Shown in pieces: positions 1 to 64,000 of a stretch of 64,000 bases of DNA; within the stretch, counting starts at the first letter, position 1, and each line of letters starts with the position of its first letter. The DNA lies in contig NZ_JACIDZ010000002.1 of assembly GCF_014196625.1 (NCBI RefSeq), positions 248,001-312,000 on the forward strand, written 5' to 3'. The notes under the pieces were generated by a model. It did no database searches and had not been told where the DNA came from. It worked only from the letters and a program-made list of their open reading frames with translations. A program made the position numbers and the translations under genes. The DNA comes from Martelella radicis (GTDB lineage Bacteria > Pseudomonadota > Alphaproteobacteria > Rhizobiales > Rhizobiaceae).

Positions 1-84
1 GAATTCTTAACAAAGAGTTAAGGAGATAAGGCGGACGGAGTCAATCAGTCACGGCTGTGCCGGCAGCAGGATCTTAAGGAATGG

Positions 85-885
85 TTAACTTCCGCTGGCT
101 CCGGAAACGAGATCGCCGACGGCCTTCAGCATGCGCTCGATATCCTCGGGCCGTGACAGGCGGTGGTCGCCGTCCTGCACCAGGGTGAGAACCACGTCGT
201 CGGCCGGCAGATGCGACATCAGCTTCAGCGCGTGTGCATAGGGAACGTCCGCATCCTGCTTGCCCTGGATGATATGCACCGGGCATTCGGTCTCGATGAT
301 GCCGTTCAGCACGCGGTTGCGCCGGCCGTCATCAAGCAGCTTCGCGGTATAGATGGTGGGCTCGGGGCCATAGGGCGAGACTTCCTCGAAATAGCCCTGC
401 TCGGCCAGCGCCTTGCATTCGGCATCCTTCAGGTCCGGCTCGATCAGCTCGCTGGTGAAATCCGGCGCGGGGGCGAGCAGAAGAAGCCCGTCGATCTTCG
501 GTCCTTCTGCGCGCTTCTTCAGTTCCTGCACGGCGCGAAGCGCCAGCCAGCCGCCCATGGACGAGCCGATGATGATGATCCGCTCGGGGGACGCCTGCTC
601 GATGGCCTTGAGCGCGTCTGCAAGCCAGCGCGAGATCGTGCCGTCCTTGAACGCGCCCTCGCTCTCGCCGTGACCGGTATAGTCGAAGCGAACCATGGCG
701 AGCCTTTCTTCACCCGCATAGGCATCGAGCGCCTCGGCCTTGGTGCCGAGCATGTCGGAGCCGTAACCGGAAAACCAGACCAGCGCCGGCTTCTCGCCCG
801 ATCCGGGACGAAGGCGCATGGCGATCTTCAGCGGTCCCTCGCCGTGATCGATTTCCGTGTAGCTCAGGGCAACGTCCTGCTGCAT
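85..885 (-). CDS. Alpha/beta hydrolase family protein
   Basis: A 266-residue alpha/beta-hydrolase-fold protein. The nucleophile elbow GSSMGG puts the catalytic Ser at residue 109. A GHGES segment near 71-75 fits the oxyanion region, and DADVP and DGDH near the C-terminus could supply the Asp and His of the triad. The fold and motifs suggest a serine hydrolase (esterase or acyl-peptidase-like); the substrate is unknown. The frame is open to 993, but the ATG at 885 follows a good GGCGGAGA ribosome site and starts just before the conserved fold, so it was chosen. There is no signal peptide, so it is probably cytoplasmic. It is divergent from infC, with about 190 bp between the two starts. Confidence 0.85.
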   Translation of the reverse strand: MQQDVALSYTEIDHGEGPLKIAMRLRPGSGEKPALVWFSGYGSDMLGTKAEALDAYAGEERLAMVRFDYTGHGESEGAFKDGTISRWLADALKAIEQASPERIIIIGSSMGGWLALRAVQELKKRAEGPKIDGLLLLAPAPDFTSELIEPDLKDAECKALAEQGYFEEVSPYGPEPTIYTAKLLDDGRRNRVLNGIIETECPVHIIQGKQDADVPYAHALKLMSHLPADDVVLTLVQDGDHRLSRPEDIERMLKAVGDLVSGASGS

Positions 886-1075
886 GATAGTCTCCGCCGG
901 TTTCGCTCCAAAAGCCCGCATTCGCGCCGATTTCGCGATGAAGAGGTGATTTTCTTTTTGGGCTGTGTTATTGACATTGGACGGGCTTAACAACCATTTG
1001 TGTCCGATAAGTGCTTCAGGTCACATGACTTGGCACTTCAAAACCCGATTTTCAATCATTGAGGAGATCACGACC

Positions 1076-1612
1076 ATTCGCAGACCCCATAGAGCCGCTC
1101 CCCCGACCAAGGAAGGTCCCCGCGCCAATCGCGACATTCGCATCCGCGAAGTGCAGTTGATTGATGCCGAAGGGGAGAACCAGGGCGTCGTTCTGACTGA
1201 AGAAGCGTTGAGAATGGCTGAGGAAGCCGGGCTTGATCTTGTTGAGATCGCCCCCAACTCGACGCCGCCCGTTTGCAAGATTCTTGACCTCGGCAAGCTG
1301 AAATACGCGAACCAGAAGCGCGCCGCCGAGGCCCGCAAGAAGCAGAAAGTCGTCGAAGTCAAAGAAATCAAGATGCGTCCCAACATCGACACCCATGACT
1401 ATCAGGTGAAGATGAAGGCGATGAACAAGTTCTTCGAGGAAGGCGACAAGGTCAAGGTGACGCTTCGTTTCCGCGGCCGCGAGATGGCCCACCAGGAACT
1501 GGGCATGAAGCTTCTGTCCCAGGTCAAGGAAGACACCGCCGAAATCGCGAAGGTGGAGGCCGAGCCGAAGCTCGAAGGCCGCCAGATGCTGATGGTGCTT
1601 GCGCCGAGATAA
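1076..1612 (+). CDS. infC: Translation initiation factor IF-3, ATT start
   Basis: IF-3 (178 residues) binds the 30S subunit, prevents premature 50S joining and proofreads start-codon choice. The protein opens [17 protein letters not shown], followed by the family segment [13 protein letters not shown], and has the usual IF-3 N- and C-terminal domains. No ATG, GTG or TTG lies at the family start. An ATT at 1076 does, 7 nt after GAGGAGAT at 1061-1068. Non-canonical AUU/AUA starts on infC are established in bacteria and let IF-3 repress its own translation. A TTGACA hexamer at 971-976 could be the -35 box of its promoter. It is the first gene of the infC-rpmI-rplT cluster. Confidence 0.96.
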
Positions 1613-1696
1613 GCCTTCGGGCTCACGCTTTTGACGCGCCGTCCGGTCAGGAAAACTGGCTGTGGCGGCGAATTGCGTGTGTGGCAAGACAAGCGG

Positions 1697-1725
1697 TTGC
1701 GCTTTTCAGACAAACCGCGTATAAG
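1697..1725 (+). promoter_or_regulatory. Candidate promoter for rpmI-rplT
   Basis: TTGCGC (1697-1702) and TATAAG (1720-1725) are separated by exactly 17 nt, followed at once by a GCGCGCC discriminator. It lies in the 249-nt gap between infC and rpmI. The same TATAAGCGCGCC block stands upstream of rpmF at 13202. This is pattern reading only; no start site is known. Confidence 0.45.
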
Positions 1726-1861
1726 CGCGCCGTTCTGACGGATCGCCTTCGGGCGGACCGCCCTGGAGCAGGCCGGCAGGGCATGCCGTGTCTGCTCGAA
1801 AATGCAAATGAGGCCCGGGTTCGTCGCCCTGCGCCCCAATCAACAACAACGGAGTAGCAAA

Positions 1862-2062
1862 ATGCCCAAGATGAAGACGAAATCGTCGGTCAAGAAGCGT
1901 TTCAAGCTGACCGCGAGCGGCAAGGTCAAGGTCGCGGCTGCAGGCAAGCAGCACGGCATGATCAAGCGTTCCAACAAGTTTATCCGTGATGCACGCGGCA
2001 CGATGGTCCTGTCCGATCAGGACGCCAAGATCGTCAAGCAGTTCATGCCCTACGGCAAGTAA
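1862..2062 (+). CDS. rpmI: 50S ribosomal protein L35
   Basis: A 66-residue basic protein that opens [15 protein letters not shown] and ends MPYGK, the full length and conserved ends of bacterial L35. It is a structural component of the large ribosomal subunit. The frame is open further upstream, but the ATG at 1862 follows the ribosome site GGAGTAGC and matches the family N-terminus. It lies between infC and rplT in the usual order. L35 and L20 are normally co-translated, and in characterised bacteria L20 represses the operon; no such leader structure was confirmed here. Confidence 0.97.
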
Positions 2063-2112
2063 CGCCCGCACTTTATCCCAACGCATTCCGATAGATTTCA
2101 AGGAGAACCGAT

Positions 2113-2517
2113 ATGGCTCGCGTAAAACGTGGCGTGACTGCACACGCAAAGCACAAGAAAGTCATCAAGCAGGCCAAGGGCTTCTACGGCCGCCGCAAGA
2201 ACACCATCCGCACGGCCAAGGCTGCTGTCGACAAGTCGAAGCAGTACGCCTACCGCGACCGCAAGGTCAACAAGCGCAATTTCCGCGCTCTGTGGGTCCA
2301 GCGCATCAACGCTGCCGTGCGTGAACACGGCTTGACCTATGGCCGCTTCATCGACGGCCTGAACAAGGCCGGCATCGAAGTTGACCGCAAGGTCCTGTCC
2401 GACATGGCCATCCATGAGCCGGAAGCATTCGCAAGCCTGGTTGCCGCTGCGAAGAAGGGCCTTGAGTACCTCAAGAAAGAGGGCACGGCCAACGAGTTTG
2501 AAAGCGCGGTTGCATAA
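2113..2517 (+). CDS. rplT: 50S ribosomal protein L20
   Basis: A 134-residue protein opening [16 protein letters not shown], with the basic [10 protein letters not shown] helix and the globular C-terminal RNA-binding domain of L20, an early 23S rRNA assembly protein. AAGGAGA sits a few bases before the ATG. It lies 50 nt after rpmI and is followed by a strong terminator at 2559-2595, which separates the ribosomal genes from pheS. Confidence 0.97.
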
Positions 2518-2558
2518 GCCAGCGCTTCCCAAGCTCTTTAGAAATTTTACCTTTTGGG

Positions 2559-2595
2559 AAACCCGCGCTGGCAGGACCAGTGCGGGTTTTTCATT
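2559..2595 (+). terminator. Rho-independent terminator after rplT
   Basis: A 13-bp stem (arms 2559-2571 and 2577-2589, one G-T pair, 5-nt loop) runs into a T-rich tract. It ends the infC-rplT unit. Because pheS lies downstream, read-through or a separate pheS promoter would be needed. Confidence 0.85.
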
Positions 2596-2666
2596 TTGAA
2601 ATCATATAATGCCTGTATCTGACCGGTGGGGGAGCGGCGAAACGCTCCGGCAAGGAAGAGATGAAG

Positions 2667-3749
2667 ATGTCTGATCTTGAGGATCTGAAGTCCAAATTGA
2701 TGGCCGAAATCGAAGCGGCAGGCGATGAGGCGGCGATCGAGGCCGTTCGCGTTGCAGCCATCGGCAAGAAGGGCTCGGTCTCCGAGCTCCTGAAAACGCT
2801 CGGCAAGATGGATCCGGAAGAGCGCAAGACGCGCGGCGCGGCCATCAACGCGTTGCGCAACGACGTCGGCGAGGCGATTGCCGCCCGCAAGGCCGAGCTG
2901 AAGGATGCCGCGATCGCAGCCCGGCTTGCCGCCGAGACGGTCGATGTGACGCTGCCAGTGCGCCCCTCGCCCTCGCTTTCCGGCCGCATTCACCCTGTCA
3001 GCCAGGTGATCGACGAGATCTCCGCCATTTTCGGCGATATGGGCTTCGCGATTGCCGAAGGCCCGGAAATCGAGACGGACTATTACAATTTCACGGCGCT
3101 GAACTTCCCCGAAGGCCATCCCGCGCGCGAAATGCACGACACCTTCTTCTTCAATCCGGATGAGAACGGCGAGCGCAAGGTTCTCAGAACCCACACCTCG
3201 CCGGTGCAGATCCGCACGATGGAAACGCAGGCGCCGCCGATCCGCGTCGTCATTCCCGGCAAGACCTATCGCCAGGACAGCGACGCGACCCATTCGCCGA
3301 TGTTCCATCAGCTCGAAGGCCTTGTCATCGACAAGACCACCCATGTCGGTCATCTGCGCTGGACGCTGGAGGAATTCTGCAAGGCGTTCTTCGAGGTCGA
3401 CAGCGTGACCATGCGCTTCCGCCCATCCTTCTTCCCCTTCACTGAGCCCTCCTTCGAGGTCGACATCCAGTGCGACCGCTCCGGCGAGCAGGTGAAGTTC
3501 GGCACAGGCTCGGACTGGATGGAAATCCTCGGCTGCGGCATGGTGCACCCGAATGTGCTGCGCCATTGCGGCCTCGACCCGGACGTCTACCAGGGCTTTG
3601 CCTGGGGCATGGGCCTCGACCGCATTGCCATGCTGAAATACGGCATGCCGGACCTGCGCGACTTCTTCGCCGCAGACGAACGCTGGACAAGCCATTACGG
3701 GTTCAGGCCGCTGGATATTCCGACGTTGTTCGGGGGGTTGAGCTCGTGA
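2667..3749 (+). CDS. pheS: Phenylalanine-tRNA ligase alpha subunit
   Basis: A class II aminoacyl-tRNA synthetase subunit of 360 residues that pairs with PheT (alpha2-beta2) to charge tRNA-Phe. The N-terminal coiled coil (about 1-90) carries [14 protein letters not shown]. The catalytic core carries the class II motifs, including [16 protein letters not shown], a Gly-rich [10 protein letters not shown] stretch and the C-terminal [19 protein letters not shown] precedes two in-frame ATGs at 2661 and 2667. The second starts the family-like MSDLEDL and has the better spacing. pheT follows only after a two-gene insert (DUF4160, DUF2442), an interruption of the usual pheS-pheT pair. Confidence 0.96.
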
Positions 3750-3756
3750 GGGGCTG

Positions 3757-3990
3757 ATGCCGACGGTTCTTCGCAAATACGGCTTCCGTTTTCACTTCTA
3801 TTCCGGCGACAGATTTGAGCCGCCGCATATTCATGTCGAGGGAAATGGCGGAGAAGCCAAAGTATGGCTGACCGAAGTGATGCTGGCAGAGGCGGGGGGC
3901 TTTAGCCAAAGGGACTTGGCTCGTATATTGGAAGTGGTCCAGGAGCACAGACAGCAGATGCTGGAGGCATGGCATGACTATTTCGCATGA
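3757..3990 (+). CDS. DUF4160 family protein
   Basis: A 77-residue protein with the DUF4160 signature: an N-terminal FRFHFYSGD, then EPPHIHVE and a Lys-x-Trp-Leu strand (AKVWL). The conserved His pair in PHIHV suggests metal or nucleic-acid contact, but no activity is established. It starts 7 nt after pheS and overlaps the next gene by 17 nt. DUF4160 genes are very often found beside DUF2442 genes, as here, and the pair behaves like a small mobile, possibly toxin-antitoxin-like, cassette. That function is inference. Confidence 0.85.
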   Translation: MPTVLRKYGFRFHFYSGDRFEPPHIHVEGNGGEAKVWLTEVMLAEAGGFSQRDLARILEVVQEHRQQMLEAWHDYFA

Positions 3991-4252
3991 ATCCTACCCG
4001 GAAGCAGAACGCCCGATCGAGGCGTGGTGCGATCTGCACGATGTCCATGTTCGCCTTTCCGATGGACGGCGTGTTTCGACACCCCTGTGGTGGTATCCGA
4101 GGCTTTTGAAAGCCACCCCTGCAGAGCGCAACAATGTGCATCTCATGCTGGCCGGCGTTCACTGGCCGGACATCGATGAGGACTTGTCCATTCGCGGCAT
4201 GCTGGCCGGTTGGAAGGCGCCGGGAGCCAAAGAGCCAGAGAAGGCTGCCTAG
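3974..4252 (+). CDS. DUF2442 family protein
   Basis: A 92-residue protein with the DUF2442 pattern: a strand with VRLSDGRRVSTPLWWYPRLL, then RNN and a GVHWPDIDEDLSIRGML tail. It overlaps the DUF4160 gene by 17 nt, implying translational coupling. The C-terminal WPDIDEDL-ML stretch is the most conserved part of the family. Function is unknown. Together with the DUF4160 gene it forms a two-gene insert between pheS and pheT, 49 nt before pheT. Confidence 0.85.
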   Translation: MTISHESYPEAERPIEAWCDLHDVHVRLSDGRRVSTPLWWYPRLLKATPAERNNVHLMLAGVHWPDIDEDLSIRGMLAGWKAPGAKEPEKAA

Positions 4253-4301
4253 AGCATAGAGCCTGGTGATGGTCCGGGCGCAATAACAGGAAAAGACGAC
4301 A

Positions 4302-6731
4302 ATGAAATTCACACTGTCTTGGTTGAAGGACCATCTGGAAACCGATGCTTCTCTGGAAGAGATCTGCGAGCGGCTGACGACGATCGGGCTTGAGGTCGAG
4401 GACGTCGACGACAAGGCGGCCTACAAGCCCTTCACCATCGCTAAAGTGATCGATGCCAAACAGCATCCGGATGCCGACCGGCTGAAGGTGCTGACGGTGG
4501 ATGCAGGCGACGGCAAGCCGCTGCAGATTGTTTGCGGCGCGCCGAACGCCCGCGCCGGCCTCGTCGGGGCCTTGGCGCGGCCGGGCACCTATGTGCCGGG
4601 CATCGACGTGACGCTGGCCGTCGGCAAGATCCGCGGCGTCGAAAGCCACGGCATGATGTGCTCGGAAAAAGAGCTCGACATGTCCGACAATCACGACGGC
4701 ATCATCGATCTGCCGGAGGATGCGCCGGTCGGCACGAGCTTTGCCGAATATGCGGGGCTTGACGATCCGGTCATCGAGATCAACCTGACGCCGAACCGGC
4801 CGGACTGCACCAGCATTTTCGGCATCGCCCGCGATCTGGCGGCGTCGGGCCTCGGCACGCTGAAGACGAAGCAAGCGCCCTCTTTCAAGGTCGAGGGCGA
4901 TCTGCCGGTTTCGCTGACGCTCGATTTCGCCGATGAGGACAGGCATCTCTGCCCCGGTTTCGCCCTGCGGCTGGTGCGCGGCGTGAAGAACGGGCCGAGC
5001 CCGAAATGGATGCAGCAGCGGCTTCTCGCGATCGGCCTGCGCCCCATCAACGCGCTGGTCGACATCACCAATTACATGACCTTCGATCAGGGCCGGCCGA
5101 TGCATGTCTTCGACGCCGCAAAGGTCGCGGGCGGACTGACGGTGCGTCGCGCAAAGGCCGGCGAGAAGATCCTGGCGCTTGATGAGCGCGAATATGAATT
5201 GAATCATGACAATGTCGTCATCGCTGATGACAATGGCGTCGAGTCCATCGGCGGCATCATGGGCGGCGAGCATTCCGGCTGTGACGAGACCACCACCGAC
5301 GTGCTGATCGAATCGGCGCTGTGGGACCCGATGAACATTGCCCGCACGGGCCGCACGCTCGGCATCATCACCGATGCGCGCTATCGCTTCGAGCGCGGTG
5401 TTGACCCGGAATACATGGTGCCCGGACTTGAGCGGACGACCGAACTGGTGCTGGAACTCTGCGGTGGCGTGGCCAGCGAAAAAACGGTCACCGGCTATGA
5501 GGGCCACACGCCGAAGACAATCGAATACCCGTTCTCGGAAGTGAAGCGGCTGACCGGGCTTGCGGTTTCGCCCGAGGAAAGCCGCGATATCCTCACCCGG
5601 CTCGGCTTTACGGTCGAAGGCAGCGGCGAGGCGGTATCCGTCTCCGTCCCTTCCTGGCGGCCAGATGTGGAAGGCAAGGCCGATCTCGTCGAAGAGGTCA
5701 TGCGCATATTCGGCGTCGACAAGATCAGCCCGGAAGCGCTTCCGTCCGCCGGTGCGGTCAATGAGAAGATCCTCACCACGCTGCAGATCCGCTCGCGCTC
5801 GGCGCGGCGTGAACTGGCGGCCCGTGGCATGATGGAGGCCGTTACCTGGTCGTTCATTCCGGAAGAAGCGGCAAAGCTCTTCGGCGGCGGCGATCCCGCG
5901 CTGAAGCTCTCGAACCCGATTGCCGCCGATATGTCGGACATGCGTCCCTCGCTTCTGCCGGGCCTTCTGGCGGCGGCAAAGCGCAATGCCGCGATCGGCC
6001 ACGGCGACGTCGCCCTGTTCGAAGTTGCCGCGACCTATGAGAACGACAGGCCGGAAGGCCAGCGCCGCGTTGCCGGCGGCGTTCGGCGCGGCACCGCCAC
6101 GCTTTCGGGCGCCGGCCGCATGTGGTCGAACGGCGAGACCGGAGCCGGCCGTGGCGTCGGCGTCTTCGATGCCAAGGCCGATGCGCTGGCCGTGATCGAG
6201 GCCTGCGGCGTGCCGATGAGCAATGTCCAAATCGTGGCCGGCGGGCCGGACTGGTACCACCCCGGCCGTTCCGGCACCATAAAGATGGGCCCGAAGATCG
6301 TGCTCGGTCATTTCGGCGAGTTTCATCCCAAGGTTCTGGAAGCGCTCGACGTTTCCGGCAAGCTGGCGGGCTTCGAGATCTTCGTTGATGCCATGCCGGA
6401 GCCGAAGAAGAAGGCGACCCGCACCAAGCCGGCGCTCACGCTGTCGCCGTTCCAGGCGGTCACCCGCGACTTCGCCTTCGTCGTCGACCGCGATGTCGAG
6501 GCTGCGGCCATCGAGCGCGCGGCGGCCACCGCCGACCGCAAGCTGATCACCGGCGTCACCGTCTTTGATGTGTTCGCCGGCGCCTCGCTGGGCGAGGGCA
6601 AGAAGTCGATCGCCGTCGAAGTGTCGATCCAGCCGAGCGATCGCACGCTGACGGATGAGGATTTCGAGGCGCTGACGAAGAAGATCGTCGCCAATGTCGA
6701 AAAGACGACCGGCGGCGTCATCCGCGCCTGA
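4302..6731 (+). CDS. pheT: Phenylalanine-tRNA ligase beta subunit
   Basis: The 809-residue beta subunit, of normal length. Domains in order: an N-terminal tRNA-binding (EMAP-like) domain at about 40-150 with [13 protein letters not shown] and VCGAPNAR; the B3/B4 editing domain with NLTPNRPDC near 160 and [10 protein letters not shown] near 320; B5; a catalytic-like core; and a C-terminal ferredoxin-like anticodon-binding domain ending in the [11 protein letters not shown] region. The subunit edits mischarged Tyr-tRNA-Phe and binds tRNA. It is the last gene of the unit; a terminator follows at 6763. Confidence 0.96.
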
Positions 6732-6762
6732 TCGCGCTCGCCATCCGAACCAGAACCCTGTC

Positions 6763-6790
6763 AACGGCCCGGCCTCGCCCGGGCCGTTTT
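6763..6790 (+). terminator. Terminator after pheT
   Basis: Perfect 10-bp stem (6763-6772 with 6779-6788), 6-nt loop, then TTTT and C. It lies 31 nt after the pheT stop. Confidence 0.8.
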
Positions 6791-7040
6791 CGCATTCGGG
6801 CGCGGCCTCGGCGCGGTCTTGGAAATCCGGCTATCCGCCTTACATCTCAAGAATACGGGTCGTGCGCCCGGAGGAAGCGTGCAGAAAGCGCCGGACTTGC
6901 TTGCCGCTCGCCCCGCCCGCTTCTATAAGCGGATGGCAGCGACAGGCGATTTGAGATCGGACATCCATCCGGGCTTGCATGCGCAGCAACACATGAATGA
7001 GCGGCCCTGTATGCCGCTCGCCACGCCGGAGATGAGGCCA
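6791..7040. other. Intergenic region between the pheT terminator and ubiG
   Basis: About 250 bp with no gene I can support. The ubiG frame stays open through it (to 6819), but that sequence lacks any family resemblance. It presumably holds the ubiG promoter; no clear -35/-10 pair was seen. Confidence 0.5.
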
Positions 7041-7790
7041 ATGAGCAACGCCGAAAAGACGACGATCGACGACAGCCAGGTCGAGTGGTTCACGAAGATG
7101 GCGGCCGAATGGTGGGATCCGACCGGCAATTTCAAACCGCTGCACAAGTTCAATCCGGTGCGCATCTCCTATATCCGCGAAAAGGCTTGCGGCCATTTCG
7201 CCCGCGACGAGAAATCGGCGCGCCCGCTCACCGGCCTTCGCATCCTCGATGTCGGCTGCGGCGGCGGGCTTCTGGCAGAACCGCTGACGCGCATGGGCGC
7301 AAGCGTGACCGGCATCGACCCGGCGGAAAAGAATATCGGCATCGCCTCCACCCATGCCGCCGAATCCGGGCTGGAGATCGACTACCGGGCGACGACGGCG
7401 GAAGCCCTGGCGGAAGCTGGCGAGACCTTCGACATCGTCCTCAACATGGAAGTGGTGGAGCATGTCTCCGACGTCGATTTCTTCCTGACCACCTGCGCCT
7501 CGCTCGTTCGCCCCGGCGGCATGATGTTCGTCGCCACGATCAACCGCACGCTGAAGGCGCGGGCTCTGGCGATCTTTGCCGCCGAACAGGTGTTGCGCTG
7601 GCTGCCGCCCGGCACGCATCAATATGAGAAGCTGGTGCGACCCGAAGAAATCGAGAAACCGCTGAAGGCCGCAGGCATGGAGATCGTCGAGCGCCAGGGC
7701 GTGTTCTACAACGTCTTGACCGACAGCTGGAACCGCTCGAGGGACACCGACGTCAACTACATGGTGCTGACCACCAAACCCGAGGCCTGA
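7041..7790 (+). CDS. ubiG: Ubiquinone biosynthesis O-methyltransferase UbiG
   Basis: A 249-residue class I SAM-dependent methyltransferase that performs the two O-methylations of ubiquinone synthesis. Visible motifs are the SAM-binding [13 protein letters not shown] (about 67-79), [19 protein letters not shown] and [12 protein letters not shown], all in UbiG order. [20 protein letters not shown] near the N-terminus is highly characteristic of UbiG. GGAG 9 nt before the ATG at 7041 and the family length fix this start over the longer open frame. Confidence 0.95.
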
Positions 7791-7796
7791 GACGGT

Positions 7797-8336
7797 CTAT
7801 CTGAAGACCTCGTTGGGGTAGACGCCCCAGAGATCGTTCTGGTGCATGTAGCCGGAAACGCCCTTGACCTCGAGCTCGCACCAGGAGCCGTCGCATTCCG
7901 ACAGGTGAACGATCACGCCGGGCTCGAGCTTGGCGACATCGCGGGCGGAATCATTGTCGCTGGCCTTCACGTCGAGATAGGTGTCCTCGGCGCTGTTGCC
8001 GCGCAGCCAGGGCGCGACCATGGCATTGCGCACGGACGACAGCACCGAGACATGCATCCAGCCTTCCGTGCCGTCCGCGTCGCGCACCTGACGCCATACG
8101 GCATATTCCTCGATGATCTCCACCGGCAGGCCGGGTCGCTTGTAGATCCATTTGGTGGCGTAGTTGAAGCCGGGGCCGACGCGCATGCGGGCGCGATCCG
8201 GCTTGATGATGGCAAAGCGTGGCAAAGGCGCGCCGGAGGCTCCGCGCCGTTCGCTTTGCGCCTGAACCGGAGAAACCGGCATGACGACGGCGAGGACGAA
8301 AAGCACACTGAGGACCAGACTGACGATGCGACGCAT
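7797..8336 (-). CDS. Secreted SH3-domain protein
   Basis: A 179-residue protein with a signal peptide (hydrophobic 5-21, then PVQA-QSE). Two bacterial SH3-like (SH3b, DUF1058-type) repeats follow: RMRVGPGFNYATKWIYKRPG with WRQVRDADGTEGWMH at about 50-100, and a second at about 115-175 ending SWCELEVKGVSGYMH. Such periplasmic proteins often bind cell-wall peptides. No catalytic residues are visible. It is convergent with ubiG (6-nt gap) and divergent from the dehydrogenase. Confidence 0.85.
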   Translation of the reverse strand: MRRIVSLVLSVLFVLAVVMPVSPVQAQSERRGASGAPLPRFAIIKPDRARMRVGPGFNYATKWIYKRPGLPVEIIEEYAVWRQVRDADGTEGWMHVSVLSSVRNAMVAPWLRGNSAEDTYLDVKASDNDSARDVAKLEPGVIVHLSECDGSWCELEVKGVSGYMHQNDLWGVYPNEVFR

Positions 8337-8509
8337 GGCATTCCCTTGAAATTCCGCCCTTTCTCAGGGCTTTGCACGGCCTTGATCGGCCACCCGGACG
8401 GCGGTCTTTGGGCCGCAACGCCGATTTCGGCCCCCTGCCCTCCGCTTCAGGTGGAAAAAAGCCTGCAATATGTGCATTATCGCCGGACATGTTTAATGAG
8501 CTGTAAACG

Positions 8510-9517
8510 ATGACCCACCCGAAGAAACCCGATGTCTTTGTCACGCGGAAACTGCCCGCGCCCGTCGAGGCGCGCATGCAGGAACTGTTCTCGGTCACGC
8601 TGAACCGCGACGACCGGCCGCTTTCGCGCGATGAACTGGCGGACGCCATGGCGCGGGCCGATGTTCTGGTGCCGACGCTGACGGACCGGATCGACAAGGA
8701 CCTGATCGAGAAGGCAGGCCCCCGGCTGAAGCTGATCGCGAGCTTTTCCAACGGCGTCGACAATGTCGACGTCAATGCCGCCGCCAGGAAGGGCATCACC
8801 GTCACCAACACGCCGAACGTGCTGACCGAGGACACCGCCGACATGACCATGGCGCTGGTGCTCGCCGTGCCGCGCCGACTGGCGGAAGGCGCGCGTTTTC
8901 TCTCGCGCGCCGAACCCGGCGAGTGGCAGGGCTGGAGCCCCACCTGGATGCTGGGGCGGCGCATCTGGGGCAAGCGCATCGGCATTGTCGGCATGGGCCG
9001 CATCGGCACGGCGGTCGGCCGGCGCGCCAAGGCCTTCGGCCTATCGGTGAACTATCACAATCGCGGCCGCATCAGCCCGGAAACGGAGGCCGAACTCGAG
9101 GCGACCTATTGGGACAGTCTCGACCAGATGCTCGCCCGCGTCGATATCGTGTCCGTCAACTGCCCCTCGACGCCCGCCACCTACCACCTGATCTCGGCCC
9201 GCCGCCTGCAGCTCATGCGGCCGGAGGCCTATATCGTCAACACGTCGCGCGGCGACGTGATCGATGAAGAGGCGTTGATCAAGTGCCTTGAGGAAGACCG
9301 GATCGCCGGCGCCGGACTGGACGTGTTCGAGAACGAGCCGGACGTCAATCCGCGCCTTCTGGAACTGGCGAAGAAGGGCAAGGCCGTGCTTCTGCCGCAC
9401 ATGGGCTCGGCCACGCTCGAAAGCCGGATCGACATGGGCGACAAGGTGATCATCAACATCCGCACCTTCTTCGACGGCCACCGCCCGCCGAACCGGGTGC
9501 TGCCGGGGCGGGATTGA
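8510..9517 (+). CDS. D-2-hydroxyacid dehydrogenase (glyoxylate/hydroxypyruvate reductase-like)
   Basis: A 335-residue NAD(P)-dependent D-isomer 2-hydroxyacid dehydrogenase. The Rossmann loop GMGRIG lies at 161-166. Catalytic residues are visible: Arg in NTSRGDVIDE, Glu in FENEP and His in LLPHMGSAT. It resembles the glyoxylate/hydroxypyruvate reductase (D-glycerate dehydrogenase) branch more than lactate dehydrogenase; exact substrate is inference. The ATG at 8510 has only a weak upstream ribosome site. The small secreted-protein gene begins 11 nt after its stop. Confidence 0.88.
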   Translation: MTHPKKPDVFVTRKLPAPVEARMQELFSVTLNRDDRPLSRDELADAMARADVLVPTLTDRIDKDLIEKAGPRLKLIASFSNGVDNVDVNAAARKGITVTNTPNVLTEDTADMTMALVLAVPRRLAEGARFLSRAEPGEWQGWSPTWMLGRRIWGKRIGIVGMGRIGTAVGRRAKAFGLSVNYHNRGRISPETEAELEATYWDSLDQMLARVDIVSVNCPSTPATYHLISARRLQLMRPEAYIVNTSRGDVIDEEALIKCLEEDRIAGAGLDVFENEPDVNPRLLELAKKGKAVLLPHMGSATLESRIDMGDKVIINIRTFFDGHRPPNRVLPGRD

Positions 9518-9528
9518 GGCTCAGATCC

Positions 9529-9813
9529 ATGAAAGGCCTGCACAACCTTCTCCTGTTCGGTGTTTTGGCCTTTGCCGTCACGCCGGTCAGCGTGGCTTCA
9601 AGCACGCCAGTGCCGATGACGCCTGCGGCTCTGCCGACGATCTCCCAGGCGGCCGGATGGACCTGCAGTCAGGCATCAAGCTGCGCCGAGGCTGTCAGGC
9701 AATGGTGCAACGGCTATCGCCGCGCTGACGGCGATAGCGACGTCATTCCGTGTGAGAATGTTTGCCGGTCACTCGCCGAAGTCAGGCGCATCCGCAGCCA
9801 GATCGGCTGCTGA
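9529..9813 (+). CDS. Small secreted Excalibur-like Cys-rich protein
   Basis: A 94-residue protein with a signal peptide (about 1-23) and a mature domain with six Cys (46, 52, 60, 75, 79, 94). The run C-x5-C-AEA, then D67-x-D69-x-D71 and IPCE, matches the Excalibur extracellular calcium-binding domain (paired Cys around a DxDxD loop). A shift from the usual DG to DV is seen at 71-72. Role unknown; cell-envelope calcium binding is inferred. GAGG at 9516-9519 supports the ATG at 9529. It sits directly behind the dehydrogenase gene. Confidence 0.65.
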   Translation: MKGLHNLLLFGVLAFAVTPVSVASSTPVPMTPAALPTISQAAGWTCSQASSCAEAVRQWCNGYRRADGDSDVIPCENVCRSLAEVRRIRSQIGC

Positions 9814-9818
9814 GCGCT

Positions 9819-10649
9819 TCACAACGCCGCAAAAAGCCCGTCGGCATCGTCGGTGGTGATCTGGTCGGCCTTCAGCGCCAGAAGCCGTTCGGCCAGGGCG
9901 AGGCTTTCCGAGTCGCTGCCCGTGATGGTCCAGGCGTCGACCGTCTTTCCGGCCGCATGGAAGGCGGCGATCATGTCGAAACCGGCGTCCGCCGCCGCGA
10001 GAACTAGTTCGTAGTGCAGGTAGAGCATCCGCGCTTCAGGCGCGGTCTGAAGCGCTTCGGCGACGAACTCGGCATAACGCCCGTTTGCCATCACCCGCTC
10101 CATCGCCCCGTCAAGGCAGGGATCATAGCCGGTGGCAAGCCCGGGCACGGCATCGGAAAGGCGCTTCACCGCAGCCGCATCGCCGCCCGACAGGATCATG
10201 TGGCGCGCGACCGGGCGGGCGGTTTCGGCAAAGCGGGCAATGCTGTCCGGTGAAAAGGCGGAAAGACTTTCCTTGAGATCGAGCTGCAGGACCGCCGCCT
10301 CATCCGCCCCGGCCTCGCGCACCAGCCGCGCCAGGTCCTCGAACAGCATCACGCTTTCACCGGTATCGCGCCCGTCCGGGTCAAGAAGGCAGGCGGCGCG
10401 GACCTGATCGGCGGTCGCCCTTGCGACCGGGCCGACCCCGGTCGTCGACTGTTCCAGCAATTCGTCATGCAGAACCGCAAGCGCGCCGTCGGCGGTCAGT
10501 AGCAGGTCGATCTCGCTGCTGGCGCCGGCCTTCAGGCCCTCGGCGATGCGCGCGCGCGAAAATGCGGTGTCCTGAGGAAAGCGCCGGCCGCGATGCCACT
10601 TCAGGGCCGTGCGGTGACCGTTGCGGATGATGGCGACGGGTGCGGTCAT
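9819..10649 (-). CDS. Glycerophosphodiester phosphodiesterase-like protein
   Basis: A 276-residue TIM-barrel protein of the GDPD family. The catalytic set is recognisable: H19-R20-G, then E46-x-D48 and H61-D62, plus QLDLKE further on. The usual PENT motif after the first His is replaced by PQDT. There is no signal peptide, so it probably acts on cytoplasmic glycerophosphodiesters. The ATG at 10649 lies 2 nt from the ispA stop at 10652, implying co-transcription from ispA. Confidence 0.78.
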   Translation of the reverse strand: MTAPVAIIRNGHRTALKWHRGRRFPQDTAFSRARIAEGLKAGASSEIDLLLTADGALAVLHDELLEQSTTGVGPVARATADQVRAACLLDPDGRDTGESVMLFEDLARLVREAGADEAAVLQLDLKESLSAFSPDSIARFAETARPVARHMILSGGDAAAVKRLSDAVPGLATGYDPCLDGAMERVMANGRYAEFVAEALQTAPEARMLYLHYELVLAAADAGFDMIAAFHAAGKTVDAWTITGSDSESLALAERLLALKADQITTDDADGLFAAL

Positions 10650-10651
10650 GC

Positions 10652-11560
10652 TCAGTTCTTCCGTCTGGCGACAAAATGAGCCGCCTCCACCAGCGTCTCG
10701 GCCTTTGCGCCGAAAGGAGACAGCAAGCTCTCGGCCTCTGCCACCAGTTCGCCGAGCCGCCTTTCCGCCCATTCCGGCCCGTGAAGCGCCACCAGCGTAC
10801 CTTTGCCGCGCCCGGCATCCTTGCCGGTCGCCTTGCCCATCGTCTCGGCGTCCGCCGTCAGGTCCAGAAGGTCATCGGCAAGCTGGAAGGCAAGGCCGAT
10901 CACCGCGCCATAGTGGTGAAGCCTCCTGCGCTCGTCCTCGCCCGCGCCGGCGATCACCGCGCCCGCTTCCGCGCCGAAGCGGATCAGCGCGCCGGTCTTC
11001 ATCGCCTGCAGCGTGATGATGCCGTCCTCGTCGGGCGGTGATTTCTCCGCCGCCAGATCCAGCGCCTGACCGCCCGCCATGCCGCCGATGCCGGCCGCAC
11101 GCGAAAGCGCGGCAACGAGCCTCAGCCGGGCCTCGGGGGAAAGCGCGGTCTCATCGTCGGCAATGATATCGAAGGCGAGCGTCAGCAGGCTGTCGCCGGC
11201 GAGGATCGCGCTTGCCTCGTCATAGGCCTTGTGCACGGTCGGTCGACCGCGCCTCAGATCATCATCGTCCATGGCCGGCAGGTCGTCATGGATCAGCGAA
11301 TAGCAATGGATGCATTCCAACGCCGCGCCGACCCTGAGCGCGGCCTCTTCCGGACCATCGAAGAGCCGCGTGCTTTCGATCACCAGAAACGGGCGGAAGC
11401 GCTTGCCGCCGTTCAGCACGCCGTGGCGGATCGCCGCCATCAGCGTCGGCGGTCGCGCGGTTTCCCCTGCACGCGGATCGGGGCCGAGAAGCGCTTCGAG
11501 GCAGGCTTCGACGCGGGCGCGCGCATCATCAAGACGGTCGGTGAAAAACGGTGCGGTCAT
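10652..11560 (-). CDS. ispA: Polyprenyl synthetase, farnesyl diphosphate synthase type
   Basis: A 302-residue short-chain trans-prenyl diphosphate synthase. The first Asp-rich motif is HDDLPAMDDDD (91-101) and the second is FQLADDLLD near 230. GGKRFRP near 51 and the KTGALI segment are typical. Length and a short FARM without bulky insertions fit farnesyl/geranyl diphosphate synthase supplying isoprenoid precursors; exact chain length is not proven. The ATG at 11560 (MTAPFF) was chosen over an upstream extension. Confidence 0.88.
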   Translation of the reverse strand: MTAPFFTDRLDDARARVEACLEALLGPDPRAGETARPPTLMAAIRHGVLNGGKRFRPFLVIESTRLFDGPEEAALRVGAALECIHCYSLIHDDLPAMDDDDLRRGRPTVHKAYDEASAILAGDSLLTLAFDIIADDETALSPEARLRLVAALSRAAGIGGMAGGQALDLAAEKSPPDEDGIITLQAMKTGALIRFGAEAGAVIAGAGEDERRRLHHYGAVIGLAFQLADDLLDLTADAETMGKATGKDAGRGKGTLVALHGPEWAERRLGELVAEAESLLSPFGAKAETLVEAAHFVARRKN

Positions 11561-11682
11561 GCGCTTGTCTTGGCATGCCGCCCGGCGCCATTCAAGCCGC
11601 AATGATCAAGCCGCTGCCTTCTTTTCAAGCCAGCCGTTTTCGCGCTATGGAGAGAGGAGCATTCATGAGGACTGGTTGATAT

Positions 11683-12405
11683 ATGGGCGAGAGGCCGGAG
11701 TTTGACGACGAAGAGGAGGCACCGCGAAAGGGCCTTTTCCGCCGGTGGCTCCGTATCGCGCTCCTTGCGCTCGCGGTTTTCGTGCTGCTGCCCTATCTGT
11801 TCCTGCCGCTTTACCGCCCGGCCTTCGTCCACCCGGTGTCGACGCTGATGATGACGCGGACACTGACCGGCTATGACCGGCAATGGGTCGCCTTCGACGA
11901 CATCGCGCCGGTTCTGGTGCAATCGGTGCTGATGTCGGAGGACGGGCAGTTCTGCAATCACTACGGCATCGACTGGCGCGAGTACAAGGCCGTGATCGAG
12001 GATGCGCTTTCCGGCGAGAAGACGCGCGGTGCCAGCACCATTCCCATGCAGACGGTGAAGAACCTGTTCCTCTGGAACGGCCGCTCCTATGTGCGCAAGG
12101 TCCTGGAACTGCCGCTCGCCGTTGCCGCCGATGCCTTCTGGTCGAAGGAGCGGATGATGGAGATCTATCTCAACATCGCCCAGTGGGGCCCGGAAACCTT
12201 CGGCATCGAGGCGGCCGCGCGCGAGCAGTTCGGCGTCCCCGCCTCCGACCTTTCGCGCCGTCAGGCGGCGCTCCTTGCCGTATCCCTGCCGAACCCCACG
12301 GGCAGGCAGGCGGCAGCCCCGAGCGCCCACATGAACCGGCTCGCCGACCGGGTGGAGCGTCTGGCCGCCCGCTCCGGCGCCTATATAAACTGCCTTTATG
12401 ACTGA
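11683..12405 (+). CDS. mtgA: Monofunctional peptidoglycan glycosyltransferase
   Basis: A 240-residue GT51 enzyme that polymerises lipid II into glycan strands at the outer face of the inner membrane. It has a cytoplasmic N-terminus, one membrane segment (about 23-43), and the GT51 motifs SEDGQFCNHYGID (catalytic Glu86), GASTIPMQTVKNLF and KERMMEIYLN. No transpeptidase domain, and the length is normal for MtgA. It is divergent from ispA. Confidence 0.93.
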   Translation: MGERPEFDDEEEAPRKGLFRRWLRIALLALAVFVLLPYLFLPLYRPAFVHPVSTLMMTRTLTGYDRQWVAFDDIAPVLVQSVLMSEDGQFCNHYGIDWREYKAVIEDALSGEKTRGASTIPMQTVKNLFLWNGRSYVRKVLELPLAVAADAFWSKERMMEIYLNIAQWGPETFGIEAAAREQFGVPASDLSRRQAALLAVSLPNPTGRQAAAPSAHMNRLADRVERLAARSGAYINCLYD

Positions 12406-12485
12406 TATCCGAGAAATCCATTGGCGTATTGCGCACGTTTAGGGTTAACTCCCGCAGCGGTTTAGTATCGAGAAGGATACCCTTG

Positions 12486-13133
12486 ATGAGCGATCTGACG
12501 CTTTATATCGGAAACAAGCGCTATTCGTCCTGGTCGCTGAGGCCATGGCTCGCCATGGAGGCCTCGGGCATTCCCTTCAAGGAAGTGCTGATCCCGTTCG
12601 ATTTTCCCGCCGGCAATCCGCGCTTCCGGGAGCTTTCGCCCGTCGGCATGGTGCCGGTTTTGCATCACGGCAAGGTGAGGATCTGGGAATCGCTCGCCAT
12701 CATCGAATATGTCGCCGAGCTATATCCGGAGGCGCAACTGTGGCCGGAAGACCGGATCGAACGCGCCGCCGCCCGCGCGCTGTCCGCCGAAATGCATGCC
12801 GGCTTCCGCGCGCTCCGCGGCGCCTGCCCGATGAATTTCGGCCGCAAACCGGCTCCGCTTGCCGTCGATGACGCCGTAAAGGCCGACGTTGCGCGGATCG
12901 AGACCATGTGGCGCGACGCGCTGGAGACGTCAGGCGGGCCCTTCCTGTTCGGCCATTTCACCGCCGCCGACGCCATGTATGCGCCGGTCGTCAACCGCTT
13001 CGAGATCTATGAACTGGCCGATTCGACGCCGACGCTTGCCTATATGAACGCGGTGAAAAGCCTGCCCGCCTTCCAGCGCTGGCGCGACGGGGCGCTGGCC
13101 GAAAGCTGGGTTGTTCCCGAAGACGAGGTGTGA
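12486..13133 (+). CDS. Glutathione S-transferase family protein
   Basis: A 215-residue GST. The N-terminal thioredoxin-like domain has YSSWSLRPWL, with a Ser in the catalytic region, the cis-Pro SPVGMVPVL, and the ESLAIIEYV glutathione-binding signature. An all-helical C-terminal domain follows with FGHFTAADAMY. Substrate unknown. AAGGA at 12473-12477 supports the ATG at 12486. Confidence 0.9.
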   Translation: MSDLTLYIGNKRYSSWSLRPWLAMEASGIPFKEVLIPFDFPAGNPRFRELSPVGMVPVLHHGKVRIWESLAIIEYVAELYPEAQLWPEDRIERAAARALSAEMHAGFRALRGACPMNFGRKPAPLAVDDAVKADVARIETMWRDALETSGGPFLFGHFTAADAMYAPVVNRFEIYELADSTPTLAYMNAVKSLPAFQRWRDGALAESWVVPEDEV

Positions 13134-13178
13134 GAAGAAGGCTTCCTGCCGCATGAGTCAAAAAAATGCCGCAGGGAC

Positions 13179-13207
13179 TGGTCAAACGGGCGCAAGACCT
13201 GTATAAG
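13179..13207 (+). promoter_or_regulatory. Candidate promoter for rpmF
   Basis: TATAAG at 13202-13207 followed by CGCGCC, preceded by TGGTCA at 13179-13184 with a 17-nt spacer. The -10/discriminator block is identical to the one before rpmI (1720). Confidence 0.35.
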
Positions 13208-13293
13208 CGCGCCAAATTTCATGAATTTCGAGGCTGAAATCGCGGTGGTTAACCCCGCCGGTGACCGAGCCTTGCCGAAACTGGAGTAGTCCA

Positions 13294-13476
13294 ATGGCTG
13301 TACCGAAAAGAAAAACGACCCCGTCCAAGCGCGGTATGCGCCGTGCTGCAGACGCTCTGAAGAACCCGACCTATGTCGAGGACAAGAATTCCGGCGAACT
13401 GCGCCGCCCGCACCATATCGATCTGAAGACCGGCATGTATCGCGGCCGCCAGGTTCTGACGCCGAAGGAAGCCTGA
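13294..13476 (+). CDS. rpmF: 50S ribosomal protein L32
   Basis: A 60-residue basic protein opening [17 protein letters not shown] with [10 protein letters not shown] near the end, as in alphaproteobacterial L32. It lacks the zinc-binding Cys set of some L32 versions. GGAG at 13283-13286 supports the ATG. It is monocistronic, with its own terminator. Confidence 0.96.
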
Positions 13477-13498
13477 TCGGTTTCTTGCAGACCTTATG

Positions 13499-13529
13499 AA
13501 AAAGCCGCCCCTCGGGGCGGCTTTTTTTG
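13499..13529 (+). terminator. Terminator after rpmF
   Basis: GCCGCCC/GGGCGGC stem with CTCG loop, flanked by A's on the left and seven T's on the right, so it could work in both directions (also for the convergent PIN gene). Confidence 0.85.
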
Positions 13530-13550
13530 TTTTTCCTGGAAAGGAGGCGT

Positions 13551-14162
13551 CTATCTACTAAAATCAATTGGTGTTTGCCGTAATATCGGCCTCGCCCGAT
13601 GAAGATTCACGAGCGCGACGACATCAGGGTCATTTCTTTGTCTGTCAGCATATCGCTCCAAATCCAAGATGGGTAAAGACTTTTCGTCAACATCTGTCTC
13701 GAAACTAGTTTCGGATTTATTGTCGAATGTTAGAAACTCCAGATCAGGCACCTTGTGCGCCTCTTTTACCCAAAGCGCCGAAGCAAGGTGAATGGCGTCC
13801 CCAAGGGTGAGACGACGGTTTTTCTCGTTGGGCATGGCGTTAGATCGACGCCATGCAATGTCGCGCATACGCGCCACGCGCAACATTACGTTGGGGTCTG
13901 GCGTTACTACGGTTCCTATGCCACGCACATAGCGAACAAATTCATCAAAATCTCCGAATCTTACCGGACGAAAACAACTCGGCCGTAGCTCGCCAAAAAG
14001 AACATGACTAATCCAAATCTTTCTCCGGGGAGTGGCTCCGGTCGCGTCCTCAAGAATCTGAGCTATATCCGCAGAGGACTCGCCAGAGTCATCATTCGCG
14101 AATCTGAGCAAAACATTGGTATCAATAAAATGATTGGTGCTATTGGAGATTCTTGTAGCCAA
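13551..14162 (-). CDS. PIN-domain protein
   Basis: A 203-residue PIN-like nuclease. All four acidic residues of the fold are visible: D14 in FIDTNVLL, E58 in FGELR, D122 in GDAIHLASA and D147 in FLTFDN. A C-terminal extension (about 155-203) goes beyond the usual VapC length. No ATG exists near the family start; TTG at 14162 is the best candidate and overlaps the upstream gene by 23 nt, suggesting coupled translation. It is paired with an unrecognised protein in DNA that is visibly more A/T-rich than the surroundings. An RNase-toxin or defence role is inferred. Confidence 0.8.
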   Translation of the reverse strand: MATRISNSTNHFIDTNVLLRFANDDSGESSADIAQILEDATGATPRRKIWISHVLFGELRPSCFRPVRFGDFDEFVRYVRGIGTVVTPDPNVMLRVARMRDIAWRRSNAMPNEKNRRLTLGDAIHLASALWVKEAHKVPDLEFLTFDNKSETSFETDVDEKSLPILDLERYADRQRNDPDVVALVNLHRARPILRQTPIDFSR

Positions 14163-14979
14163 TGTCCCAGCCGCTCATATATTTTTTGCCCGAAAGCGAA
14201 CCACGTAGATCGACAGATTTCTCTATAATAGGGATCTCCTCGATATGCGTTACCTCAATTCGCTCTGGCAGTTGGCTGTCGCCAGTGTAGATAGCTGTGC
14301 CGGTTACCGATACGCGCTTATTGCCGAACGGGTTGAATGCATTTTCACCTTTTGTGTGATCGAATACACACTCTATCTGGACTCCACCGCCGGGAAGAAC
14401 AAGGAAGCCTTTCCAAGCAGCGCCTCGATAGTCGATGCTACCCAGCCGACCATCGAATGAGCCAATTGCGCTTCCGGCAAAAAAAGGAGTCTGGAGACCA
14501 CCATCTTCTATCACAGGTCGAAGACGCTCTGCCTGCTTAGCAAAAAAAGCGTCTAGAGGAATGGTATCACTTTCGGATCCAAAGTATGCGATGGCTGGAT
14601 ACTTGGGATTGATCGCTTTACCTACGGCCATGATGGCTTTCGCCAGCCTCTTTCGTTCTACCGCCCGAACCCAGTCACTATGATAAACAGAACTCATGAC
14701 GCCCTTAACTTCAGCTATCGTTGGGGCAGAACTGTCTGCAAGCGTTCTTCTTTGCTCAACCACTCCAACTTCATTTGAGCCCATCGCTAGATGCGAAATG
14801 AAGAATTCACTTCTCTGCTTCTTGCTGTGCAGCTCCCTATTAGTCACATCAAGCGTATTGAATATAGCATTGAAAGTCTTCTGAAAAATGCGAGCAGGGA
14901 TTGGTCGTGCAGAATTTGCCGACTCATCTTCGGGCCGAATTACTATCCTGAGTTCGTCCACTCGCATCGACTTGTCCAT
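14140..14979 (-). CDS. Unrecognised protein paired with a PIN-domain gene
   Basis: A 279-residue soluble protein I cannot assign. It has no signal peptide or membrane segment. The C-terminal half looks like a small beta-barrel unit: GSFDGRLGSIDYRG, a Cys-containing IECVFDH strand, then GNKRVSVTGTAIYTG and RIEVTHIEEIP. The N-terminal half is mixed alpha/beta. GGAGG lies 5 nt before the ATG at 14979; an adjacent ATG at 14982 is less well spaced. It overlaps the PIN gene by 23 nt, so the two probably act together, the larger protein perhaps as antitoxin or target sensor (inference). The A/T-rich base use suggests transfer. Confidence 0.7.
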   Translation of the reverse strand: MDKSMRVDELRIVIRPEDESANSARPIPARIFQKTFNAIFNTLDVTNRELHSKKQRSEFFISHLAMGSNEVGVVEQRRTLADSSAPTIAEVKGVMSSVYHSDWVRAVERKRLAKAIMAVGKAINPKYPAIAYFGSESDTIPLDAFFAKQAERLRPVIEDGGLQTPFFAGSAIGSFDGRLGSIDYRGAAWKGFLVLPGGGVQIECVFDHTKGENAFNPFGNKRVSVTGTAIYTGDSQLPERIEVTHIEEIPIIEKSVDLRGSLSGKKYMSGWDIGYKNLQ

Positions 14980-15071
14980 CATTGCCTCCGTTCTTGAGAC
15001 TATCATTTGCCCCAAGACAGTAAATAAACAATTTGTCGGAATCAGGAAAAAATACCTATGATTCATACAAA

Positions 15072-15109
15072 CAAAAAAGCCCGCACACCGGACGAACCAG
15101 AATGCGGGC
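15072..15109 (-). terminator. Terminator after the GH94 phosphorylase gene
   Basis: Read on the minus strand, a 7-bp GCCCGCA/TGCGGGC stem is followed by TTTTTTG. It lies about 75 nt past the GH94 stop. Confidence 0.7.
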
Positions 15110-15184
15110 CAAATGAATGCGACGCACAAGGCGCGCGCATCGTAACGCGGGGCCGTGCGCCGATGCCGGCCCCTCGTATTCCTG

Positions 15185-17629
15185 TCAGCCGATCACGGCC
15201 TCGACCTTAACGGCGGTGACGCCCGCAGCCGGCGGGGCGATCAGATTGCCCTCGACCGGCGCACCGTCGATGGTCAGAGCCACGTCGTTGCCGGGACCCT
15301 TGCGGGTAACGGTGATGTCGTAGGTGACGCCGCGCCAGGTGCGCTTCACTGAAAAGCCGGTCCAGCGTTCCGGGATCACGGGCGCGACGCGCAGGCCCTC
15401 ATATTCCGGGCGAACGCCGAGGATGAACTGGGTGGCCGCATAGTAGTTCCAGGCCGCCGTCCCCGTCAGCCAGGAGTTCTTGGCCTCGCCGTGGCGGGTC
15501 GCATCACGGCCAGCGATCATCTGGGCGTAGACATAGGGCTCCAGCCGGTGCGTATCGGAAATGCCCTCGCGCGCTGAAGGATTGATGCGGGTGTAATAGT
15601 CAAACGCCGCATCGCCATTGCCAAGCACGGTCTCGCCGATCACCACCCAGGGATTGTTGTGGCAGAAGATGCCGGCATTTTCCTTGTAGCCCGGCGGATA
15701 GGTCGAGATCTCGCCGTATTCGATATAGTATTTGGTATAGGCAGGCTGCAGCACGACGATGCCATGCGGCGTCGCCAGATGTTTCGCCACCGAATCGAGC
15801 GCCTTGCGCGCCTTGCCGTCTTCCACGCCGACGCCTGCGAGCGTGCAGAAACCCTGGCTCTCGATATAGATCTTGCCTTCCGCGTTCTCCTTCGAGCCGA
15901 TCGGCCGGCCGAAATCGTCATAGGCGCGGATGAACCACTCGCCGTCCCAGCCATGTTCGCGGATCGTCGCATCCATGTCCTTCGACACCTTGGCGTAGAA
16001 GTCGGCGTCCTCGGCCTTGCCGGTCTCCTTCGCGATATCGGAAAGTTCCTTCGCCGAAAGCACCATCAGGCCGGCAATGAACACGCTTTCGGCAACCTTG
16101 CCATCCTTGCTGGTGGTCGTTTGAAAACTTTCGCCGGGCGTGTCGGAGAAGCAGTTGAGGTTGAGGCAGTCGTTCCAGTCGGCGCGCCCGATCAACGGCA
16201 GGCCGTGCGGGCCGATCCGATCCAGCGCATATTGCATGGAGCGCTGCAGATGAACATAAAGCGGCTCTTCCGTGTCGGGCTTGTTGTCGAACACGACCGG
16301 CTCCTCAAGGATCGAGAAATCGCCGGTTTCCTTGAGATAGGCGGCAACGCCAATAATCAGCCAGTGCGGATCATCGTTGAAGTCGCCGCCAATGTCGTTG
16401 TTGCCCTTTTTCGTCAGCGGCTGGTACTGGTGATAGGCGCCGCCGGAGGACAACTGCGTTGCGGCGATATCGAGAATGCGTTCGCGGGCGCGCGCCGGCA
16501 CCATATGGACGAAGCCAAGCAGGTCCTGGTTGGAATCGCGGAAGCCGAGGCCCCGGCCGATGCCGCTTTCAAACGAGGACGCCGAGCGCGACATGTTGAA
16601 CGTCGCCATGCACTGATAGGCGTTCCAGATATTGACCATGCGGTCGGTATGGATATCGGGCGTTTCGGCCTGATAGACCCCGAGCAGGTCGTCCCAGTGC
16701 TTGGCAAGCGCCGCAAAGGCCGCCTCCACGTTTTCGACGTCGAGATATTTGTCGATGACGGGTTTTACGGTCTTCTTGTTGATCGTCTGCGAACCGGGCG
16801 GATCGAATTTATCGTCCTTGTCGTTCTCGTGATAGCCGAGGACGAAGATCACCTGCCGGGTCTCGCCGGGCTGCAGCGTCATCTTGACGTGATGCGAACC
16901 CATCGGCGACCAGCCATGGGCAACCGAATTGCGCGACTTGCCTTCGGCAACGGCAATTGGCTTGTCCCAGCCGCGCCACGGGCCGAGGAAGTCCTCGCGG
17001 GCGGTATCAAAGCCGGCGAGTTCCTCCGAGCAGGCGAAATAGGCAAAGTGATTGCGGCGCTCGCGATATTCGGTCTTGTGGTAGATGACCTCGTCTTCCA
17101 CCTCGACCTGACCGGTCGACAGGTTGCGCTGGAAATTGCTCTGGTCGTCCAGCGCATCCCACAGGCAGAACTCAACCGAGGAAAACAGCGAGATATCGGC
17201 GGGCACGAGGCGCTCATTGGTGACGGTGAGCTGCCAGATTTCCAGCGTCTCGCCCAACGGCACGAAATAGCGGTTGGAGACGCGTATGCCGTTGCGCTTG
17301 GATCCGATCGTCGAATAGCCCATGCCGTGGCGGCAGGCAAAATCCTCGACCTCCGACTGGGTCGGCATCCAGGTCGGCGACCAGAAATCGCCATCCTCAT
17401 TGTCGCGGACATAGACGTAACGGCCGCCATTGTCATAAGGCACATTGTTGTAGCGGCCGCGGGTAAGGCGGCGCAGGCGCGCATCGCGATAATAGGAATA
17501 GCCGCCGGCGGTGCCCGACAGGATGCCGAAATAGCCCTCGCAGCCGATATAGTTGATCCACGGATAGGGCGTATCGGGGCGTGTGATCACATATTCGCGC
17601 GCGGCGTCGTCGAAAAAACCGTACTTCAT
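15185..17629 (-). CDS. GH94 disaccharide phosphorylase (cellobiose or cellobionate phosphorylase-like)
   Basis: An 814-residue inverting phosphorylase of glycoside hydrolase family 94. It opens [18 protein letters not shown] with the beta-sandwich substrate domain, followed by the (alpha/alpha)6 barrel with [14 protein letters not shown]. The [11 protein letters not shown] segment holds the catalytic acid Asp. The reaction is phosphorolysis of a beta-glucoside to glucose-1-phosphate plus the acceptor sugar. Full length; cytoplasmic. The divergent neighbour is a TRAP importer, which usually carries acids, so a cellobionate-type substrate is possible, but cellobiose or related sugars cannot be excluded. 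A LacI-like palindrome lies upstream. Confidence 0.9.
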
Positions 17630-17770
17630 TTTTGAAATCCCATCCTTGGTAAAGGCGCCCCGTATCGTTTCAGGTCAGGCTACCCTCATTCCTCCAGCGC
17701 AGATGTCCTAGCACAGAAAATCGAACTCCAAAAGCCGGATACTGCGATTCATGGCATTTTTTGGCACTCC

Positions 17771-17780
17771 AAAGCGCTTT
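17771..17780. promoter_or_regulatory. LacI-family-like palindrome AAAGCGCTTT
   Basis: A perfect 10-bp palindrome with central CGCG-like symmetry, 142 bp upstream of the GH94 start. AAAGCGCTTT cores are typical of LacI-family sugar repressor operators. No LacI-family gene is in the window, so any regulator is elsewhere. Confidence 0.4.
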
Positions 17781-17891
17781 AAACGAGCGATATCTGTTTA
17801 TTTGGCTATATCTTGCCGTCGCATGTAGGGGCGAATTTCCTGCCCAAAGCGGCACCAATCGGGATAAGATCGAGCGAATTTCCGCAACAAT

Positions 17892-17905
17892 CTGTAACGT
17901 TACAG
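17892..17905. promoter_or_regulatory. Palindrome CTGTAACGTTACAG
   Basis: A perfect 14-bp palindrome, 237 bp before the TRAP dctP start and 263 bp before GH94. TGTAACGTTACA-type sites are common for LacI/GntR-type regulators of sugar-acid genes; the regulator is unknown. Confidence 0.45.
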
Positions 17906-18141
17906 CCTTGATGTTGACAGCAATCTCTCGTGATTTCCGGGAACCCGCCGCATGGGACGAGCCATGATCGCTCCCGCCGCCGCCCTTATCGGCAGCGCAC
18001 CCTGTTGCAAAACCTCTCCTGACCTTTGCCAAAGCGCAGGTCCGGAGGCGTCTCGGGGCGCTTTCCTGATTGACAATCGAAGCCGGCTTGGTCCAGCTTC
18101 TTCGCAACCGCAAAGTCCTGAAAAACCATGAGTGGGGAAAC

Positions 18142-19158
18142 ATGAAGACCATGCTGAAATCGGCGACCGTGCTCGCGGGCGCGCTGTTCATGAGCCAGGC
18201 GGCAAGCGCCGAAACGCTGACGGTGGCCAACTGGCTGCCGCCGTCGCACCCGCTGGTTGCCGATGTGATCGCGCCGTTCGCCGCTTCGATTTCCGAGGCA
18301 ACCGACGGCCGGGTGACTGCCAATATCCTGCCGGCGCCGCTCGGCCCACCGCCGGCCCAGTATGACCTCGCCGTCAACAGCGTCGCCGACATCACCTTCG
18401 GCGTGCAGGGCTACAATCCGGGTCGTTTCCGCACCACGAACATCGCCGAAATCCCGTTCTGGGGCGACACGGCGGAGGAAACCTCGGTCGCCTACTGGCG
18501 CACCTGGGACAGCCTGCTGAAGGAAGCCGGCGAATATGACGACGTGCATGTGCTCGCCGTCTTCACCCACGGCCCCGGCCAGGTCTTCATGAAGGGCGGA
18601 GATCTTTCCGAACTTTCGACGATCGACGGCGCCAAGATCCGCGTCGGCGGCGGCATTGTCCACGAACTGGTGAGCGCGCTCGGCGGCGTGCCGGTCGAAG
18701 GCCCCTCCTCGCAGACCTACGAACTGCTGTCGCAGGGCGTCGCCGACGGCATCACCTTTCCCTACGAATCCGTCAACTTCTTCGGGCTGACGGATCTGGT
18801 CGACCAGGCGATGGTGATCCCCGGCGGGCTCTACAACACCTCCTTCTTCGTGGTGATGAACAAGGACACCTGGGAAGGGCTCTCGGCCGAAGACCAGGCC
18901 GCGATCGACAGCGTCTCCGGCGAGGCGCTGGCGCGGCTTGCGGGCAAGGCCTGGGACGCGGCTGACGCGGCTGGTTTCGAGGCCATGCAGGGCAAGGTGA
19001 CCTTCCACGACGCAACGCCCGAACAGGTTGACGAGATCAGCCAGAAGGTCGCGCCCGTGGTCGAAGCCAAGCTCGCCGAGGTCGATGCCGCCGGCATTCC
19101 CTCCGACAAGGCCGTTGCGATGATGAAGGAAAACATCGAAGCATTGCAGACTGAATGA
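18142..19158 (+). CDS. TRAP transporter substrate-binding protein (DctP family)
   Basis: A 338-residue periplasmic solute-binding protein. Signal peptide about 1-23, ending AASA before ETLTVANW. WLPPSHPL, KIRVGGGIVHELVSALGGVPV (with the DctP-type Arg) and YNTSFFVVMNKDTWEGLS match the family. It binds an organic acid; the ligand is unknown. GGGGA precedes the ATG at 18142. It leads an operon with the small and large permease genes, overlapping the next gene by 4 nt. Confidence 0.93.
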   Translation: MKTMLKSATVLAGALFMSQAASAETLTVANWLPPSHPLVADVIAPFAASISEATDGRVTANILPAPLGPPPAQYDLAVNSVADITFGVQGYNPGRFRTTNIAEIPFWGDTAEETSVAYWRTWDSLLKEAGEYDDVHVLAVFTHGPGQVFMKGGDLSELSTIDGAKIRVGGGIVHELVSALGGVPVEGPSSQTYELLSQGVADGITFPYESVNFFGLTDLVDQAMVIPGGLYNTSFFVVMNKDTWEGLSAEDQAAIDSVSGEALARLAGKAWDAADAAGFEAMQGKVTFHDATPEQVDEISQKVAPVVEAKLAEVDAAGIPSDKAVAMMKENIEALQTE

Positions 19159-19670
19159 GCGACGCAGACTTAATTGCCGAACACACAAGCGCCGCGAGCC
19201 CCCTGGCTCGCGGCCTTCGCATTGTTCTGAGCATAACCGCCGGCGCGCTGCTGATGGCATTGATGGGGCTCACCGTCATCGATGTGATCGGCCGCTATGT
19301 CCTTAATGCCCCGGTCAGGGGCGCCGCGGAGCTCTCCGAACTGCTGCTGGTTTCCCTCGTCTATCTCGGCCTGCCGGCCGTCTGCGTTGACGGCGGCCAT
19401 GTCACGGTCGACCTGGTCACCAAATCGCTGCCGCGCTGGAGCGAGCGGGCACGCCTGTTCGTCACCGGCCTCGTCTCTTCCGGCGTCCTCGGCATCATCG
19501 CCTGGCGGCTTTATGCCTATGGCGCGCAGGTCGGCGGCTACAATCTCGTCACCAATTCGCTGCGCCTGCCGGTCGCCCCCGTCGTCTGGTTCTGCGCCGT
19601 CCTTGCCGGCATCTCGGCGCTCGTGACGTTTGCCATCGCGCTTGCCGCGCTATTCAAGAGAATGAAATGA
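19155..19670 (+). CDS. TRAP transporter small permease (DctQ family)
   Basis: A 171-residue inner-membrane protein with four predicted membrane segments (about 21-43, 54-75, 95-115, 135-160). FDVIGRYVLNAPV-like and RGAAELSELLLV segments are typical of DctQ. It forms the membrane unit with the large permease. Its ATG overlaps the dctP stop (ATGA), and its own stop overlaps the dctM start by 4 nt. Confidence 0.92.
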   Translation: MSDADLIAEHTSAASPLARGLRIVLSITAGALLMALMGLTVIDVIGRYVLNAPVRGAAELSELLLVSLVYLGLPAVCVDGGHVTVDLVTKSLPRWSERARLFVTGLVSSGVLGIIAWRLYAYGAQVGGYNLVTNSLRLPVAPVVWFCAVLAGISALVTFAIALAALFKRMK

Positions 19671-20956
19671 TCGAATGGCCCATCGGAATTGCGGTGCTGA
19701 TCGCGCTGCTCCTCGTCGGCATGCCGATCGCCTTTTCGCTGACGCTGATCGGCGTCGTCGGCACGGCCTCGATCATCGGGATGAAGCCGTCCTTCGCGCT
19801 GCTCGGCGCCACCTTCTTCGACAATGGCCGTTCCTACACGCTGACGGTGATGCCGCTCTTCCTGCTGATGGGCAATTTCGTCGTCCAGTCCGGCATTGCC
19901 CGCGAGCTTTATGACAGCGCCCATGCATGGCTGAGGCACCGCAAGGGCGGGCTGGCGCTGGCAACGGTTGCCGCCTGCGGCGGATTTTCCTCCGTGTGCG
20001 GTTCGTCGCTGGCAACGGCTGCCACCATGTCGAAGATCGCCCTGCCCTCCATGCGCCGCTTCGGCTATCCAGACAGCCTCGCCACCGCCTCGATTGCCGC
20101 CGGCGGCACGCTCGGCATCCTGATCCCGCCCTCCGTCATTCTGGTGTTCTACGGCATCATGACGCAGCAGAATATCGGCAAATTGTTCATGGCCGGCATC
20201 CTGCCGGGCGTGATCGGCATTCTCGGCTATTCGATCGCGGTGATGATTTCCGTGCGGCTCCTGAAGCAGGACCTGCCGGCCGAGCCGAAGCTTTCCTTGA
20301 GGGCGCGGTTCCTCGCGCTGAAGGGTACGGCCGGCGCACTGCTTCTCTTCATCTTCGTCATGGGCGGCATCTATCTCGGCATCTTCACCCCGACGGAAAG
20401 CGCGGGCATGGGCGCCTTCGGGGCCTTTCTGCTGGCGCTTTTCTCCGGCCGGCTGAAACTTGCCGACCTTGGAGACATTCTCTATTCGACCGCCAAGACC
20501 ACGGCGATGATGTTCTTCATCCTGTTCGGGGCGCTGACCTTCACCAACTACGTCAATCTTTCGGGCATGACGGCCGATATCCAGTCGGCCCTGTCGATGT
20601 TCGGCGACGGGCCTTACGCCACCATCATCGCCATCCTGATCGTCTATCTCCTGCTCGGTTGCGTGCTGGAAGGGCTTTCGATGATCACGCTCACCGTGCC
20701 GATCTTCTACCCGATCGTCGCCGCCCAAGGCTTCGATCTGATCTGGTTCGGCATCTTCGTCGTCGTCATCACCGAAGTGAGCTACATCACCCCGCCCGTG
20801 GGCATGAACGCCTTCGTGCTCAACACGGTGGTGCGCGATGTCAGCCTTCGAACCATCTTTTCCGGCCTCCTGCCCTTCGTCGCCATGGACATCCTCCGCG
20901 TTGCCCTGCTGATCGCCTTTCCGGCAATCGCGCTGTTTATCCCGTCGATGATGTGA
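19667..20956 (+). CDS. TRAP transporter large permease (DctM family)
   Basis: A 429-residue membrane protein with about 11-12 hydrophobic segments. It performs sodium-coupled import of the ligand delivered by the binding protein. GGTLGILIPPSVILVFYGI and the C-terminal YITPPVGMNAFV are DctM signatures. Length is normal. It ends the operon; the 150-nt stretch after it contains a GTGGG/CCCAC imperfect hairpin but no convincing T-tract. Confidence 0.93.
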   Translation: MIEWPIGIAVLIALLLVGMPIAFSLTLIGVVGTASIIGMKPSFALLGATFFDNGRSYTLTVMPLFLLMGNFVVQSGIARELYDSAHAWLRHRKGGLALATVAACGGFSSVCGSSLATAATMSKIALPSMRRFGYPDSLATASIAAGGTLGILIPPSVILVFYGIMTQQNIGKLFMAGILPGVIGILGYSIAVMISVRLLKQDLPAEPKLSLRARFLALKGTAGALLLFIFVMGGIYLGIFTPTESAGMGAFGAFLLALFSGRLKLADLGDILYSTAKTTAMMFFILFGALTFTNYVNLSGMTADIQSALSMFGDGPYATIIAILIVYLLLGCVLEGLSMITLTVPIFYPIVAAQGFDLIWFGIFVVVITEVSYITPPVGMNAFVLNTVVRDVSLRTIFSGLLPFVAMDILRVALLIAFPAIALFIPSMM

Positions 20957-21106
20957 GTGTGGGTCGATCGGATCGCCGATCCCACAGAGGCTGCTCTGCA
21001 GCGACAGCAAGACGCGTGGTATCGAAGCGACGGTGCGGCGCAGACATATTGGCGGCGCGTGCGGAAGGCCATCAAACGGCGACTGGTAAGGCAGTGAAGG
21101 GCGGCA

Positions 21107-21829
21107 TCAGTCGAACAGCGGGCCGTGACCGCCACCAGCAGCTTTGCGTCGGACGTCTGCCTCGCGTTCCTCGCTAACCTCGCGCCAGATGGCATATGTT
21201 TCGCTCACCATCTGATCGAGTTGCTCGAACCCATAAAGATCGATTCCCTGATCGGTCCACATCTTCACCGGGCGCTGGTCTTCGACCGCATTGCCAAACT
21301 GAATGATGCCGAGACGTGAGGTGCCAAAGTCCGGGTCTGAGACACGAATATGCTCATGCATCATGGAAAATACGAAACGTCGGGCCTCCTGCGTCAATTG
21401 CTTTGACCGCCGAGGATCGACGAAAAGAACCAGAGGGGAACCCTCGAATGCCGTCACCATCGGCAGCCAGTATTCAACTTTCTCGCCAACACTAAGTGCC
21501 AACGGAAAGAAGACTTGGGTTCGACTGCGCAACGCATTGTCCTGTGCGAACAGATGCAAACCTTTGGCCACAAATAGGTTCGCAATGCGCTCATCGTCGG
21601 AGGTCGCCTTCGATCTTATCAGGCGTTCCAGCACTGTCCATTCGATGGCATCAGCTGCGGAGAACATATCCGGCTGAACATTGAATATATCGGCAAACCG
21701 CATACGGACAGGCTTGTAGGTGATCGTAGGATGCCCAAGCTTGAAGTGCTCAAGGGCACGACGCTTTTGATCGGTCGGCAGATGCGCGATCCGTGCCAAG
21801 TCTATTTCAGGTAAGCGGCGTATCTTCAT
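21107..21829 (-). CDS. socB: SocB-like replication-inhibitor toxin (type VI TA)
   Basis: A 240-residue soluble protein whose sequence and context fit SocB, the Caulobacter toxin that binds the DNA sliding clamp DnaN and blocks replication. Q52-P-D-M-F56 matches a clamp-binding QxxL/MF motif. A conserved core FVFSMMHEHIRVSDPDFG and a C-terminal DGVDL-like DQGIDLYGFEQLDQMV follow. GGGAG six nt before the ATG at 21829 supports this start. It overlaps the upstream SocA-like gene by 23 nt. The family assignment is by recall of the family pattern and gene pair, without a search. Confidence 0.75.
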   Translation of the reverse strand: MKIRRLPEIDLARIAHLPTDQKRRALEHFKLGHPTITYKPVRMRFADIFNVQPDMFSAADAIEWTVLERLIRSKATSDDERIANLFVAKGLHLFAQDNALRSRTQVFFPLALSVGEKVEYWLPMVTAFEGSPLVLFVDPRRSKQLTQEARRFVFSMMHEHIRVSDPDFGTSRLGIIQFGNAVEDQRPVKMWTDQGIDLYGFEQLDQMVSETYAIWREVSEEREADVRRKAAGGGHGPLFD

Positions 21830-22358
21830 CCGGTTCTCCCGCGACGGTGCTCTCGCCAACCGAAATCTTATGAAATTTGAATCGGTTAACGATCACATCA
21901 TCGGGGATTCGAAGCCCCAGCGCAACAGATGTTCTACCTTTGTCCGCAATAAAGTGCCACGGGGCACCCTTGGCGTGGGAGATATCAACAAGGCGACCGG
22001 GGGAAAGCTGCCCATAGGATGACATTATTCGCGCGATATGGCGACGAACTGGTAGCGCGTCCGGTACTTCGAGAGCCGAACGCTCGCCGGTCAAGATATC
22101 TTGACTGGTGGCCCTGAAGTCGATCGGTGAACTCCCTGCCATCTTGAATGCCGAATAGGCAGCGGGATGAACTGGACCGTAACGCCAAGCCTCGAAATAA
22201 CCGCTGACGAGTGGTCGCTTAGTTTCGACAAGAAAAATCGCGTGGGCAAAATAAAGGAGTTTTTGAAGCGCAAGATTGGTAACCGATATTCCCGAGCGAT
22301 CTGCCTCCTCAAGCATGAGGTTCGCGATTGCTCTTGGATCATATGGGCCATCGGTCAT
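21807..22358 (-). CDS. socA: SocA-like Panacea-domain antitoxin
   Basis: A 183-residue protein with the Panacea (DUF4065, SocA/GepA) domain at about 8-150: IANLMLEEADRSG, LALQKLLYFAH, FEAWRYGPVHPAAYSAF. In Caulobacter SocA is a proteolytic adaptor that delivers SocB to ClpXP, defining type VI toxin-antitoxin systems. Here it precedes and overlaps the SocB-like gene. The ATG at 22358 is the first good family start. The gene begins 41 bp from the 3' end of tRNA-Thr, a classic integration position. DNA is more A/T-rich than the neighbours. Confidence 0.8.
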   Translation of the reverse strand: MTDGPYDPRAIANLMLEEADRSGISVTNLALQKLLYFAHAIFLVETKRPLVSGYFEAWRYGPVHPAAYSAFKMAGSSPIDFRATSQDILTGERSALEVPDALPVRRHIARIMSSYGQLSPGRLVDISHAKGAPWHFIADKGRTSVALGLRIPDDVIVNRFKFHKISVGESTVAGEPDEDTPLT

Positions 22359-22398
22359 AGCTGCACTTCTGGCACTTCCTCTATCGATGTCTTGGAAG

Positions 22399-22474
22399 TG
22401 GTGCCGCTTACGTGACTCGAACACGTGACCCCATCATTACGAATGATGTGCTCTACCAACTGAGCTAAAGCGGC
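22399..22474 (-). tRNA. tRNA-Thr (anticodon CGT)
   Basis: A complete 76-nt cloverleaf including an encoded CCA (plus-strand TGG at 22399-22401). The acceptor stem is GCCGCTT/AAGCGGC, the D-arm GCTCAGTTGGTAGAGC, and the anticodon stem CATCA/TGATG with loop TTCGTAA, giving CGT, which reads ACG (Thr). The T-arm is ACGTG-TTCGAGT-CACGT. Confidence 0.96.
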
Positions 22475-22571
22475 ATTCCAAGCGCAGGGCCGGCCTACTA
22501 TGGCCCTACTATTTTATTCTGTCACCCACCAACCCACTGGCTTCGAACGTCATTCTCGGGCGGACCCGGTA

Positions 22572-22610
22572 ATTACGAATGACGTGCTCTACCAACTGAG
22601 CTACAGCGGC
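22572..22610 (-). repeat. Duplicated 5' half of tRNA-Thr (pseudo-tRNA)
   Basis: These 39 nt match the 5' half of the tRNA-Thr (22436-22474) at 37 of 39 positions, from the acceptor 5' strand through the anticodon loop. The expected 3' half is absent: the anticodon stem cannot close and no T-arm pairs. An 8-bp CGTCATTC/GAATGACG inverted repeat begins in the copy. It is a tRNA remnant or attachment scar, not a working gene. Confidence 0.75.
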
Positions 22611-22722
22611 CCGAACGCGGCGGGCGCGTTGCGATGCATGGGGCTGTTACAGGCTCTTGGCGGGTTTTTCAAGCGTCTTTGCTCCGGCCGGGGCAAAAAA
22701 TGATGTCGCCCCGGCATCCGCC

Positions 22723-23388
22723 CTAGTCGGCGCCGCGCAGAAGGGCGAGCGTTTCGGCGCGCTTTGCCGCATCCGTGTCGAAGACACCGCGCGAAACCAG
22801 CGTGACCGTCTTGGCGCCATGGGCCTTGATGCCGCGCATTTCCATGCACATGTGGCGGGCTTCCGCCAGAACCATCACGCCTCTGGGTCTGAGCACGGTT
22901 TCGATCGCATCGGCGATCTGGCCGGTCAGCCGTTCCTGAAGCTGCGGGCGGCGGGCGAGCGTCTCGACCACGCGGGCAAGCTTGGAAAGGCCCGTCAGCC
23001 GTCCGCCATCGGGCAGATAGGCGATATGCGCCTTGCCGAAGAACGGCAGGAGGTGATGTTCGCACATGGTATGGAAGGCGATGTCCCTGACGATGACGAT
23101 CTCGTCATGCCCGTCTTCGGTGAACACGGTCTTCAGATGCTCCGAAGCATCCTCCTGAAGGCCGGAAAACACGTCCGTATACATTTTCGCCACCCGCGAC
23201 GGCGTATCCCTGAGGCCCTCGCGCTCCGGATCCTCGCCGAGCGCGACCAGAATGTCGGTCACGGCCTTCATGATCGTCTCGCGCCGCTCATCCGTGGTGC
23301 TGACGTGAAGTCTGTCGTTCGGGATATCGTCCAAAAGGTCACCTGCCCTTTCCGCAGCGGAAGATTTGAGCTCCGCCTCATTCGGCAA
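22723..23388 (-). CDS. folE: GTP cyclohydrolase I
   Basis: A 221-residue enzyme that converts GTP to 7,8-dihydroneopterin triphosphate, the first step of folate/pterin synthesis. Motifs: [13 protein letters not shown], the zinc/catalytic [23 protein letters not shown] and [11 protein letters not shown] (second zinc Cys). No ATG precedes the conserved domain; TTG at 23388 is the likely start, since the next ATG (codon 40) would cut into the N-terminal helix. It is the last gene before the tRNA island. Confidence 0.94.
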
Positions 23389-23538
23389 TTGCCTACTTGT
23401 TAAAGTCTTGGCGGGAGGTCAAGCCCTGTTGGCCCACAACCCGAAATATGTTTAGGTGTCAGCCATTTACATGCCTTTATTTCGGATCCTGCCCGATATC
23501 ATGGGGCACGATCTTTTCCGGCAGAAGAAAGAGATACC

Positions 23539-24165
23539 ATGTCAGAAATATCGCCCGTGCACCGAATGAAGCTCTTCATGCTTGCCTCGATCCTGCTTTT
23601 GGTTTCGGTCGCCACGGTTTCGGCCGCCTGCCCCGTTGCAGCCGACCTTGAACGCGGCATCGCGCTGACCCGAACCGAGGACGGGTTCACCACGGTCTAC
23701 CGGAAGCGGGCGGGCGTCCTCTCCAGTCGGTATGAATATACCCGCGGAACCGGACCGGCCGACAATGTCACGGCAACCTACGTCCATGGCCTCCTCTCCA
23801 AGAAGCGCAGCGGTGGCAGCGGGGGTGTCGAGTTATCGTACGACAGCGCAGCCGACGCGCTGGACGCAAGTCTGAAACGCGGCAGAGACTGGCAAAGCGG
23901 AGTAACCTTGCTGAGAGGCAGCAAGGCAGTGTCGAGAGGCACATTCACCGTGGATTTCATTCGGAAGGGGCGGCTTTCACTTGGCCGATGCAGTTATCCC
24001 GTATGGATTGTGAAAACATCGCTCGCGCTCCCTCAGTCAGACCCGATCCGCTTCCGCTACGCCTACGCCCCGTCACTTGGCATTCCTATGGAGTCTATTC
24101 GCATCGACGCCCGGGGCAAGCCGATCCATGGCGTGCAGTATGACTCTATCCGTCTGGCCGAATGA
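23539..24165 (+). CDS. Secreted protein of unknown function
   Basis: A 208-residue protein with a signal peptide (about 1-29, ending VSA before ACPVA). The mature part is rich in beta-strand and carries two Cys (31 and about 152), which may form a disulfide. I do not recognise a family. AGAAAGAG precedes the ATG. Its 3' end overlaps the convergent DMT transporter gene by 20 nt. Confidence 0.7.
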   Translation: MSEISPVHRMKLFMLASILLLVSVATVSAACPVAADLERGIALTRTEDGFTTVYRKRAGVLSSRYEYTRGTGPADNVTATYVHGLLSKKRSGGSGGVELSYDSAADALDASLKRGRDWQSGVTLLRGSKAVSRGTFTVDFIRKGRLSLGRCSYPVWIVKTSLALPQSDPIRFRYAYAPSLGIPMESIRIDARGKPIHGVQYDSIRLAE

Positions 24166-25042
24166 GATCGCCCGCGCCGCGTGAGGTGCCCGCCGAGATC
24201 ACACAGGCCGCCACGATCAGCGCGCCGCCGACAAGCGTCGGCCAGGTGGGGATTTCGTCAAAGAAGACAAAGCCGTAGAAGCCCGCCCATACCAGCGAGG
24301 AATAGTCGACAACGGCATAGAGCGAGGCCGGCATGCGGCGAAGCCCTTCCACCAGGAAGACAAAACCGAGCGCACCGCAAAGCCCGATCAGCCCGATCTG
24401 CCAGGAAAGCGCGGGCTCCGGCGCTTCCCACAGCACAAACGCAAGCGGTGCGGAAAACAGAGCGGCGAATGCCGTCTGCATCAGGCTCAGCGTGATCGGG
24501 TGGTCATTGGCCGACGAGCGCTTCATCGCGATCGCCGTGAAGGCATAGGCGAGCGGCGCGGCAAGGCCGGCGGCGATGGCGGCAAGCGAAACCGGCGGAC
24601 CGGCAAGCCCCGTTCCCCGCGCGGCGACGATGAGCGCAGAGCCCGACACCGCGAGGACAAGCGCAAGATAGGTTCCCCTGCCGGGCCTTTCGCCGAAGAC
24701 AAGCGCGCCGAGCAGGGCCATGTAGATCGGCGCCGTCATCGCCAGCGCCAGCGCCATGACCAGCGGCATGCCGGCAATGCCGTAGAAGAACAGGCTTGCC
24801 GTTGCCGCCGCCAGAAAGCCCTTCAGCGCATGATCCTTCATGAAGCCGGGCTTTGGCCTCCGGCGCACGAAGACGGCGACGAACAGGGTGAGAAACAAGG
24901 CCGAGACCGTGTAGCGCAGAAAGGCGACCTGGAAGCTCGACATCTCCGCGCCGAGACTTTTCGCCAGCGCATCCACGCCCGAAAGCGTGGCCACGGCCGC
25001 CACGGCGAAGCCGACGCCCGATGTTCGGTTCAGTGATTCCAT
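24146..25042 (-). CDS. DMT-superfamily (EamA) transporter
   Basis: A 298-residue inner-membrane protein with ten hydrophobic segments arranged as two EamA repeats. Typical features: FLRYTVSALFL in repeat one, GERPGRGTYLAL between helices, and the C-terminal FFDEIPTWPTLVGGALIVAACVI of repeat two. Probably exports a metabolite or amino acid; substrate unknown. GGGAGG before the ATG at 25042 sets the start. Confidence 0.9.
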   Translation of the reverse strand: MESLNRTSGVGFAVAAVATLSGVDALAKSLGAEMSSFQVAFLRYTVSALFLTLFVAVFVRRRPKPGFMKDHALKGFLAAATASLFFYGIAGMPLVMALALAMTAPIYMALLGALVFGERPGRGTYLALVLAVSGSALIVAARGTGLAGPPVSLAAIAAGLAAPLAYAFTAIAMKRSSANDHPITLSLMQTAFAALFSAPLAFVLWEAPEPALSWQIGLIGLCGALGFVFLVEGLRRMPASLYAVVDYSSLVWAGFYGFVFFDEIPTWPTLVGGALIVAACVISAGTSRGAGDLIRPDG

Positions 25043-25233
25043 GCCTGGATCCTCCCGTCCCGGAAAAAACCCGGCACCGCTCCAAGACTGTCGGCGATAG
25101 ACCCGACCCCTGAGGCGGTCAAGCCGTCGAGGGGGCCGAACGGTTCGCTCGCGCAAGACCGTTCAAGGCTTTCCCGGGGGCGGCAAATGGCCTAGAGGCA
25201 TTCGGGAAAGACAGAACAAAGGGAGCCGCCGCC

Positions 25234-25629
25234 ATGGCCAAGATGATCCACTCGATGATCCGCGTGCTGGATGAAGCCCGCTCGATCGATTTCTACAACC
25301 TTCTCTTCGGCCTTGAGGTGGTGGACCGCTACCCCTTTGACGGCTTCACGCTCATCTATCTCGCCGATGCCGAAACCGGCTTCGAACTGGAGCTGACCGT
25401 GAATGCTGGCCAGAGCGAAGCCTATGATCTTGGTAACGGTTATGGCCATCTCGCCGTCAGCGTCGAAGATATCGCCGCCGAGCATCAGCGCCTGAGCGAA
25501 CTTGGCATTCCCGTCGGCAAGCTGGTGTCCATGGAGCGCGAGGGCGCGCCCTTCGCCCGCTTCTTCTTCGTCACCGACCCCGACGGTTACAAGATCGAGG
25601 TGCTTCAGCGCGGCGGCCGTTTTCAGTAG
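25234..25629 (+). CDS. VOC-family protein (glyoxalase I-like)
   Basis: A 131-residue vicinal-oxygen-chelate protein with one glyoxalase fold made of two beta-alpha-beta units. Likely metal ligands are H6 in KMIHSMIRV, Glu in ELELTV, His in GYGHLAV and Glu in YKIEVLQ, the H-E-H-E order of lactoylglutathione lyase. It may detoxify methylglyoxal, but other VOC activities are possible. GGGAG at 25220 supports the ATG. It overlaps the convergent ATPase gene by 7 nt. Confidence 0.85.
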   Translation: MAKMIHSMIRVLDEARSIDFYNLLFGLEVVDRYPFDGFTLIYLADAETGFELELTVNAGQSEAYDLGNGYGHLAVSVEDIAAEHQRLSELGIPVGKLVSMEREGAPFARFFFVTDPDGYKIEVLQRGGRFQ

Positions 25630-26156
25630 GCGCCGACCCGCTGCAGGATGAAGCGAATGCGGGTCTCGATATCGGCCTTCGGCAGCACGACCGGCCGATA
25701 GCCGAGCTTCGGGTAGAACGCCATCAGTCGCTCATATTCGGCCATTCCCTCGTCCAACCCGTGGCGACGTTCGTCGTCATTGACATAGATTTCCGGCCAT
25801 GGCGGGGTCATGAAAACGGTTTGACCATAGCGGACACGCCGGGAGATATCGGGAATTGCAGTCGCACCGGTTAGATGGTCGAGGCCCGCCAGAGCATCGA
25901 CTAGGCCGCGGTCAAAGAAGATCGGGCCTTTGACTTGAAGCATCGCTTCGTGATCGGCTGTCGCCATTTCGATTGCGCGGCGGGCAAAGGCCTCCAAGTC
26001 GACCCATGGCAGCGCCCTGCCGTCGCCCGCAAGCTCCTCCGCCACAATCCGGCGGCCGGGCTCGCGAACCACGGCGAAGCCGCGCACGGCAAGCGCTTCG
26101 ATCAGGCTCGACTTGCCGCCGCCGGAGCAGCCGGAGATGACGAAGAACCGCTCCAT
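25623..26156 (-). CDS. P-loop AAA-family ATPase/kinase-like protein
   Basis: A 177-residue protein with Walker A GCSGGGKSS at 9-17 and an FFDRG Walker-B-like segment near 80. The pattern REPGRRIVAEEL and DRGLVDALA fits the AAA_28 family, small ATP-binding proteins related to nucleotide kinases. Cellular role unknown. The ATG at 26156 begins directly before the P-loop strand. It follows the MliC-like gene by 7 nt, so the two are likely co-transcribed. Confidence 0.78.
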   Translation of the reverse strand: MERFFVISGCSGGGKSSLIEALAVRGFAVVREPGRRIVAEELAGDGRALPWVDLEAFARRAIEMATADHEAMLQVKGPIFFDRGLVDALAGLDHLTGATAIPDISRRVRYGQTVFMTPPWPEIYVNDDERRHGLDEGMAEYERLMAFYPKLGYRPVVLPKADIETRIRFILQRVGAY

Positions 26157-26163
26157 CCGTCCG

Positions 26164-26526
26164 TCAGGACGCGGTTTCGCAGGCAATGCCCGGATCGTTC
26201 TCGCCGTCCATCACATTGTAAAGCGTCGCGCCGTTGCCCTTCGTCCACCAGACCCAGGGGCCGGCGGCATAGCGCGCGCCGGAAGCCGAGATCACCTGCG
26301 CGGCGACGGTCAGATGCTCCGGCCATTCGAGCCGCGCCAGCGAAATCTCGCCGCTGGTCACGTAGCGCGCCTTCAGCGTAAAGTCGCCGCAATCATAAAC
26401 GGCTTCGTTATCGATCGCGTCCGGTCCGCCCGGCACCTTGATCGAAAGCGCGGTCTCCGCATAGGCGGATCCGATAGCAGCCGCGGTGAAAATGACGGAT
26501 ATCAGGACTGTGCTTTTCCTCAACAT
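26164..26526 (-). CDS. MliC-family lysozyme-inhibitor-like protein
   Basis: A 120-residue secreted protein. Signal peptide about 1-23 (ending AYA before ETAL). The mature domain has YDCGDF at the start, ISASGARYAAGPWVWWTKGNGATLYN and a C-terminal Cys, the MliC (C-type lysozyme inhibitor) pattern in which SASGARY and the KG loop contact lysozyme. No lipobox Cys, so it is periplasmic rather than membrane-anchored. GGGAAGG supports the ATG at 26526. Confidence 0.82.
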   Translation of the reverse strand: MLRKSTVLISVIFTAAAIGSAYAETALSIKVPGGPDAIDNEAVYDCGDFTLKARYVTSGEISLARLEWPEHLTVAAQVISASGARYAAGPWVWWTKGNGATLYNVMDGENDPGIACETAS

Positions 26527-26921
26527 CAACCTTCCCTATCATTGCCTGTGTTCGAAGCGCACCATCCGGTGGGGATGCAGTTTTGGATGGGATGTGGCAG
26601 ACTAATATGCCAGATTGATCTTGCTCAAGGCCGGCGCCGAAACTTAGCCTTAAGTCGTAGGCGTCTTGCGGCGGCACGCGGGCGAAACGCCTATTAACCG
26701 GCGGCTTCGCCGAAGTCCACAGCGCCGACATGCGCATGACGGGAAATGGATAAGACCGATATGGCAGAAGAACCGGACCAAAGCCTCGCCCTCCCGAAGG
26801 CCTCGCTCTCCGCCGTGCCCCGCGCCAGCGCGGAAGCGCGAAAGCAAGACAGGTCCGCCCCATTGGCCCAGTCACCGACAGCCTCCCAAGCATAACCCGA
26901 TCACCCAAGGAGTATTCCACG
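26527..26921. other. Intergenic region upstream of pta
   Basis: 395 bp. It contains one possible small reading frame (26746-26895, listed separately) and the pta promoter; nothing else recognised. Confidence 0.4.
26746..26895 (+). CDS. Possible small protein (49 aa), uncertain
   Basis: An open frame MDKTDMAEEPDQ... of 49 residues ending QSPTASQA, 26 bp before the pta start. It is hydrophilic and rich in Ala, Ser and Pro. The ribosome site (GGGA, 2 nt before the ATG) is poor. There is no family resemblance; it may be chance. Confidence 0.2.
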   Translation: MDKTDMAEEPDQSLALPKASLSAVPRASAEARKQDRSAPLAQSPTASQA

Positions 26922-27875
26922 ATGGCCGACAAATTCGATGTCGCAGGCTTCAACAAGAATTTCATCGAGCGCGCAGCGCAGAAGCCCGCAATCGCCACCG
27001 CCGTTGTGCATCCCTGCAGCCGTGATGCGCTTCTGGGCGCCGTCGAGGCCGCCCATGAAAACCTGATCGAGCCGATTCTCGTCGGCCCGGAAAGCAAGAT
27101 CAAGGCTGTTGCCGACGAGAACGAGATCGACATTTCCGGCTACAGGATCATCGACACGCCGCACAGCCATGCCTCCGCGGCACAGGCTGTTGCCCTTGCC
27201 AGCAAGGGCGAGGCCGAGGCGCTGATGAAGGGCAGCCTGCACACGGACGAATATATGGGCGCCGTGATCAAGAAGGATGCCGGCCTTCGCACCGGCCGCC
27301 GCATCTCCCACGTCTTCGCCATGGTCGACCCGGAATATCCCAAGCCCTTCTTCATCACTGACGCGGCGATGAACATCAAGCCGGATCTCGCCGCCAAGGT
27401 CGACATCGCCCAGAACGCCATCGACCTGATGATCGCGATCTCCGATGTCGAGATCACGCCGAAGGTCGCCGTGCTTTCGGCCGTTGAAACCGTCAATCCC
27501 GCGATCCAGTCGACCATCGACGCAGCCTGCCTGTCGAAGATGGCCGACCGCGGACAGATCACCAATGCCATCGTCGACGGACCTCTGGCCTTCGACAACG
27601 CGATCAGCCTCGAGGCCGCCAAGATCAAGGGCATCTCCTCGGCCGTCTCCGGCGATGCCGATATCCTGCTGACGCCCGACCTGGAATCCGGCAACATGCT
27701 GGCCAAGCAGCTGGTGCTTCTCGGCGGCGCCACCTCCTCGGGCATCATCCTCGGCGCCCGCATTCCGATCATCCTGACGAGCCGCGCCGATGGCGCGCAG
27801 GCCCGTATCGGCTCCTGCGCGATTGCGGCCCTGATGGCGGATGCCCGCCGCAACGGCCGGTTCCCGGCGCTCTGA
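26922..27875 (+). CDS. pta: Phosphate acetyltransferase (PTA/PTB family)
   Basis: A 317-residue phosphotransacylase interconverting acetyl-CoA and acetyl phosphate. Family motifs: EALMKGSLHTDEYMGAV, FFITDAAMNI, DGPLAFDNAIS, GDADILLTPDLESGNML. It corresponds to the Pta domain of the larger MaoC-Pta fusion proteins, but lacks the N-terminal MaoC part. AAGGAG precedes the ATG. No acetate kinase or phosphoketolase gene adjoins it, unlike many rhizobial arrangements. A strong terminator follows. Confidence 0.9.
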   Translation: MADKFDVAGFNKNFIERAAQKPAIATAVVHPCSRDALLGAVEAAHENLIEPILVGPESKIKAVADENEIDISGYRIIDTPHSHASAAQAVALASKGEAEALMKGSLHTDEYMGAVIKKDAGLRTGRRISHVFAMVDPEYPKPFFITDAAMNIKPDLAAKVDIAQNAIDLMIAISDVEITPKVAVLSAVETVNPAIQSTIDAACLSKMADRGQITNAIVDGPLAFDNAISLEAAKIKGISSAVSGDADILLTPDLESGNMLAKQLVLLGGATSSGIILGARIPIILTSRADGAQARIGSCAIAALMADARRNGRFPAL

Positions 27876-27895
27876 GCAGCGACGAACCGAGCCCC

Positions 27896-27928
27896 AAGCC
27901 GTCGCGGCGAAAGCCGCGGCGGCTTTTT
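27896..27928 (+). terminator. Terminator after pta
   Basis: 13-bp stem (27896-27908 with 27913-27925, one G-T pair), GAAA tetraloop, then TTTTT. Confidence 0.85.
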
Positions 27929-28012
27929 CATGTCCGCGTCTTGCCATGACGCCCCAAAGGCGTATAACCGCCGCCCTTCGCAAGACATTCCCTCAGATCA
28001 AAGGACGGCGTC

Positions 28013-29305
28013 ATGACCGCGCTCGGCTTGGACTTCGGCACGACCAATACCGTGATCGCGCTTCCCGCGGATGGTGAGAACGAAACCCGCTCGCTGACAT
28101 TCGAGAGCCTGGCGGGAACGACCGACACGATGCGCACCTGCCTTTCCTTCATGAAGGACCGGCAGGCGGCCGTCGGCGCGCCGCTTGTCACGGAAGCGGG
28201 CGCAGCGGCGATCCGCACGCTGATCGACCATCCCGGCGAATGCCGTTTTCTCCAGTCAATCAAGACCTATGCGGCAAGCCCGCTGTTTTCGGAGACGGCC
28301 GTGCTCGGTCGCCGCCACTCATTTGCCGACCTGATGGCGGTATTCCTGGAAAAGCTGATGGCCTATGCGGGCGATGGCTGGCCGAGCGATGTTGCCCGTG
28401 TCGTTGCCGGCCGCCCTGTACGCTTTGCCGGCATCGGCGCCGACGAGACGCTGGCGCTGGAGCGCTACAATGACGCGCTCTCACGCTTCGGTTTCCCGGA
28501 AATCCGCTTCGTGCTGGAGCCGGTGGCGGCCGCCTGGTATTTCGCCAGCCGGCTTGAGAGCGACGCCAATGTCCTGGTCGCCGATTTCGGCGGCGGCACC
28601 ACCGACTATTCGATCATCCGCTTTTCGAAAAGCGCTGGGCGGCTTTCCGCCGAACCGCTGTCGCATTCCGGCGTCGGCGTGGCCGGCGACATGTTCGACT
28701 ATCGCATCATCGACAATGTGGTGAGCCCGATGCTCGGCAAGGGCACGACCTACAGGAGCTTCGGCAAGAAACTCGACGTGCCCTCGAACTATTACGCCAG
28801 TTTCGGCCGCTGGAGCCAGCTGTCGATCTTCAAGACCACGCGCGACTTTGCCGACCTGAAGAGCCTGGTGCGGGACGCAAGCGACCCGGAGGCGTTGGAG
28901 CTCTTCATCGAGCTTATCGAAAACGACGAAGGCTATCCGCTTTATGAAGCGGTCTCGGCCACCAAGAGGGCGCTTTCGGCCAAGGACGAGGCGGAATTCT
29001 TCTTCGCGCCGCTCGGCCGCGACAGCCGCCGCACCGTGCGCCGCACAGATTTCGAAGGCTGGATATCCGCCGAACTTCGGCAGATGGAAGAGGCGCTCGA
29101 TGAGGCAATCGCGGGGGCAGGCATCTCCGCAACCGAGATCGACAAGGTGTTCCTGACCGGCGGTTCGTCCTTCGTGCCGGCCGTTCGCAACATCTTCGAA
29201 AACCGCTTCGACGCCTCCCGCATCGAAACCGGCGGCGAGCTTCTCTCGATCGCGCACGGCCTGGCGCTGATCGGTGCGGAAGAGAATTTTCCGCACGAAG
29301 CCTGA
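28013..29305 (+). CDS. Hsp70-family protein (YegD-like)
   Basis: A 430-residue actin/Hsp70-fold ATPase: phosphate-1 loop GLDFGTTN, central LVADFGGGTTDYS and adenosine motif FLTGGSSFVPAVR near 375. It consists of the nucleotide-binding domain and lacks the substrate-binding beta-domain and lid of DnaK, as in YegD-type proteins whose role is not defined. It is monocistronic and convergent with secB. Confidence 0.87.
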   Translation: MTALGLDFGTTNTVIALPADGENETRSLTFESLAGTTDTMRTCLSFMKDRQAAVGAPLVTEAGAAAIRTLIDHPGECRFLQSIKTYAASPLFSETAVLGRRHSFADLMAVFLEKLMAYAGDGWPSDVARVVAGRPVRFAGIGADETLALERYNDALSRFGFPEIRFVLEPVAAAWYFASRLESDANVLVADFGGGTTDYSIIRFSKSAGRLSAEPLSHSGVGVAGDMFDYRIIDNVVSPMLGKGTTYRSFGKKLDVPSNYYASFGRWSQLSIFKTTRDFADLKSLVRDASDPEALELFIELIENDEGYPLYEAVSATKRALSAKDEAEFFFAPLGRDSRRTVRRTDFEGWISAELRQMEEALDEAIAGAGISATEIDKVFLTGGSSFVPAVRNIFENRFDASRIETGGELLSIAHGLALIGAEENFPHEA

Positions 29306-29343
29306 GCGCTTCGCGCCACAGACGAAACGAACCTTACAAAAAA

Positions 29344-29363
29344 ACCCGGCGCGAAGGCCGGGT
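29344..29363 (-). terminator. Terminator between Hsp70-like and secB genes
   Basis: 7-bp ACCCGGC/GCCGGGT stem, 6-nt loop. Read on the minus strand it is followed by TTTTTT, serving secB; a short T-run also follows on the plus strand. Confidence 0.75.
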
Positions 29364-29389
29364 CTTTCCTGAAGCTCTTGTCAGTCCGC

Positions 29390-29872
29390 TCAGTTGGCGG
29401 GCTGCTGGACCTTGGCGCGGGCCTGTTCCTCGGCCATGCGCTTCTGGAACATCTGCGCGAAGTCGATCGGGTCGACCAGAAGCGGCGGGTAGCCGCCATT
29501 GCGCGTGGCGTCCGCCACGATCTGGCGGGCAAACGGGAAGAGCAGGCGCGGGCATTCGATGAACAGCATCGGCAGCACGTGCTCCTTGGGGAAGTTCGCC
29601 ACCCGGAAGACGCCGCCATAGACCAGCTCGCACAGGAACAGCGTCTTGTCGTTGGACTTGGCCTCGGCCTTCAGCGAAAGCAGAATGTCGTAATTGTCCT
29701 CGCCAAGCGGATTGGCGTTGACATTGACACTGATGTTGATGTTCGGCTGGCCGTCACGCTTCTGCAGCGAAGCCGGGGCGCCGGGATTTTCGAAGGAAAG
29801 ATCCTTGATGTACTGCGTCAGAATGCTGAGCGACGGGCTCTGCTTCTTTTCAGCGCCGTTTTCCTCTGCCAT
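29390..29872 (-). CDS. secB: Protein-export chaperone SecB
   Basis: A 160-residue chaperone that holds preproteins unfolded and hands them to SecA. The family segments [53 protein letters not shown] and [12 protein letters not shown] are all present in order. Length is normal. The position next to fxsA and near gyrB is typical of Rhizobiaceae. Confidence 0.96.
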
Positions 29873-29998
29873 TTCGCGTCCTTTCGAGTGGTCAATTTGG
29901 ATTGCCAGTTAGCATTTGGGGGACGAGCGCACAACCCTTGGAGCCCTGAAAGGCCCGCAGCGCAAGGCGCGTGACCGATCGCCCCGGCTTTTCGCCCT

Positions 29999-30559
29999 CT
30001 AGCGGTCCCTGTCGTTTTTACTGTCGTCGTCGGAGCGATCGTCATCGAGCCTGTCGCGTTCGGCCCAGGGGGAGTTCGGATCGGATGAGCCGGAGGAAAA
30101 ATCCTCGGCATCGAGATCGACCACGGTCGGCCCCTTGCCGCCCGGCTTGCGCGGCCCGCCTGGACCGCCCGGTCCCGGCCCGGCGCGAAAGAAGCCGGAG
30201 CCTTGCGAGACCACGACCATGTTCCTGCTGATCCGTCGCCAGACGAAATCCCTGAATGGCGGAACGAACAGAAGAAAACCGATAATATCCGTGACGAAGC
30301 CGGGAATGAGCAGCAGAATACCGGCAAGCACGATCATCGCCCCGTGCACCATTTCGCGGCCCGGATCGCCGCCGTCGCGCACATCCGTCTGCAGCCGCTG
30401 CAGCACGCCGAAGCCCTGCACGCGCAGAAGAATGGCACCGATCACGGCGGTCAGGACGATCAGGCCCAGCGTCGGAAACAGGCCGATGGCCCGCCCGACA
30501 ATGATGAACCCGGCGATTTCCACGAAGGGGAAGAGAATGATGACAATCAGAAGCGGCAA
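29999..30559 (-). CDS. fxsA: FxsA-family membrane protein
   Basis: A 186-residue cytoplasmic-membrane protein. About three to four hydrophobic segments lie in residues 2-100, with EIAGFIIVGRAIG and LLIPGFVTDIIGFLLFVPPFR, the FxsA core. The tail is Gly/Pro-rich (GPGPGGPGGP), then strongly Asp/Arg-rich to the end. E. coli FxsA (suppressor of F exclusion of phage T7) is the prototype. No ATG fits; TTG at 30559 after CAGGAAACC is the likely start. Confidence 0.88.
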   Translation of the reverse strand: MPLLIVIILFPFVEIAGFIIVGRAIGLFPTLGLIVLTAVIGAILLRVQGFGVLQRLQTDVRDGGDPGREMVHGAMIVLAGILLLIPGFVTDIIGFLLFVPPFRDFVWRRISRNMVVVSQGSGFFRAGPGPGGPGGPRKPGGKGPTVVDLDAEDFSSGSSDPNSPWAERDRLDDDRSDDDSKNDRDR

Positions 30560-30700
30560 ATCGGTTTCCTGTTCGGTCCGTCTTCGTTTATGATCATGAC
30601 GAAATGAACGCCTTTCTACGAAGTGTTACATTTGAATCATGGCCCTGTGAAGTCTATATGGGGAGTGGAAACAACAGGGAAAACGGCGGTTAACACCAAA

Positions 30701-31402
30701 ATGGGCACAAGCGATCTCGTAACACTCTTCTTCCTGATTGCTGCGGTGGTGATTTTTTTCCAGCTCCGCAATGTTCTGGGCCGCCGCACCGGCAATGAGA
30801 AACCGCGCTACGAGCAGAACCCCGTGCGTTCGCGGGCCGATGCGCGCGAAGCCGCGCAACAGGAAGGCAATGTGATCACGCTGCCCGGCGCCGAGAAGGA
30901 CGACAAGGCCGCCCGCATGGCCGCCGTCGACAAGATCGCGCCGACGGGCACCGAGATCAACAAGGGCCTGAAGGCAATTGTCGAGGCCGATCCGCAATTC
31001 GAGCCTGATTCCTTCATGAAGGGCGCGAGCGCCGCCTACGAGATGATCGTCATGGCCTTTGCGGACGGTGACCGGCGCACGCTGAAGAACCTCTTGTCCA
31101 AGGAAGTCTACGAGGGCTTCAACGCCGCCATCAGCGAGCGCGAGGCGAGCGGTGAATCCGTCAAGGCGAGCTTCGTCGGCATAGAGAAGGCCGAGATCAC
31201 CGAGGCGGAGGTCGACAAGACCGAGGCCCGGATCACGCTCAGGATTGTCAGCCAGATGATTTCCGCCACCTATGGCAAGGACGGCGAGATCGTTGACGGC
31301 GATGCCGAACAGATTGCCGAAATTCGCGATCTGTGGACCTTCGCGCGCGACACGCGGGCGCGCGACCCGAACTGGAAGCTGATCGCCACCGCCTCCGAAT
31401 AG
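30701..31402 (+). CDS. Tim44/TimA-domain protein
   Basis: A 233-residue protein with one N-terminal membrane anchor (about 5-23) and a Tim44-like domain from about 90 to 233 (PDSFMKGASAAYEMIVMAFADGD, then LWTFARDTRARDPNWKLIAT). Alphaproteobacterial TimA proteins are homologues of mitochondrial Tim44 and are linked to the envelope. The ATG at 30701 was chosen because it starts right before the anchor. It is divergent from fxsA. Confidence 0.88.
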   Translation: MGTSDLVTLFFLIAAVVIFFQLRNVLGRRTGNEKPRYEQNPVRSRADAREAAQQEGNVITLPGAEKDDKAARMAAVDKIAPTGTEINKGLKAIVEADPQFEPDSFMKGASAAYEMIVMAFADGDRRTLKNLLSKEVYEGFNAAISEREASGESVKASFVGIEKAEITEAEVDKTEARITLRIVSQMISATYGKDGEIVDGDAEQIAEIRDLWTFARDTRARDPNWKLIATASE

Positions 31403-31469
31403 GCCTTGCCACCGTTTGCTGAGAGCGGCGTTTCGACGCCGCTTCTTTTTGCCGGGAGTTTCTTTCAAG

Positions 31470-32063
31470 ATGAGCCGCCGGAAGCTCTCGTCAGAAGAGC
31501 GGGAATTGTGGAACAAGGTTGCACGCACCGCGCGGCCCATGCCCGGCAGAAAGCTGGAAAAGCCGGCATCCGGCCCGGAAAGTTTTCCCGACCTGATGAA
31601 TGGCATTGCCGCAGACGGCAAAAAGGCCGACACAGGAAAGACCAGCGTTTCGCCGCTCGCGCTTCCGAAAAAAACCGCAGAGGACAAGGCCCGCAGGCAC
31701 CATCCGCTGGAACGGCCGGTCAAGCGCAAGCTGGCAAGCGGACGAATTTCGATCGACGCCAGGATCGATTTGCACGGCCTGTTTCAGGACGAGGCGCATG
31801 CGTTGCTTCTGGCCTTTCTGCATCGCTCGCACGACAGGGGCCACCGGCATATTCTGGTGATTACCGGCAAGGGCGGATCGATCGGCAGCGACGGCGCGTT
31901 GAAACGGGCGGTTCCGATCTGGTTCTCGCTTCCGGATTTTCGGCCGCTGATCTCCTCCTACGAGACGGCGGCCCGCCAGCATGGCGGCGAAGGCGCGCTC
32001 TATGTGCGCCTTGCCCGAAGAAGGGGACGTGAACATGACACCGTTCGGAGAGGCGGTTCGTGA
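31470..32063 (+). CDS. Smr-domain (MutS2 C-terminal-like) protein
   Basis: A 197-residue protein with a disordered basic N-terminal half and a Smr domain at about 95-190: RIDLHGLFQDEA, HILVITGKGGSIGSDGALK. The LDLHG and xGxG motifs are those of Smr endonuclease domains, with Ile-Thr replacing the more common Ile-His before GKG. Proposed role: nucleic-acid cleavage or quality control. GGGAG lies 12 nt before the ATG. Its end overlaps the XRE gene by 29 nt. Confidence 0.87.
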   Translation: MSRRKLSSEERELWNKVARTARPMPGRKLEKPASGPESFPDLMNGIAADGKKADTGKTSVSPLALPKKTAEDKARRHHPLERPVKRKLASGRISIDARIDLHGLFQDEAHALLLAFLHRSHDRGHRHILVITGKGGSIGSDGALKRAVPIWFSLPDFRPLISSYETAARQHGGEGALYVRLARRRGREHDTVRRGGS

Positions 32064-32397
32064 ATTGAGAGCCGAGCGCGGTGTGTCGCAGAAACAGATG
32101 GCGGAGGCCATCGGCGTTTCGGCGGCCTATCTCTCCGCGCTCGAGCACGGACGGCGCGGAAAGCCGAGCTTCGAGTTCCTCCAGCGCGTCGCCGGTTATT
32201 TCAATATCATCTGGGACGATGCCGAGGCGCTGTTTGCCATTGCAGACCAGTCCGATCCGCGCGTTGTGGTCGACACCGCCGGCCTTTCGGCCGCACATAC
32301 AGCCTTCGCCAACCGCCTTTCGCGGATGATCGGCCAGCTCGATGAGGAGGCAATCGACGAATTCGACCTTCTGCTCGATCGGAAACTGGCAAGGTAA
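32035..32397 (+). CDS. XRE-family helix-turn-helix regulator
   Basis: A 120-residue protein with an N-terminal HTH_3 domain (about 5-62; QKQMAEAIGVSAAYLSALEHGRRG) and a C-terminal helical tail. AGGGGA precedes the ATG at 32035. The 29-nt overlap with the Smr gene implies coupling. This Smr-XRE pair upstream of gyrB is conserved in rhizobia; the target genes are not known. Confidence 0.9.
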   Translation: MTPFGEAVRELRAERGVSQKQMAEAIGVSAAYLSALEHGRRGKPSFEFLQRVAGYFNIIWDDAEALFAIADQSDPRVVVDTAGLSAAHTAFANRLSRMIGQLDEEAIDEFDLLLDRKLAR

Positions 32398-32615
32398 CGC
32401 CAGAAAAGTGACGATCTTCACGAAATTTGAGGGAGATCAAAGAAGAGCCGGCCCGGTTTTACTACGGTGAAACTGCATTCGGGGCCTCGATACAGTTTCT
32501 GGCCAAGAGGTTCTCTGCATCCGGCCCTGCAAGTCTTGTATGGGGCCTCGAATGCGAAGACGTTTCCCGCCGGTAAGCGCCTCCCGAACATTGCAAGCAT
32601 CCCATGGAGAAGGTC

Positions 32616-32822
32616 ATGGCCCCGACGGCCGCCCAGTCCAATCGTGTAAGCAGTACTGCTGCCAAAATTCCCTCGACCAACCAGATCATTCGCGACAGCT
32701 ATCTCTACCTTCACTGGAACGGCATCCTGACCCATGACAGGGCCGAGCACGAGATGGCGACCTTCGCCGATGCGGCGTTGATCGAGCCCAATGAACGCTG
32801 GACCCGCCGCAAGGCAGGCTGA
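32616..32822 (+). CDS. Small protein of unknown function
   Basis: A 68-residue hydrophilic protein opening MAPTAAQSNRVSS, with a central IIRDSYLYLHWNGILTHDRAEHEMATFAD. Not recognised. GGAGAAGG directly upstream favours the ATG at 32616 over the one at 32604. A perfect terminator follows within 50 nt, supporting a real short transcript. Confidence 0.65.
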   Translation: MAPTAAQSNRVSSTAAKIPSTNQIIRDSYLYLHWNGILTHDRAEHEMATFADAALIEPNERWTRRKAG

Positions 32823-32861
32823 AAGCCTCCGATCGCGCGACAAGGTCGATCCTGAATTTCA

Positions 32862-32895
32862 AGGCGGCGCCCCGGCCGGGGCGCCGCCTCTTTTG
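32862..32895 (+). terminator. Terminator between the 68-aa gene and gyrB
   Basis: Perfect 12-bp G/C-rich stem (32862-32873 with 32878-32889), GGCC loop, then CTTTTG. Confidence 0.8.
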
Positions 32896-33078
32896 TCGAA
32901 CGTCGACAGGACGCCTTTTCGCCCGGCCCGGCCCTGCCATTGAAACGGTCTAGGTTTATCCCCAATTTGACTGTAAAAGGGGCCGCGGCGATTTGAGCGG
33001 AAACGGCTTTTCCCCTAAGCTTGGCGCTTGAAAAAGCAGTGATTCGGCGGCGTTTTGCGGGACCCGCCCGACCCCTGA

Positions 33079-35535
<2,457 letters not shown>

Positions 35536-35586
35536 TGGGGATGGCGCGAAGCGCTTCAATTTGTTGAACACCTATCCCCCTACTCT

Positions 35587-35717
35587 GCGTCATCCTCGGG
35601 CTTGACCCGAGGATCCAGGGGTCTTGTCCGCGCACGTATTGGCACCGGGCGCAAGAATCGCCTGCGCTTCTCGCGACAGCCGGGTTTGGACCCTCGGGTC
35701 AAGCCCGAGGGTGACGC
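35587..35717. repeat. Large inverted repeat after gyrB
   Basis: Two 31-nt arms (35587-35617 and 35687-35717) are near-perfect inverted copies, and each arm is itself palindromic around CTCGGG-CTTGA-CCCGAG. This looks like a dispersed alphaproteobacterial intergenic palindrome; one arm may also act as gyrB terminator. Confidence 0.75.
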
Positions 35718-35754
35718 GTGTGGAGAGTAGGCTCGCAAGTCGAGAGCCCGCGCT

Positions 35755-35905
35755 TGCCGCTATCGCGACAGAGGGGGGTAGCAGACCTCCCTTCTTGCGC
35801 TGTGCTTCGTTGTCGCTGCTTCACCCCCCCCTCTACCCCTGTCGGGGCATCTCCCCCTCAAGGGGGGAGATCGGTTTTCGGCAGAGCCTTCTCACAAGTC
35901 GAGCA
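35755..35905. repeat. G/C-rich palindromic intergenic repeat, copy A
   Basis: Contains a C-run/G-run mosaic with a 31-nt core at 35836-35866 identical to 44378-44408, and a GCGACAGAGGGGG motif also shared with copy B. It resembles the RIME-type rhizobial mosaic elements. It fills most of the 402-bp gyrB-to-hutU-like gap (35536-35937), which holds no gene. Confidence 0.75.
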
Positions 35906-35937
35906 GGGTCTTCTCACACGGCGGAGCGGCGGCGGCG

Positions 35938-37602
35938 TCACCCCTCCAGCGGCAGATAGCCGACACTCCCGCGCTGGGCTGCTTCTTCGGCAATCTCGTA
36001 GCCCGCATCCGCATAGCGGATGATGCCAAGCGACGTATCGTTGGTCAGCGCATGCTCCAGCCGTTCGGCCCCTTCCGGCGTGCCATCAGCGATGATGGTG
36101 ACGCCCGCGCTGGTCATGTAGCCGGCATAGCCGCCGCCACCGGAATGGATGACGACGAGGTCGGCCATCGAGGCGCACATGGTCATCGCATTGATCAGCG
36201 GCCAGTCGGCAATCGCGTCGGACCCGTCCTTCATGTTTTCCGTCATGATGTTCGGATGCGCCATGGCACCGGCATCGAGATGATCGCGCGAGAACGCCAC
36301 CGGTCCCTTCAACTCACCCTTCGCCACCAGATCATTGACCGCGACGGCAAGCCGCGTGCGCTCGCCATGGCCGAGCCAGGCGATGCGGGCGGGAAGGCCC
36401 TCGAAGGGCACGTTTTCGCGCGCCAACCGGATCCAGTTGGTGACGATGAAATTGTCGGGAAACATTTCGAGCACAAGATCATCGATGCGGGCGATATCGC
36501 TCGCCTCGCCCGAAAGCGCCATCCAGCGGAACGGGCCGATGGCTTCGGAGAAGAGCGGCCTGAGATAGGCCTCGGTGAAGATCGGAATGTCGAAGGCGTT
36601 GGCGACACCACCTTCGCGCGCCTGGGTGCGGATCAGATTGCCGTTGTCGAACACCTCCGCGCCATCGCCCTGAAACTTCAGCATGGCGCGAACATGATCG
36701 ACGATCGAGGCGCGGCTTGCCGCCATCAACTGCGCCGGGCCTTCCTCGCGCAGGCGCTTCACTTCGGCCAGGCTCATGCCCTTCGGCACATAGCCATAGA
36801 CGAGATCGTGGGCCGAGGTCTGATCGGTGACGATGTCGGGTGTGATGCCGCGACGCGCGATCTCCGGATAGATATCGGCGGCATTGCCGACGAGGCCGAT
36901 GGATGTCGCCTTTTTTGCCGCCACCGCCTCGTCGATCATCGCCAGCGCGGCATCAAGGTTCGGCGCGATTTCGTCGAGGAAGCCGATTTCGTGGCGCTTT
37001 CGCGCCCGCTCGGCATCGATATCGACCACCAGAATGGCAGCCCCCGCCATGCGCCCCGCCAGCGGCTGAGCCCCGCCCATGCCGCCGAGCCCCGCCGTCA
37101 GGATGAAGCGGCCGGCCAGCGAACCGTCGAACCGCTTTTCGGCGATCCGCATGAAGATTTCGTAGGTGCCCTGAATGACGCCCTGCGAGCCGATATACTG
37201 CCAGGCGCCGGCCGTCAGCCCACCCCAGCAGATCAGGCCCTTGCGCTCAAGCTCGTAGAAAACTTCCGCCTTCGCCCACTGGCCAACGATATTGCAGTTC
37301 GCCATGATGACGAGCGGCGCTTTCGCATGGGTCTTCAGCAGACCGACGGGCTTGCCGGACTGGATGACAAGCGTCTGGTTCTCGTCCATTTCAAGAAGCG
37401 TCTTGACGATACGGGCGTGCGACGGCCAGTTGCGGGCGGCCTTGCCAAGTGCGGCATAGACCACGAGATTGTCCGGGTCCTCGCCGACGGAAAGCACGTT
37501 TTCCATCAACCTGAGCAGCGCTTCCTGTCGCCAGCCTTTTGCACGGACTTCAGGGCCGCCGGGGATCGGGAAATTCGGATGGCGCGGATTGTCTTTCGGC
37601 AT
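35938..37602 (-). CDS. Urocanase-family enzyme, probable (S-methyl)thiourocanate hydratase
   Basis: A 554-residue NAD-dependent urocanate-hydratase-fold protein. NAD/core motifs are kept: QSGKPVGLLKTH, AGAWQYIGSQGVIQGTYE, LTAGLGGMGGAQPLAGRMAG, FRWMALSG. However, the catalytic Cys of urocanase, in the family's RPLFC segment, is Ser (S352, RPLFSEAIGPFRW). MYGQMTAGS is replaced by CWGGLTAGA, and the C-terminal NTASGATWV-HHGGG region by MCASMADLV-HSGGGG. It is therefore a paralogue, not HutU. With its operon partners it most likely hydrates thiourocanate or S-methyl-thiourocanate. Last gene of the operon, 12 nt after the DUF917 gene. Confidence 0.85.
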   Translation of the reverse strand: MPKDNPRHPNFPIPGGPEVRAKGWRQEALLRLMENVLSVGEDPDNLVVYAALGKAARNWPSHARIVKTLLEMDENQTLVIQSGKPVGLLKTHAKAPLVIMANCNIVGQWAKAEVFYELERKGLICWGGLTAGAWQYIGSQGVIQGTYEIFMRIAEKRFDGSLAGRFILTAGLGGMGGAQPLAGRMAGAAILVVDIDAERARKRHEIGFLDEIAPNLDAALAMIDEAVAAKKATSIGLVGNAADIYPEIARRGITPDIVTDQTSAHDLVYGYVPKGMSLAEVKRLREEGPAQLMAASRASIVDHVRAMLKFQGDGAEVFDNGNLIRTQAREGGVANAFDIPIFTEAYLRPLFSEAIGPFRWMALSGEASDIARIDDLVLEMFPDNFIVTNWIRLARENVPFEGLPARIAWLGHGERTRLAVAVNDLVAKGELKGPVAFSRDHLDAGAMAHPNIMTENMKDGSDAIADWPLINAMTMCASMADLVVIHSGGGGYAGYMTSAGVTIIADGTPEGAERLEHALTNDTSLGIIRYADAGYEIAEEAAQRGSVGYLPLEG

Positions 37603-37614
37603 TGTCCTGTCTCC

Positions 37615-38703
37615 TCAGGCGAGCGCGTAATCGGCGATCGAGATGCCGAGCGCCTTTTCCACCACCGGATAAACGGCCGGATCCTTGACGCTGGAAGACA
37701 GCGGAATGACCGACTTCGGCACGTGCAACACGAAGATCGTCATGCCCTCTTCGAGCTGGCCGACGCTCAAGGGTTCGCCGTCGGGGGACAACGTGGTGAT
37801 GACATCGGGGAAGGTCGCGATCCGGTTTCCGCCGGCATCCTCGACCGCCATGTATTCGTTCATCACATGCAAAACCGTGGCCTTGTCGCCAGACCCCACC
37901 GTGACCGTACCGACATCGAAAGCCTCGTTGGTGTAGACGACGGCCTTCTTCGTTACCTTGCCCTCGGTCAGGATCGCGCCGTTGGTTGTCTTCACGATGG
38001 CGTCGATGATGGCAGAACCGCCCTTGCCTTCCGCCGCGATGATCGCTTCGCCAAGCGTCAGCGCCATCGAGATACCGCCAAGTGCAGCATGGGTCTTCAC
38101 ATAGGACGCCCTGAGCGGATTGCGGCAGGAGGCGATGAAGCCGCCGGACTGGTCGGCGGCTGTTCTGAGTACCGGCGAGATCTTCGCCGTCGCGCCCTTC
38201 ACCACCAGTTCGATATAGCGGTTTTCGGCGCGGTTGCCGCCAACGGCCGTCTGGATCATCTGTTCGGGCGAACTCGCCATGCCGATCGCGCCCATGTCGC
38301 CGGTCGGATGCGCACGGATATCGCCGACGGCATCGACCACCTTGGTGCCGAGCACGGCCGATGGCAGCCAGCCGTTCAGCGTCGAGGATTTTCCGTTCTG
38401 GCCGACGATCAGACCGGCGAGTTTCTCACCGAGCGCGTCCTGCAGCAGCTGCGCCGCCTTGATATAGTCGATGCCCTGCATCTCCCACGGCGTGGTCGAG
38501 GCTGGCGCGCCGATCGCGGCAGCCGTTGCCACCCAATCATCATCGGAAAGCTCTTCCACCGAGACCAGCTCCGGCTTGCCGACATTGACGGCGGCATAGC
38601 CGAGCATGCGGCCGTGATCGGCCCAGCCGCCGCCGCCGGCGGCATAAACCGAGCCGCCCTTGACGGCGGGTTCCACATCTTTGGTCGTCAGGATACGGCC
38701 CAT
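37615..38703 (-). CDS. DUF917 (S-methyl-thiohydantoin desulfurase family) protein
   Basis: A 362-residue protein of the DUF917 family, which to my recollection was renamed S-Me-THD after characterisation of S-methyl-thiohydantoin desulfurase and of the desulfhydrase of the ergothioneine route. N-terminal GGSVYAAGGGGWADHGRMLGYAAV and VSVEELSDDDWVATAAAIGAPASTT are family signatures, with GAIGMASSPEQMIQTAVGGNR in the middle. Predicted reaction: thiohydantoin-5-propionate (or its S-methyl form) to hydantoin-5-propionate with loss of sulfide or methanethiol. It lies 1 nt from the M20 hydrolase gene. Confidence 0.85.
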   Translation of the reverse strand: MGRILTTKDVEPAVKGGSVYAAGGGGWADHGRMLGYAAVNVGKPELVSVEELSDDDWVATAAAIGAPASTTPWEMQGIDYIKAAQLLQDALGEKLAGLIVGQNGKSSTLNGWLPSAVLGTKVVDAVGDIRAHPTGDMGAIGMASSPEQMIQTAVGGNRAENRYIELVVKGATAKISPVLRTAADQSGGFIASCRNPLRASYVKTHAALGGISMALTLGEAIIAAEGKGGSAIIDAIVKTTNGAILTEGKVTKKAVVYTNEAFDVGTVTVGSGDKATVLHVMNEYMAVEDAGGNRIATFPDVITTLSPDGEPLSVGQLEEGMTIFVLHVPKSVIPLSSSVKDPAVYPVVEKALGISIADYALA

Positions 38704-38704
38704 C

Positions 38705-39958
38705 TCATTGCTCCATCAGTTGTTTGTCGAGCCGCTTCACCGCTTCGAGCAGCACTTCCGCTCCGAGCGCGATATCGGCGTTTTCCGCCCATTCCTCGGG
38801 CGCGTGACTGCGACCGGAAAGGCAGGGAATGAAAACCATGCCGGCCTTGGCGATGCGCGCCATGAAGGCGGCATCGTGGCCGGCGCCAGAGGCCATGCGA
38901 CGATGCGCGGCATCTGTCGCCGCGCAGGCGTCGTCGAGCGCATCCATCACCAGCGGGTCCATCGGCATGGCGGGATTGTCGGAAACGAGCCGCGGCGGGG
39001 CGATGGTGACGCCGTTGTCGCCGGCAATGCCTTCGAGGCAGGATTCCAGATTGGTCAGGAACTGGCCAAGGTCGTCGCGCTTTTCCGAGCGGATATCGAG
39101 CAGCATCCGCACCTTCGAGGGCACGACATTGGCGGCGTTCGGCCACATCTCGAATTCGCCGGTGGTCGCGGCAAAATGGCCGGGCGTCGCGGCAAGCTCG
39201 CCGGCAAGCGTCTCGACAGCGAGCACCACATGGGCGGCCGCGCCAAGCGCATCGGCCCGGCGGTCCATCGGCGTGGTGCCGGCATGGTCGGCCCGGCCCT
39301 CGACGATGATCTCGATGCGGGTGATACCGGCTATGGCGGTGACGACGCCGATGTCCAGCTTCTCGCCCTCCAGCACCGGCCCCTGCTCGATGTGCAGTTC
39401 GAGAAAGGCACGAATATCATCGCGGGCTTTCTGTTCGGCGCCGGGATTGCCGCCGACCTTCTCGATACCCTCGGCCAACGTCATGCCATTCGCTTCCCGC
39501 CCCAGCCATTCGGCCGGGCGAACGCCCGCCATGCCGCGCGAGCCGATGCAGGAAACGCCGAAGATCGAGACTTCCTCGGCGAGAAAGTCGGTGACCTCCA
39601 GATCATGGTCGAGTTCGATGCCGGCCTCGGCCAGCGCCCGGGCAACCTCCAGCGCCACGACGACGCCGGCAATGCCGTCAAAGCGGCCGCCATCGGGCAC
39701 CGTATCGGAGTGCGAACCGAGCATGATCGTGCCGGCGCCGGGCTTCTTGCCCTTGCGTCCGCCGATCAGATTGCCCGCCGCGTCAATGCGGGTTTCCAGC
39801 CCTGCGGTGCGAAAAGCGTTTTCGAGATAGGCGCGACCTTCGAGAAAGAGCGGCGAGAAGGCGCGCCGCGTCCACGGCCGGTCCGGATCGGTGATCACGG
39901 CAAGCGCATCGATATCGGCGGCAATCCGTTCCGCGCTGACTGTGAGGTTGCGGCTCAT
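38705..39958 (-). CDS. M20-family N-carbamoyl-L-amino-acid hydrolase
   Basis: A 417-residue dinuclear-metal amidohydrolase of the M20/allantoate amidohydrolase group. Metal and catalytic motifs: GSHSDTVPDGGRFDGIAG, AEEVSIFG, LELHIEQGPVLE, DHAGTTPMDRRADAL and SGAGHDAAFMA. In this operon the best substrate is N-carbamoyl-L-glutamate, giving glutamate, CO2 and ammonia. Related enzymes act on allantoate or ureidopropionate. It overlaps the hydantoinase-like gene by 4 nt. Confidence 0.88.
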   Translation of the reverse strand: MSRNLTVSAERIAADIDALAVITDPDRPWTRRAFSPLFLEGRAYLENAFRTAGLETRIDAAGNLIGGRKGKKPGAGTIMLGSHSDTVPDGGRFDGIAGVVVALEVARALAEAGIELDHDLEVTDFLAEEVSIFGVSCIGSRGMAGVRPAEWLGREANGMTLAEGIEKVGGNPGAEQKARDDIRAFLELHIEQGPVLEGEKLDIGVVTAIAGITRIEIIVEGRADHAGTTPMDRRADALGAAAHVVLAVETLAGELAATPGHFAATTGEFEMWPNAANVVPSKVRMLLDIRSEKRDDLGQFLTNLESCLEGIAGDNGVTIAPPRLVSDNPAMPMDPLVMDALDDACAATDAAHRRMASGAGHDAAFMARIAKAGMVFIPCLSGRSHAPEEWAENADIALGAEVLLEAVKRLDKQLMEQ

Positions 39959-41334
39959 CGGATCATCTCCCGAAGCGGCAGGCTTGCCTCGGGACGGACG
40001 AAGGCGCCGGTGCCGGGTTCGGCGACGGACTTGCCATCAAAGACCTGTTTTCCACGCAGGAAGGTCGCCGCCACCCTGTAGGGCAGGCGTATGCCATTAT
40101 AGGGCGACCAGCCAACGACATTGTTGCCGCTTTCCGCCGCGTCATAGACGAAGTCACCCGGTTCCAGCACCGCGATATCGGCGTGCTTGCCGATTTCGAG
40201 CGCGCCTTTTACGTGGTCGATACGAAAATGCCTGGCCGGGTTTGCCGCCATCAGCCTTGCCGCCCAGAAAAGCGGCACGCCATGCTCGGTCGCGCCCTTG
40301 ATGAAGAGCGGCATCATCACCTCGAGCCCCGGCACGCCCGACGCATTCGCCAGCATGTCGGGATTGGTCTTGCGGTCTTCCGACCAGCTCACGTGATCGG
40401 TGGAAACCAGCGTGACATTGCCGCAAGCCACATGCCGCCAGAGTTTTTCAACCTCGGCGCGCGGGCGCACCGGCGGGTTGATCTTGGCCTTGCCGCCGAG
40501 GCGTTTCACATCGTTTTCCTCGTCGAGGATCAGATAGTGGATGCAGCATTCGACCGTGGCGTTGAAACCCTGAGCCCGATAGCCGGCAGCGATCTCGTAG
40601 CCGCGGCCGAGCGAGCAGTGCACCACATGGGCCGGGCAGCCAGTTTGCGCGCCCGTCTCGTAGATCTGGTGCATGGCGAGCAGTTCGGTCAGCGGCGGGC
40701 GCGACAGGCCATGGGCGCGGTAATCGGTGATGCCCGAGGCCTTCACCTTCGCAATTGCCGCATTGACGAACTCGTCATCCTCGTTGTGAACGCCGGCGGC
40801 AAGGCCGGTCGGCGCGATCGCGGCAAAGCACTCTTCCAGAAGAGCGGCGGGGATACGGGGGAAGCGGGTCGGATGCGTGCCAAACGTGGAGAACTTGAAG
40901 GCCGCGACGCCCGCTTCCACCTGCTCGGCGATGCGTGCTGCCCCTTCCGTCGGGTCGACCGTGCCGTAAAGCGCGAAATCGACGCGAGCCTGAGGCGATG
41001 CGTGGGCGATTTTCCTGCGGACGGCTTCGGCCGAATTGACCACATTGCCTTCGTCATAGGGCATGTCGACAATCGTGGTGACGCCGCCGGCAGCGGCAGA
41101 GCGCGTCGACCAGATGAAATCCTCCTGGTCCTTCTGGCTCAAGGAATGAACCTGGGCATCAATCGCTCCCGGCAGGATCAGGGCCTTGCCCAGGTCGTGG
41201 CGCTCGCGTGCCTCGGGCATCGCGCCCTGGCCGATGGCTGCGATCAGCCCGTCGCGGACCGCCACATGGCCGCGCTTGACCACCCGATCGGAAAGCACCA
41301 GCGTGCCCTTCAGAACGAGATCGAAATCCGACAT
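39955..41334 (-). CDS. Hydantoinase/allantoinase-like cyclic amidohydrolase
   Basis: A 459-residue TIM-barrel amidohydrolase. D59-A-Q-V-H63 stands where most hydantoinases have DxHxH, so the first metal His is Gln, as in some dihydroorotase/allantoinase subgroups. Other candidate metal ligands are K147 (AAFKFST, the carbamylated Lys), H183, H239 and D313 (STDH). Expected reaction: opening of the hydantoin ring of hydantoin-5-propionate to N-carbamoylglutamate. It starts 10 nt after the permease gene and overlaps the M20 hydrolase gene by 4 nt. Confidence 0.85.
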   Translation of the reverse strand: MSDFDLVLKGTLVLSDRVVKRGHVAVRDGLIAAIGQGAMPEARERHDLGKALILPGAIDAQVHSLSQKDQEDFIWSTRSAAAGGVTTIVDMPYDEGNVVNSAEAVRRKIAHASPQARVDFALYGTVDPTEGAARIAEQVEAGVAAFKFSTFGTHPTRFPRIPAALLEECFAAIAPTGLAAGVHNEDDEFVNAAIAKVKASGITDYRAHGLSRPPLTELLAMHQIYETGAQTGCPAHVVHCSLGRGYEIAAGYRAQGFNATVECCIHYLILDEENDVKRLGGKAKINPPVRPRAEVEKLWRHVACGNVTLVSTDHVSWSEDRKTNPDMLANASGVPGLEVMMPLFIKGATEHGVPLFWAARLMAANPARHFRIDHVKGALEIGKHADIAVLEPGDFVYDAAESGNNVVGWSPYNGIRLPYRVAATFLRGKQVFDGKSVAEPGTGAFVRPEASLPLREMIR

Positions 41335-41344
41335 TTGATGTCTC

Positions 41345-42085
41345 CTAGTAGAAGCGGCCCGTGCGCCGCGCAGTTGCCCGCTCGAACATCACGAAGGCAT
41401 CGTGAATGAGAAGCGCCAGAACGCCGACCACGAGGCCGCCTTGCAGAACGAAAGCGGTATTGTTCGACAACAGCCCGGCGATGATCACCTCGCCAAGCGT
41501 CTTGGCGGCGACCGTCGAGCCGATCGTTGCCGTTGCCAGCGAGATGACCACCGAAAGCCGGATACCGGCAAGAATGACGGGAAAGGCCAGCGGAAACTCG
41601 ACCTGCATCAGGCGTTGCGTGCCGGTCATGCCGACGCCGCGCGCGGCCTCCGAGACATTGCCCGGCAAATTGGTCAGCCCAGTCAGCGCGTTCTCGAAGA
41701 TCGGCAGAAGGCCGTAGAGAAACAGCGCAATCAGCGTCGGGATCGGGCCGAAGCCGAACATCGGCACGGCAAGCGCCAGCACCGCGACCGGCGGAAAGGT
41801 CTGGCCGATATTGGCGATCGAGCGCGACAACGGCAGGAATTCAACGCCGAAGGGACGGGTGACGATGATGGCAAGGCCGACAGAGAAGAGGGTCGCCGCA
41901 ACTGTCGCCACGCCGACAATGGCGAGGTGGCTCAGCGTCAGCGACAGCAGGCTGGTCTGGGTGTAGATCGCCGGCGCGCCGTTCTGGGTGAACGGACGGA
42001 ACACCGGCGCGAAGGCTTCCGGAAAGCTGATGAAGGCGATCAGCAGGACGAGAAGCGCCAGACGGATGAGGACCGACGCTCTCAT
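41345..42085 (-). CDS. ABC transporter permease (OpuC/EgtU-like)
   Basis: A 246-residue permease with about six membrane segments and the EAA-loop ENALTGL-EAARGVGMTGTQRLMQVEFPLAFPVILAGIR typical of osmoprotectant/betaine (ProW/OpuCB) permeases. GVATVAATLFSVGLAIIVTRP is likewise characteristic. It overlaps the ATPase gene by 4 nt. Since ergothioneine is a betaine and known bacterial uptake (EgtUV) uses this family, ergothioneine or S-methyl-ergothioneine is the probable cargo. Confidence 0.88.
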   Translation of the reverse strand: MRASVLIRLALLVLLIAFISFPEAFAPVFRPFTQNGAPAIYTQTSLLSLTLSHLAIVGVATVAATLFSVGLAIIVTRPFGVEFLPLSRSIANIGQTFPPVAVLALAVPMFGFGPIPTLIALFLYGLLPIFENALTGLTNLPGNVSEAARGVGMTGTQRLMQVEFPLAFPVILAGIRLSVVISLATATIGSTVAAKTLGEVIIAGLLSNNTAFVLQGGLVVGVLALLIHDAFVMFERATARRTGRFY

Positions 42086-43020
42086 GATGACGGCCCCGCG
42101 GCGCGGCGGATCAGGGCATCGCGGGTAACCCGGCCGATGACCTTGTCGTCCCGCTCGACCGGCAGCGCATCGCGACCCGACCAGAGTGCTGCGGCGAGCG
42201 CATCCTTGAGGCTTGCCGAAGCCGGGATCGCCTCGCCTTCTGCCGGGCCCTGCTCGACCAGGTTTTCGCAGGCCTCGAGCGAGAGCATGCGGAAGGCCTT
42301 GTCGCCGGTGCCGAGCAGTTCGTTGACGAAGGCGCTTGCCGGATCGGCGATGATTTCTGCGGCCGGCGCATATTGTTCAAGCCGTCCCTCATGCATGACC
42401 GCGATCTTGTGACCGAGGAGGATTGCCTCGTCCATGTCATGGGTGACGAGCACGACCGTGGTTGAGAATTTGCGCTGGATATCGATCAGGTCTTCCTGCG
42501 CCTTGGCGCGGATGATCGGGTCGAGCGCGCCGAAGGGCTCGTCCATCAACAGCAATGCGGGTTCGGCGGCAAGCGCGCGGGCCACGCCGATGCGCTGCTG
42601 CTGGCCGCCGGAAAGTTCGTGCGGCATGCGGTCGCGAAAGGCTTCGGGCTCCAGGTGGAACAGTTCCAGCAGTTCATCGACGCGGGCATCGCGCCGCTTC
42701 CTGTCCCAGCCGAGCAGTTTCGGCACCGTGGCGATGTTTTCCGCCACCGAGCGATGGGGAAACAGGCCGTGGCCCTGAATGGCATAGCCGATGCCGCGGC
42801 GCAGCTCATAGTCCGGCAGCTCGCGGTTGTCGCGTCCGTCGATGCGGATTACGCCGGAGGTCGGCTCCACCAGGCGGTTGATCATCCGCATCAGCGTGGT
42901 CTTGCCGGAACCGGACGTGCCGACAATCGCCGCCAACTCTCCGCGCTCGACCGTGAGCGAGACATTGTCGACGGCATTATAGTCGCCATAGACCTTGGTA
43001 ATTCCCTCAATCTCGATCAT
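42082..43020 (-). CDS. Betaine-type ABC transporter ATPase (ProV/OpuCA family)
   Basis: A 312-residue ATP-binding subunit. Walker A GTSGSGKTT near 34-42, Q-loop AIQGHGLFPH, signature LSGGQQQR, Walker B LLLMDEPFGALD and H-loop VTHD are intact. The C-terminal 80 residues are a shortened CBS-like region, as in osmoprotectant importers. It overlaps both flanking permease genes by 4 nt. Confidence 0.92.
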   Translation of the reverse strand: MIEIEGITKVYGDYNAVDNVSLTVERGELAAIVGTSGSGKTTLMRMINRLVEPTSGVIRIDGRDNRELPDYELRRGIGYAIQGHGLFPHRSVAENIATVPKLLGWDRKRRDARVDELLELFHLEPEAFRDRMPHELSGGQQQRIGVARALAAEPALLLMDEPFGALDPIIRAKAQEDLIDIQRKFSTTVVLVTHDMDEAILLGHKIAVMHEGRLEQYAPAAEIIADPASAFVNELLGTGDKAFRMLSLEACENLVEQGPAEGEAIPASASLKDALAAALWSGRDALPVERDDKVIGRVTRDALIRRAAGPSS

Positions 43021-44219
43021 GCCCGGCTCCCCTTTTTGGCCCTGGTCTGGCTGATTTCAACAAGCGCATCGAGAATGATGGCTGCGGCAAAGGCCATGCC
43101 GACGACCGGCAGCGCGCCGAGCAGCACGAGGTCGGTGGCCGTCTGGGCGATGCCCTGGAAAACGAATGTGCCGTATCCGCCGCCGCCGATCAGGCCGGCG
43201 ATCACGGCAAGTCCGATATTCTGCACCAGTACGATGCGGATGCCGGTTAGGATGACGGGAAAGGCAAGCGGCAGCTCCACCTGGAAAAGCCGCTGCCGGC
43301 CGGTCATGCCCATGCCGCGGGCGGCTTCGCGCGCATCGCGCGGCACGCTGTCGAGGCCGGCGACCGTGTTGGAGACGACCGGCAGAAGCGAATAGGCAAA
43401 CAGCGCGACGATGGCCGGGGCAAAGCCGATGCCGGCGATGCCGAGTTCGGCAGCGCCCGGCACATTGCGGCCGACCCAGGCAAGCGGCGCGATCAGCAGA
43501 CCGAAGAGCGCGATCGACGGAATGGTCTGCAACACATTGAGGCTGTTCAGGATGGTGGCGCGCACCTTCGGCACGCGAAAGCAGAGAATGCCGATCGGAA
43601 TGCCGGCAAGACATGCGGCCGCCAGCGAACCGAAGGCGAGTTCCACATGGGTGCGGCCCTCGCGCCAGAAGGCGTCGGCGCGGTTGTTGTATTCCTTCAG
43701 GATCGACAGGTCGTTCCACGCGCCCGACCAAAGCAGAAGCCCGATCGCCAAGGCCGCGACGATCAGGAACGCGATCCGCATCATCGGCGGCAGCGCCTTG
43801 CGCACAATGGCATCGGCCATGGCGATGGAAAAGGCGAACAGCAGGATCCAGAAGCTCGCGCCGGGCGAAACGCGAGCGTAGGGGTTGTCGTCCGGCATCA
43901 GGTAATAGCCGGCGCGGCCCACCATCAGCGCCAGAACGGCAATGGCGGCGATCGAAACAGTGAGCCTCAGGTTCACCGGCGTCCTGAACAGGATGACGGC
44001 GATGGCGGCGAGCATGACGACGACAAGGGCAATGGCCTGCCACAGCGGCATGGCCGACCAGACCATGACATTGTCGGCCGCGACGATGCGGTTCGCGCGG
44101 AAAAGCGCGAAGGGCTGGAGGAAGAGCGCGAAGAGCGCAATCGCCGCGACGATGACGCCGAGCTTGTCGAGCCTTGCGGCGGCCCGGCCTTCCTTTCGGT
44201 ATTCGCTGATGGCTGACAT
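43017..44219 (-). CDS. ABC transporter permease (long form, YehW/OpuC-like)
   Basis: A 400-residue permease. The N-terminal half has four extra hydrophobic segments before the BPD_transp_1 core (about 190-390), which includes NVLQTIPSIALFGLL, EAARGMGMTGRQRLFQVELPLAFPVILTGIR and GGGGYGTFVFQGIAQ. This long type pairs with a short permease in YehWXYZ/OsmU-like systems. First permease gene after the binding-protein gene, separated from it by repeat copy B. Confidence 0.88.
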   Translation of the reverse strand: MSAISEYRKEGRAAARLDKLGVIVAAIALFALFLQPFALFRANRIVAADNVMVWSAMPLWQAIALVVVMLAAIAVILFRTPVNLRLTVSIAAIAVLALMVGRAGYYLMPDDNPYARVSPGASFWILLFAFSIAMADAIVRKALPPMMRIAFLIVAALAIGLLLWSGAWNDLSILKEYNNRADAFWREGRTHVELAFGSLAAACLAGIPIGILCFRVPKVRATILNSLNVLQTIPSIALFGLLIAPLAWVGRNVPGAAELGIAGIGFAPAIVALFAYSLLPVVSNTVAGLDSVPRDAREAARGMGMTGRQRLFQVELPLAFPVILTGIRIVLVQNIGLAVIAGLIGGGGYGTFVFQGIAQTATDLVLLGALPVVGMAFAAAIILDALVEISQTRAKKGSRA

Positions 44220-44277
44220 GGCATGCCCTTCGGCTTGTCGGTCGGTTATCCCGCTTGCGGCGGGGGTGCGCGCCTTC

Positions 44278-44411
44278 GATCTCCCCCCTTGAGGGGGAGA
44301 TTTCGCGAAAGCGACAGAGGGGGTATGGGCAAGAGCCGCATACGCCGCGCTCTTTGGTGAGGATTCACCCCTCTTAGCCCCTGTCGGGGCATCTCCCCCT
44401 CAAGGGGGAAG
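44278..44411. repeat. G/C-rich palindromic intergenic repeat, copy B
   Basis: It lies between the binding-protein and permease genes. A hairpin ATCTCCCCC/GGGGGAGAT (44279-44302) is near one end, and the 31-nt core 44378-44408 shared with copy A is at the other. Its position inside an operon suggests it may lower expression of the downstream permease genes relative to the binding protein. Confidence 0.75.
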
Positions 44412-44444
44412 ATTGTTTTTGCTGCATTGCCGCCGATTTCGGCC

Positions 44445-45362
44445 TTACTTCACGAACCCGTTCTTCGTCAGATAGTCCTTGGCAACGGCATCGGCCGGTT
44501 CACCGCCGACCTGGACGCGGCCGTTGAGGTCCTGCAGGGTTTCAAGCGTCAGACCCTCGAAGATCGGCTTCAGGATATCGGCAATCTGCGGGTATTCCTC
44601 GAGGCGGACCTCGCGGATGATCGGGGTCGGCAGGTAGACCGGCTGGACGCCCTTGTCGTCCGTCATCACCTTCAGGCCGGACGGCGCGATGCCGCCGTCG
44701 GTACCGTAGACCATGGCGGCATTGGCGCCCGAGGTCTGTTTGGCCGCAGCCGCGATCGTTGCCGCCGTGTCGCCGCCGGAAAGCTGGATCAGCTGGCCGG
44801 AGGTGAGATCGAAGCCATAGGCCTTTTCGAAGGCCGGAAGCGCTGCCGGCGAGGTGACGAATTCGGAGGATGCCGCAAGCTTCACCGTGCCGCCATCGGC
44901 GACGAAGGCGCCGAACTCGCTCATGGTCGAGAGATTGTTCGGGTCGGCAACATCCATGCGCAGGGCGATTGCCCAGGTGTTGTTGGCGTCCGCCGGCGTC
45001 AGCCATACGATCTTGTTGGCGTCGTAATCGAGCTTCTTGGCCTCTTCATAGCCGGCCTCCGGCTTGTTCCAGACCGGCAGGTCGGTCTTGTTGAAGAAGA
45101 AGGCGGCATTGCCGGTATATTCCGGGTAGATGTCGATCTGGCCTTGCGTGATCGCCTGACGGACAATCGGTGTGCCGCCGAGCTGGATCTTGTTTTCCGT
45201 CGGAATGTCATTGGCCTGCAGCGCCTGAATGATGATATTGCCGAGCACGCCGCCTTCCGTGTCGATCTTGGAGGAGACGACGACCGGATCGGCCGAAGCG
45301 GTTCCTGCGAAGGCGAAGGCCGAGATGGCAAGCGCGCCTGTCAAAGTCAAAAGTCGTTTCAT
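44445..45362 (-). CDS. Periplasmic betaine-type substrate-binding protein (OpuC/EgtU-like)
   Basis: A 305-residue solute-binding protein. Signal peptide about 1-24 (TASA before DPVVVSSK). Core motifs: DTEGGVLGNIIIQALQA, IVRQAITQGQIDIYPEYTGNAAFFF and AMVYGTDGGIAPSGL, typical of the OsmX/YehZ/OpuCC family that binds quaternary amines. Ergothioneine, a trimethylammonium betaine, fits this fold and the operon. GAGGGAC supports the ATG at 45362, which lies 67 nt past the ergothionase-like gene. Confidence 0.9.
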   Translation of the reverse strand: MKRLLTLTGALAISAFAFAGTASADPVVVSSKIDTEGGVLGNIIIQALQANDIPTENKIQLGGTPIVRQAITQGQIDIYPEYTGNAAFFFNKTDLPVWNKPEAGYEEAKKLDYDANKIVWLTPADANNTWAIALRMDVADPNNLSTMSEFGAFVADGGTVKLAASSEFVTSPAALPAFEKAYGFDLTSGQLIQLSGGDTAATIAAAAKQTSGANAAMVYGTDGGIAPSGLKVMTDDKGVQPVYLPTPIIREVRLEEYPQIADILKPIFEGLTLETLQDLNGRVQVGGEPADAVAKDYLTKNGFVK

Positions 45363-45429
45363 GATCTGTCCCTCTCTTGGTCGGTCCCTTGGTCTGTCCC
45401 TGGGGAACCGTGCTTGATCGCCTGCGGCC

Positions 45430-46980
45430 TCAGGCCGTCTCAGGCGGTGCGAGTGCGAAAAAGTCATCGAGCAGGGCCAGCGGCGCCTGGTCGATCAGTC
45501 GGGTCATTGTCGCGTCCGAGCCGAGCTCCTCTTCAATCTGCTCGACCTCGCTCGAAAGCGGCCTGTCTTTCAGATAGAGCGCGGAATGCGATCTGACGAT
45601 AGCATAGACCAGATTTGCGACGCCGCATGGCTCATCGCCGGAAATATCCATGGCCTGCGCCGCCAGAAGCGCCTCGAGGCCTGCCATGCGCCTCAGCGCC
45701 CGAACTTGTCGCTCGAAGCGTTCAACCACGAGCGGCAGGAAGGCGGCCTCGTCCTCGATCCCGCCGGCGACCACCAGCGACTGGGCCGAAATCGGCGCGG
45801 ACAGCGACTGGGTGCGGATGAAGAGATCGCCCGCGAGCTTCAGGATCGGCCCGAAACCGGTGGCCACGGTACCGTGCGGCACGAGGTTGACCGGCAGGCC
45901 GCGCCGTCCCCCGTTTGCAAGGATGACGCAGCGGTTGAAGATGTTGCGCGCCACATGGGCCATGGCGATCTGGGCGGCCTGCATGTAGATCGTCACATCG
46001 AGCGGTAGCGAGCCGCCGGAGGTCAGCACTTCATTGCCGATGACCACCGGATTGTCGTCGGTACGTCCGGTCGCTGCCAATATGGTGTTGCCGGCAATCG
46101 TCAGGCTCTCGATCGTGGTACCGAAGACCTGCGGCATCATGCGGATCGACAATGGATCCTGGACATGGCTGGCGGACGTCCAGCACCAGTCATCAAAGGC
46201 GCGGCAAAGCCAGGTGCCGATATCGGCATGCGCATGGGTGCCGACCTCGACCACCGAACGCCAGGGCGCGATCGCGGCCCCCATAGCGCCGGCCGTCGCA
46301 AGCCCCGTTGCCAGAAGCACGCGCACGGCAAGGGCGGCCTTGTGCAGGGCGGATGCGGCGGAGGCATAGCCGATGGCATTGAGCGAGAAGGAAGCGAGCG
46401 CATCGCGCGGCTCCATCCGCAAGGGCTGAAGACCGGCAGCCGAAAAGGCCTCGGTCACCGGCATGCGGCGGCCCTGATAGACGGCATCGCCAACGCCGGT
46501 GAGCGCTGCCGAGACCTGACCCATCAGGCCGATATCGGCGCAACCGATCGAACCGGTACGGCGCACGACCGGGATGACATCCTGTTCGAGAAGCGCCTGA
46601 AACGCCTCCACCAGCGCCATGGAGCAGCCGACCCGGCCGGTCAGCGCGGTATTGATGCGGATCGCGATCGCGTTGCGGACGATCTCGACCGGAAAAGGCT
46701 CGCCGGTTCCGAAATGATGGGCGCGCACGAGGCCGAGGTTGAAATCTTCCAGCGCCTCGGCGGTCCACTCGGTGTCCTTCATCGCGCCGACGCCGGTATT
46801 GGCGCCGTAGATCGAGAGCCCGTCGGCAAGCCGATCCTTCACCACCTGATGCGCGCGCTCGACACGCTCGACCCCGGCCTGCGTGACGGCGGGAAGCGCG
46901 AGGCCGGCGCCGATCCGCGACAGGATGTCGAAATCCAGCGGCTGTCCTGAAAACATGATGTTCTTGTTCTTCGGGCTCAT
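45430..46980 (-). CDS. Aromatic-ammonia-lyase-fold enzyme without MIO triad, probable ergothionase
   Basis: A 516-residue protein of the HAL/PAL superfamily. It keeps the loop tyrosine motif Y58-GANTGVG, but the MIO-forming Ala-Ser-Gly (normally GSVGASGDL) reads GSIG-C147-A148-D149-IGLM, so the prosthetic group cannot form. Ergothionase, which eliminates trimethylamine from ergothioneine, is known to work with acid-base catalysis in this fold. That and the downstream thiohydantoin genes support the call. GGGGA favours the ATG at 46980 over one at 46992. It is the first gene of the operon, divergent from the LysR gene. Confidence 0.82.
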   Translation of the reverse strand: MSPKNKNIMFSGQPLDFDILSRIGAGLALPAVTQAGVERVERAHQVVKDRLADGLSIYGANTGVGAMKDTEWTAEALEDFNLGLVRAHHFGTGEPFPVEIVRNAIAIRINTALTGRVGCSMALVEAFQALLEQDVIPVVRRTGSIGCADIGLMGQVSAALTGVGDAVYQGRRMPVTEAFSAAGLQPLRMEPRDALASFSLNAIGYASAASALHKAALAVRVLLATGLATAGAMGAAIAPWRSVVEVGTHAHADIGTWLCRAFDDWCWTSASHVQDPLSIRMMPQVFGTTIESLTIAGNTILAATGRTDDNPVVIGNEVLTSGGSLPLDVTIYMQAAQIAMAHVARNIFNRCVILANGGRRGLPVNLVPHGTVATGFGPILKLAGDLFIRTQSLSAPISAQSLVVAGGIEDEAAFLPLVVERFERQVRALRRMAGLEALLAAQAMDISGDEPCGVANLVYAIVRSHSALYLKDRPLSSEVEQIEEELGSDATMTRLIDQAPLALLDDFFALAPPETA

Positions 46981-47029
46981 CGCGTTCCCCATTGATTGAG
47001 GGCAAGCCTATTGGATTATCGCGAAAGGC

Positions 47030-47090
47030 GGGATATCCCATATGATGAACGGGAGATGCTCCCGATTTATGCAATCTTTCTTTTGCATAA
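47030..47090. promoter_or_regulatory. Divergent operator region with three inverted repeats
   Basis: Between the ergothionase-like and LysR genes: GGGATATCCC (47030-47039), CGGGAG-ATG-CTCCCG (47050-47064) and TTATGCAA-N8-TTGCATAA (47067-47090). The last is a perfect 8-bp repeat about two helical turns across, well suited to a LysR-type dimer. Confidence 0.6.
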
Positions 47091-47115
47091 AATATAAGCA
47101 CCACAGAATGGGGCG

Positions 47116-48297
47116 ATGTCCGTGGATACGCTGACGATCACAAGCGTGCATGAGGTGCTGAAATGCGGCGGCCTGCGCCCCGCAGCGCGCGCATTGCATC
47201 GTCCGCCGGCCAGCATGGCAGCCGCCGTCGGTCGGATGGAGGACGAACTCGCCACGCCGCTGGTGCAGAAGGCCGGATCGCGCCTGTCGCTGACGCTTGA
47301 GGGACGGCGGCTGATGCCGGATATCGCGCTTGCGGCAGGCACGGCCCGTGCCCTTGGGGAGCTTGCGGCTGTCGACGCCGCGCGAAGGGCGAAGCTGTCG
47401 GTGAGCTTCCTCACGCTCTCCCGCTTCTCGCAGGTGGCGCGCTCGGGCAGCATCCGACGCGCCGCGCGCGAGATCGGCATCGGCCAGCCGCAGCTTTCCC
47501 GCCAGATTTCCGCCTTCGAGACGGACATGAACCGGACGCTCTTTGCCCGAAGCGCCGAGGGCATTGACCTGACGCCCGCCGGCCAGCAGGTGCTCGCGCT
47601 TGCCGAGACGCTCGAGGAAGTGTGGAAACGCCTGACCAAGAGCGCGGCCCGCCAATTCCGGCGCACGGTCTCCACCTGCCACCTGGGCTCGGTGATCCCG
47701 CTCGGCTACGAGAGCAACACGGCGCGCTCCCTCGCCCGGCTTTCCGCCCGCTGGCTCGAGCAGCGGCCCGGCGCGCCGCTGTTCATCTCGTCCACCACGG
47801 CGGATGAACTGATGCGCGGCCTGCAGGGCGGCACCTATGACGTGGCGCTGCTGGACACCGAGGCGATCCCGGACAATTTCGAGCGCCGAGCGATCTCGCG
47901 CTCGCGCCTTACCATCGTCGGCCCGCGCCGGCTGATCGAAACTAGCGGCGGGGACGTCGCCAATCTGGTTCTGACCCGCCCGGTCGCGGTGCCGAGCCTC
48001 AAGAGCGGGCTCAGGCAAAAGGCCGACGCGCTTTTCGCCGAGAAGCTGAGCGAGGCCGAACGAGCAGCCATGCGCATCGTTGAGGTCGATTCCCTGCCGA
48101 TCATCGTCAACCTCGTCATCGAGCACGACTTTGTCGCCGTGCTGCCGGAGGCCGCCTTTCTTTCCATGGCCGCCCCGATCGGCAGCATTCCGCTTGCGGA
48201 TCGTTTCAGCCTCACCCTCTCCCTGGTCTGGCCGCCGACAACGGCCGCCGCCCGCCAGGCAAGCCGCATCCTGGAGGTTTTGCCGGCGATCGACTGA
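47116..48297 (+). CDS. LysR-type regulator with two tandem HTH domains
   Basis: A 393-residue transcription factor, about 90 residues longer than normal LysR proteins. Two winged-HTH LysR domains stand in tandem: residues 8-67 (RPAARALHRPPASMAAAVGRME) and 98-160 (GSIRRAAREIGIGQPQLSRQISAFE, with the more canonical spelling). A periplasmic-binding-like effector domain at about 185-385 follows. It is divergent from, and probably controls, the ergothioneine operon, responding to the substrate or thiourocanate (inference). Confidence 0.88.
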   Translation: MSVDTLTITSVHEVLKCGGLRPAARALHRPPASMAAAVGRMEDELATPLVQKAGSRLSLTLEGRRLMPDIALAAGTARALGELAAVDAARRAKLSVSFLTLSRFSQVARSGSIRRAAREIGIGQPQLSRQISAFETDMNRTLFARSAEGIDLTPAGQQVLALAETLEEVWKRLTKSAARQFRRTVSTCHLGSVIPLGYESNTARSLARLSARWLEQRPGAPLFISSTTADELMRGLQGGTYDVALLDTEAIPDNFERRAISRSRLTIVGPRRLIETSGGDVANLVLTRPVAVPSLKSGLRQKADALFAEKLSEAERAAMRIVEVDSLPIIVNLVIEHDFVAVLPEAAFLSMAAPIGSIPLADRFSLTLSLVWPPTTAAARQASRILEVLPAID

Positions 48298-48397
48298 CGG
48301 GGGCGCGGCTTCGGATACCTTTTTGAGGAACATCAGGCCTGCCCGGAGGGTTTCTGCTTAAGGCAAATCTTCCCCGTCAACCAAGAGGAGGTCCATG

Positions 48398-48856
48398 ATG
48401 AGCCTGTTCAAAGTTCCCCACAAATCCTGGGTCGTCGTCTGCGACGGTTCGCGGGCGCTGTTTCTGGAAAATGGCGGCAATGCCGAGATCCTGAATCTCA
48501 GGGTGGAAGAGCGCTTCGCCCACGACGACGCGCCCTCGCGCGATATAGGCACCGACAAGCCCGGCCGCTCCCATTCCTCGGTCGGCAGCGGTCGCAGCGC
48601 CATGGAGGAAACCGACTGGCATGAACAGGCGGAGCAGGAATTTGTCAAACGGGTGGCCGAGCGCCTCAACGCCCTCGTCTATGACAAGACGATCGAGGAC
48701 TACGTCCTGATCGCCCCGCCGGCGGCAATCGGTGCAATCCGCCCCCATCTCAAGTCCGAGACAAGCGGGGCAATGCGCGAAGAAATCCAGAAGGAACTCG
48801 CCAACCAGTCGGTCGCCGATATCGAGAAGCACCTGACCAAATTGCGGGCCGCCTGA
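48398..48856 (+). CDS. Host-attachment family protein
   Basis: A 152-residue protein of the family annotated as required for attachment to host cells (Pfam Host_attach, related to archaeal release-factor-1-like RNase folds). KSWVVVCDGSRALFLENGG at the start and LIAPPAAIGAIRPHL in the second half are family motifs. AGGAGG six nt upstream favours the second of two ATGs (48398). It is monocistronic; function not established. Confidence 0.85.
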   Translation: MSLFKVPHKSWVVVCDGSRALFLENGGNAEILNLRVEERFAHDDAPSRDIGTDKPGRSHSSVGSGRSAMEETDWHEQAEQEFVKRVAERLNALVYDKTIEDYVLIAPPAAIGAIRPHLKSETSGAMREEIQKELANQSVADIEKHLTKLRAA

Positions 48857-49093
48857 GCCCGGATCGGTAGTTGACGCGGGGCGGCGTTCGTCGCGCCCGG
48901 CCCGCGCAACTGCCGTCAGCGACCGAAGCTTCCGCGAAGATGCCAAAACGCCAGCTCTGGGTCGAAATGATTGATATCGATCATCTTTTGATCGCATGAA
49001 AACATTTTCTGGCAAAAAGTACGCACAAAATCTTGCATTTCTGAATCCAATGGTTCATTTTTTCTGAAACGAGATTCCGTACGGGAGGACGGA

Positions 49094-49879
49094 ATGGCGG
49101 AGTTGCACCGGCACCAGAAAATCCTGGCCCTGCTTGCTGAGCACCCCTTTCTCTCGGTCACCGAACTGACCGATGCGACAGGCGTGTCCGCGGCAACTGT
49201 CCGGCGCGATATCGACAAGCTCGAAAAGGCCGGCTTCGGCCAGCGCGTGCATGGCGGCATCGCGGCTGAAAAAGGCCACCACGCCCGCCGTGCCGTCCCT
49301 CTTCCCTTCATGGAAAACCGCGACATCGCCGTGGCGCAGAAGCGCGCGATCGCCGCCGCCGCCTCGACGCTCGTGCGCGACGGGACCTCGATCATCATCC
49401 ATGGCGGCTCGACCTGTTTTCACTTCGGCATGGCGATTGCCCGGCGCAATCTCAGGGTCTTCACCCATTCCATGCCGCTTGCCGCCTATCTCGCCGAATT
49501 CGGCGAATGCCAGCTAACCATTGGCGGCGGCGACCTGCATCGCGAGCCCGGCATCGTCTACGACCGGTTTTCCGATGAGCGCGCCTTCTATGCCTCGCAA
49601 TTCTTCGTCGGCGCGCTCGGCATCGAGAGGCAGGGGCTGATGGAGACAAACCCGCTGCTGGTTCAGCTAACCCGCGACATGGCCGCCTTCGCTAACGAGA
49701 TCATCGTGCTCGTCGACAGCCGAAAATTTGCCGAACGGACATCGACGCTGTCCCTGCCCTTTGCGCAGATCCGCAAGCTGGTGACCGATGACGGGCTTGC
49801 CGATGCCGATGCCCGCATGCTCGAGGAGGAAGGCGTCGACTATATCGTCGCCGCGCGAAAGGGAGAGACCGACGCATGA
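49094..49879 (+). CDS. DeoR-family transcriptional regulator
   Basis: A 261-residue repressor. N-terminal DeoR HTH (about 5-55; [25 protein letters not shown], then RVHGGI) and a C-terminal sugar-phosphate-binding DeoRC domain ([26 protein letters not shown]). It overlaps the following ABC ATPase gene by 4 nt, so it controls its own operon. GGGAGGA supports the ATG. Confidence 0.92.
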
Positions 49880-51405
49880 CAGAGACCTCACGCCCGGTTC
49901 TGGAAATGGAAGGGATTTCAAAGACCTTCGGGTCAGTGAAGGCCCTTGAGGATGTTGCGATCACCGCCCATGGCGGCGAGGTGCACGCGCTGATGGGCGA
50001 AAACGGCGCCGGCAAATCGACCCTGATGAAGATCCTCTCCGGCGCCTATACGCCGGACAAGGGCGGCACCATCCTGGTCGGCGGCAAGTCTGTACCGGAA
50101 GGCAACCCGAAGGCGGCCAAGGCCATGGGCGTTGCCGTGATCTACCAGGAGCTGTCGCTCGCGCCCAATCTGACGGTCGCCGAAAACGTGTTCCTCGGCA
50201 ATGAGCGCGCGCGCTCCGGCATCGTCAACCGCGCGGAGATGCGTTCGCGCACCGCGCCGCTGCTGAAGCGTCTCGGCGTCGACTTCTCGCCCTCGACAGT
50301 GGTCGGCAGCCTTTCGCTCGGGGAGCGCCAGCTTGTCGAGATCGCCCGCGCCATGTCCACCAATGCCCGGATCATCGTCATGGACGAGCCGACGACGTCG
50401 CTGTCGAGCCGCGAGACCGAACGCCTGTTCGAGGTGATCGCCGCGCTCAAGGCCGACGGCATTGCCATCATCTACATCTCGCACCGCATGGAGGAGGTCT
50501 ATCGCCTTGCCGACCGCTGCTCGGTGCTGCGCGACGGCAAGTATATCGGCACGCTTGACCGTGACGAGCTGAGCGCCGAACGGCTGATCTCGATGATGGT
50601 CGGTCGCGAGCTCTCGACCTTCTACAAGAAGGAGCATGTCGAGCGCGACGAAAGCGCCGAAACCGTCCTCGAGGTGCGCAATATGAGCGCCGGCCGCAAG
50701 GTGCGCGATTGCTCCTTTTCCGTCCGGCGCGGCGAGGTGCTTGGCGTCTCCGGCCTTGTCGGCTCCGGCCGCACCGAACTTGCCCGGCTGATCTACGGCG
50801 CAGACAAGGCGACATCCGGCACGGTGATGCTCGAAGGCCGGGAAGTAACCCCGCAAAGCCCGAGCGCCGCGCTTGACGCCGGCATCGTCTATCTGACGGA
50901 AGACCGAAAGCAGCTCGGCCTGTTCCTCGACATGACGATTGCCGACAACATCAACATCTGCGTCATGGGCGAGGATTCGGGACCCGCCGGCACGCGCAAT
51001 TTCAAGGCGGCGCGCAAGCGGGCGCGCACCGAGTTCGAGAAACTGTCGATCCGCGCGCCATCACCCTTCGTCAATGTCGGCTCGCTGTCGGGCGGCAACC
51101 AGCAGAAGGTGCTGCTCGGCCGCCTTCTGGAAGTGAAGCCCAAGGTGATCATTCTCGACGAGCCGACCCGCGGCGTCGATGTCGGCGCGAAATCCGAAAT
51201 CTACCGGCTGATCGATGAACTGGCCCGCCAGGGCCTCGCTGTGGTGATGATCTCCAGCGAACTGCCGGAAATCATCAATGTCGCCGACCGCGTCATCGTG
51301 ATGCGCGAGGGCGAGATCGCCGGCGAAGTGAAATCGTCGGACGGCGCGGCGATCGAACAGGAAGCAATCATGCGGCTTTCCACGGGAACCAAAGCCGCGG
51401 CATGA
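49876..51405 (+). CDS. Sugar ABC transporter ATP-binding protein (RbsA family)
   Basis: A 509-residue ATPase with two fused ABC domains, as in RbsA/MglA. The first has Walker [10 protein letters not shown] and [15 protein letters not shown]. The second has a degenerate Walker A-like GLVGSGRTE and [13 protein letters not shown] with [18 protein letters not shown]. It energises import of a monosaccharide or polyol, identity unknown. Confidence 0.95.
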
Positions 51406-51438
51406 CAACCGGCGCTTGAGAGCCGAGGGAGGAAATTC

Positions 51439-52422
51439 ATGAGTGAAGCGCAGAAGGGGGCGGCAAACGGCCGGTCCTATCAGGTTGGTACACTGATCAA
51501 GACGCTCGGCATGTTGCCTGTGCTGATCCTGCTGGCGATCGGATTCCAGCTTCTGACCGGCAAGTTTCTGGGCGTCAACAATCTGTCGATCGTGATGCAG
51601 CAGGCCTCGATCAACATCGTGCTGGCCGCGGGCATGACCTTCGTCATCCTGACCGGCGGCATCGACCTGTCGGTCGGCTCCATCCTTGCGGCATCCGCCA
51701 TGGCGGCGGTGATGTTCTCGCTCAATCCGGCGCTCGGCTGGATCGGCGTACCGGCGGGGCTGGCGCTCGGTCTCGTCTTCGGCCTTGCCAATGGCGCGCT
51801 GGTCGCCTTCCTGCGATTACCGCCCTTCATCGTCACGCTCGGGTCGCTGACGGCGGTGCGCGGCGTGGCCCGGCTGATGGGCAATGACACGACCGTGTTC
51901 AACGCGGACCTGCCATTCGCGGTGATCGGCAACGGCGCGATCCTCGGCGTGCCGATCCTCGCCATCATCGCCCTTCTGGTCATCCTGATTTCCTGGTTCG
52001 TGCTGCGCCGCACGGTGCTCGGCACCTGGATCTATGCCGTCGGCGGCAACCAGGAGGCTGCCCGGCTGACCGGCATCAAGGTGCCGCTCGTCCTCTTGTT
52101 CGTCTACGGCGTCTCCGGCCTGATGGCCGGGCTTGGCGGCGTCATGTCGGCGGCCAGGCTTTATGCGGCCAACGGCCTGCAACTCGGACAATCCTATGAG
52201 CTCGACGCAATCGCCGCCGTCATTCTGGGCGGTACCAGTTTCGTTGGCGGCGTCGGCTCGATCTGGGGCACGCTGATCGGTGCGCTGATCATCGCAGTCC
52301 TGTCGAACGGCCTGATCCTGACGGGGACGTCGGACATCTGGCAGTTCATCATCAAGGGCCTTGTCATTATCGCTGCCGTAACCCTCGACCGCTTCCGCGG
52401 CAAGGGTTCCGACAGGACGTAA
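51439..52422 (+). CDS. Sugar ABC transporter permease (RbsC family)
   Basis: A 327-residue permease with about eight to nine membrane segments. The family segments ILTGGIDLSVGS, PPFIVTLGSL and GGTSFVGGVGSIWGTLIGALI are present. GGGAGGAAA precedes the ATG, 33 nt after the ATPase gene. Confidence 0.94.
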   Translation: MSEAQKGAANGRSYQVGTLIKTLGMLPVLILLAIGFQLLTGKFLGVNNLSIVMQQASINIVLAAGMTFVILTGGIDLSVGSILAASAMAAVMFSLNPALGWIGVPAGLALGLVFGLANGALVAFLRLPPFIVTLGSLTAVRGVARLMGNDTTVFNADLPFAVIGNGAILGVPILAIIALLVILISWFVLRRTVLGTWIYAVGGNQEAARLTGIKVPLVLLFVYGVSGLMAGLGGVMSAARLYAANGLQLGQSYELDAIAAVILGGTSFVGGVGSIWGTLIGALIIAVLSNGLILTGTSDIWQFIIKGLVIIAAVTLDRFRGKGSDRT

Positions 52423-52467
52423 AGCCCTTCATTCACGCATGAAACGCAAAAACGCGGAGGAGCAACC

Positions 52468-53418
52468 ATGCATATTTCGAAGAAACTTCTTCTTGGCGCG
52501 GCAGCCGCTATCGCCATGACGGCGACCGGCGCGCAGGCGCAGGACAAGGAACTGAACAGTATCGGCATTTCCGTCGGCCTGCTCGGCAACCCGTTCTTCG
52601 TCGCCACGATCAAGGGTATCGAAGACCGCGCCCGCGACATCAATCCCGATGTCGAGATCACATCGGTCTCTGCCGATTACGACCTCAACAAACAGGTCAG
52701 CCAGATCGACAACTTCATCGCCAAGGGCGTCGACATCATCATGCTGAACGCCGTTGACGACACGGCGATCGCGCCTGCCGTCAACCGCGCCAAGAATGCC
52801 GGCATCACCATTGCCGCCTTCGACGTTTCCGCGCCGGGCGCCGACGTGACGGTGATGACCGACAATATCGCCGCCGGCCAGAAGGCCTGCCAGTACATCG
52901 TCGACGCCCTGAACGGCGAAGGCAATGTCGCCATCATCAAGGGCCCGTCCTCCTCCTCGCTCAACGACCGTTTCGACGGCTGCATGGAAGTGTTCGAGGC
53001 CAATGACGGCATCAATGTCGTTTCCAACGACCAGAACGGCCTGGCCGCGCGCGAGGGCGGCATGAACGTGATGCAGGGTCTGCTGACCCGCTTCTCCGAT
53101 CTCGACGCGGTCTTCGGCGCCAACGACCCGATGGCGCTCGGCGCCCAGCTTGCCGCCAAACAGCTCGGCCGCACCGACATCATCATCACCGGTGTCGACG
53201 GCGCTCCGGATACGGAAAAGTCGCTGAAGGATCCGAACTCGCTGCTGAAGGCATCCGCGTCCCAGGACCCTTACGTCATGGCCGGCGAGGCGCTTGAGCT
53301 TGGCTACAAGTTCTATCAGGGCGAGGAAATCGAGGAGACCACCGTGCTGCTCGAGCCGGAACTGATCACGGCGGACAATATCGATGAGTATCAGGGCTGG
53401 ACGGCTGTTCGCGACTGA
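52468..53418 (+). CDS. Sugar ABC transporter substrate-binding protein (RbsB family)
   Basis: A 316-residue periplasmic protein. Signal peptide about 1-24 (AQA before QDKEL). Type I periplasmic-binding fold: GISVGLLGNPFFVATIKGIEDRA, FIAKGVDIIMLNAVD, FGANDPMALGA and ITGVDGAPDT. The ligand is not evident; no catabolic gene follows. A terminator ends the operon at 53444. Confidence 0.94.
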   Translation: MHISKKLLLGAAAAIAMTATGAQAQDKELNSIGISVGLLGNPFFVATIKGIEDRARDINPDVEITSVSADYDLNKQVSQIDNFIAKGVDIIMLNAVDDTAIAPAVNRAKNAGITIAAFDVSAPGADVTVMTDNIAAGQKACQYIVDALNGEGNVAIIKGPSSSSLNDRFDGCMEVFEANDGINVVSNDQNGLAAREGGMNVMQGLLTRFSDLDAVFGANDPMALGAQLAAKQLGRTDIIITGVDGAPDTEKSLKDPNSLLKASASQDPYVMAGEALELGYKFYQGEEIEETTVLLEPELITADNIDEYQGWTAVRD

Positions 53419-53443
53419 TCGGAAGCGATCTTGAACAATGAGC

Positions 53444-53474
53444 AAGGCGCGGCGGTTTCCCGTCGCGCCTTTTC
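53444..53474 (+). terminator. Terminator after the sugar ABC operon
   Basis: 11-bp stem AAGGCGCGGCG/CGTCGCGCCTT (one G-T pair), 6-nt loop, then TTTTC-like run. Confidence 0.8.
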
Positions 53475-53603
53475 GGTGCCCGCCCATCCCTTGATGCGCG
53501 TCAAGGTGGAGATTTCGCCCTGCCCTACACTGGACTTCGGCCGGTTTGCCGGTAAAGTCGCCGCGTGCAAAAAGCCGGCGGGGGCCGCACTGCGGGAGAG
53601 ACC

Positions 53604-54347
53604 ATGCAGGGCCAGGAAGCAGTCAGGAACGACGACAGAGAACGTGCGCCGATCTTTTCCGCGCGCGGCATATCGAAGGTCTATACAAGCGGCGAAGTCG
53701 AGGTCAAAGCGCTCGCCGGCGTCGACCTCGATCTCTTCGCCGGCGAGATGGTGGTGCTGCTCGGGCCGTCCGGCAGCGGCAAATCGACGCTTCTCAACAT
53801 TGTCGGCGGGCTCGACCGGGCATCGTCCGGTACGGTCCGGTTCCGCGATGAAATGATTTCCGACTATCCGGAATGGAAGCTGACGCGCTATCGCCGCGCC
53901 CATGTCGGCTTCGTCTTCCAGTTCTACAATCTGATCCCGAGCCTGACGGCGCGCGAGAACGTGGCGCTGGTCGGGGCGATCTCGAAAAACCCGATGCCGC
54001 CGGAAGAGGCGCTGGAAATGGTCGGGCTGAAACAGCGGATGGACCATTTTCCGGCCCAGATGTCGGGCGGCGAGCAGCAGCGCGTCGCCATTGCCCGCGC
54101 GATCGCCAAGCGGCCGGAGGTGCTCTTCTGCGACGAGCCGACCGGCGCGCTCGATTCGAAGACCGGCATTCTCGTGCTCGAGGTGCTCTGCCGCATCAAT
54201 GAGGAGCTCGGCGCCACCGTCGCCATCATCACCCACAATGCCGATATCCGCAGGATCGCCCACCGTGTCATCACCTTCCGCGACGGCAAGATCGAGGGCA
54301 CGGAGATCAACCAGGAGCGCCTGAACCCGGCGGAGATCCAATGGTAG
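53604..54347 (+). CDS. MacB/LolD-type ABC transporter ATP-binding protein
   Basis: A 247-residue ATPase: Walker [39 protein letters not shown], Walker [13 protein letters not shown] and ITHN. The MacB/LolD family drives lipoprotein or substrate extrusion with FtsX-type permeases. GGGAGAG supports the ATG at 53604. It overlaps the permease gene by 7 nt. Confidence 0.92.
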
Positions 54348-56704
54348 CGATCCTCGACCGCAAGCTTCTGCGCGACGTGCGGCGTCTCTGGGCGCAGCTT
54401 CTGGCGGTGGCGCTGGTGCTGGCCTGCGGCGTGGCGGTGCTGATCATGGCGGTCGGCGTCTACCGCTCGCTGATCGAGACCCGCGACACCTTCTACGACC
54501 GCTACGGCTTTGCCGACGTGTTCGCCAGCGTCACCCGCGCGCCCGACCGGCTGGCCGACGAGATCCGCACGATCGACGGGGTTCTGCGCGCCGATTTCCG
54601 GGTGGTCAAACCGGCCATTCTCGACATTGTCGGCATGGAGGCGCCCGCCGCCGCCACGGTGATTTCGACGCCCGACAGCGGCGAGCCGCTGTTGAACCGC
54701 GCCTATATCCGCGCCGGCCGGCTGCCCGACCCGAACCGTGTGGGCGAAGTCGCTGTGTCGGAGAACTTTGCCAAGGCGCATGGCTTTCAGTCGGGCGACC
54801 ATTTCGAGGCGCTGATGGACGGCAAGAAGCGCCGGCTGACGATCACTGCAATCGTGCTCTCGCCCGAATATGTCTATGCCATCGGCCCCGGCGACATGGT
54901 GCCGGACAATTCGCGCTACGGCATTCTCTACATGCCGGAAAGCGTGCTCGACGGCATTTTCGACATGGACGGCGCGTTCAACGACGTGGCGCTGAAGCTT
55001 GGACGCAATGCCAATGAGGACGCGGTGATCGAACGCCTCGACCACCTGCTTTCCCCCTATGGCGGCGTCGGCGCCTATGGCCGCGACAGGCAGATTTCGA
55101 ACGCCTTCGTCGATAGCGAACTGACACAGCTGAAGGCCATGGCGGGGGTCTTGCCGCCGATCTTCCTCGGCGTTGCCGCCTTCCTCGTCAACATGGTCCT
55201 GTCGCGTATGATCGCGCTGGAGCGCGAGCAGATCGGCCTGTTGAAGGCACTCGGTTTTTCAAGCGGCGCAATCGCCGCGCACTATATCAAGCTCACTCTG
55301 GTGATCGTCGTCATCGGCACGGCCATCGGCTTCGCGCTCGGCAGTTGGTGGGGCGTGGCGATGACCAGGCTCTACGTGCGCTTCTACACCTTTCCCTTCC
55401 TGGTGTTCGCCTGGAGCCCGGATGTCTATCTGCTCGCGGGAAGCGTTGCCGCGGCCGCCGCGCTGATCGGCGCGGCACGCGTGATCTACAGCGCCGCGAG
55501 CCTGCCGGCCGCCGTTGCCATGCGCCCGCCCGAACCGGTGCGCTATCGCCAGCTTTCCCTCGGCTTTCGCCTGCCGCGCCTTCTCTCCGAACTGACGGTG
55601 ATGGCGCTGCGCAACATTACCCGCTTTCCCCTGCGCGCCACCATGACCGTGATCGGCATCGCCATGCCGGTGGCGCTTCTGACGGTCGGCTGGTCCACCT
55701 CCAATTCGATGGATGCAATGATCCGGGCGATCTTCTTTGATACCCAACGCCAGGATGCAACAGTCAGCTTCACCGATGCGCTGGCGCCGGAGGCGCTTGT
55801 CTCGCTCACCCGCCTGCCCGGGGTAATGCGCGCGGAAGGATTTCGCGCCGAACCGGTGATCCTGCGTAACGGCTATCGGGAGAAACATCTGTCGATCAGC
55901 AGCGCCTCGGATCTGGACGATCTTTCGCGCGTTGTCGATGCCGACGCCGTGCAGCTCTCGATCCCGCCCGAGGGGCTGATGATCAGCGAGCGGGTGGCCG
56001 AAACGCTCGGTCTTGCCACGGGCGACATGGCGGAGGTCGAGCTCGTGACCCGCAACCATCGTCTGGTGCGCGTGCCGGTCACTTCGGTGGTCCAGAGTTT
56101 CCTTGGCCTTGCCGTCTACATGGACGGCAAGGCCCTCGACCACATGATCGGAGACGGTGACCGCGTTTCGGGCGCCAACATCGCCGTCGATGAAACCCGG
56201 CTTGCATCGTTCTACGGCGCGGTGAAGGACACGCCGCGGATTGCCGGCGTGGCGCTCAACCGGCTGTCGCTGGAGAATTTCCGCAAGACCATGCGGGAGA
56301 ACATCGACATCATGTCGACCATCTATATCTCGCTCGCCGCCGTCATCACCTTCGGCGTCGTCTACAATTCAGCGCGCATCCTTCTGTCCGAACGCGGCCG
56401 TGAACTGGCAAGCCTCAGGGTGCTTGGGTTCTCCCGCGCGGAGGTCTCGCAGGTGCTGCTGGTGGAAATCGCGGCGCTGATCACGCTCGCCCAGCCGATC
56501 GGCTGGTATCTCGGCTATTTCTTCGCCAAGCTGGTGATTTCGGGGTTCTCGAGCGACCTTTTCACCATTCCGTTCGTCGTCGATCTCGACAGCTATGCGC
56601 GCGCGTCGCTGGTGGTCGTCATCGCCGGCCTTTTGTCCGCGCTGGTCGTGCGCCGGCGGATCGACCGGTTCGATCTCGTCGAAGTGCTGAAAACGAGGGA
56701 GTAA
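54341..56704 (+). CDS. FtsX-family ABC transporter permease
   Basis: A 787-residue permease with two FtsX domains (cores about 270-390 and 665-780), each with an adjacent large extracytoplasmic domain. A first membrane helix lies at 15-40 and another begins the second half near 430. Part of a MacB-like tripartite export complex with the ATPase before and adaptor after. Substrate unknown. Confidence 0.9.
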
Positions 56705-56708
56705 CCCA

Positions 56709-57914
56709 ATGGGAAAGTGGATCAGGAGAGGCCTTCTCGCCATCGTGGTGCTCGCCGTGATCGGCGGATTCTATCTCGCCATGCGCGAAAAGCCGGTGGC
56801 CGTCGACGTGACGACGATCGCGTCCGGGCCGATGGAAGTCTCCATCCTGCAGGAGGGCAAGACGCGGGTGAAGGACATCTACACCATCCACACGCCGATT
56901 GCCGGGCAGATGCTGCGCACCCGCTTTGACGAGGGCGATGCGGTGAAGGCGGGGACAAGCGTCGTTGCCCGCATCCTGCCATCCCAGTCAGCCCTTCTCG
57001 ATCCGCGCACGCGCGACGAATTGCGCGCCGCACAGGACGCGGCAAAGGTGGCGGTCGCGATCGCGGAAGCCGAGCGGCTGAAAGCCTCTGCCAGTCTCGA
57101 ACAGGCCGAAGACCAGCTCAGGCGCTACCGCAATCTCAGCCAGCGCGACACGATCTCAGAGATGGAGTTGCAGCAGGCCGTCACCGCTGTCGAAGTCGCA
57201 AAGGCACAGCTCAATGCGGCGGAGGCCACCGTTTCGCTGCGCAAGGCCGAGCTCAAGGCCGCGGAGGCGCGCCTCTCGGAACCGCGCGCGGCGCTTCTGG
57301 CGGAAGAAGAGGATTGCTGCATCGACCTCACCGCGCCCGCCGACGGCGTCATCCTCGACATCTACGCCCGCAGCGCCCAGCCGGTCGCCATCGGCGCCAA
57401 GATTGCCGATATCGGCGATCCTCATAATCTGGAGGCGGTCGTCGATCTGCTCTCGACCGACGCGGTCCACATCCATGCGGGAACAACGGCCGAAATCGTC
57501 GATTGGGGCGGGGATCCGGTCGCAGCGACGGTGCGCCGGGTTGAGCCGGCGGCCTATGAAAAGGTCTCCGCGCTCGGCATTTCCGAACAGCGGGTCGATG
57601 CGATCCTGGATTTCGAAAGCATCCCGGAAGGGCTCGGCAACGCTTTTCGCGTCTATGCCCGTCTGGTGATCTGGCAGGCGGACGATGTCAAGCAGGTGCC
57701 GATTGCCGCGCTGTTCCGCTCAGGAAACGACTGGCAGGCCTTCGTGATCGACGGCGACAGGGCCGTGATCAACACCGTGGAGATCGGGCGGATGAATGAT
57801 GAGGTCGCCGAGGTGACGAGCGGGCTTGAAGTCGGCGACCAGGTGGTGCTGCACCCAAGCGACACGATCTCGGACGGCTCCCCGATCACGCTCAGGCGCG
57901 TCGAGGCTCCGTAA
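56709..57914 (+). CDS. HlyD/RND-type periplasmic adaptor protein
   Basis: A 401-residue membrane-fusion protein. Membrane anchor at about 6-24, biotinyl-lipoyl-like halves (TIHTPIAGQMLRTRF and LTAPADGVILDIYA) flanking a long coiled-coil hairpin (about 105-200), then a beta-barrel. It couples the ABC exporter to the outer membrane or periplasm. It lies 4 nt after the permease gene and ends 7 nt before the convergent RpiR gene. Confidence 0.9.
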   Translation: MGKWIRRGLLAIVVLAVIGGFYLAMREKPVAVDVTTIASGPMEVSILQEGKTRVKDIYTIHTPIAGQMLRTRFDEGDAVKAGTSVVARILPSQSALLDPRTRDELRAAQDAAKVAVAIAEAERLKASASLEQAEDQLRRYRNLSQRDTISEMELQQAVTAVEVAKAQLNAAEATVSLRKAELKAAEARLSEPRAALLAEEEDCCIDLTAPADGVILDIYARSAQPVAIGAKIADIGDPHNLEAVVDLLSTDAVHIHAGTTAEIVDWGGDPVAATVRRVEPAAYEKVSALGISEQRVDAILDFESIPEGLGNAFRVYARLVIWQADDVKQVPIAALFRSGNDWQAFVIDGDRAVINTVEIGRMNDEVAEVTSGLEVGDQVVLHPSDTISDGSPITLRRVEAP

Positions 57915-57921
57915 GAAGCGC

Positions 57922-58785
57922 TTACTCGTACTGCATCAGTTTCTCGTTGACGTCATCGACCCGCCGCAGCCGTTCGCGGCCCGCGCGGCCGGCCTTCAGC
58001 GTGGCACGCACCACGATCTGGTGACAGAGCGCCAGAACGGCCGCATGATTGAATTGCGGCCCCTCGGAATGGGTGCGGCAGTGAAAGTGCCAATGCGCGG
58101 CGGGATGGCGGGCCATGCCCTCGTCGGAGATCAGCGCCAGTCTGGCGCCGGATTCGACAATGGAATCGAGCAATTGCCTTGTGCCGGCAATCCGGCGCCT
58201 GAGCGTAATGGCGATCACGAGATCGCCTTCCGCGATCCGGGCCACATGCTCTCCAAGCGTTTCGCCGCCTTGCGGAAACACCACCACGTCACTGACGATC
58301 TTGGTGAGCTGCCAGTACAGATAGTGGGCGAATGACTGGCTGATGCGCTGGCCGGCGATCCACACCTTGCGGCTTTCGACCACGGCGGCAGCAAGCCGGT
58401 CGAGGTCGTTCGCGTCGAGATTGGCGAAGGTCCAGTCGAGATTGTCCTTCTCCTCGCGCATGTCGAGGGCAAGGGCCGCGGCATTGGCCTCCGGCTCCGC
58501 ATGGGCGAAGAAGGCGCGCGAGCCGGTCTGGCGCTCGTCGCGCACCGCCTTCTTCGCCTGGTCATAGCTCGAAAACCCAAGCCGGCGGATGAAACGCGAA
58601 ACGGTTGCCTTGGAGACATCGCAGAGCCGCGCCAGTTCCTGCGCGTCATAGCTGCCAAGCTCGCCGGGAAAATCCAGCAGAAATTCGCCAAGCTTGCGCT
58701 CCGCCGGGCTCAATTGCGGCAAAACCCGCTGCACGCGGGTCAGGAAGGGGGCATCGTCGGCCGGGCTTTGAAATTCTGATTTCAT
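57922..58785 (-). CDS. RpiR-family transcriptional regulator (HTH_6-SIS)
   Basis: A 287-residue regulator. N-terminal HTH_6 (about 12-85; LCDVSKATVSRFIRRLGFSSYDQAKKAV) and a SIS sugar-phosphate-type domain (about 125-255; VWIAGQRISQSFAHYLYWQL, GDLVIAITLRRR). It probably represses the divergent TTT operon and itself: a GAAAT-N4-ATTTC palindrome overlaps its own start codon and is repeated upstream. Confidence 0.9.
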   Translation of the reverse strand: MKSEFQSPADDAPFLTRVQRVLPQLSPAERKLGEFLLDFPGELGSYDAQELARLCDVSKATVSRFIRRLGFSSYDQAKKAVRDERQTGSRAFFAHAEPEANAAALALDMREEKDNLDWTFANLDANDLDRLAAAVVESRKVWIAGQRISQSFAHYLYWQLTKIVSDVVVFPQGGETLGEHVARIAEGDLVIAITLRRRIAGTRQLLDSIVESGARLALISDEGMARHPAAHWHFHCRTHSEGPQFNHAAVLALCHQIVVRATLKAGRAGRERLRRVDDVNEKLMQYE

Positions 58786-59000
58786 ATTTTCCCATTAAGG
58801 GCGGCCGACCCGAAAAGACAAGTCGCATATTTTCGAAATTCTGATTTCAGCCTGGACTTTGTGAATGGCAGGAAAAAAATGGCGCGCCAGCGGGCTTCTT
58901 TCAGTTTCGCTTGCCCAAAGAGAATTCAATTTGCCTAAATTATAACCAATATTGTCATATGCCTATTTTTTGCTTGCACGCTATATGAAACTGTAGTTTC
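58770..59000. promoter_or_regulatory. RpiR/TTT intergenic operator array
   Basis: Three perfect 5-bp inverted repeats with 4-bp spacers: GAAATTCTGATTTC at 58770-58783 and again, identical over 14 bp, at 58835-58848, and GAAACTGTAGTTTC at 58987-59000. A degenerate fourth lies at 59053-59066. Consensus GAAAY-N4-RTTTC. Candidate RpiR operators. Confidence 0.6.
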
Positions 59001-59069
59001 TTTTTCTGGAACTTGAATTTCGTCAATGCATTCGCCCCGACCCAAGACAGCAGAAACTGGAGTTCTGAC

Positions 59070-60035
59070 ATGCCGGTCCGACCGCTGAAGTCCCTGATCC
59101 TCGCCGCTACTGCCCTCGCGACCCTCGCGCCCGCCGCCCTGGCCGCCGACTATCCCGAGCGTCCCGTGCGCATTCTTGTCTCGTTTCCGCCCGGCGGCTC
59201 CAGCGATCTCGTCGCCCGCCTCCTCGCCGAACATCTCGGCAAGGAACTCGGCCAGCAATTCGTCGTCGAAAACAAGCCGGGCGCTGCCGGCACCGTGGCC
59301 GCGACAGAATTGAAAAACGCCGACAATGACGGCTACACGGTGATGCTGTCCAATCTGACGCCGTTCAATGTCGCCCCAACGAGCTTCCCCGACACGCCTT
59401 ATGATCCGATCGAGGACTTCACCCATATCGGCTATATCGGCGCCGTCCATCTCGGCATGTTCGTCTCGCCCGAGCTTGGGACGCCCGACATGGCCGCCTT
59501 TGTCGCAAAGGCCAAGGCCGAACCCGGCATGCTGGACTACGGCTCTTCCGGCGTCGGCTCCTGGGGCCATGTCGTGGCTGTTGCCTATGAAAACGAAGCA
59601 GGCGTCGAACTCTCGCACATTCCCTATAAGGGCTCCGGTCCCATGCGGCTTGATTTCCGCGCCGGCGTCATTCCGGTGATCTTCGACGCCGTGCCGCAGA
59701 ACCTGCCTTCGGTTGCCGAGGGGACGGCTCTTCCGCTCGCCGTTTCCGCGCCCGAACGGCTCGAAACCCTGCCCGACACCCCGACCTTCATCGAGCTTGG
59801 CTATGACATCGTTGCGGAAAACTGGCTCGGCATCTCCGGTCCTGCCGGGGTCGATCCGGAGATCGTCGCAACGCTTCAGGAGGCTCTCGACACGGCGCTT
59901 GCCTCCGATGAGGTCGTCGCACAGTTTGACACATGGGGCATTGTCGGCGGCAAGATGACGAGCGATGAATTCACCGACTATGTCGCTGAAGGCGCTGCCG
60001 AATGGGCGCCGCTCGTGAACCAGGCCAACAAATGA
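59070..60035 (+). CDS. TTT transporter substrate-binding protein (TctC family)
   Basis: A 321-residue periplasmic Bug/TctC protein. Signal peptide about 1-24 (ALA before ADYPERPV). YPERPVRILVSFPPGGSSDLVARLLA, VVENKPGAAGTVA and LSHIPYKGSGP are hallmark segments. Ligand unknown, probably a carboxylate. GGAG 7 nt upstream supports the ATG at 59070; the next gene overlaps by 4 nt. Confidence 0.92.
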   Translation: MPVRPLKSLILAATALATLAPAALAADYPERPVRILVSFPPGGSSDLVARLLAEHLGKELGQQFVVENKPGAAGTVAATELKNADNDGYTVMLSNLTPFNVAPTSFPDTPYDPIEDFTHIGYIGAVHLGMFVSPELGTPDMAAFVAKAKAEPGMLDYGSSGVGSWGHVVAVAYENEAGVELSHIPYKGSGPMRLDFRAGVIPVIFDAVPQNLPSVAEGTALPLAVSAPERLETLPDTPTFIELGYDIVAENWLGISGPAGVDPEIVATLQEALDTALASDEVVAQFDTWGIVGGKMTSDEFTDYVAEGAAEWAPLVNQANK

Positions 60036-61000
60036 TGCGCGTCAGCCCGCTCGCCTCGGAGGCATCCAATCTGCCGCAGATTGCCGTCGTCGTCATCGGC
60101 GAGGCGGAAGACGCGGGCTTCAACGCCAGTGGTCTTGCCGGTGCGCGCCAGGCCACGCGCGCCGGAACAGCGCGGGTCAGCATTGTCGACGGGCTGACCT
60201 ATGACACGCCGGAAATCCTCGAAAACCTTGACCGCATCCTGCCGGATTTCGACGGACTGGTTTTCGTCGGCGGGCAGGGAGACCGGGTCATGCCGGTTCT
60301 CGCGCTCGACTGGCCGGAAAAGTCCTTCGCCATCGTCCAGGGCCACGCCCACGGGCCAAACCTCGCAAGCTATGATGTTGCGCAGGAACATTCGGCCTAT
60401 CTTGCCGGCTGCCTCGCTGCCCTAATGACGAGGACCGGCACGGTCGGCCATCTTTCCGGCCATCGCGTCCGCCCGGGGCTGAAGGGCCGCGCGGCCTTCG
60501 TCCATGGCGTGCGCGACACCGACCCCGCCGTCAAGGTTCTGACGTCGTTCTGCGGCTCGCAGGACAACAATGTCGTCACCCGCCGCTGGGCCGATGCCCA
60601 GATCGCTGCCGGAGCGGATGTCACCTTCACCATGCTGAACGGTGCCCGGCAGGGCGCAATCGATGCCTGCCGTGCCGCCGGCACGCTGCAGATCGGCAAT
60701 GCGCTCGACTGGACCGCGCTCGCGCCCGATGTGTTCATTGCCTCGGCGCTGGCGCGGATCGATCTTGGCGTCGAGCGCGCCATCGCCGATGTGGCCTCCG
60801 GCAGGCTTCCCGAAAGCCCGGTTGCGCTTGGCCTTGGCGAAGGCGACTATGCCGCGCTGACGCTGAGGCCCGATGTTCCGGACGCGGTCGCCGCGCGCAT
60901 CGCCGCTTCGGCAGGAGCCATTCGCTCCGGAGAAATCATCGTCGCCGAGAAGTTCGATGACGCCGAGTTCGAGCTGGAGAGGGAGAACGGGCAATGCTGA
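60032..61000 (+). CDS. BMP/PnrA-like protein in a TTT operon
   Basis: A 322-residue protein of the basic-membrane-protein/PnrA-like type I periplasmic-binding fold: VGHLSGHRVRPGLKGRAAFVHGV, then ADAQIAAGADVTFTMLNGARQGAIDA and IGNALDW. It has no signal peptide, so it should be cytoplasmic, unlike transport-linked BMP lipoproteins. It overlaps TctC (ATGA) and the TctB gene (7 nt). Its place inside a tripartite tricarboxylate transporter operon is unusual; it may be a cytoplasmic ligand sensor or modifier (inference). Confidence 0.72.
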   Translation: MMRVSPLASEASNLPQIAVVVIGEAEDAGFNASGLAGARQATRAGTARVSIVDGLTYDTPEILENLDRILPDFDGLVFVGGQGDRVMPVLALDWPEKSFAIVQGHAHGPNLASYDVAQEHSAYLAGCLAALMTRTGTVGHLSGHRVRPGLKGRAAFVHGVRDTDPAVKVLTSFCGSQDNNVVTRRWADAQIAAGADVTFTMLNGARQGAIDACRAAGTLQIGNALDWTALAPDVFIASALARIDLGVERAIADVASGRLPESPVALGLGEGDYAALTLRPDVPDAVAARIAASAGAIRSGEIIVAEKFDDAEFELERENGQC

Positions 61001-61437
61001 AACGGCTTACGGCCCAGGCGGGCACGCTTCTCGTCGGCGCGATCGCCCTTATCTTCATCGCCGGCTCGTTGACGGCGCTCGATCTCGGCACGCCCCGGCG
61101 CATGGGCCCCGGCGCCTTCCCGCTGATCGCCGGCGGCATCCTTCTCATCCTGTCCGCCGTCGCCCTTGTCGGCGACATGAAGGCAGGCGCCGAACATCTG
61201 AAGATCGACTGGCGCACGGTCATCCCGATTGCGCTCGCCGTCGCAGGCTTCGCGCTGGTGACGCCGCGTTTCGGCGTTCTGCCGGGCGCGGGCGTCTGCG
61301 TGCTGATTGCAAGCTATGCCGTAGGCGCGCTCTCGCCGCTGCGGCGCGCCGGTCTCGTCATCGGCGCCGTGCTCGGCGTCTGGCTGGTCTTCATCGTCGG
61401 CCTCCGCCTGCCGCTCGAAGCCTTCCGGGGGTTCTGA
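60994..61437 (+). CDS. TTT transporter small membrane protein (TctB family)
   Basis: A 147-residue protein with four hydrophobic segments (about 8-28, 40-60, 75-95, 110-140). GTPRRMGPGAFPLIAGGILLILS is the TctB signature. It pairs with TctA. Confidence 0.9.
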   Translation: MLKRLTAQAGTLLVGAIALIFIAGSLTALDLGTPRRMGPGAFPLIAGGILLILSAVALVGDMKAGAEHLKIDWRTVIPIALAVAGFALVTPRFGVLPGAGVCVLIASYAVGALSPLRRAGLVIGAVLGVWLVFIVGLRLPLEAFRGF

Positions 61438-61440
61438 TCC

Positions 61441-62931
61441 ATGCTCGACAATCTCGCCCTCGGCTTTGCCACCGCCACCACGGTTTCCAACCTTCTTTAC
61501 TGTTTCCTCGGCACGTTTCTCGGCACATTCATCGGCGTGCTGCCGGGTCTCGGGCCGCTGGCGGCCGTTGCCATGCTTCTGCCGGTCTCCTTCTACCTGC
61601 CGCCGGAAACCGCGCTGGTGATGCTGGCAGGCGTCTATTACGGCGCGGAATATGGCGGCTCGATCGCCTCGATCCTGCTCAATATTCCGGGAACGCCCTC
61701 CTCCTCGATCACCTGCCTCGACGGCTATCCGATGGCCCGCGAGGGCCGCGCCGGCGTGGCGCTGCTGATGACCGCGCTCGCCTCCTTCTTCGGCGGCATT
61801 TTCGGCATTCTGGTGATCGCCGCGCTTGCGCCGGTGCTCGCGGATTTCGCGCTGCTGCTGGAACCGGCCGATTATTTTGCGGTGATGCTGCTCGGCCTTG
61901 TCGCGGCCTCCGTGGTCTCGAGCTCCGGCACGTTGCGCGGCGTGATGATGGTGACGCTCGGCGTGCTGCTCGGCACGATCGGCGTTGACGTCAACAGCGG
62001 TGCCACCCGCTTTACCGGCGGCGTCCAGGACCTGCGCGACGGCATCAATCTCGTCGTCGTCGCCATGGGCCTTTTCGGCGTGTCGGAGGCGATGTATTCG
62101 GCGCGCGGGGCATCCGCCTCCTATGCCACGGAGAAAGTCTCCTGGCAGCGCTTCCTGCCCAAGCGCGGCGAATGGCTGCGCTCGCTCGGACCCGCCATTC
62201 GCGGCAGCGTCATCGGCAGCTTCTTCGGCACCTTGCCGGGGACGGGTCAAACGGTCGCCTCCTCGATCGGCTATGCGATCGAAAAGCGCGTCTCGCCCAA
62301 TCGCGCCAATTTCGGCAAGGGCGCGATCGAGGGCGTGGTGGTGCCGGAATCGGCCAATAATGCCGCCGCGCAGACCGCCTTCATCCCGACACTGACGCTC
62401 GGCATTCCCGGCTCCACCACCATGGCGCTGATGATCGGCGCGCTGATGATCCACGGCGTCACCCCCGGCCCGCGCCTGATTTCCGAACACCCCCAGCTGT
62501 TCTGGGGCTTGATCGTCTCCTTCCTCTTCGGCAATCTCTTCCTGCTGGTGCTCAACATCCCGCTGATCGGCATCTGGGTGAGGCTGCTGCGTATCCCGCA
62601 TTACTTCCTCTATCCCACCATCGTCGTGCTGATCTCGATCGGCGTCTACAGCCTCGATCATTCCCTCTTCGATGTCTGGGCCATGCTCGGCTTCGGCGTG
62701 CTCGGCTATGTGCTGAGGCTCTACCGCTACGAACCCGCGCCGCTCCTGATCGGCTTCATCCTCGGGCCGATGATGGAGGAATATCTGCGCCGGGCCATGC
62801 TGCTCTCGCGCGGCGACCCGATGACCTTTGTCGAGCATCCGGGCGCGGCGGCGATGATCGCGATCTCTCTTCTGCTTCTGGTGCTGACGGCCATGCCGGG
62901 GCTGAAACGGCTGGCCGCGAAATGGTCCTGA
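61441..62931 (+). CDS. TTT transporter large permease (TctA family)
   Basis: A 496-residue membrane protein with about 11-12 segments. FLGTFIGVLPGLGPLAAVAMLLP, NIPGTPSSSITCLDGYPMAREG and the second repeat FFGTLPGTGQTVASSIGYAIEK are TctA hallmarks. It completes the TctCBA importer, 3 nt after TctB. Its stop is 1 nt from the convergent GAF gene. Confidence 0.93.
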   Translation: MLDNLALGFATATTVSNLLYCFLGTFLGTFIGVLPGLGPLAAVAMLLPVSFYLPPETALVMLAGVYYGAEYGGSIASILLNIPGTPSSSITCLDGYPMAREGRAGVALLMTALASFFGGIFGILVIAALAPVLADFALLLEPADYFAVMLLGLVAASVVSSSGTLRGVMMVTLGVLLGTIGVDVNSGATRFTGGVQDLRDGINLVVVAMGLFGVSEAMYSARGASASYATEKVSWQRFLPKRGEWLRSLGPAIRGSVIGSFFGTLPGTGQTVASSIGYAIEKRVSPNRANFGKGAIEGVVVPESANNAAAQTAFIPTLTLGIPGSTTMALMIGALMIHGVTPGPRLISEHPQLFWGLIVSFLFGNLFLLVLNIPLIGIWVRLLRIPHYFLYPTIVVLISIGVYSLDHSLFDVWAMLGFGVLGYVLRLYRYEPAPLLIGFILGPMMEEYLRRAMLLSRGDPMTFVEHPGAAAMIAISLLLLVLTAMPGLKRLAAKWS

Positions 62932-62932
62932 C

Positions 62933-64000
62933 TCAGGTCTCCTCGACCCTCTCAATCGCGTAATGGCCATCGACGATCAGGCGGATGATGCCGCGCGCTG
63001 GCCGTTCGATGCGCACCGGGCCGCCGCGCTCTTCAAGCCTGCGGCGCAGCAGGATCAACCGGGCCTCGAGATTGTCCTTGTATTCCGGCAGCAGGATCGT
63101 CCGGTCCCGGCGGATCTCGCGATTTGAGAATTCGCTGCGCCCGGTCTCGGCGCGGGTCTTCAGAAAGCAATGCAGCAGCCGGCCCGGCACGCCGCGAATG
63201 ACATAGTCATTGTCGATGAAAACGCTGCCGTCGCGCTGCACATAGGTCACCCGGAAATCCGGGCCCTCGCCGCTCGTCGCATCGGCCGGCGCGGCCGTGC
63301 CCGCCTCGTTCTCCGGGCTCGTGAGTTCGGCGAGCACCAGGCCCGCCGCGATATGGCCGGCGATGATTTCCAGCGCGGTCTCGTCGGCGTGAGAGAACGA
63401 AAAGCTCGTTTCCGACTCGGAGAACAACACGCCGATCAGGCGCGAGCGGAAGAGAAGCGGCACCGCCATCTGCGTCTGCGGCTCCTCAAGCAGCGGCAGG
63501 GGAATGTCCTCGTGTTCGCGCCCGATCGCGGCGGCGACGGCGGAAACATAGCGCTGGCCGCGCCGCATGTCGCTGATGCGGATGGTGCGGCGACGCTCCG
63601 CGGCGATGCCGATAATGCCGTCGCCGAACGCGATTTCGGCGCCGATGCCGTAATGCGGATAGCCCCGGCTGGCAAGCGTCGTCAGCCGGTCGCCGTCGGC
63701 GATCATCAGCATGGTGTGGCGGAAGCCGAAGCGCCTGTCGAGCATCTCAAGGGCGCGGTCGAGCATGGTTTCGGTATCCTCGGCCGCATCGATCGCGCTG
63801 ACCACGGCGGCGAGATGCGGCAGGTGGTCCTCGGGCGGGGGAATGTCCGGATCGGGCGTGTCGAGCGGAGCGACCGGATCGATGCGCACGCAGTCGAGAA
63901 CGCGATAGATATCGACGGCCTTCAGCTTCAGCATGCCGGACTTTCCCTGCAGCGCCGCCATCACATCGAGATGGGCGGAGACCCGCTCGAACACGGTGCC
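62933..64000 (-). CDS. GAF-domain protein (5' end beyond the window)
   Basis: At least 353 residues, open to the window edge, so probably incomplete at the N-terminus (the only near-edge start, GTG at 63994, is unconvincing; an internal ATG at about 63961 also exists). A GAF domain covers about 85-220 (TMLDRALEMLDRRFGFRHTMLMIADGDRLTTLASRGYP, MAVPLLFRSRLIGVLFSES). The C-terminal 100 residues look like a winged-helix unit. Ligand and partner unknown. Confidence 0.75.
   Translation of the reverse strand, partial: GTVFERVSAHLDVMAALQGKSGMLKLKAVDIYRVLDCVRIDPVAPLDTPDPDIPPPEDHLPHLAAVVSAIDAAEDTETMLDRALEMLDRRFGFRHTMLMIADGDRLTTLASRGYPHYGIGAEIAFGDGIIGIAAERRRTIRISDMRRGQRYVSAVAAAIGREHEDIPLPLLEEPQTQMAVPLLFRSRLIGVLFSESETSFSFSHADETALEIIAGHIAAGLVLAELTSPENEAGTAAPADATSGEGPDFRVTYVQRDGSVFIDNDYVIRGVPGRLLHCFLKTRAETGRSEFSNREIRRDRTILLPEYKDNLEARLILLRRRLEERGGPVRIERPARGIIRLIVDGHYAIERVEET

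Follow-up and report, generated by a model that had tools for sequence, protein, structure and literature searches.

Ergothioneine is a mushroom antioxidant, and its bacterial catabolism was reportedly described as a five-step route by Beliaeva, Leisinger, and Seebeck in 2021. The 64,000-nucleotide stretch of Martelella radicis DNA analyzed here (the window) contains a run of enzyme and ABC importer genes beside a LysR gene, which raises the question of whether this locus makes up a whole system for ergothioneine use. We put the probability that it is a complete ergothioneine utilization operon, with an OsmF-type importer, five enzymes leading to glutamate, and control through LysR and a box, at roughly 85%.

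Layout and conservation of the ert locus

Nine adjoining minus-strand genes (35938-46992) with a divergent LysR gene beside them were delimited from the open reading frame list and assigned to Pfam and NCBIfam families (Table 1). The initial annotation had described nine adjacent minus-strand genes, several overlapping by 4 nt; all nine open reading frames were present, and exact 4-nt overlaps were found at three junctions (43017-43020, 42082-42085, and 39955-39958), the remaining gaps being 67, 225, 10, 1, and 12 nt. Of the span then proposed, 35938-46980, the gene set stood, but the upper bound had to be moved to the lyase start at 46992. The start of the binding protein gene was set at MKRLLTL (45362); the longest mechanical open reading frame begins at 45467.

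Table 1. Positions of genes and sequence elements at the ert locus
Feature	Position	Strand	Basis
MIO-less aromatic-amino-acid-lyase homologue, predicted ergothionase	45430..46992	-	PF00221, 272 bits
OsmF/YehZ-type periplasmic binding protein (SBP), predicted ergothioneine binder	44445..45362	-	NF049931, PF04069
ABC permease of importer	43017..44219	-	PF00528
ABC ATPase, betaine/proline/choline kind	42082..43020	-	PF00005; TIGR01186 proV best NCBIfam model
Second ABC permease of importer	41345..42085	-	PF00528
ErtD, hydantoin-5-propionate amidohydrolase	39955..41334	-	NF058538, 787.7 bits (cut-off 600)
ErtE, N-carbamoyl-L-glutamate amidohydrolase	38705..39958	-	NF058540, 607.6 bits (cut-off 520)
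Thiohydantoin desulfurase, DUF917, S-Me-THD fold	37615..38703	-	NF058529, 607.6 bits (cut-off 440)
Thiourocanate hydratase	35938..37602	-	NF058530, 1027.9 bits (cut-off 930)
Divergent LysR with two HTH stretches, predicted to control the regulon	47116..48297	+	Two PF00126 stretches, PF03466
Predicted LysR box GTTCATCATATGGGATATCCC, lyase/LysR gap	47030..47050	-	Pattern and matrix matches across loci
Two facing copies of palindromic element, SBP/permease gap	44277..44420		Inverted repeat 44279-44323/44369-44413, 78%
Third copy of palindromic element, just beyond operon 3' end	35826..35878		87% direct repeat with 44368-44420

Of the 80 named related loci retained, 64 contained all five enzyme genes, counting tblastn matches that covered over half of the query; the gene set is therefore not a chance neighborhood. 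The order LysR, lyase, SBP, permease, ATPase, permease, hydantoinase, carbamoylase, desulfurase, and hydratase was repeated in two genomes (G040 and G262) from two other families of the same class, and the ten-gene arrangement is thus not unique to this genome. On an Ochrobactrum plasmid, the importer and enzyme modules adjoin with LysR between them. The open reading frame caller applied to these neighborhoods, a custom codon-usage scorer, missed the lyase in G262 and LysR on the Ochrobactrum plasmid, both of which were recovered only by tblastn. The initial annotation took the combination to be undescribed; no description of the whole arrangement was found in the titles and abstract openings of the open-access literature searched, a body of text to which the key enzyme papers do not belong.

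The idea that lyase-free loci represent thiourocanate scavengers was rejected, since a full-length lyase (>760 bits) was encoded elsewhere in the genome in 12 of 13 cases. The exception was a MAG whose locus is cut near a contig end (L059; best match 162.4 bits), and the locus without a lyase in L087 reflects a mere contig break. In G554, no full-length lyase was detected in the genome (best match 160.5 bits).

The core of the palindromic element occurred three times in the window (mean of shuffled sequences, 0.00), and the element in the SBP/permease gap perhaps forms an mRNA hairpin. An Rfam search of 35500-48600 gave no match, a promoter scan gave 1 match against 2.0 expected, and a terminator scan gave 16 against 9.4 expected, in part the palindromic repeats.

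The enzymes and their predicted substrate

The enzymatic breakdown route is already known, and five enzyme steps of like kinds are encoded here, four of the enzymes bearing NCBIfam names of that route. The ergothioneine assignment made initially was upheld: the hydratase, desulfurase, ErtD, and ErtE all scored above curated NCBIfam cut-offs, and the lyase is MIO-less. Broader models also responded: the hydratase passed the hutU model (687.9 bits, cut-off 375), and ErtE scored higher with NF009531, named only Zn-dependent hydrolase (671.1 bits, cut-off 486), than with NF058540. A better hutU (977.8 bits) adjoins hutH elsewhere in the genome (contig C9). The contrary outcome named beforehand, a lyase falling with HAL and a hydratase that is a true HutU, was looked for and did not appear.

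S-methyl-ergothioneine, bracketed as an alternative in the initial annotation, did not hold up. The two window proteins do match the models of the curated S-methyl versions that exist in both the DUF917 and the urocanase families, but they fell short of the cut-offs (hydratase, NF058531, 748.7 bits against 880; desulfurase, NF058532, 288.7 bits against 450) while exceeding those of the thio models. The S-methyl-like pair of genome L093 scored in the opposite manner, its hydratase reaching 890.8 bits on the S-methyl model (cut-off 880) versus 695.9 on the thio model, and its desulfurase 409.4 bits (itself under the cut-off of 450) versus 261.6. That the operon serves S-methyl-ergothioneine in place of ergothioneine was judged extremely improbable.

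In the lyase, the Ala-Ser-Gly (ASG) triad of MIO-type HAL is replaced by CA and a one-residue deletion, the site reading GSIGCA-DIG; the protein has the aromatic lyase fold without the MIO triad and is not an MIO-type HAL. Both the fold and the one-residue loss are common to Treponema denticola ergothionase (PDB 6s7j and 6s7q). The 6s7j structure was the best PDB sequence match (178.8 bits, versus 133 for HAL) and the best fold match (TM 0.85-0.86), with HAL near (TM 0.83-0.85), and the identity to the Treponema enzyme, 26.9%, is hardly above that to HAL (26.1%). The NCBIfam search of the lyase returned ammonia-lyase/mutase models only, all under cut-off. In the tree, the MIO-less group defined by the one-residue deletion (100/98) included the Treponema ergothionase and excluded the MIO-type lyases. 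The window lyase and the Treponema enzyme did not share one branch inside this group: the ert lyases formed a separate branch (100/100) on a long stem of their own, and the Treponema enzyme (TdErgo) grouped with L186 and L188 (83/87), TdErgo, L184, and L187 being flagged as long branches.

The lyase is predicted to act on ergothioneine, releasing trimethylamine. Further MIO-less lyase groups with different neighbors (L186, L187, L188, and L184) would fit another histidine betaine as the substrate, such as hercynine or ergothioneine sulfonate, yielding urocanate-like products; the downstream enzymes, however, are thio-compound-specific by their models. Hercynine would need hutU alone, and a sulfonate route would have no need for a desulfurase. 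Such a substrate is very unlikely, and ergothioneine is preferred.

The importer and its binding protein

The SBP scored 494.2 bits with the OsmF equivalog NF049931 (cut-off 400), and the ATPase reached 280.6 bits with TIGR01186, under the cut-off of 326.6. In OsmF/YehZYXW systems, OsmF presumably being YehZ, one operon encodes an SBP, two permeases, and an ATPase, as in the window; the window copy differs in lying inside an ergothioneine catabolic operon and in its predicted substrate. EgtU has its SBP and permease joined in one protein, whereas these are encoded by separate genes in the window. PMC9732360 presents EgtU as likewise an ABC importer with an OpuAC-type SBP; it is reported to occur almost solely in Firmicutes, while Helicobacter pylori has a relative of lower affinity. 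The residue roles used here (G244, F293, and the aromatic pentagon) were taken from that paper. In the alignment, the window SBP keeps the equivalents of K242, T275, N339, E375, Y419, and Y443 but has D at G244, Y at F293, W at Y341, and Ser at R379, and the EgtU combination of G244, F293, and aromatic pentagon was not found in it. Since K242, T275, E375, Y419, and Y443 are also present in the glycine-betaine protein AfProX, the pocket is not ligand-diagnostic. The importer is not EgtU but of the OsmF/YehZYXW type, which appears to be new for the ergothioneine route; the open-access texts searched contained no report of an ergothioneine importer of Alpha- to Gammaproteobacteria.

In the class sample, OsmF (E<=1e-60) was present in 4 of 5 desulfurase genomes and in 6 of the 284 others (Fisher 3.6e-6, kinship ignored); for the phylum sample, the corresponding counts were 4 of 6 and 35 of 392 (0.001, kinship ignored). 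Across the two samples, many genomes without the pathway still carry OsmF, and the OsmF SBP was absent from 77 of the 80 named loci within stretches of up to 10 kb on each side, some shorter. Pathway-linked SBPs did not form a single clade (4 changes under a labeling in which duplicates of the window SBP and Rhizobium SBPs, plus the Ochrobactrum SBP, were counted as 'other'); LysR-linked Rhizobium SBPs grouped with the pathway-linked G262 SBP (SH-aLRT 99).

These comparisons bear on whether a common osmolyte (glycine betaine/choline) transporter was merely placed in an operon for ergothioneine catabolism. NCBIfam names the SBP a glycine betaine protein, the pockets of pathway-linked and stand-alone OsmF show no residue difference, and the OsmF operons examined in pathway-free genomes lie away from ert genes. 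On the other hand, the place of the importer between lyase and hydantoinase is kept in three families, OsmF co-occurs with the desulfurase, and in Rhizobium LysR and its box adjoin a separate importer; the title of Lang 2015, which calls E. coli YehZYXW low-affinity and non-osmoregulatory, also counts against an osmolyte role. We consider that role unlikely, and the comparative evidence suggests a dedicated ergothioneine importer.

The LysR regulator, its predicted box, and the proposed route

The regulator was correctly annotated as a double-HTH LysR, with two HTH_1 stretches (PF00126) and a LysR_substrate domain (PF03466, 53.7 bits) in Pfam. It occurred, one per genome, in 9 of 10 desulfurase genomes versus 1 of 65 without the desulfurase (7.9e-10, kinship ignored). 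The 123-bp lyase/LysR gap contains the pattern GTTC-N9-GATATCCC. In three Rhizobium genomes (G322, G380, and G519), the sole LysR of this kind adjoins the OsmF operon, the enzymes lie on another contig, and each whole genome has just two exact copies of the box, one at the lyase and the other in the gap separating LysR from the importer operon. Among the matches listed, the Rhizobium box lies 55-89 bp from LysR and 366-369 bp from the SBP and, being nearer LysR, could serve LysR alone. The exact box was not found in G040, G262, or G571, nor at the ert locus of G554; degenerate sites were noted. In the LysR tree, the G262 and Rhizobium rows lacked a resolved placement and carried a long-branch warning.

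The box might instead belong to another regulator or be a repeat unrelated to LysR: it was first spotted by eye, of 11 lyases lying apart from the other enzymes, 4 had no upstream match above the threshold, and G040, G262, and G571 have no exact match. Against this, 104 of 116 matrix matches (126 loci, some overlapping; threshold chosen afterwards, training sites included) lay upstream of a lyase, a double-HTH LysR, or an OsmF SBP, a Markov background gave 7 matches in all versus the 116, and no further exact site was present in the three Rhizobium genomes. An unrelated element is quite improbable.

Taking the reaction order from the known pathway, we propose that the importer takes up ergothioneine and that the lyase would convert it to thiourocanate and trimethylamine. 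The hydratase would then form thiohydantoin-5-propionate, the DUF917 desulfurase would yield hydantoin-5-propionate with release of sulfur, ErtD would open the ring to give N-carbamoyl-glutamate, and ErtE would produce glutamate. The divergent LysR would bind the box in the lyase/LysR gap and control the operon; in relatives, the same LysR family and box may join importer and enzyme genes lying apart. Compared with the five-step route, the locus appears to differ in that its operon has an importer of the OsmF type and a LysR with two HTH stretches built in, and in that its lyase belongs to a MIO-less subgroup that does not include the Treponema enzyme; the importer type and the LysR/box control appear to be the new parts.

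The ligand-cage residues are alike in all 16 aligned OsmF rows, pathway-linked or stand-alone; therefore, stand-alone OsmF/YehZYXW systems may be ergothioneine (or histidine-betaine) importers. This wider proposal, together with an undescribed LysR/box ergothioneine regulon joining the enzymes and the OsmF importer, is tentative, at somewhat under even odds. According to PMC13405746, ergothionase seems rare by BLAST with a known enzyme, with a caution about divergent homologues; the lyase subgroup described here would explain such few finds. LysR and the predicted box may serve as a marker for ergothioneine-using genomes, and, if OsmF/YehZYXW systems are indeed ergothioneine importers, a transporter family of E. 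coli and rhizobia would gain a substrate.

Gene set and enzymes of the operon

ORF reading of the window recovered the nine adjacent minus-strand genes and the divergent double-HTH LysR gene of the initial annotation, and the Pfam families matched: urocanase, S-Me-THD, M20 peptidase, amidohydrolase, two BPD permeases, ABC ATPase, OpuAC substrate-binding protein (SBP) and aromatic lyase in the operon, and two HTH_1 stretches in the regulator. The genome comprises 4.99 Mb in 41 contigs, the window being positions 248001-312000 of contig C2. A palindromic element (ATCTCCCCCTCAAGGGGG) occurred three times in the window (mean in shuffles, 0.00); two copies face each other between the SBP and permease genes, and the third lies past the operon end.

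Coordinates of features in the window and in related loci (L numbers)
Feature	Sequence	Position	Strand	Remark
Operon ORFs	window	35938-46992	minus	nine ORFs
LysR gene	window	47116-48297	+	two HTH_1 stretches
Predicted LysR box	window	47030-47050		lyase/LysR gap; middle 48 bp from lyase, 76 bp from LysR
gyrB	window	33097-35535		converges on 3' end of operon; DNA_gyraseB domains
Palindromic element	window	35849-35866, 44284-44301, 44391-44408		
Family-3 SBP importer	L040	2840-5797		
Family-3 SBP importer	L041	2812-5733		
Asp/Glu/hydantoin racemase	L041	1405-2055		near LysR and enzymes
Lyase and neighbors	L180 (G086)	1090-5606		
S-methyl-type genes	L093 (G086)	7678-10554		
MIO-less lyase locus	L184 (G593)	6793-13696		
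MIO-less lyase locus	L187	2986-5494		
MIO-less lyase locus	L188	4803-9521		

The proposed enzyme set was borne out by NCBIfam equivalog models, since the hydratase (thiourocanate hydratase, 1027.9 bits; curated cut-off, 930), the desulfurase (thiohydantoin desulfurase, 607.6; curated cut-off, 440), ErtD (787.7; cut-off, 600) and ErtE (607.6; cut-off, 520) all exceeded the ergothioneine-route cut-offs. By these curated cut-offs, the four enzymes are assigned to the ergothioneine route. In the same HMM comparison of the urocanase and S-Me-THD subfamilies, the S-methyl models failed (hydratase, 748.7 against 880; desulfurase, 288.7 against 450), and the S-methyl-ergothioneine alternative offered initially was not upheld. 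ErtE scored higher with a model named only Zn-dependent hydrolase (671.1; cut-off, 486), and the hydratase also passed the hutU model (687.9; cut-off, 375). The best PDB match of the hydratase was 7ned (801.8 bits; next, 625.3), which we take to be the Paenibacillus thiourocanate hydratase. A better hutU (977.8 bits) on contig C9 of this genome adjoins a hutH-type lyase that keeps Ala-Ser-Gly and shares 53.5% identity with P. putida HAL; histidine use is therefore probably served by the C9 pair. The proposed reaction scheme follows the known bacterial ergothioneine catabolic pathway, and would release trimethylamine, sulfide, and ammonia plus CO2, the latter two from the carbamoyl group.

The lyase

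The best PDB sequence match of the lyase was the Treponema ergothionase (178.8 bits; HAL, 133). At the position of MIO, the Ala-Ser-Gly-derived cofactor, HAL reads GSVGASGD, the window lyase GSIGCA-D and ergothionase SSIGEG-D. Among 80 aligned lyase rows, some being the same gene twice, the motif was GS(I/M)GCA- in 74, GSVGASG in four, and SSIGEG- and MSVGAS- in one each. In a 19-row tree with two HALs as the root, the 16 MIO-less lyases formed one group (support, 100/98) that included the window lyase, in agreement with the MIO-less lyase originally claimed. The ert lyases formed their own clade (11 rows, 100/100), whereas the Treponema enzyme joined Sinorhizobium and Paraburkholderia lyases (83/87, with long branches flagged). 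Both the Treponema and window lyases lack the MIO triad and have a one-residue gap at the site, but they lie on separate branches and share 26.9% identity; identity to HAL is 26.1%. An AlphaFold2 model (10 rows; mean pLDDT, 78; pTM, 0.84; the MIO-position stretch and several loops below 50) matched 6s7j first (TM, 0.85-0.86), with HAL almost equal (0.83-0.85). The predicted name ergothionase is therefore founded on MIO loss and context, not on close similarity.

Other lyase loci were also observed. In G086, a lyase with the MIO triad (GSVGASGD) directly precedes a thiohydantoin desulfurase (599; cut-off, 440) and a thiourocanate hydratase (963; cut-off, 930), and may be an ammonia-lyase for 2-thiohistidine. 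Locus L093 of the same genome carries an S-methyl-type thiourocanate hydratase (890.8; cut-off, 880) next to a desulfurase that is closer to the S-methyl model (409.4, under the cut-off of 450), followed by five genes of ~490 aa in a row. Plasmids of Rhizobium and Paraburkholderia carry further MIO-less lyases (L187 and L188), one neighbored by an OpuAC SBP and the other by a hutU-type hydratase (966.7 bits); these lyases likely belong to other histidine-betaine routes. The genome search reported one stop within the match for some lyases (L127 of G571, L223 and L234-L236).

Importer and gene order

A five-row desulfurase alignment was scanned against 84,980 species genomes; of the 400 relatives found, the top 80, almost all from Rhizobiaceae, were retained, the closest named one by desulfurase being Martelella lutilitoris (97%). 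Among these best 80 of 400, all five enzyme genes were present in 64 loci (tblastn, more than half of each query), and the OsmF importer lay inside the locus in three (L009, L010 and L011, of which two bear the name Martelella and the third is listed as Marinicella sp. W31). At these loci, tblastn gave no hydratase match in L010 and no hydantoinase or carbamoylase match in L011. G040 and G262, each from a further family of the class, share the full window gene order, importer included (SBP, 70-72% and 60%; lyase, 45-47% and 35%, respectively). On an Ochrobactrum quorumnocens plasmid, the importer and LysR genes share a strand, opposite to that of the five enzyme genes.

A desulfurase over the cut-off occurred in 5/289 class genomes and 6/398 phylum genomes. 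OsmF (E ≤ 1e-60) was present in 10 of the class genomes, including four of the five with desulfurase (Fisher, 3.6e-6, kinship ignored), adjacent to it in three and ~200 kb apart in G015; in the phylum it was present in 39, including four of the six (Fisher, 0.001, kinship ignored, three hits being one genus).

The window SBP exceeded the NCBIfam OsmF cut-off (494.2; cut-off, 400) and matched the OsmF-like structures 4wep (354 bits) and 5teu (432) against 80-87 bits for EgtUC entries. Of the EgtU contact residues given in PMC9732360, it keeps K242, T275, N339, E375, Y419 and Y443, with I at 243, but differs at G244 (D), T274 (G), F293 (Y), T296 (N), Y337 (A), Y341 (W), R379 (S) and D381 (A). 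All 15 other OsmF rows of the alignment were identical to it at K242, I243, D244, T275, Y293, N296, A337, N339, W341, E375, Y419 and Y443; R379 is present in two OsmF rows of one other family (L144 and L147). The residue differences and the far higher scores of OsmF-like structures rule out EgtU, the Firmicutes importer. Ergothioneine is the predicted ligand, as argued from context.

Regulator and predicted regulon

Full-length double-HTH LysR matches (E ≤ 1e-22) scored 152-773 bits, against at most 66.6 for ordinary LysR proteins. Nine of ten examined genomes with a desulfurase over the cut-off carried one copy each, G086 having none. The gene was found in one of 65 desulfurase-free genomes (0/5 and 1/60 in two sets), a non-random draw enriched for kin and OsmF carriers and including G606 with a sub-cut-off desulfurase-like match; in many genomes, scoring was limited to 31 first-look candidates. 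The exception, G593, had no desulfurase genome-wide at E ≤ 1e-60, and its LysR lies with a hydantoinase (79%), a carbamoylase (66%), a MIO-less lyase of another kind (SVGAS-D) and a UbiD-type decarboxylase; this locus is perhaps a sister pathway. In three Rhizobium genomes (G322, G380 and G519, one genus), the sole double-HTH LysR gene stands back to back with the OsmF operon, and both lie on a different contig from the enzymes.

Promoter comparison by eye gave the box GTTC-N9-GATATCCC. Of 75 loci, 56 have an exact site in the 300 bp upstream of the lyase, and the other 19 have one with 1 to 5 mismatches. In an exact search of 42 whole genomes, the three Rhizobium genomes had exactly two sites each, at the lyase and in the LysR-OsmF gap. 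The window genome had two (one at the lyase/LysR site), G015 three (one at the lyase), G554 two (neither at the ert locus), and G040, G262, G571, G086 and G593 none. The 31 genomes that lack both desulfurase and LysR held 19 exact sites, none matching GTTCRNNAWNNRRGATATCCC, a wider pattern chosen post hoc and checked by eye. A reversed control pattern gave 0 in 42 genomes.

A matrix built solely from 12 distinct sites upstream of lyases, with the weakest Rhizobium LysR-OsmF site as threshold (13.7 bits), gave 116 matches in a set of 126 loci, some of which span the same gene (5.16 million positions, both strands; Markov background, 7). The matches lay upstream of the lyase (78, largely by construction), LysR (23) and the OsmF SBP (3), in other intergenic positions (7) and inside genes (5). 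Sites outside the training set were those in the Rhizobium LysR-OsmF gaps (14.4, 13.7 and 17.6 bits), one that precedes the Ochrobactrum SBP by 76 or 154 bp, depending on the start (22.4 bits), and those at 7 of 11 lyases separate from the other enzymes, all seven on other contigs; the remaining four had no match, two of them on the same contig as the enzymes. Among the seven other intergenic matches, one lay in the G262 lyase/LysR gap, four, in L040, L041 and L117, preceded an importer of the amino-acid type or a racemase, the latter in L041, and two had no such neighbor. In L040 and L041, the importer, of family-3 SBP type, lies near LysR and the enzymes and is preceded by sites of 25.1 bits (24.6 before the racemase); it is a candidate second importer type of the regulon.

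No description of this importer type, regulator or regulon in ergothioneine use was found in the open-access literature searched. By title or abstract start, none of the open-access papers found to name both ergothioneine and LysR dealt with LysR regulation of ergothioneine use, and by title none of the YehZYXW papers listed concerned ergothioneine. The main text of PMC9732360 does not mention YehZ or OsmF, and those of PMC12689799 and PMC10971958 contain no word starting with Yeh. Import, binding and catalysis by the operon are predicted from sequence. The ergothioneine catabolic pathway is already known; the importer type, the regulator and the regulon appear to be its new parts, as supported by conserved gene order, co-occurrence and the shared box.
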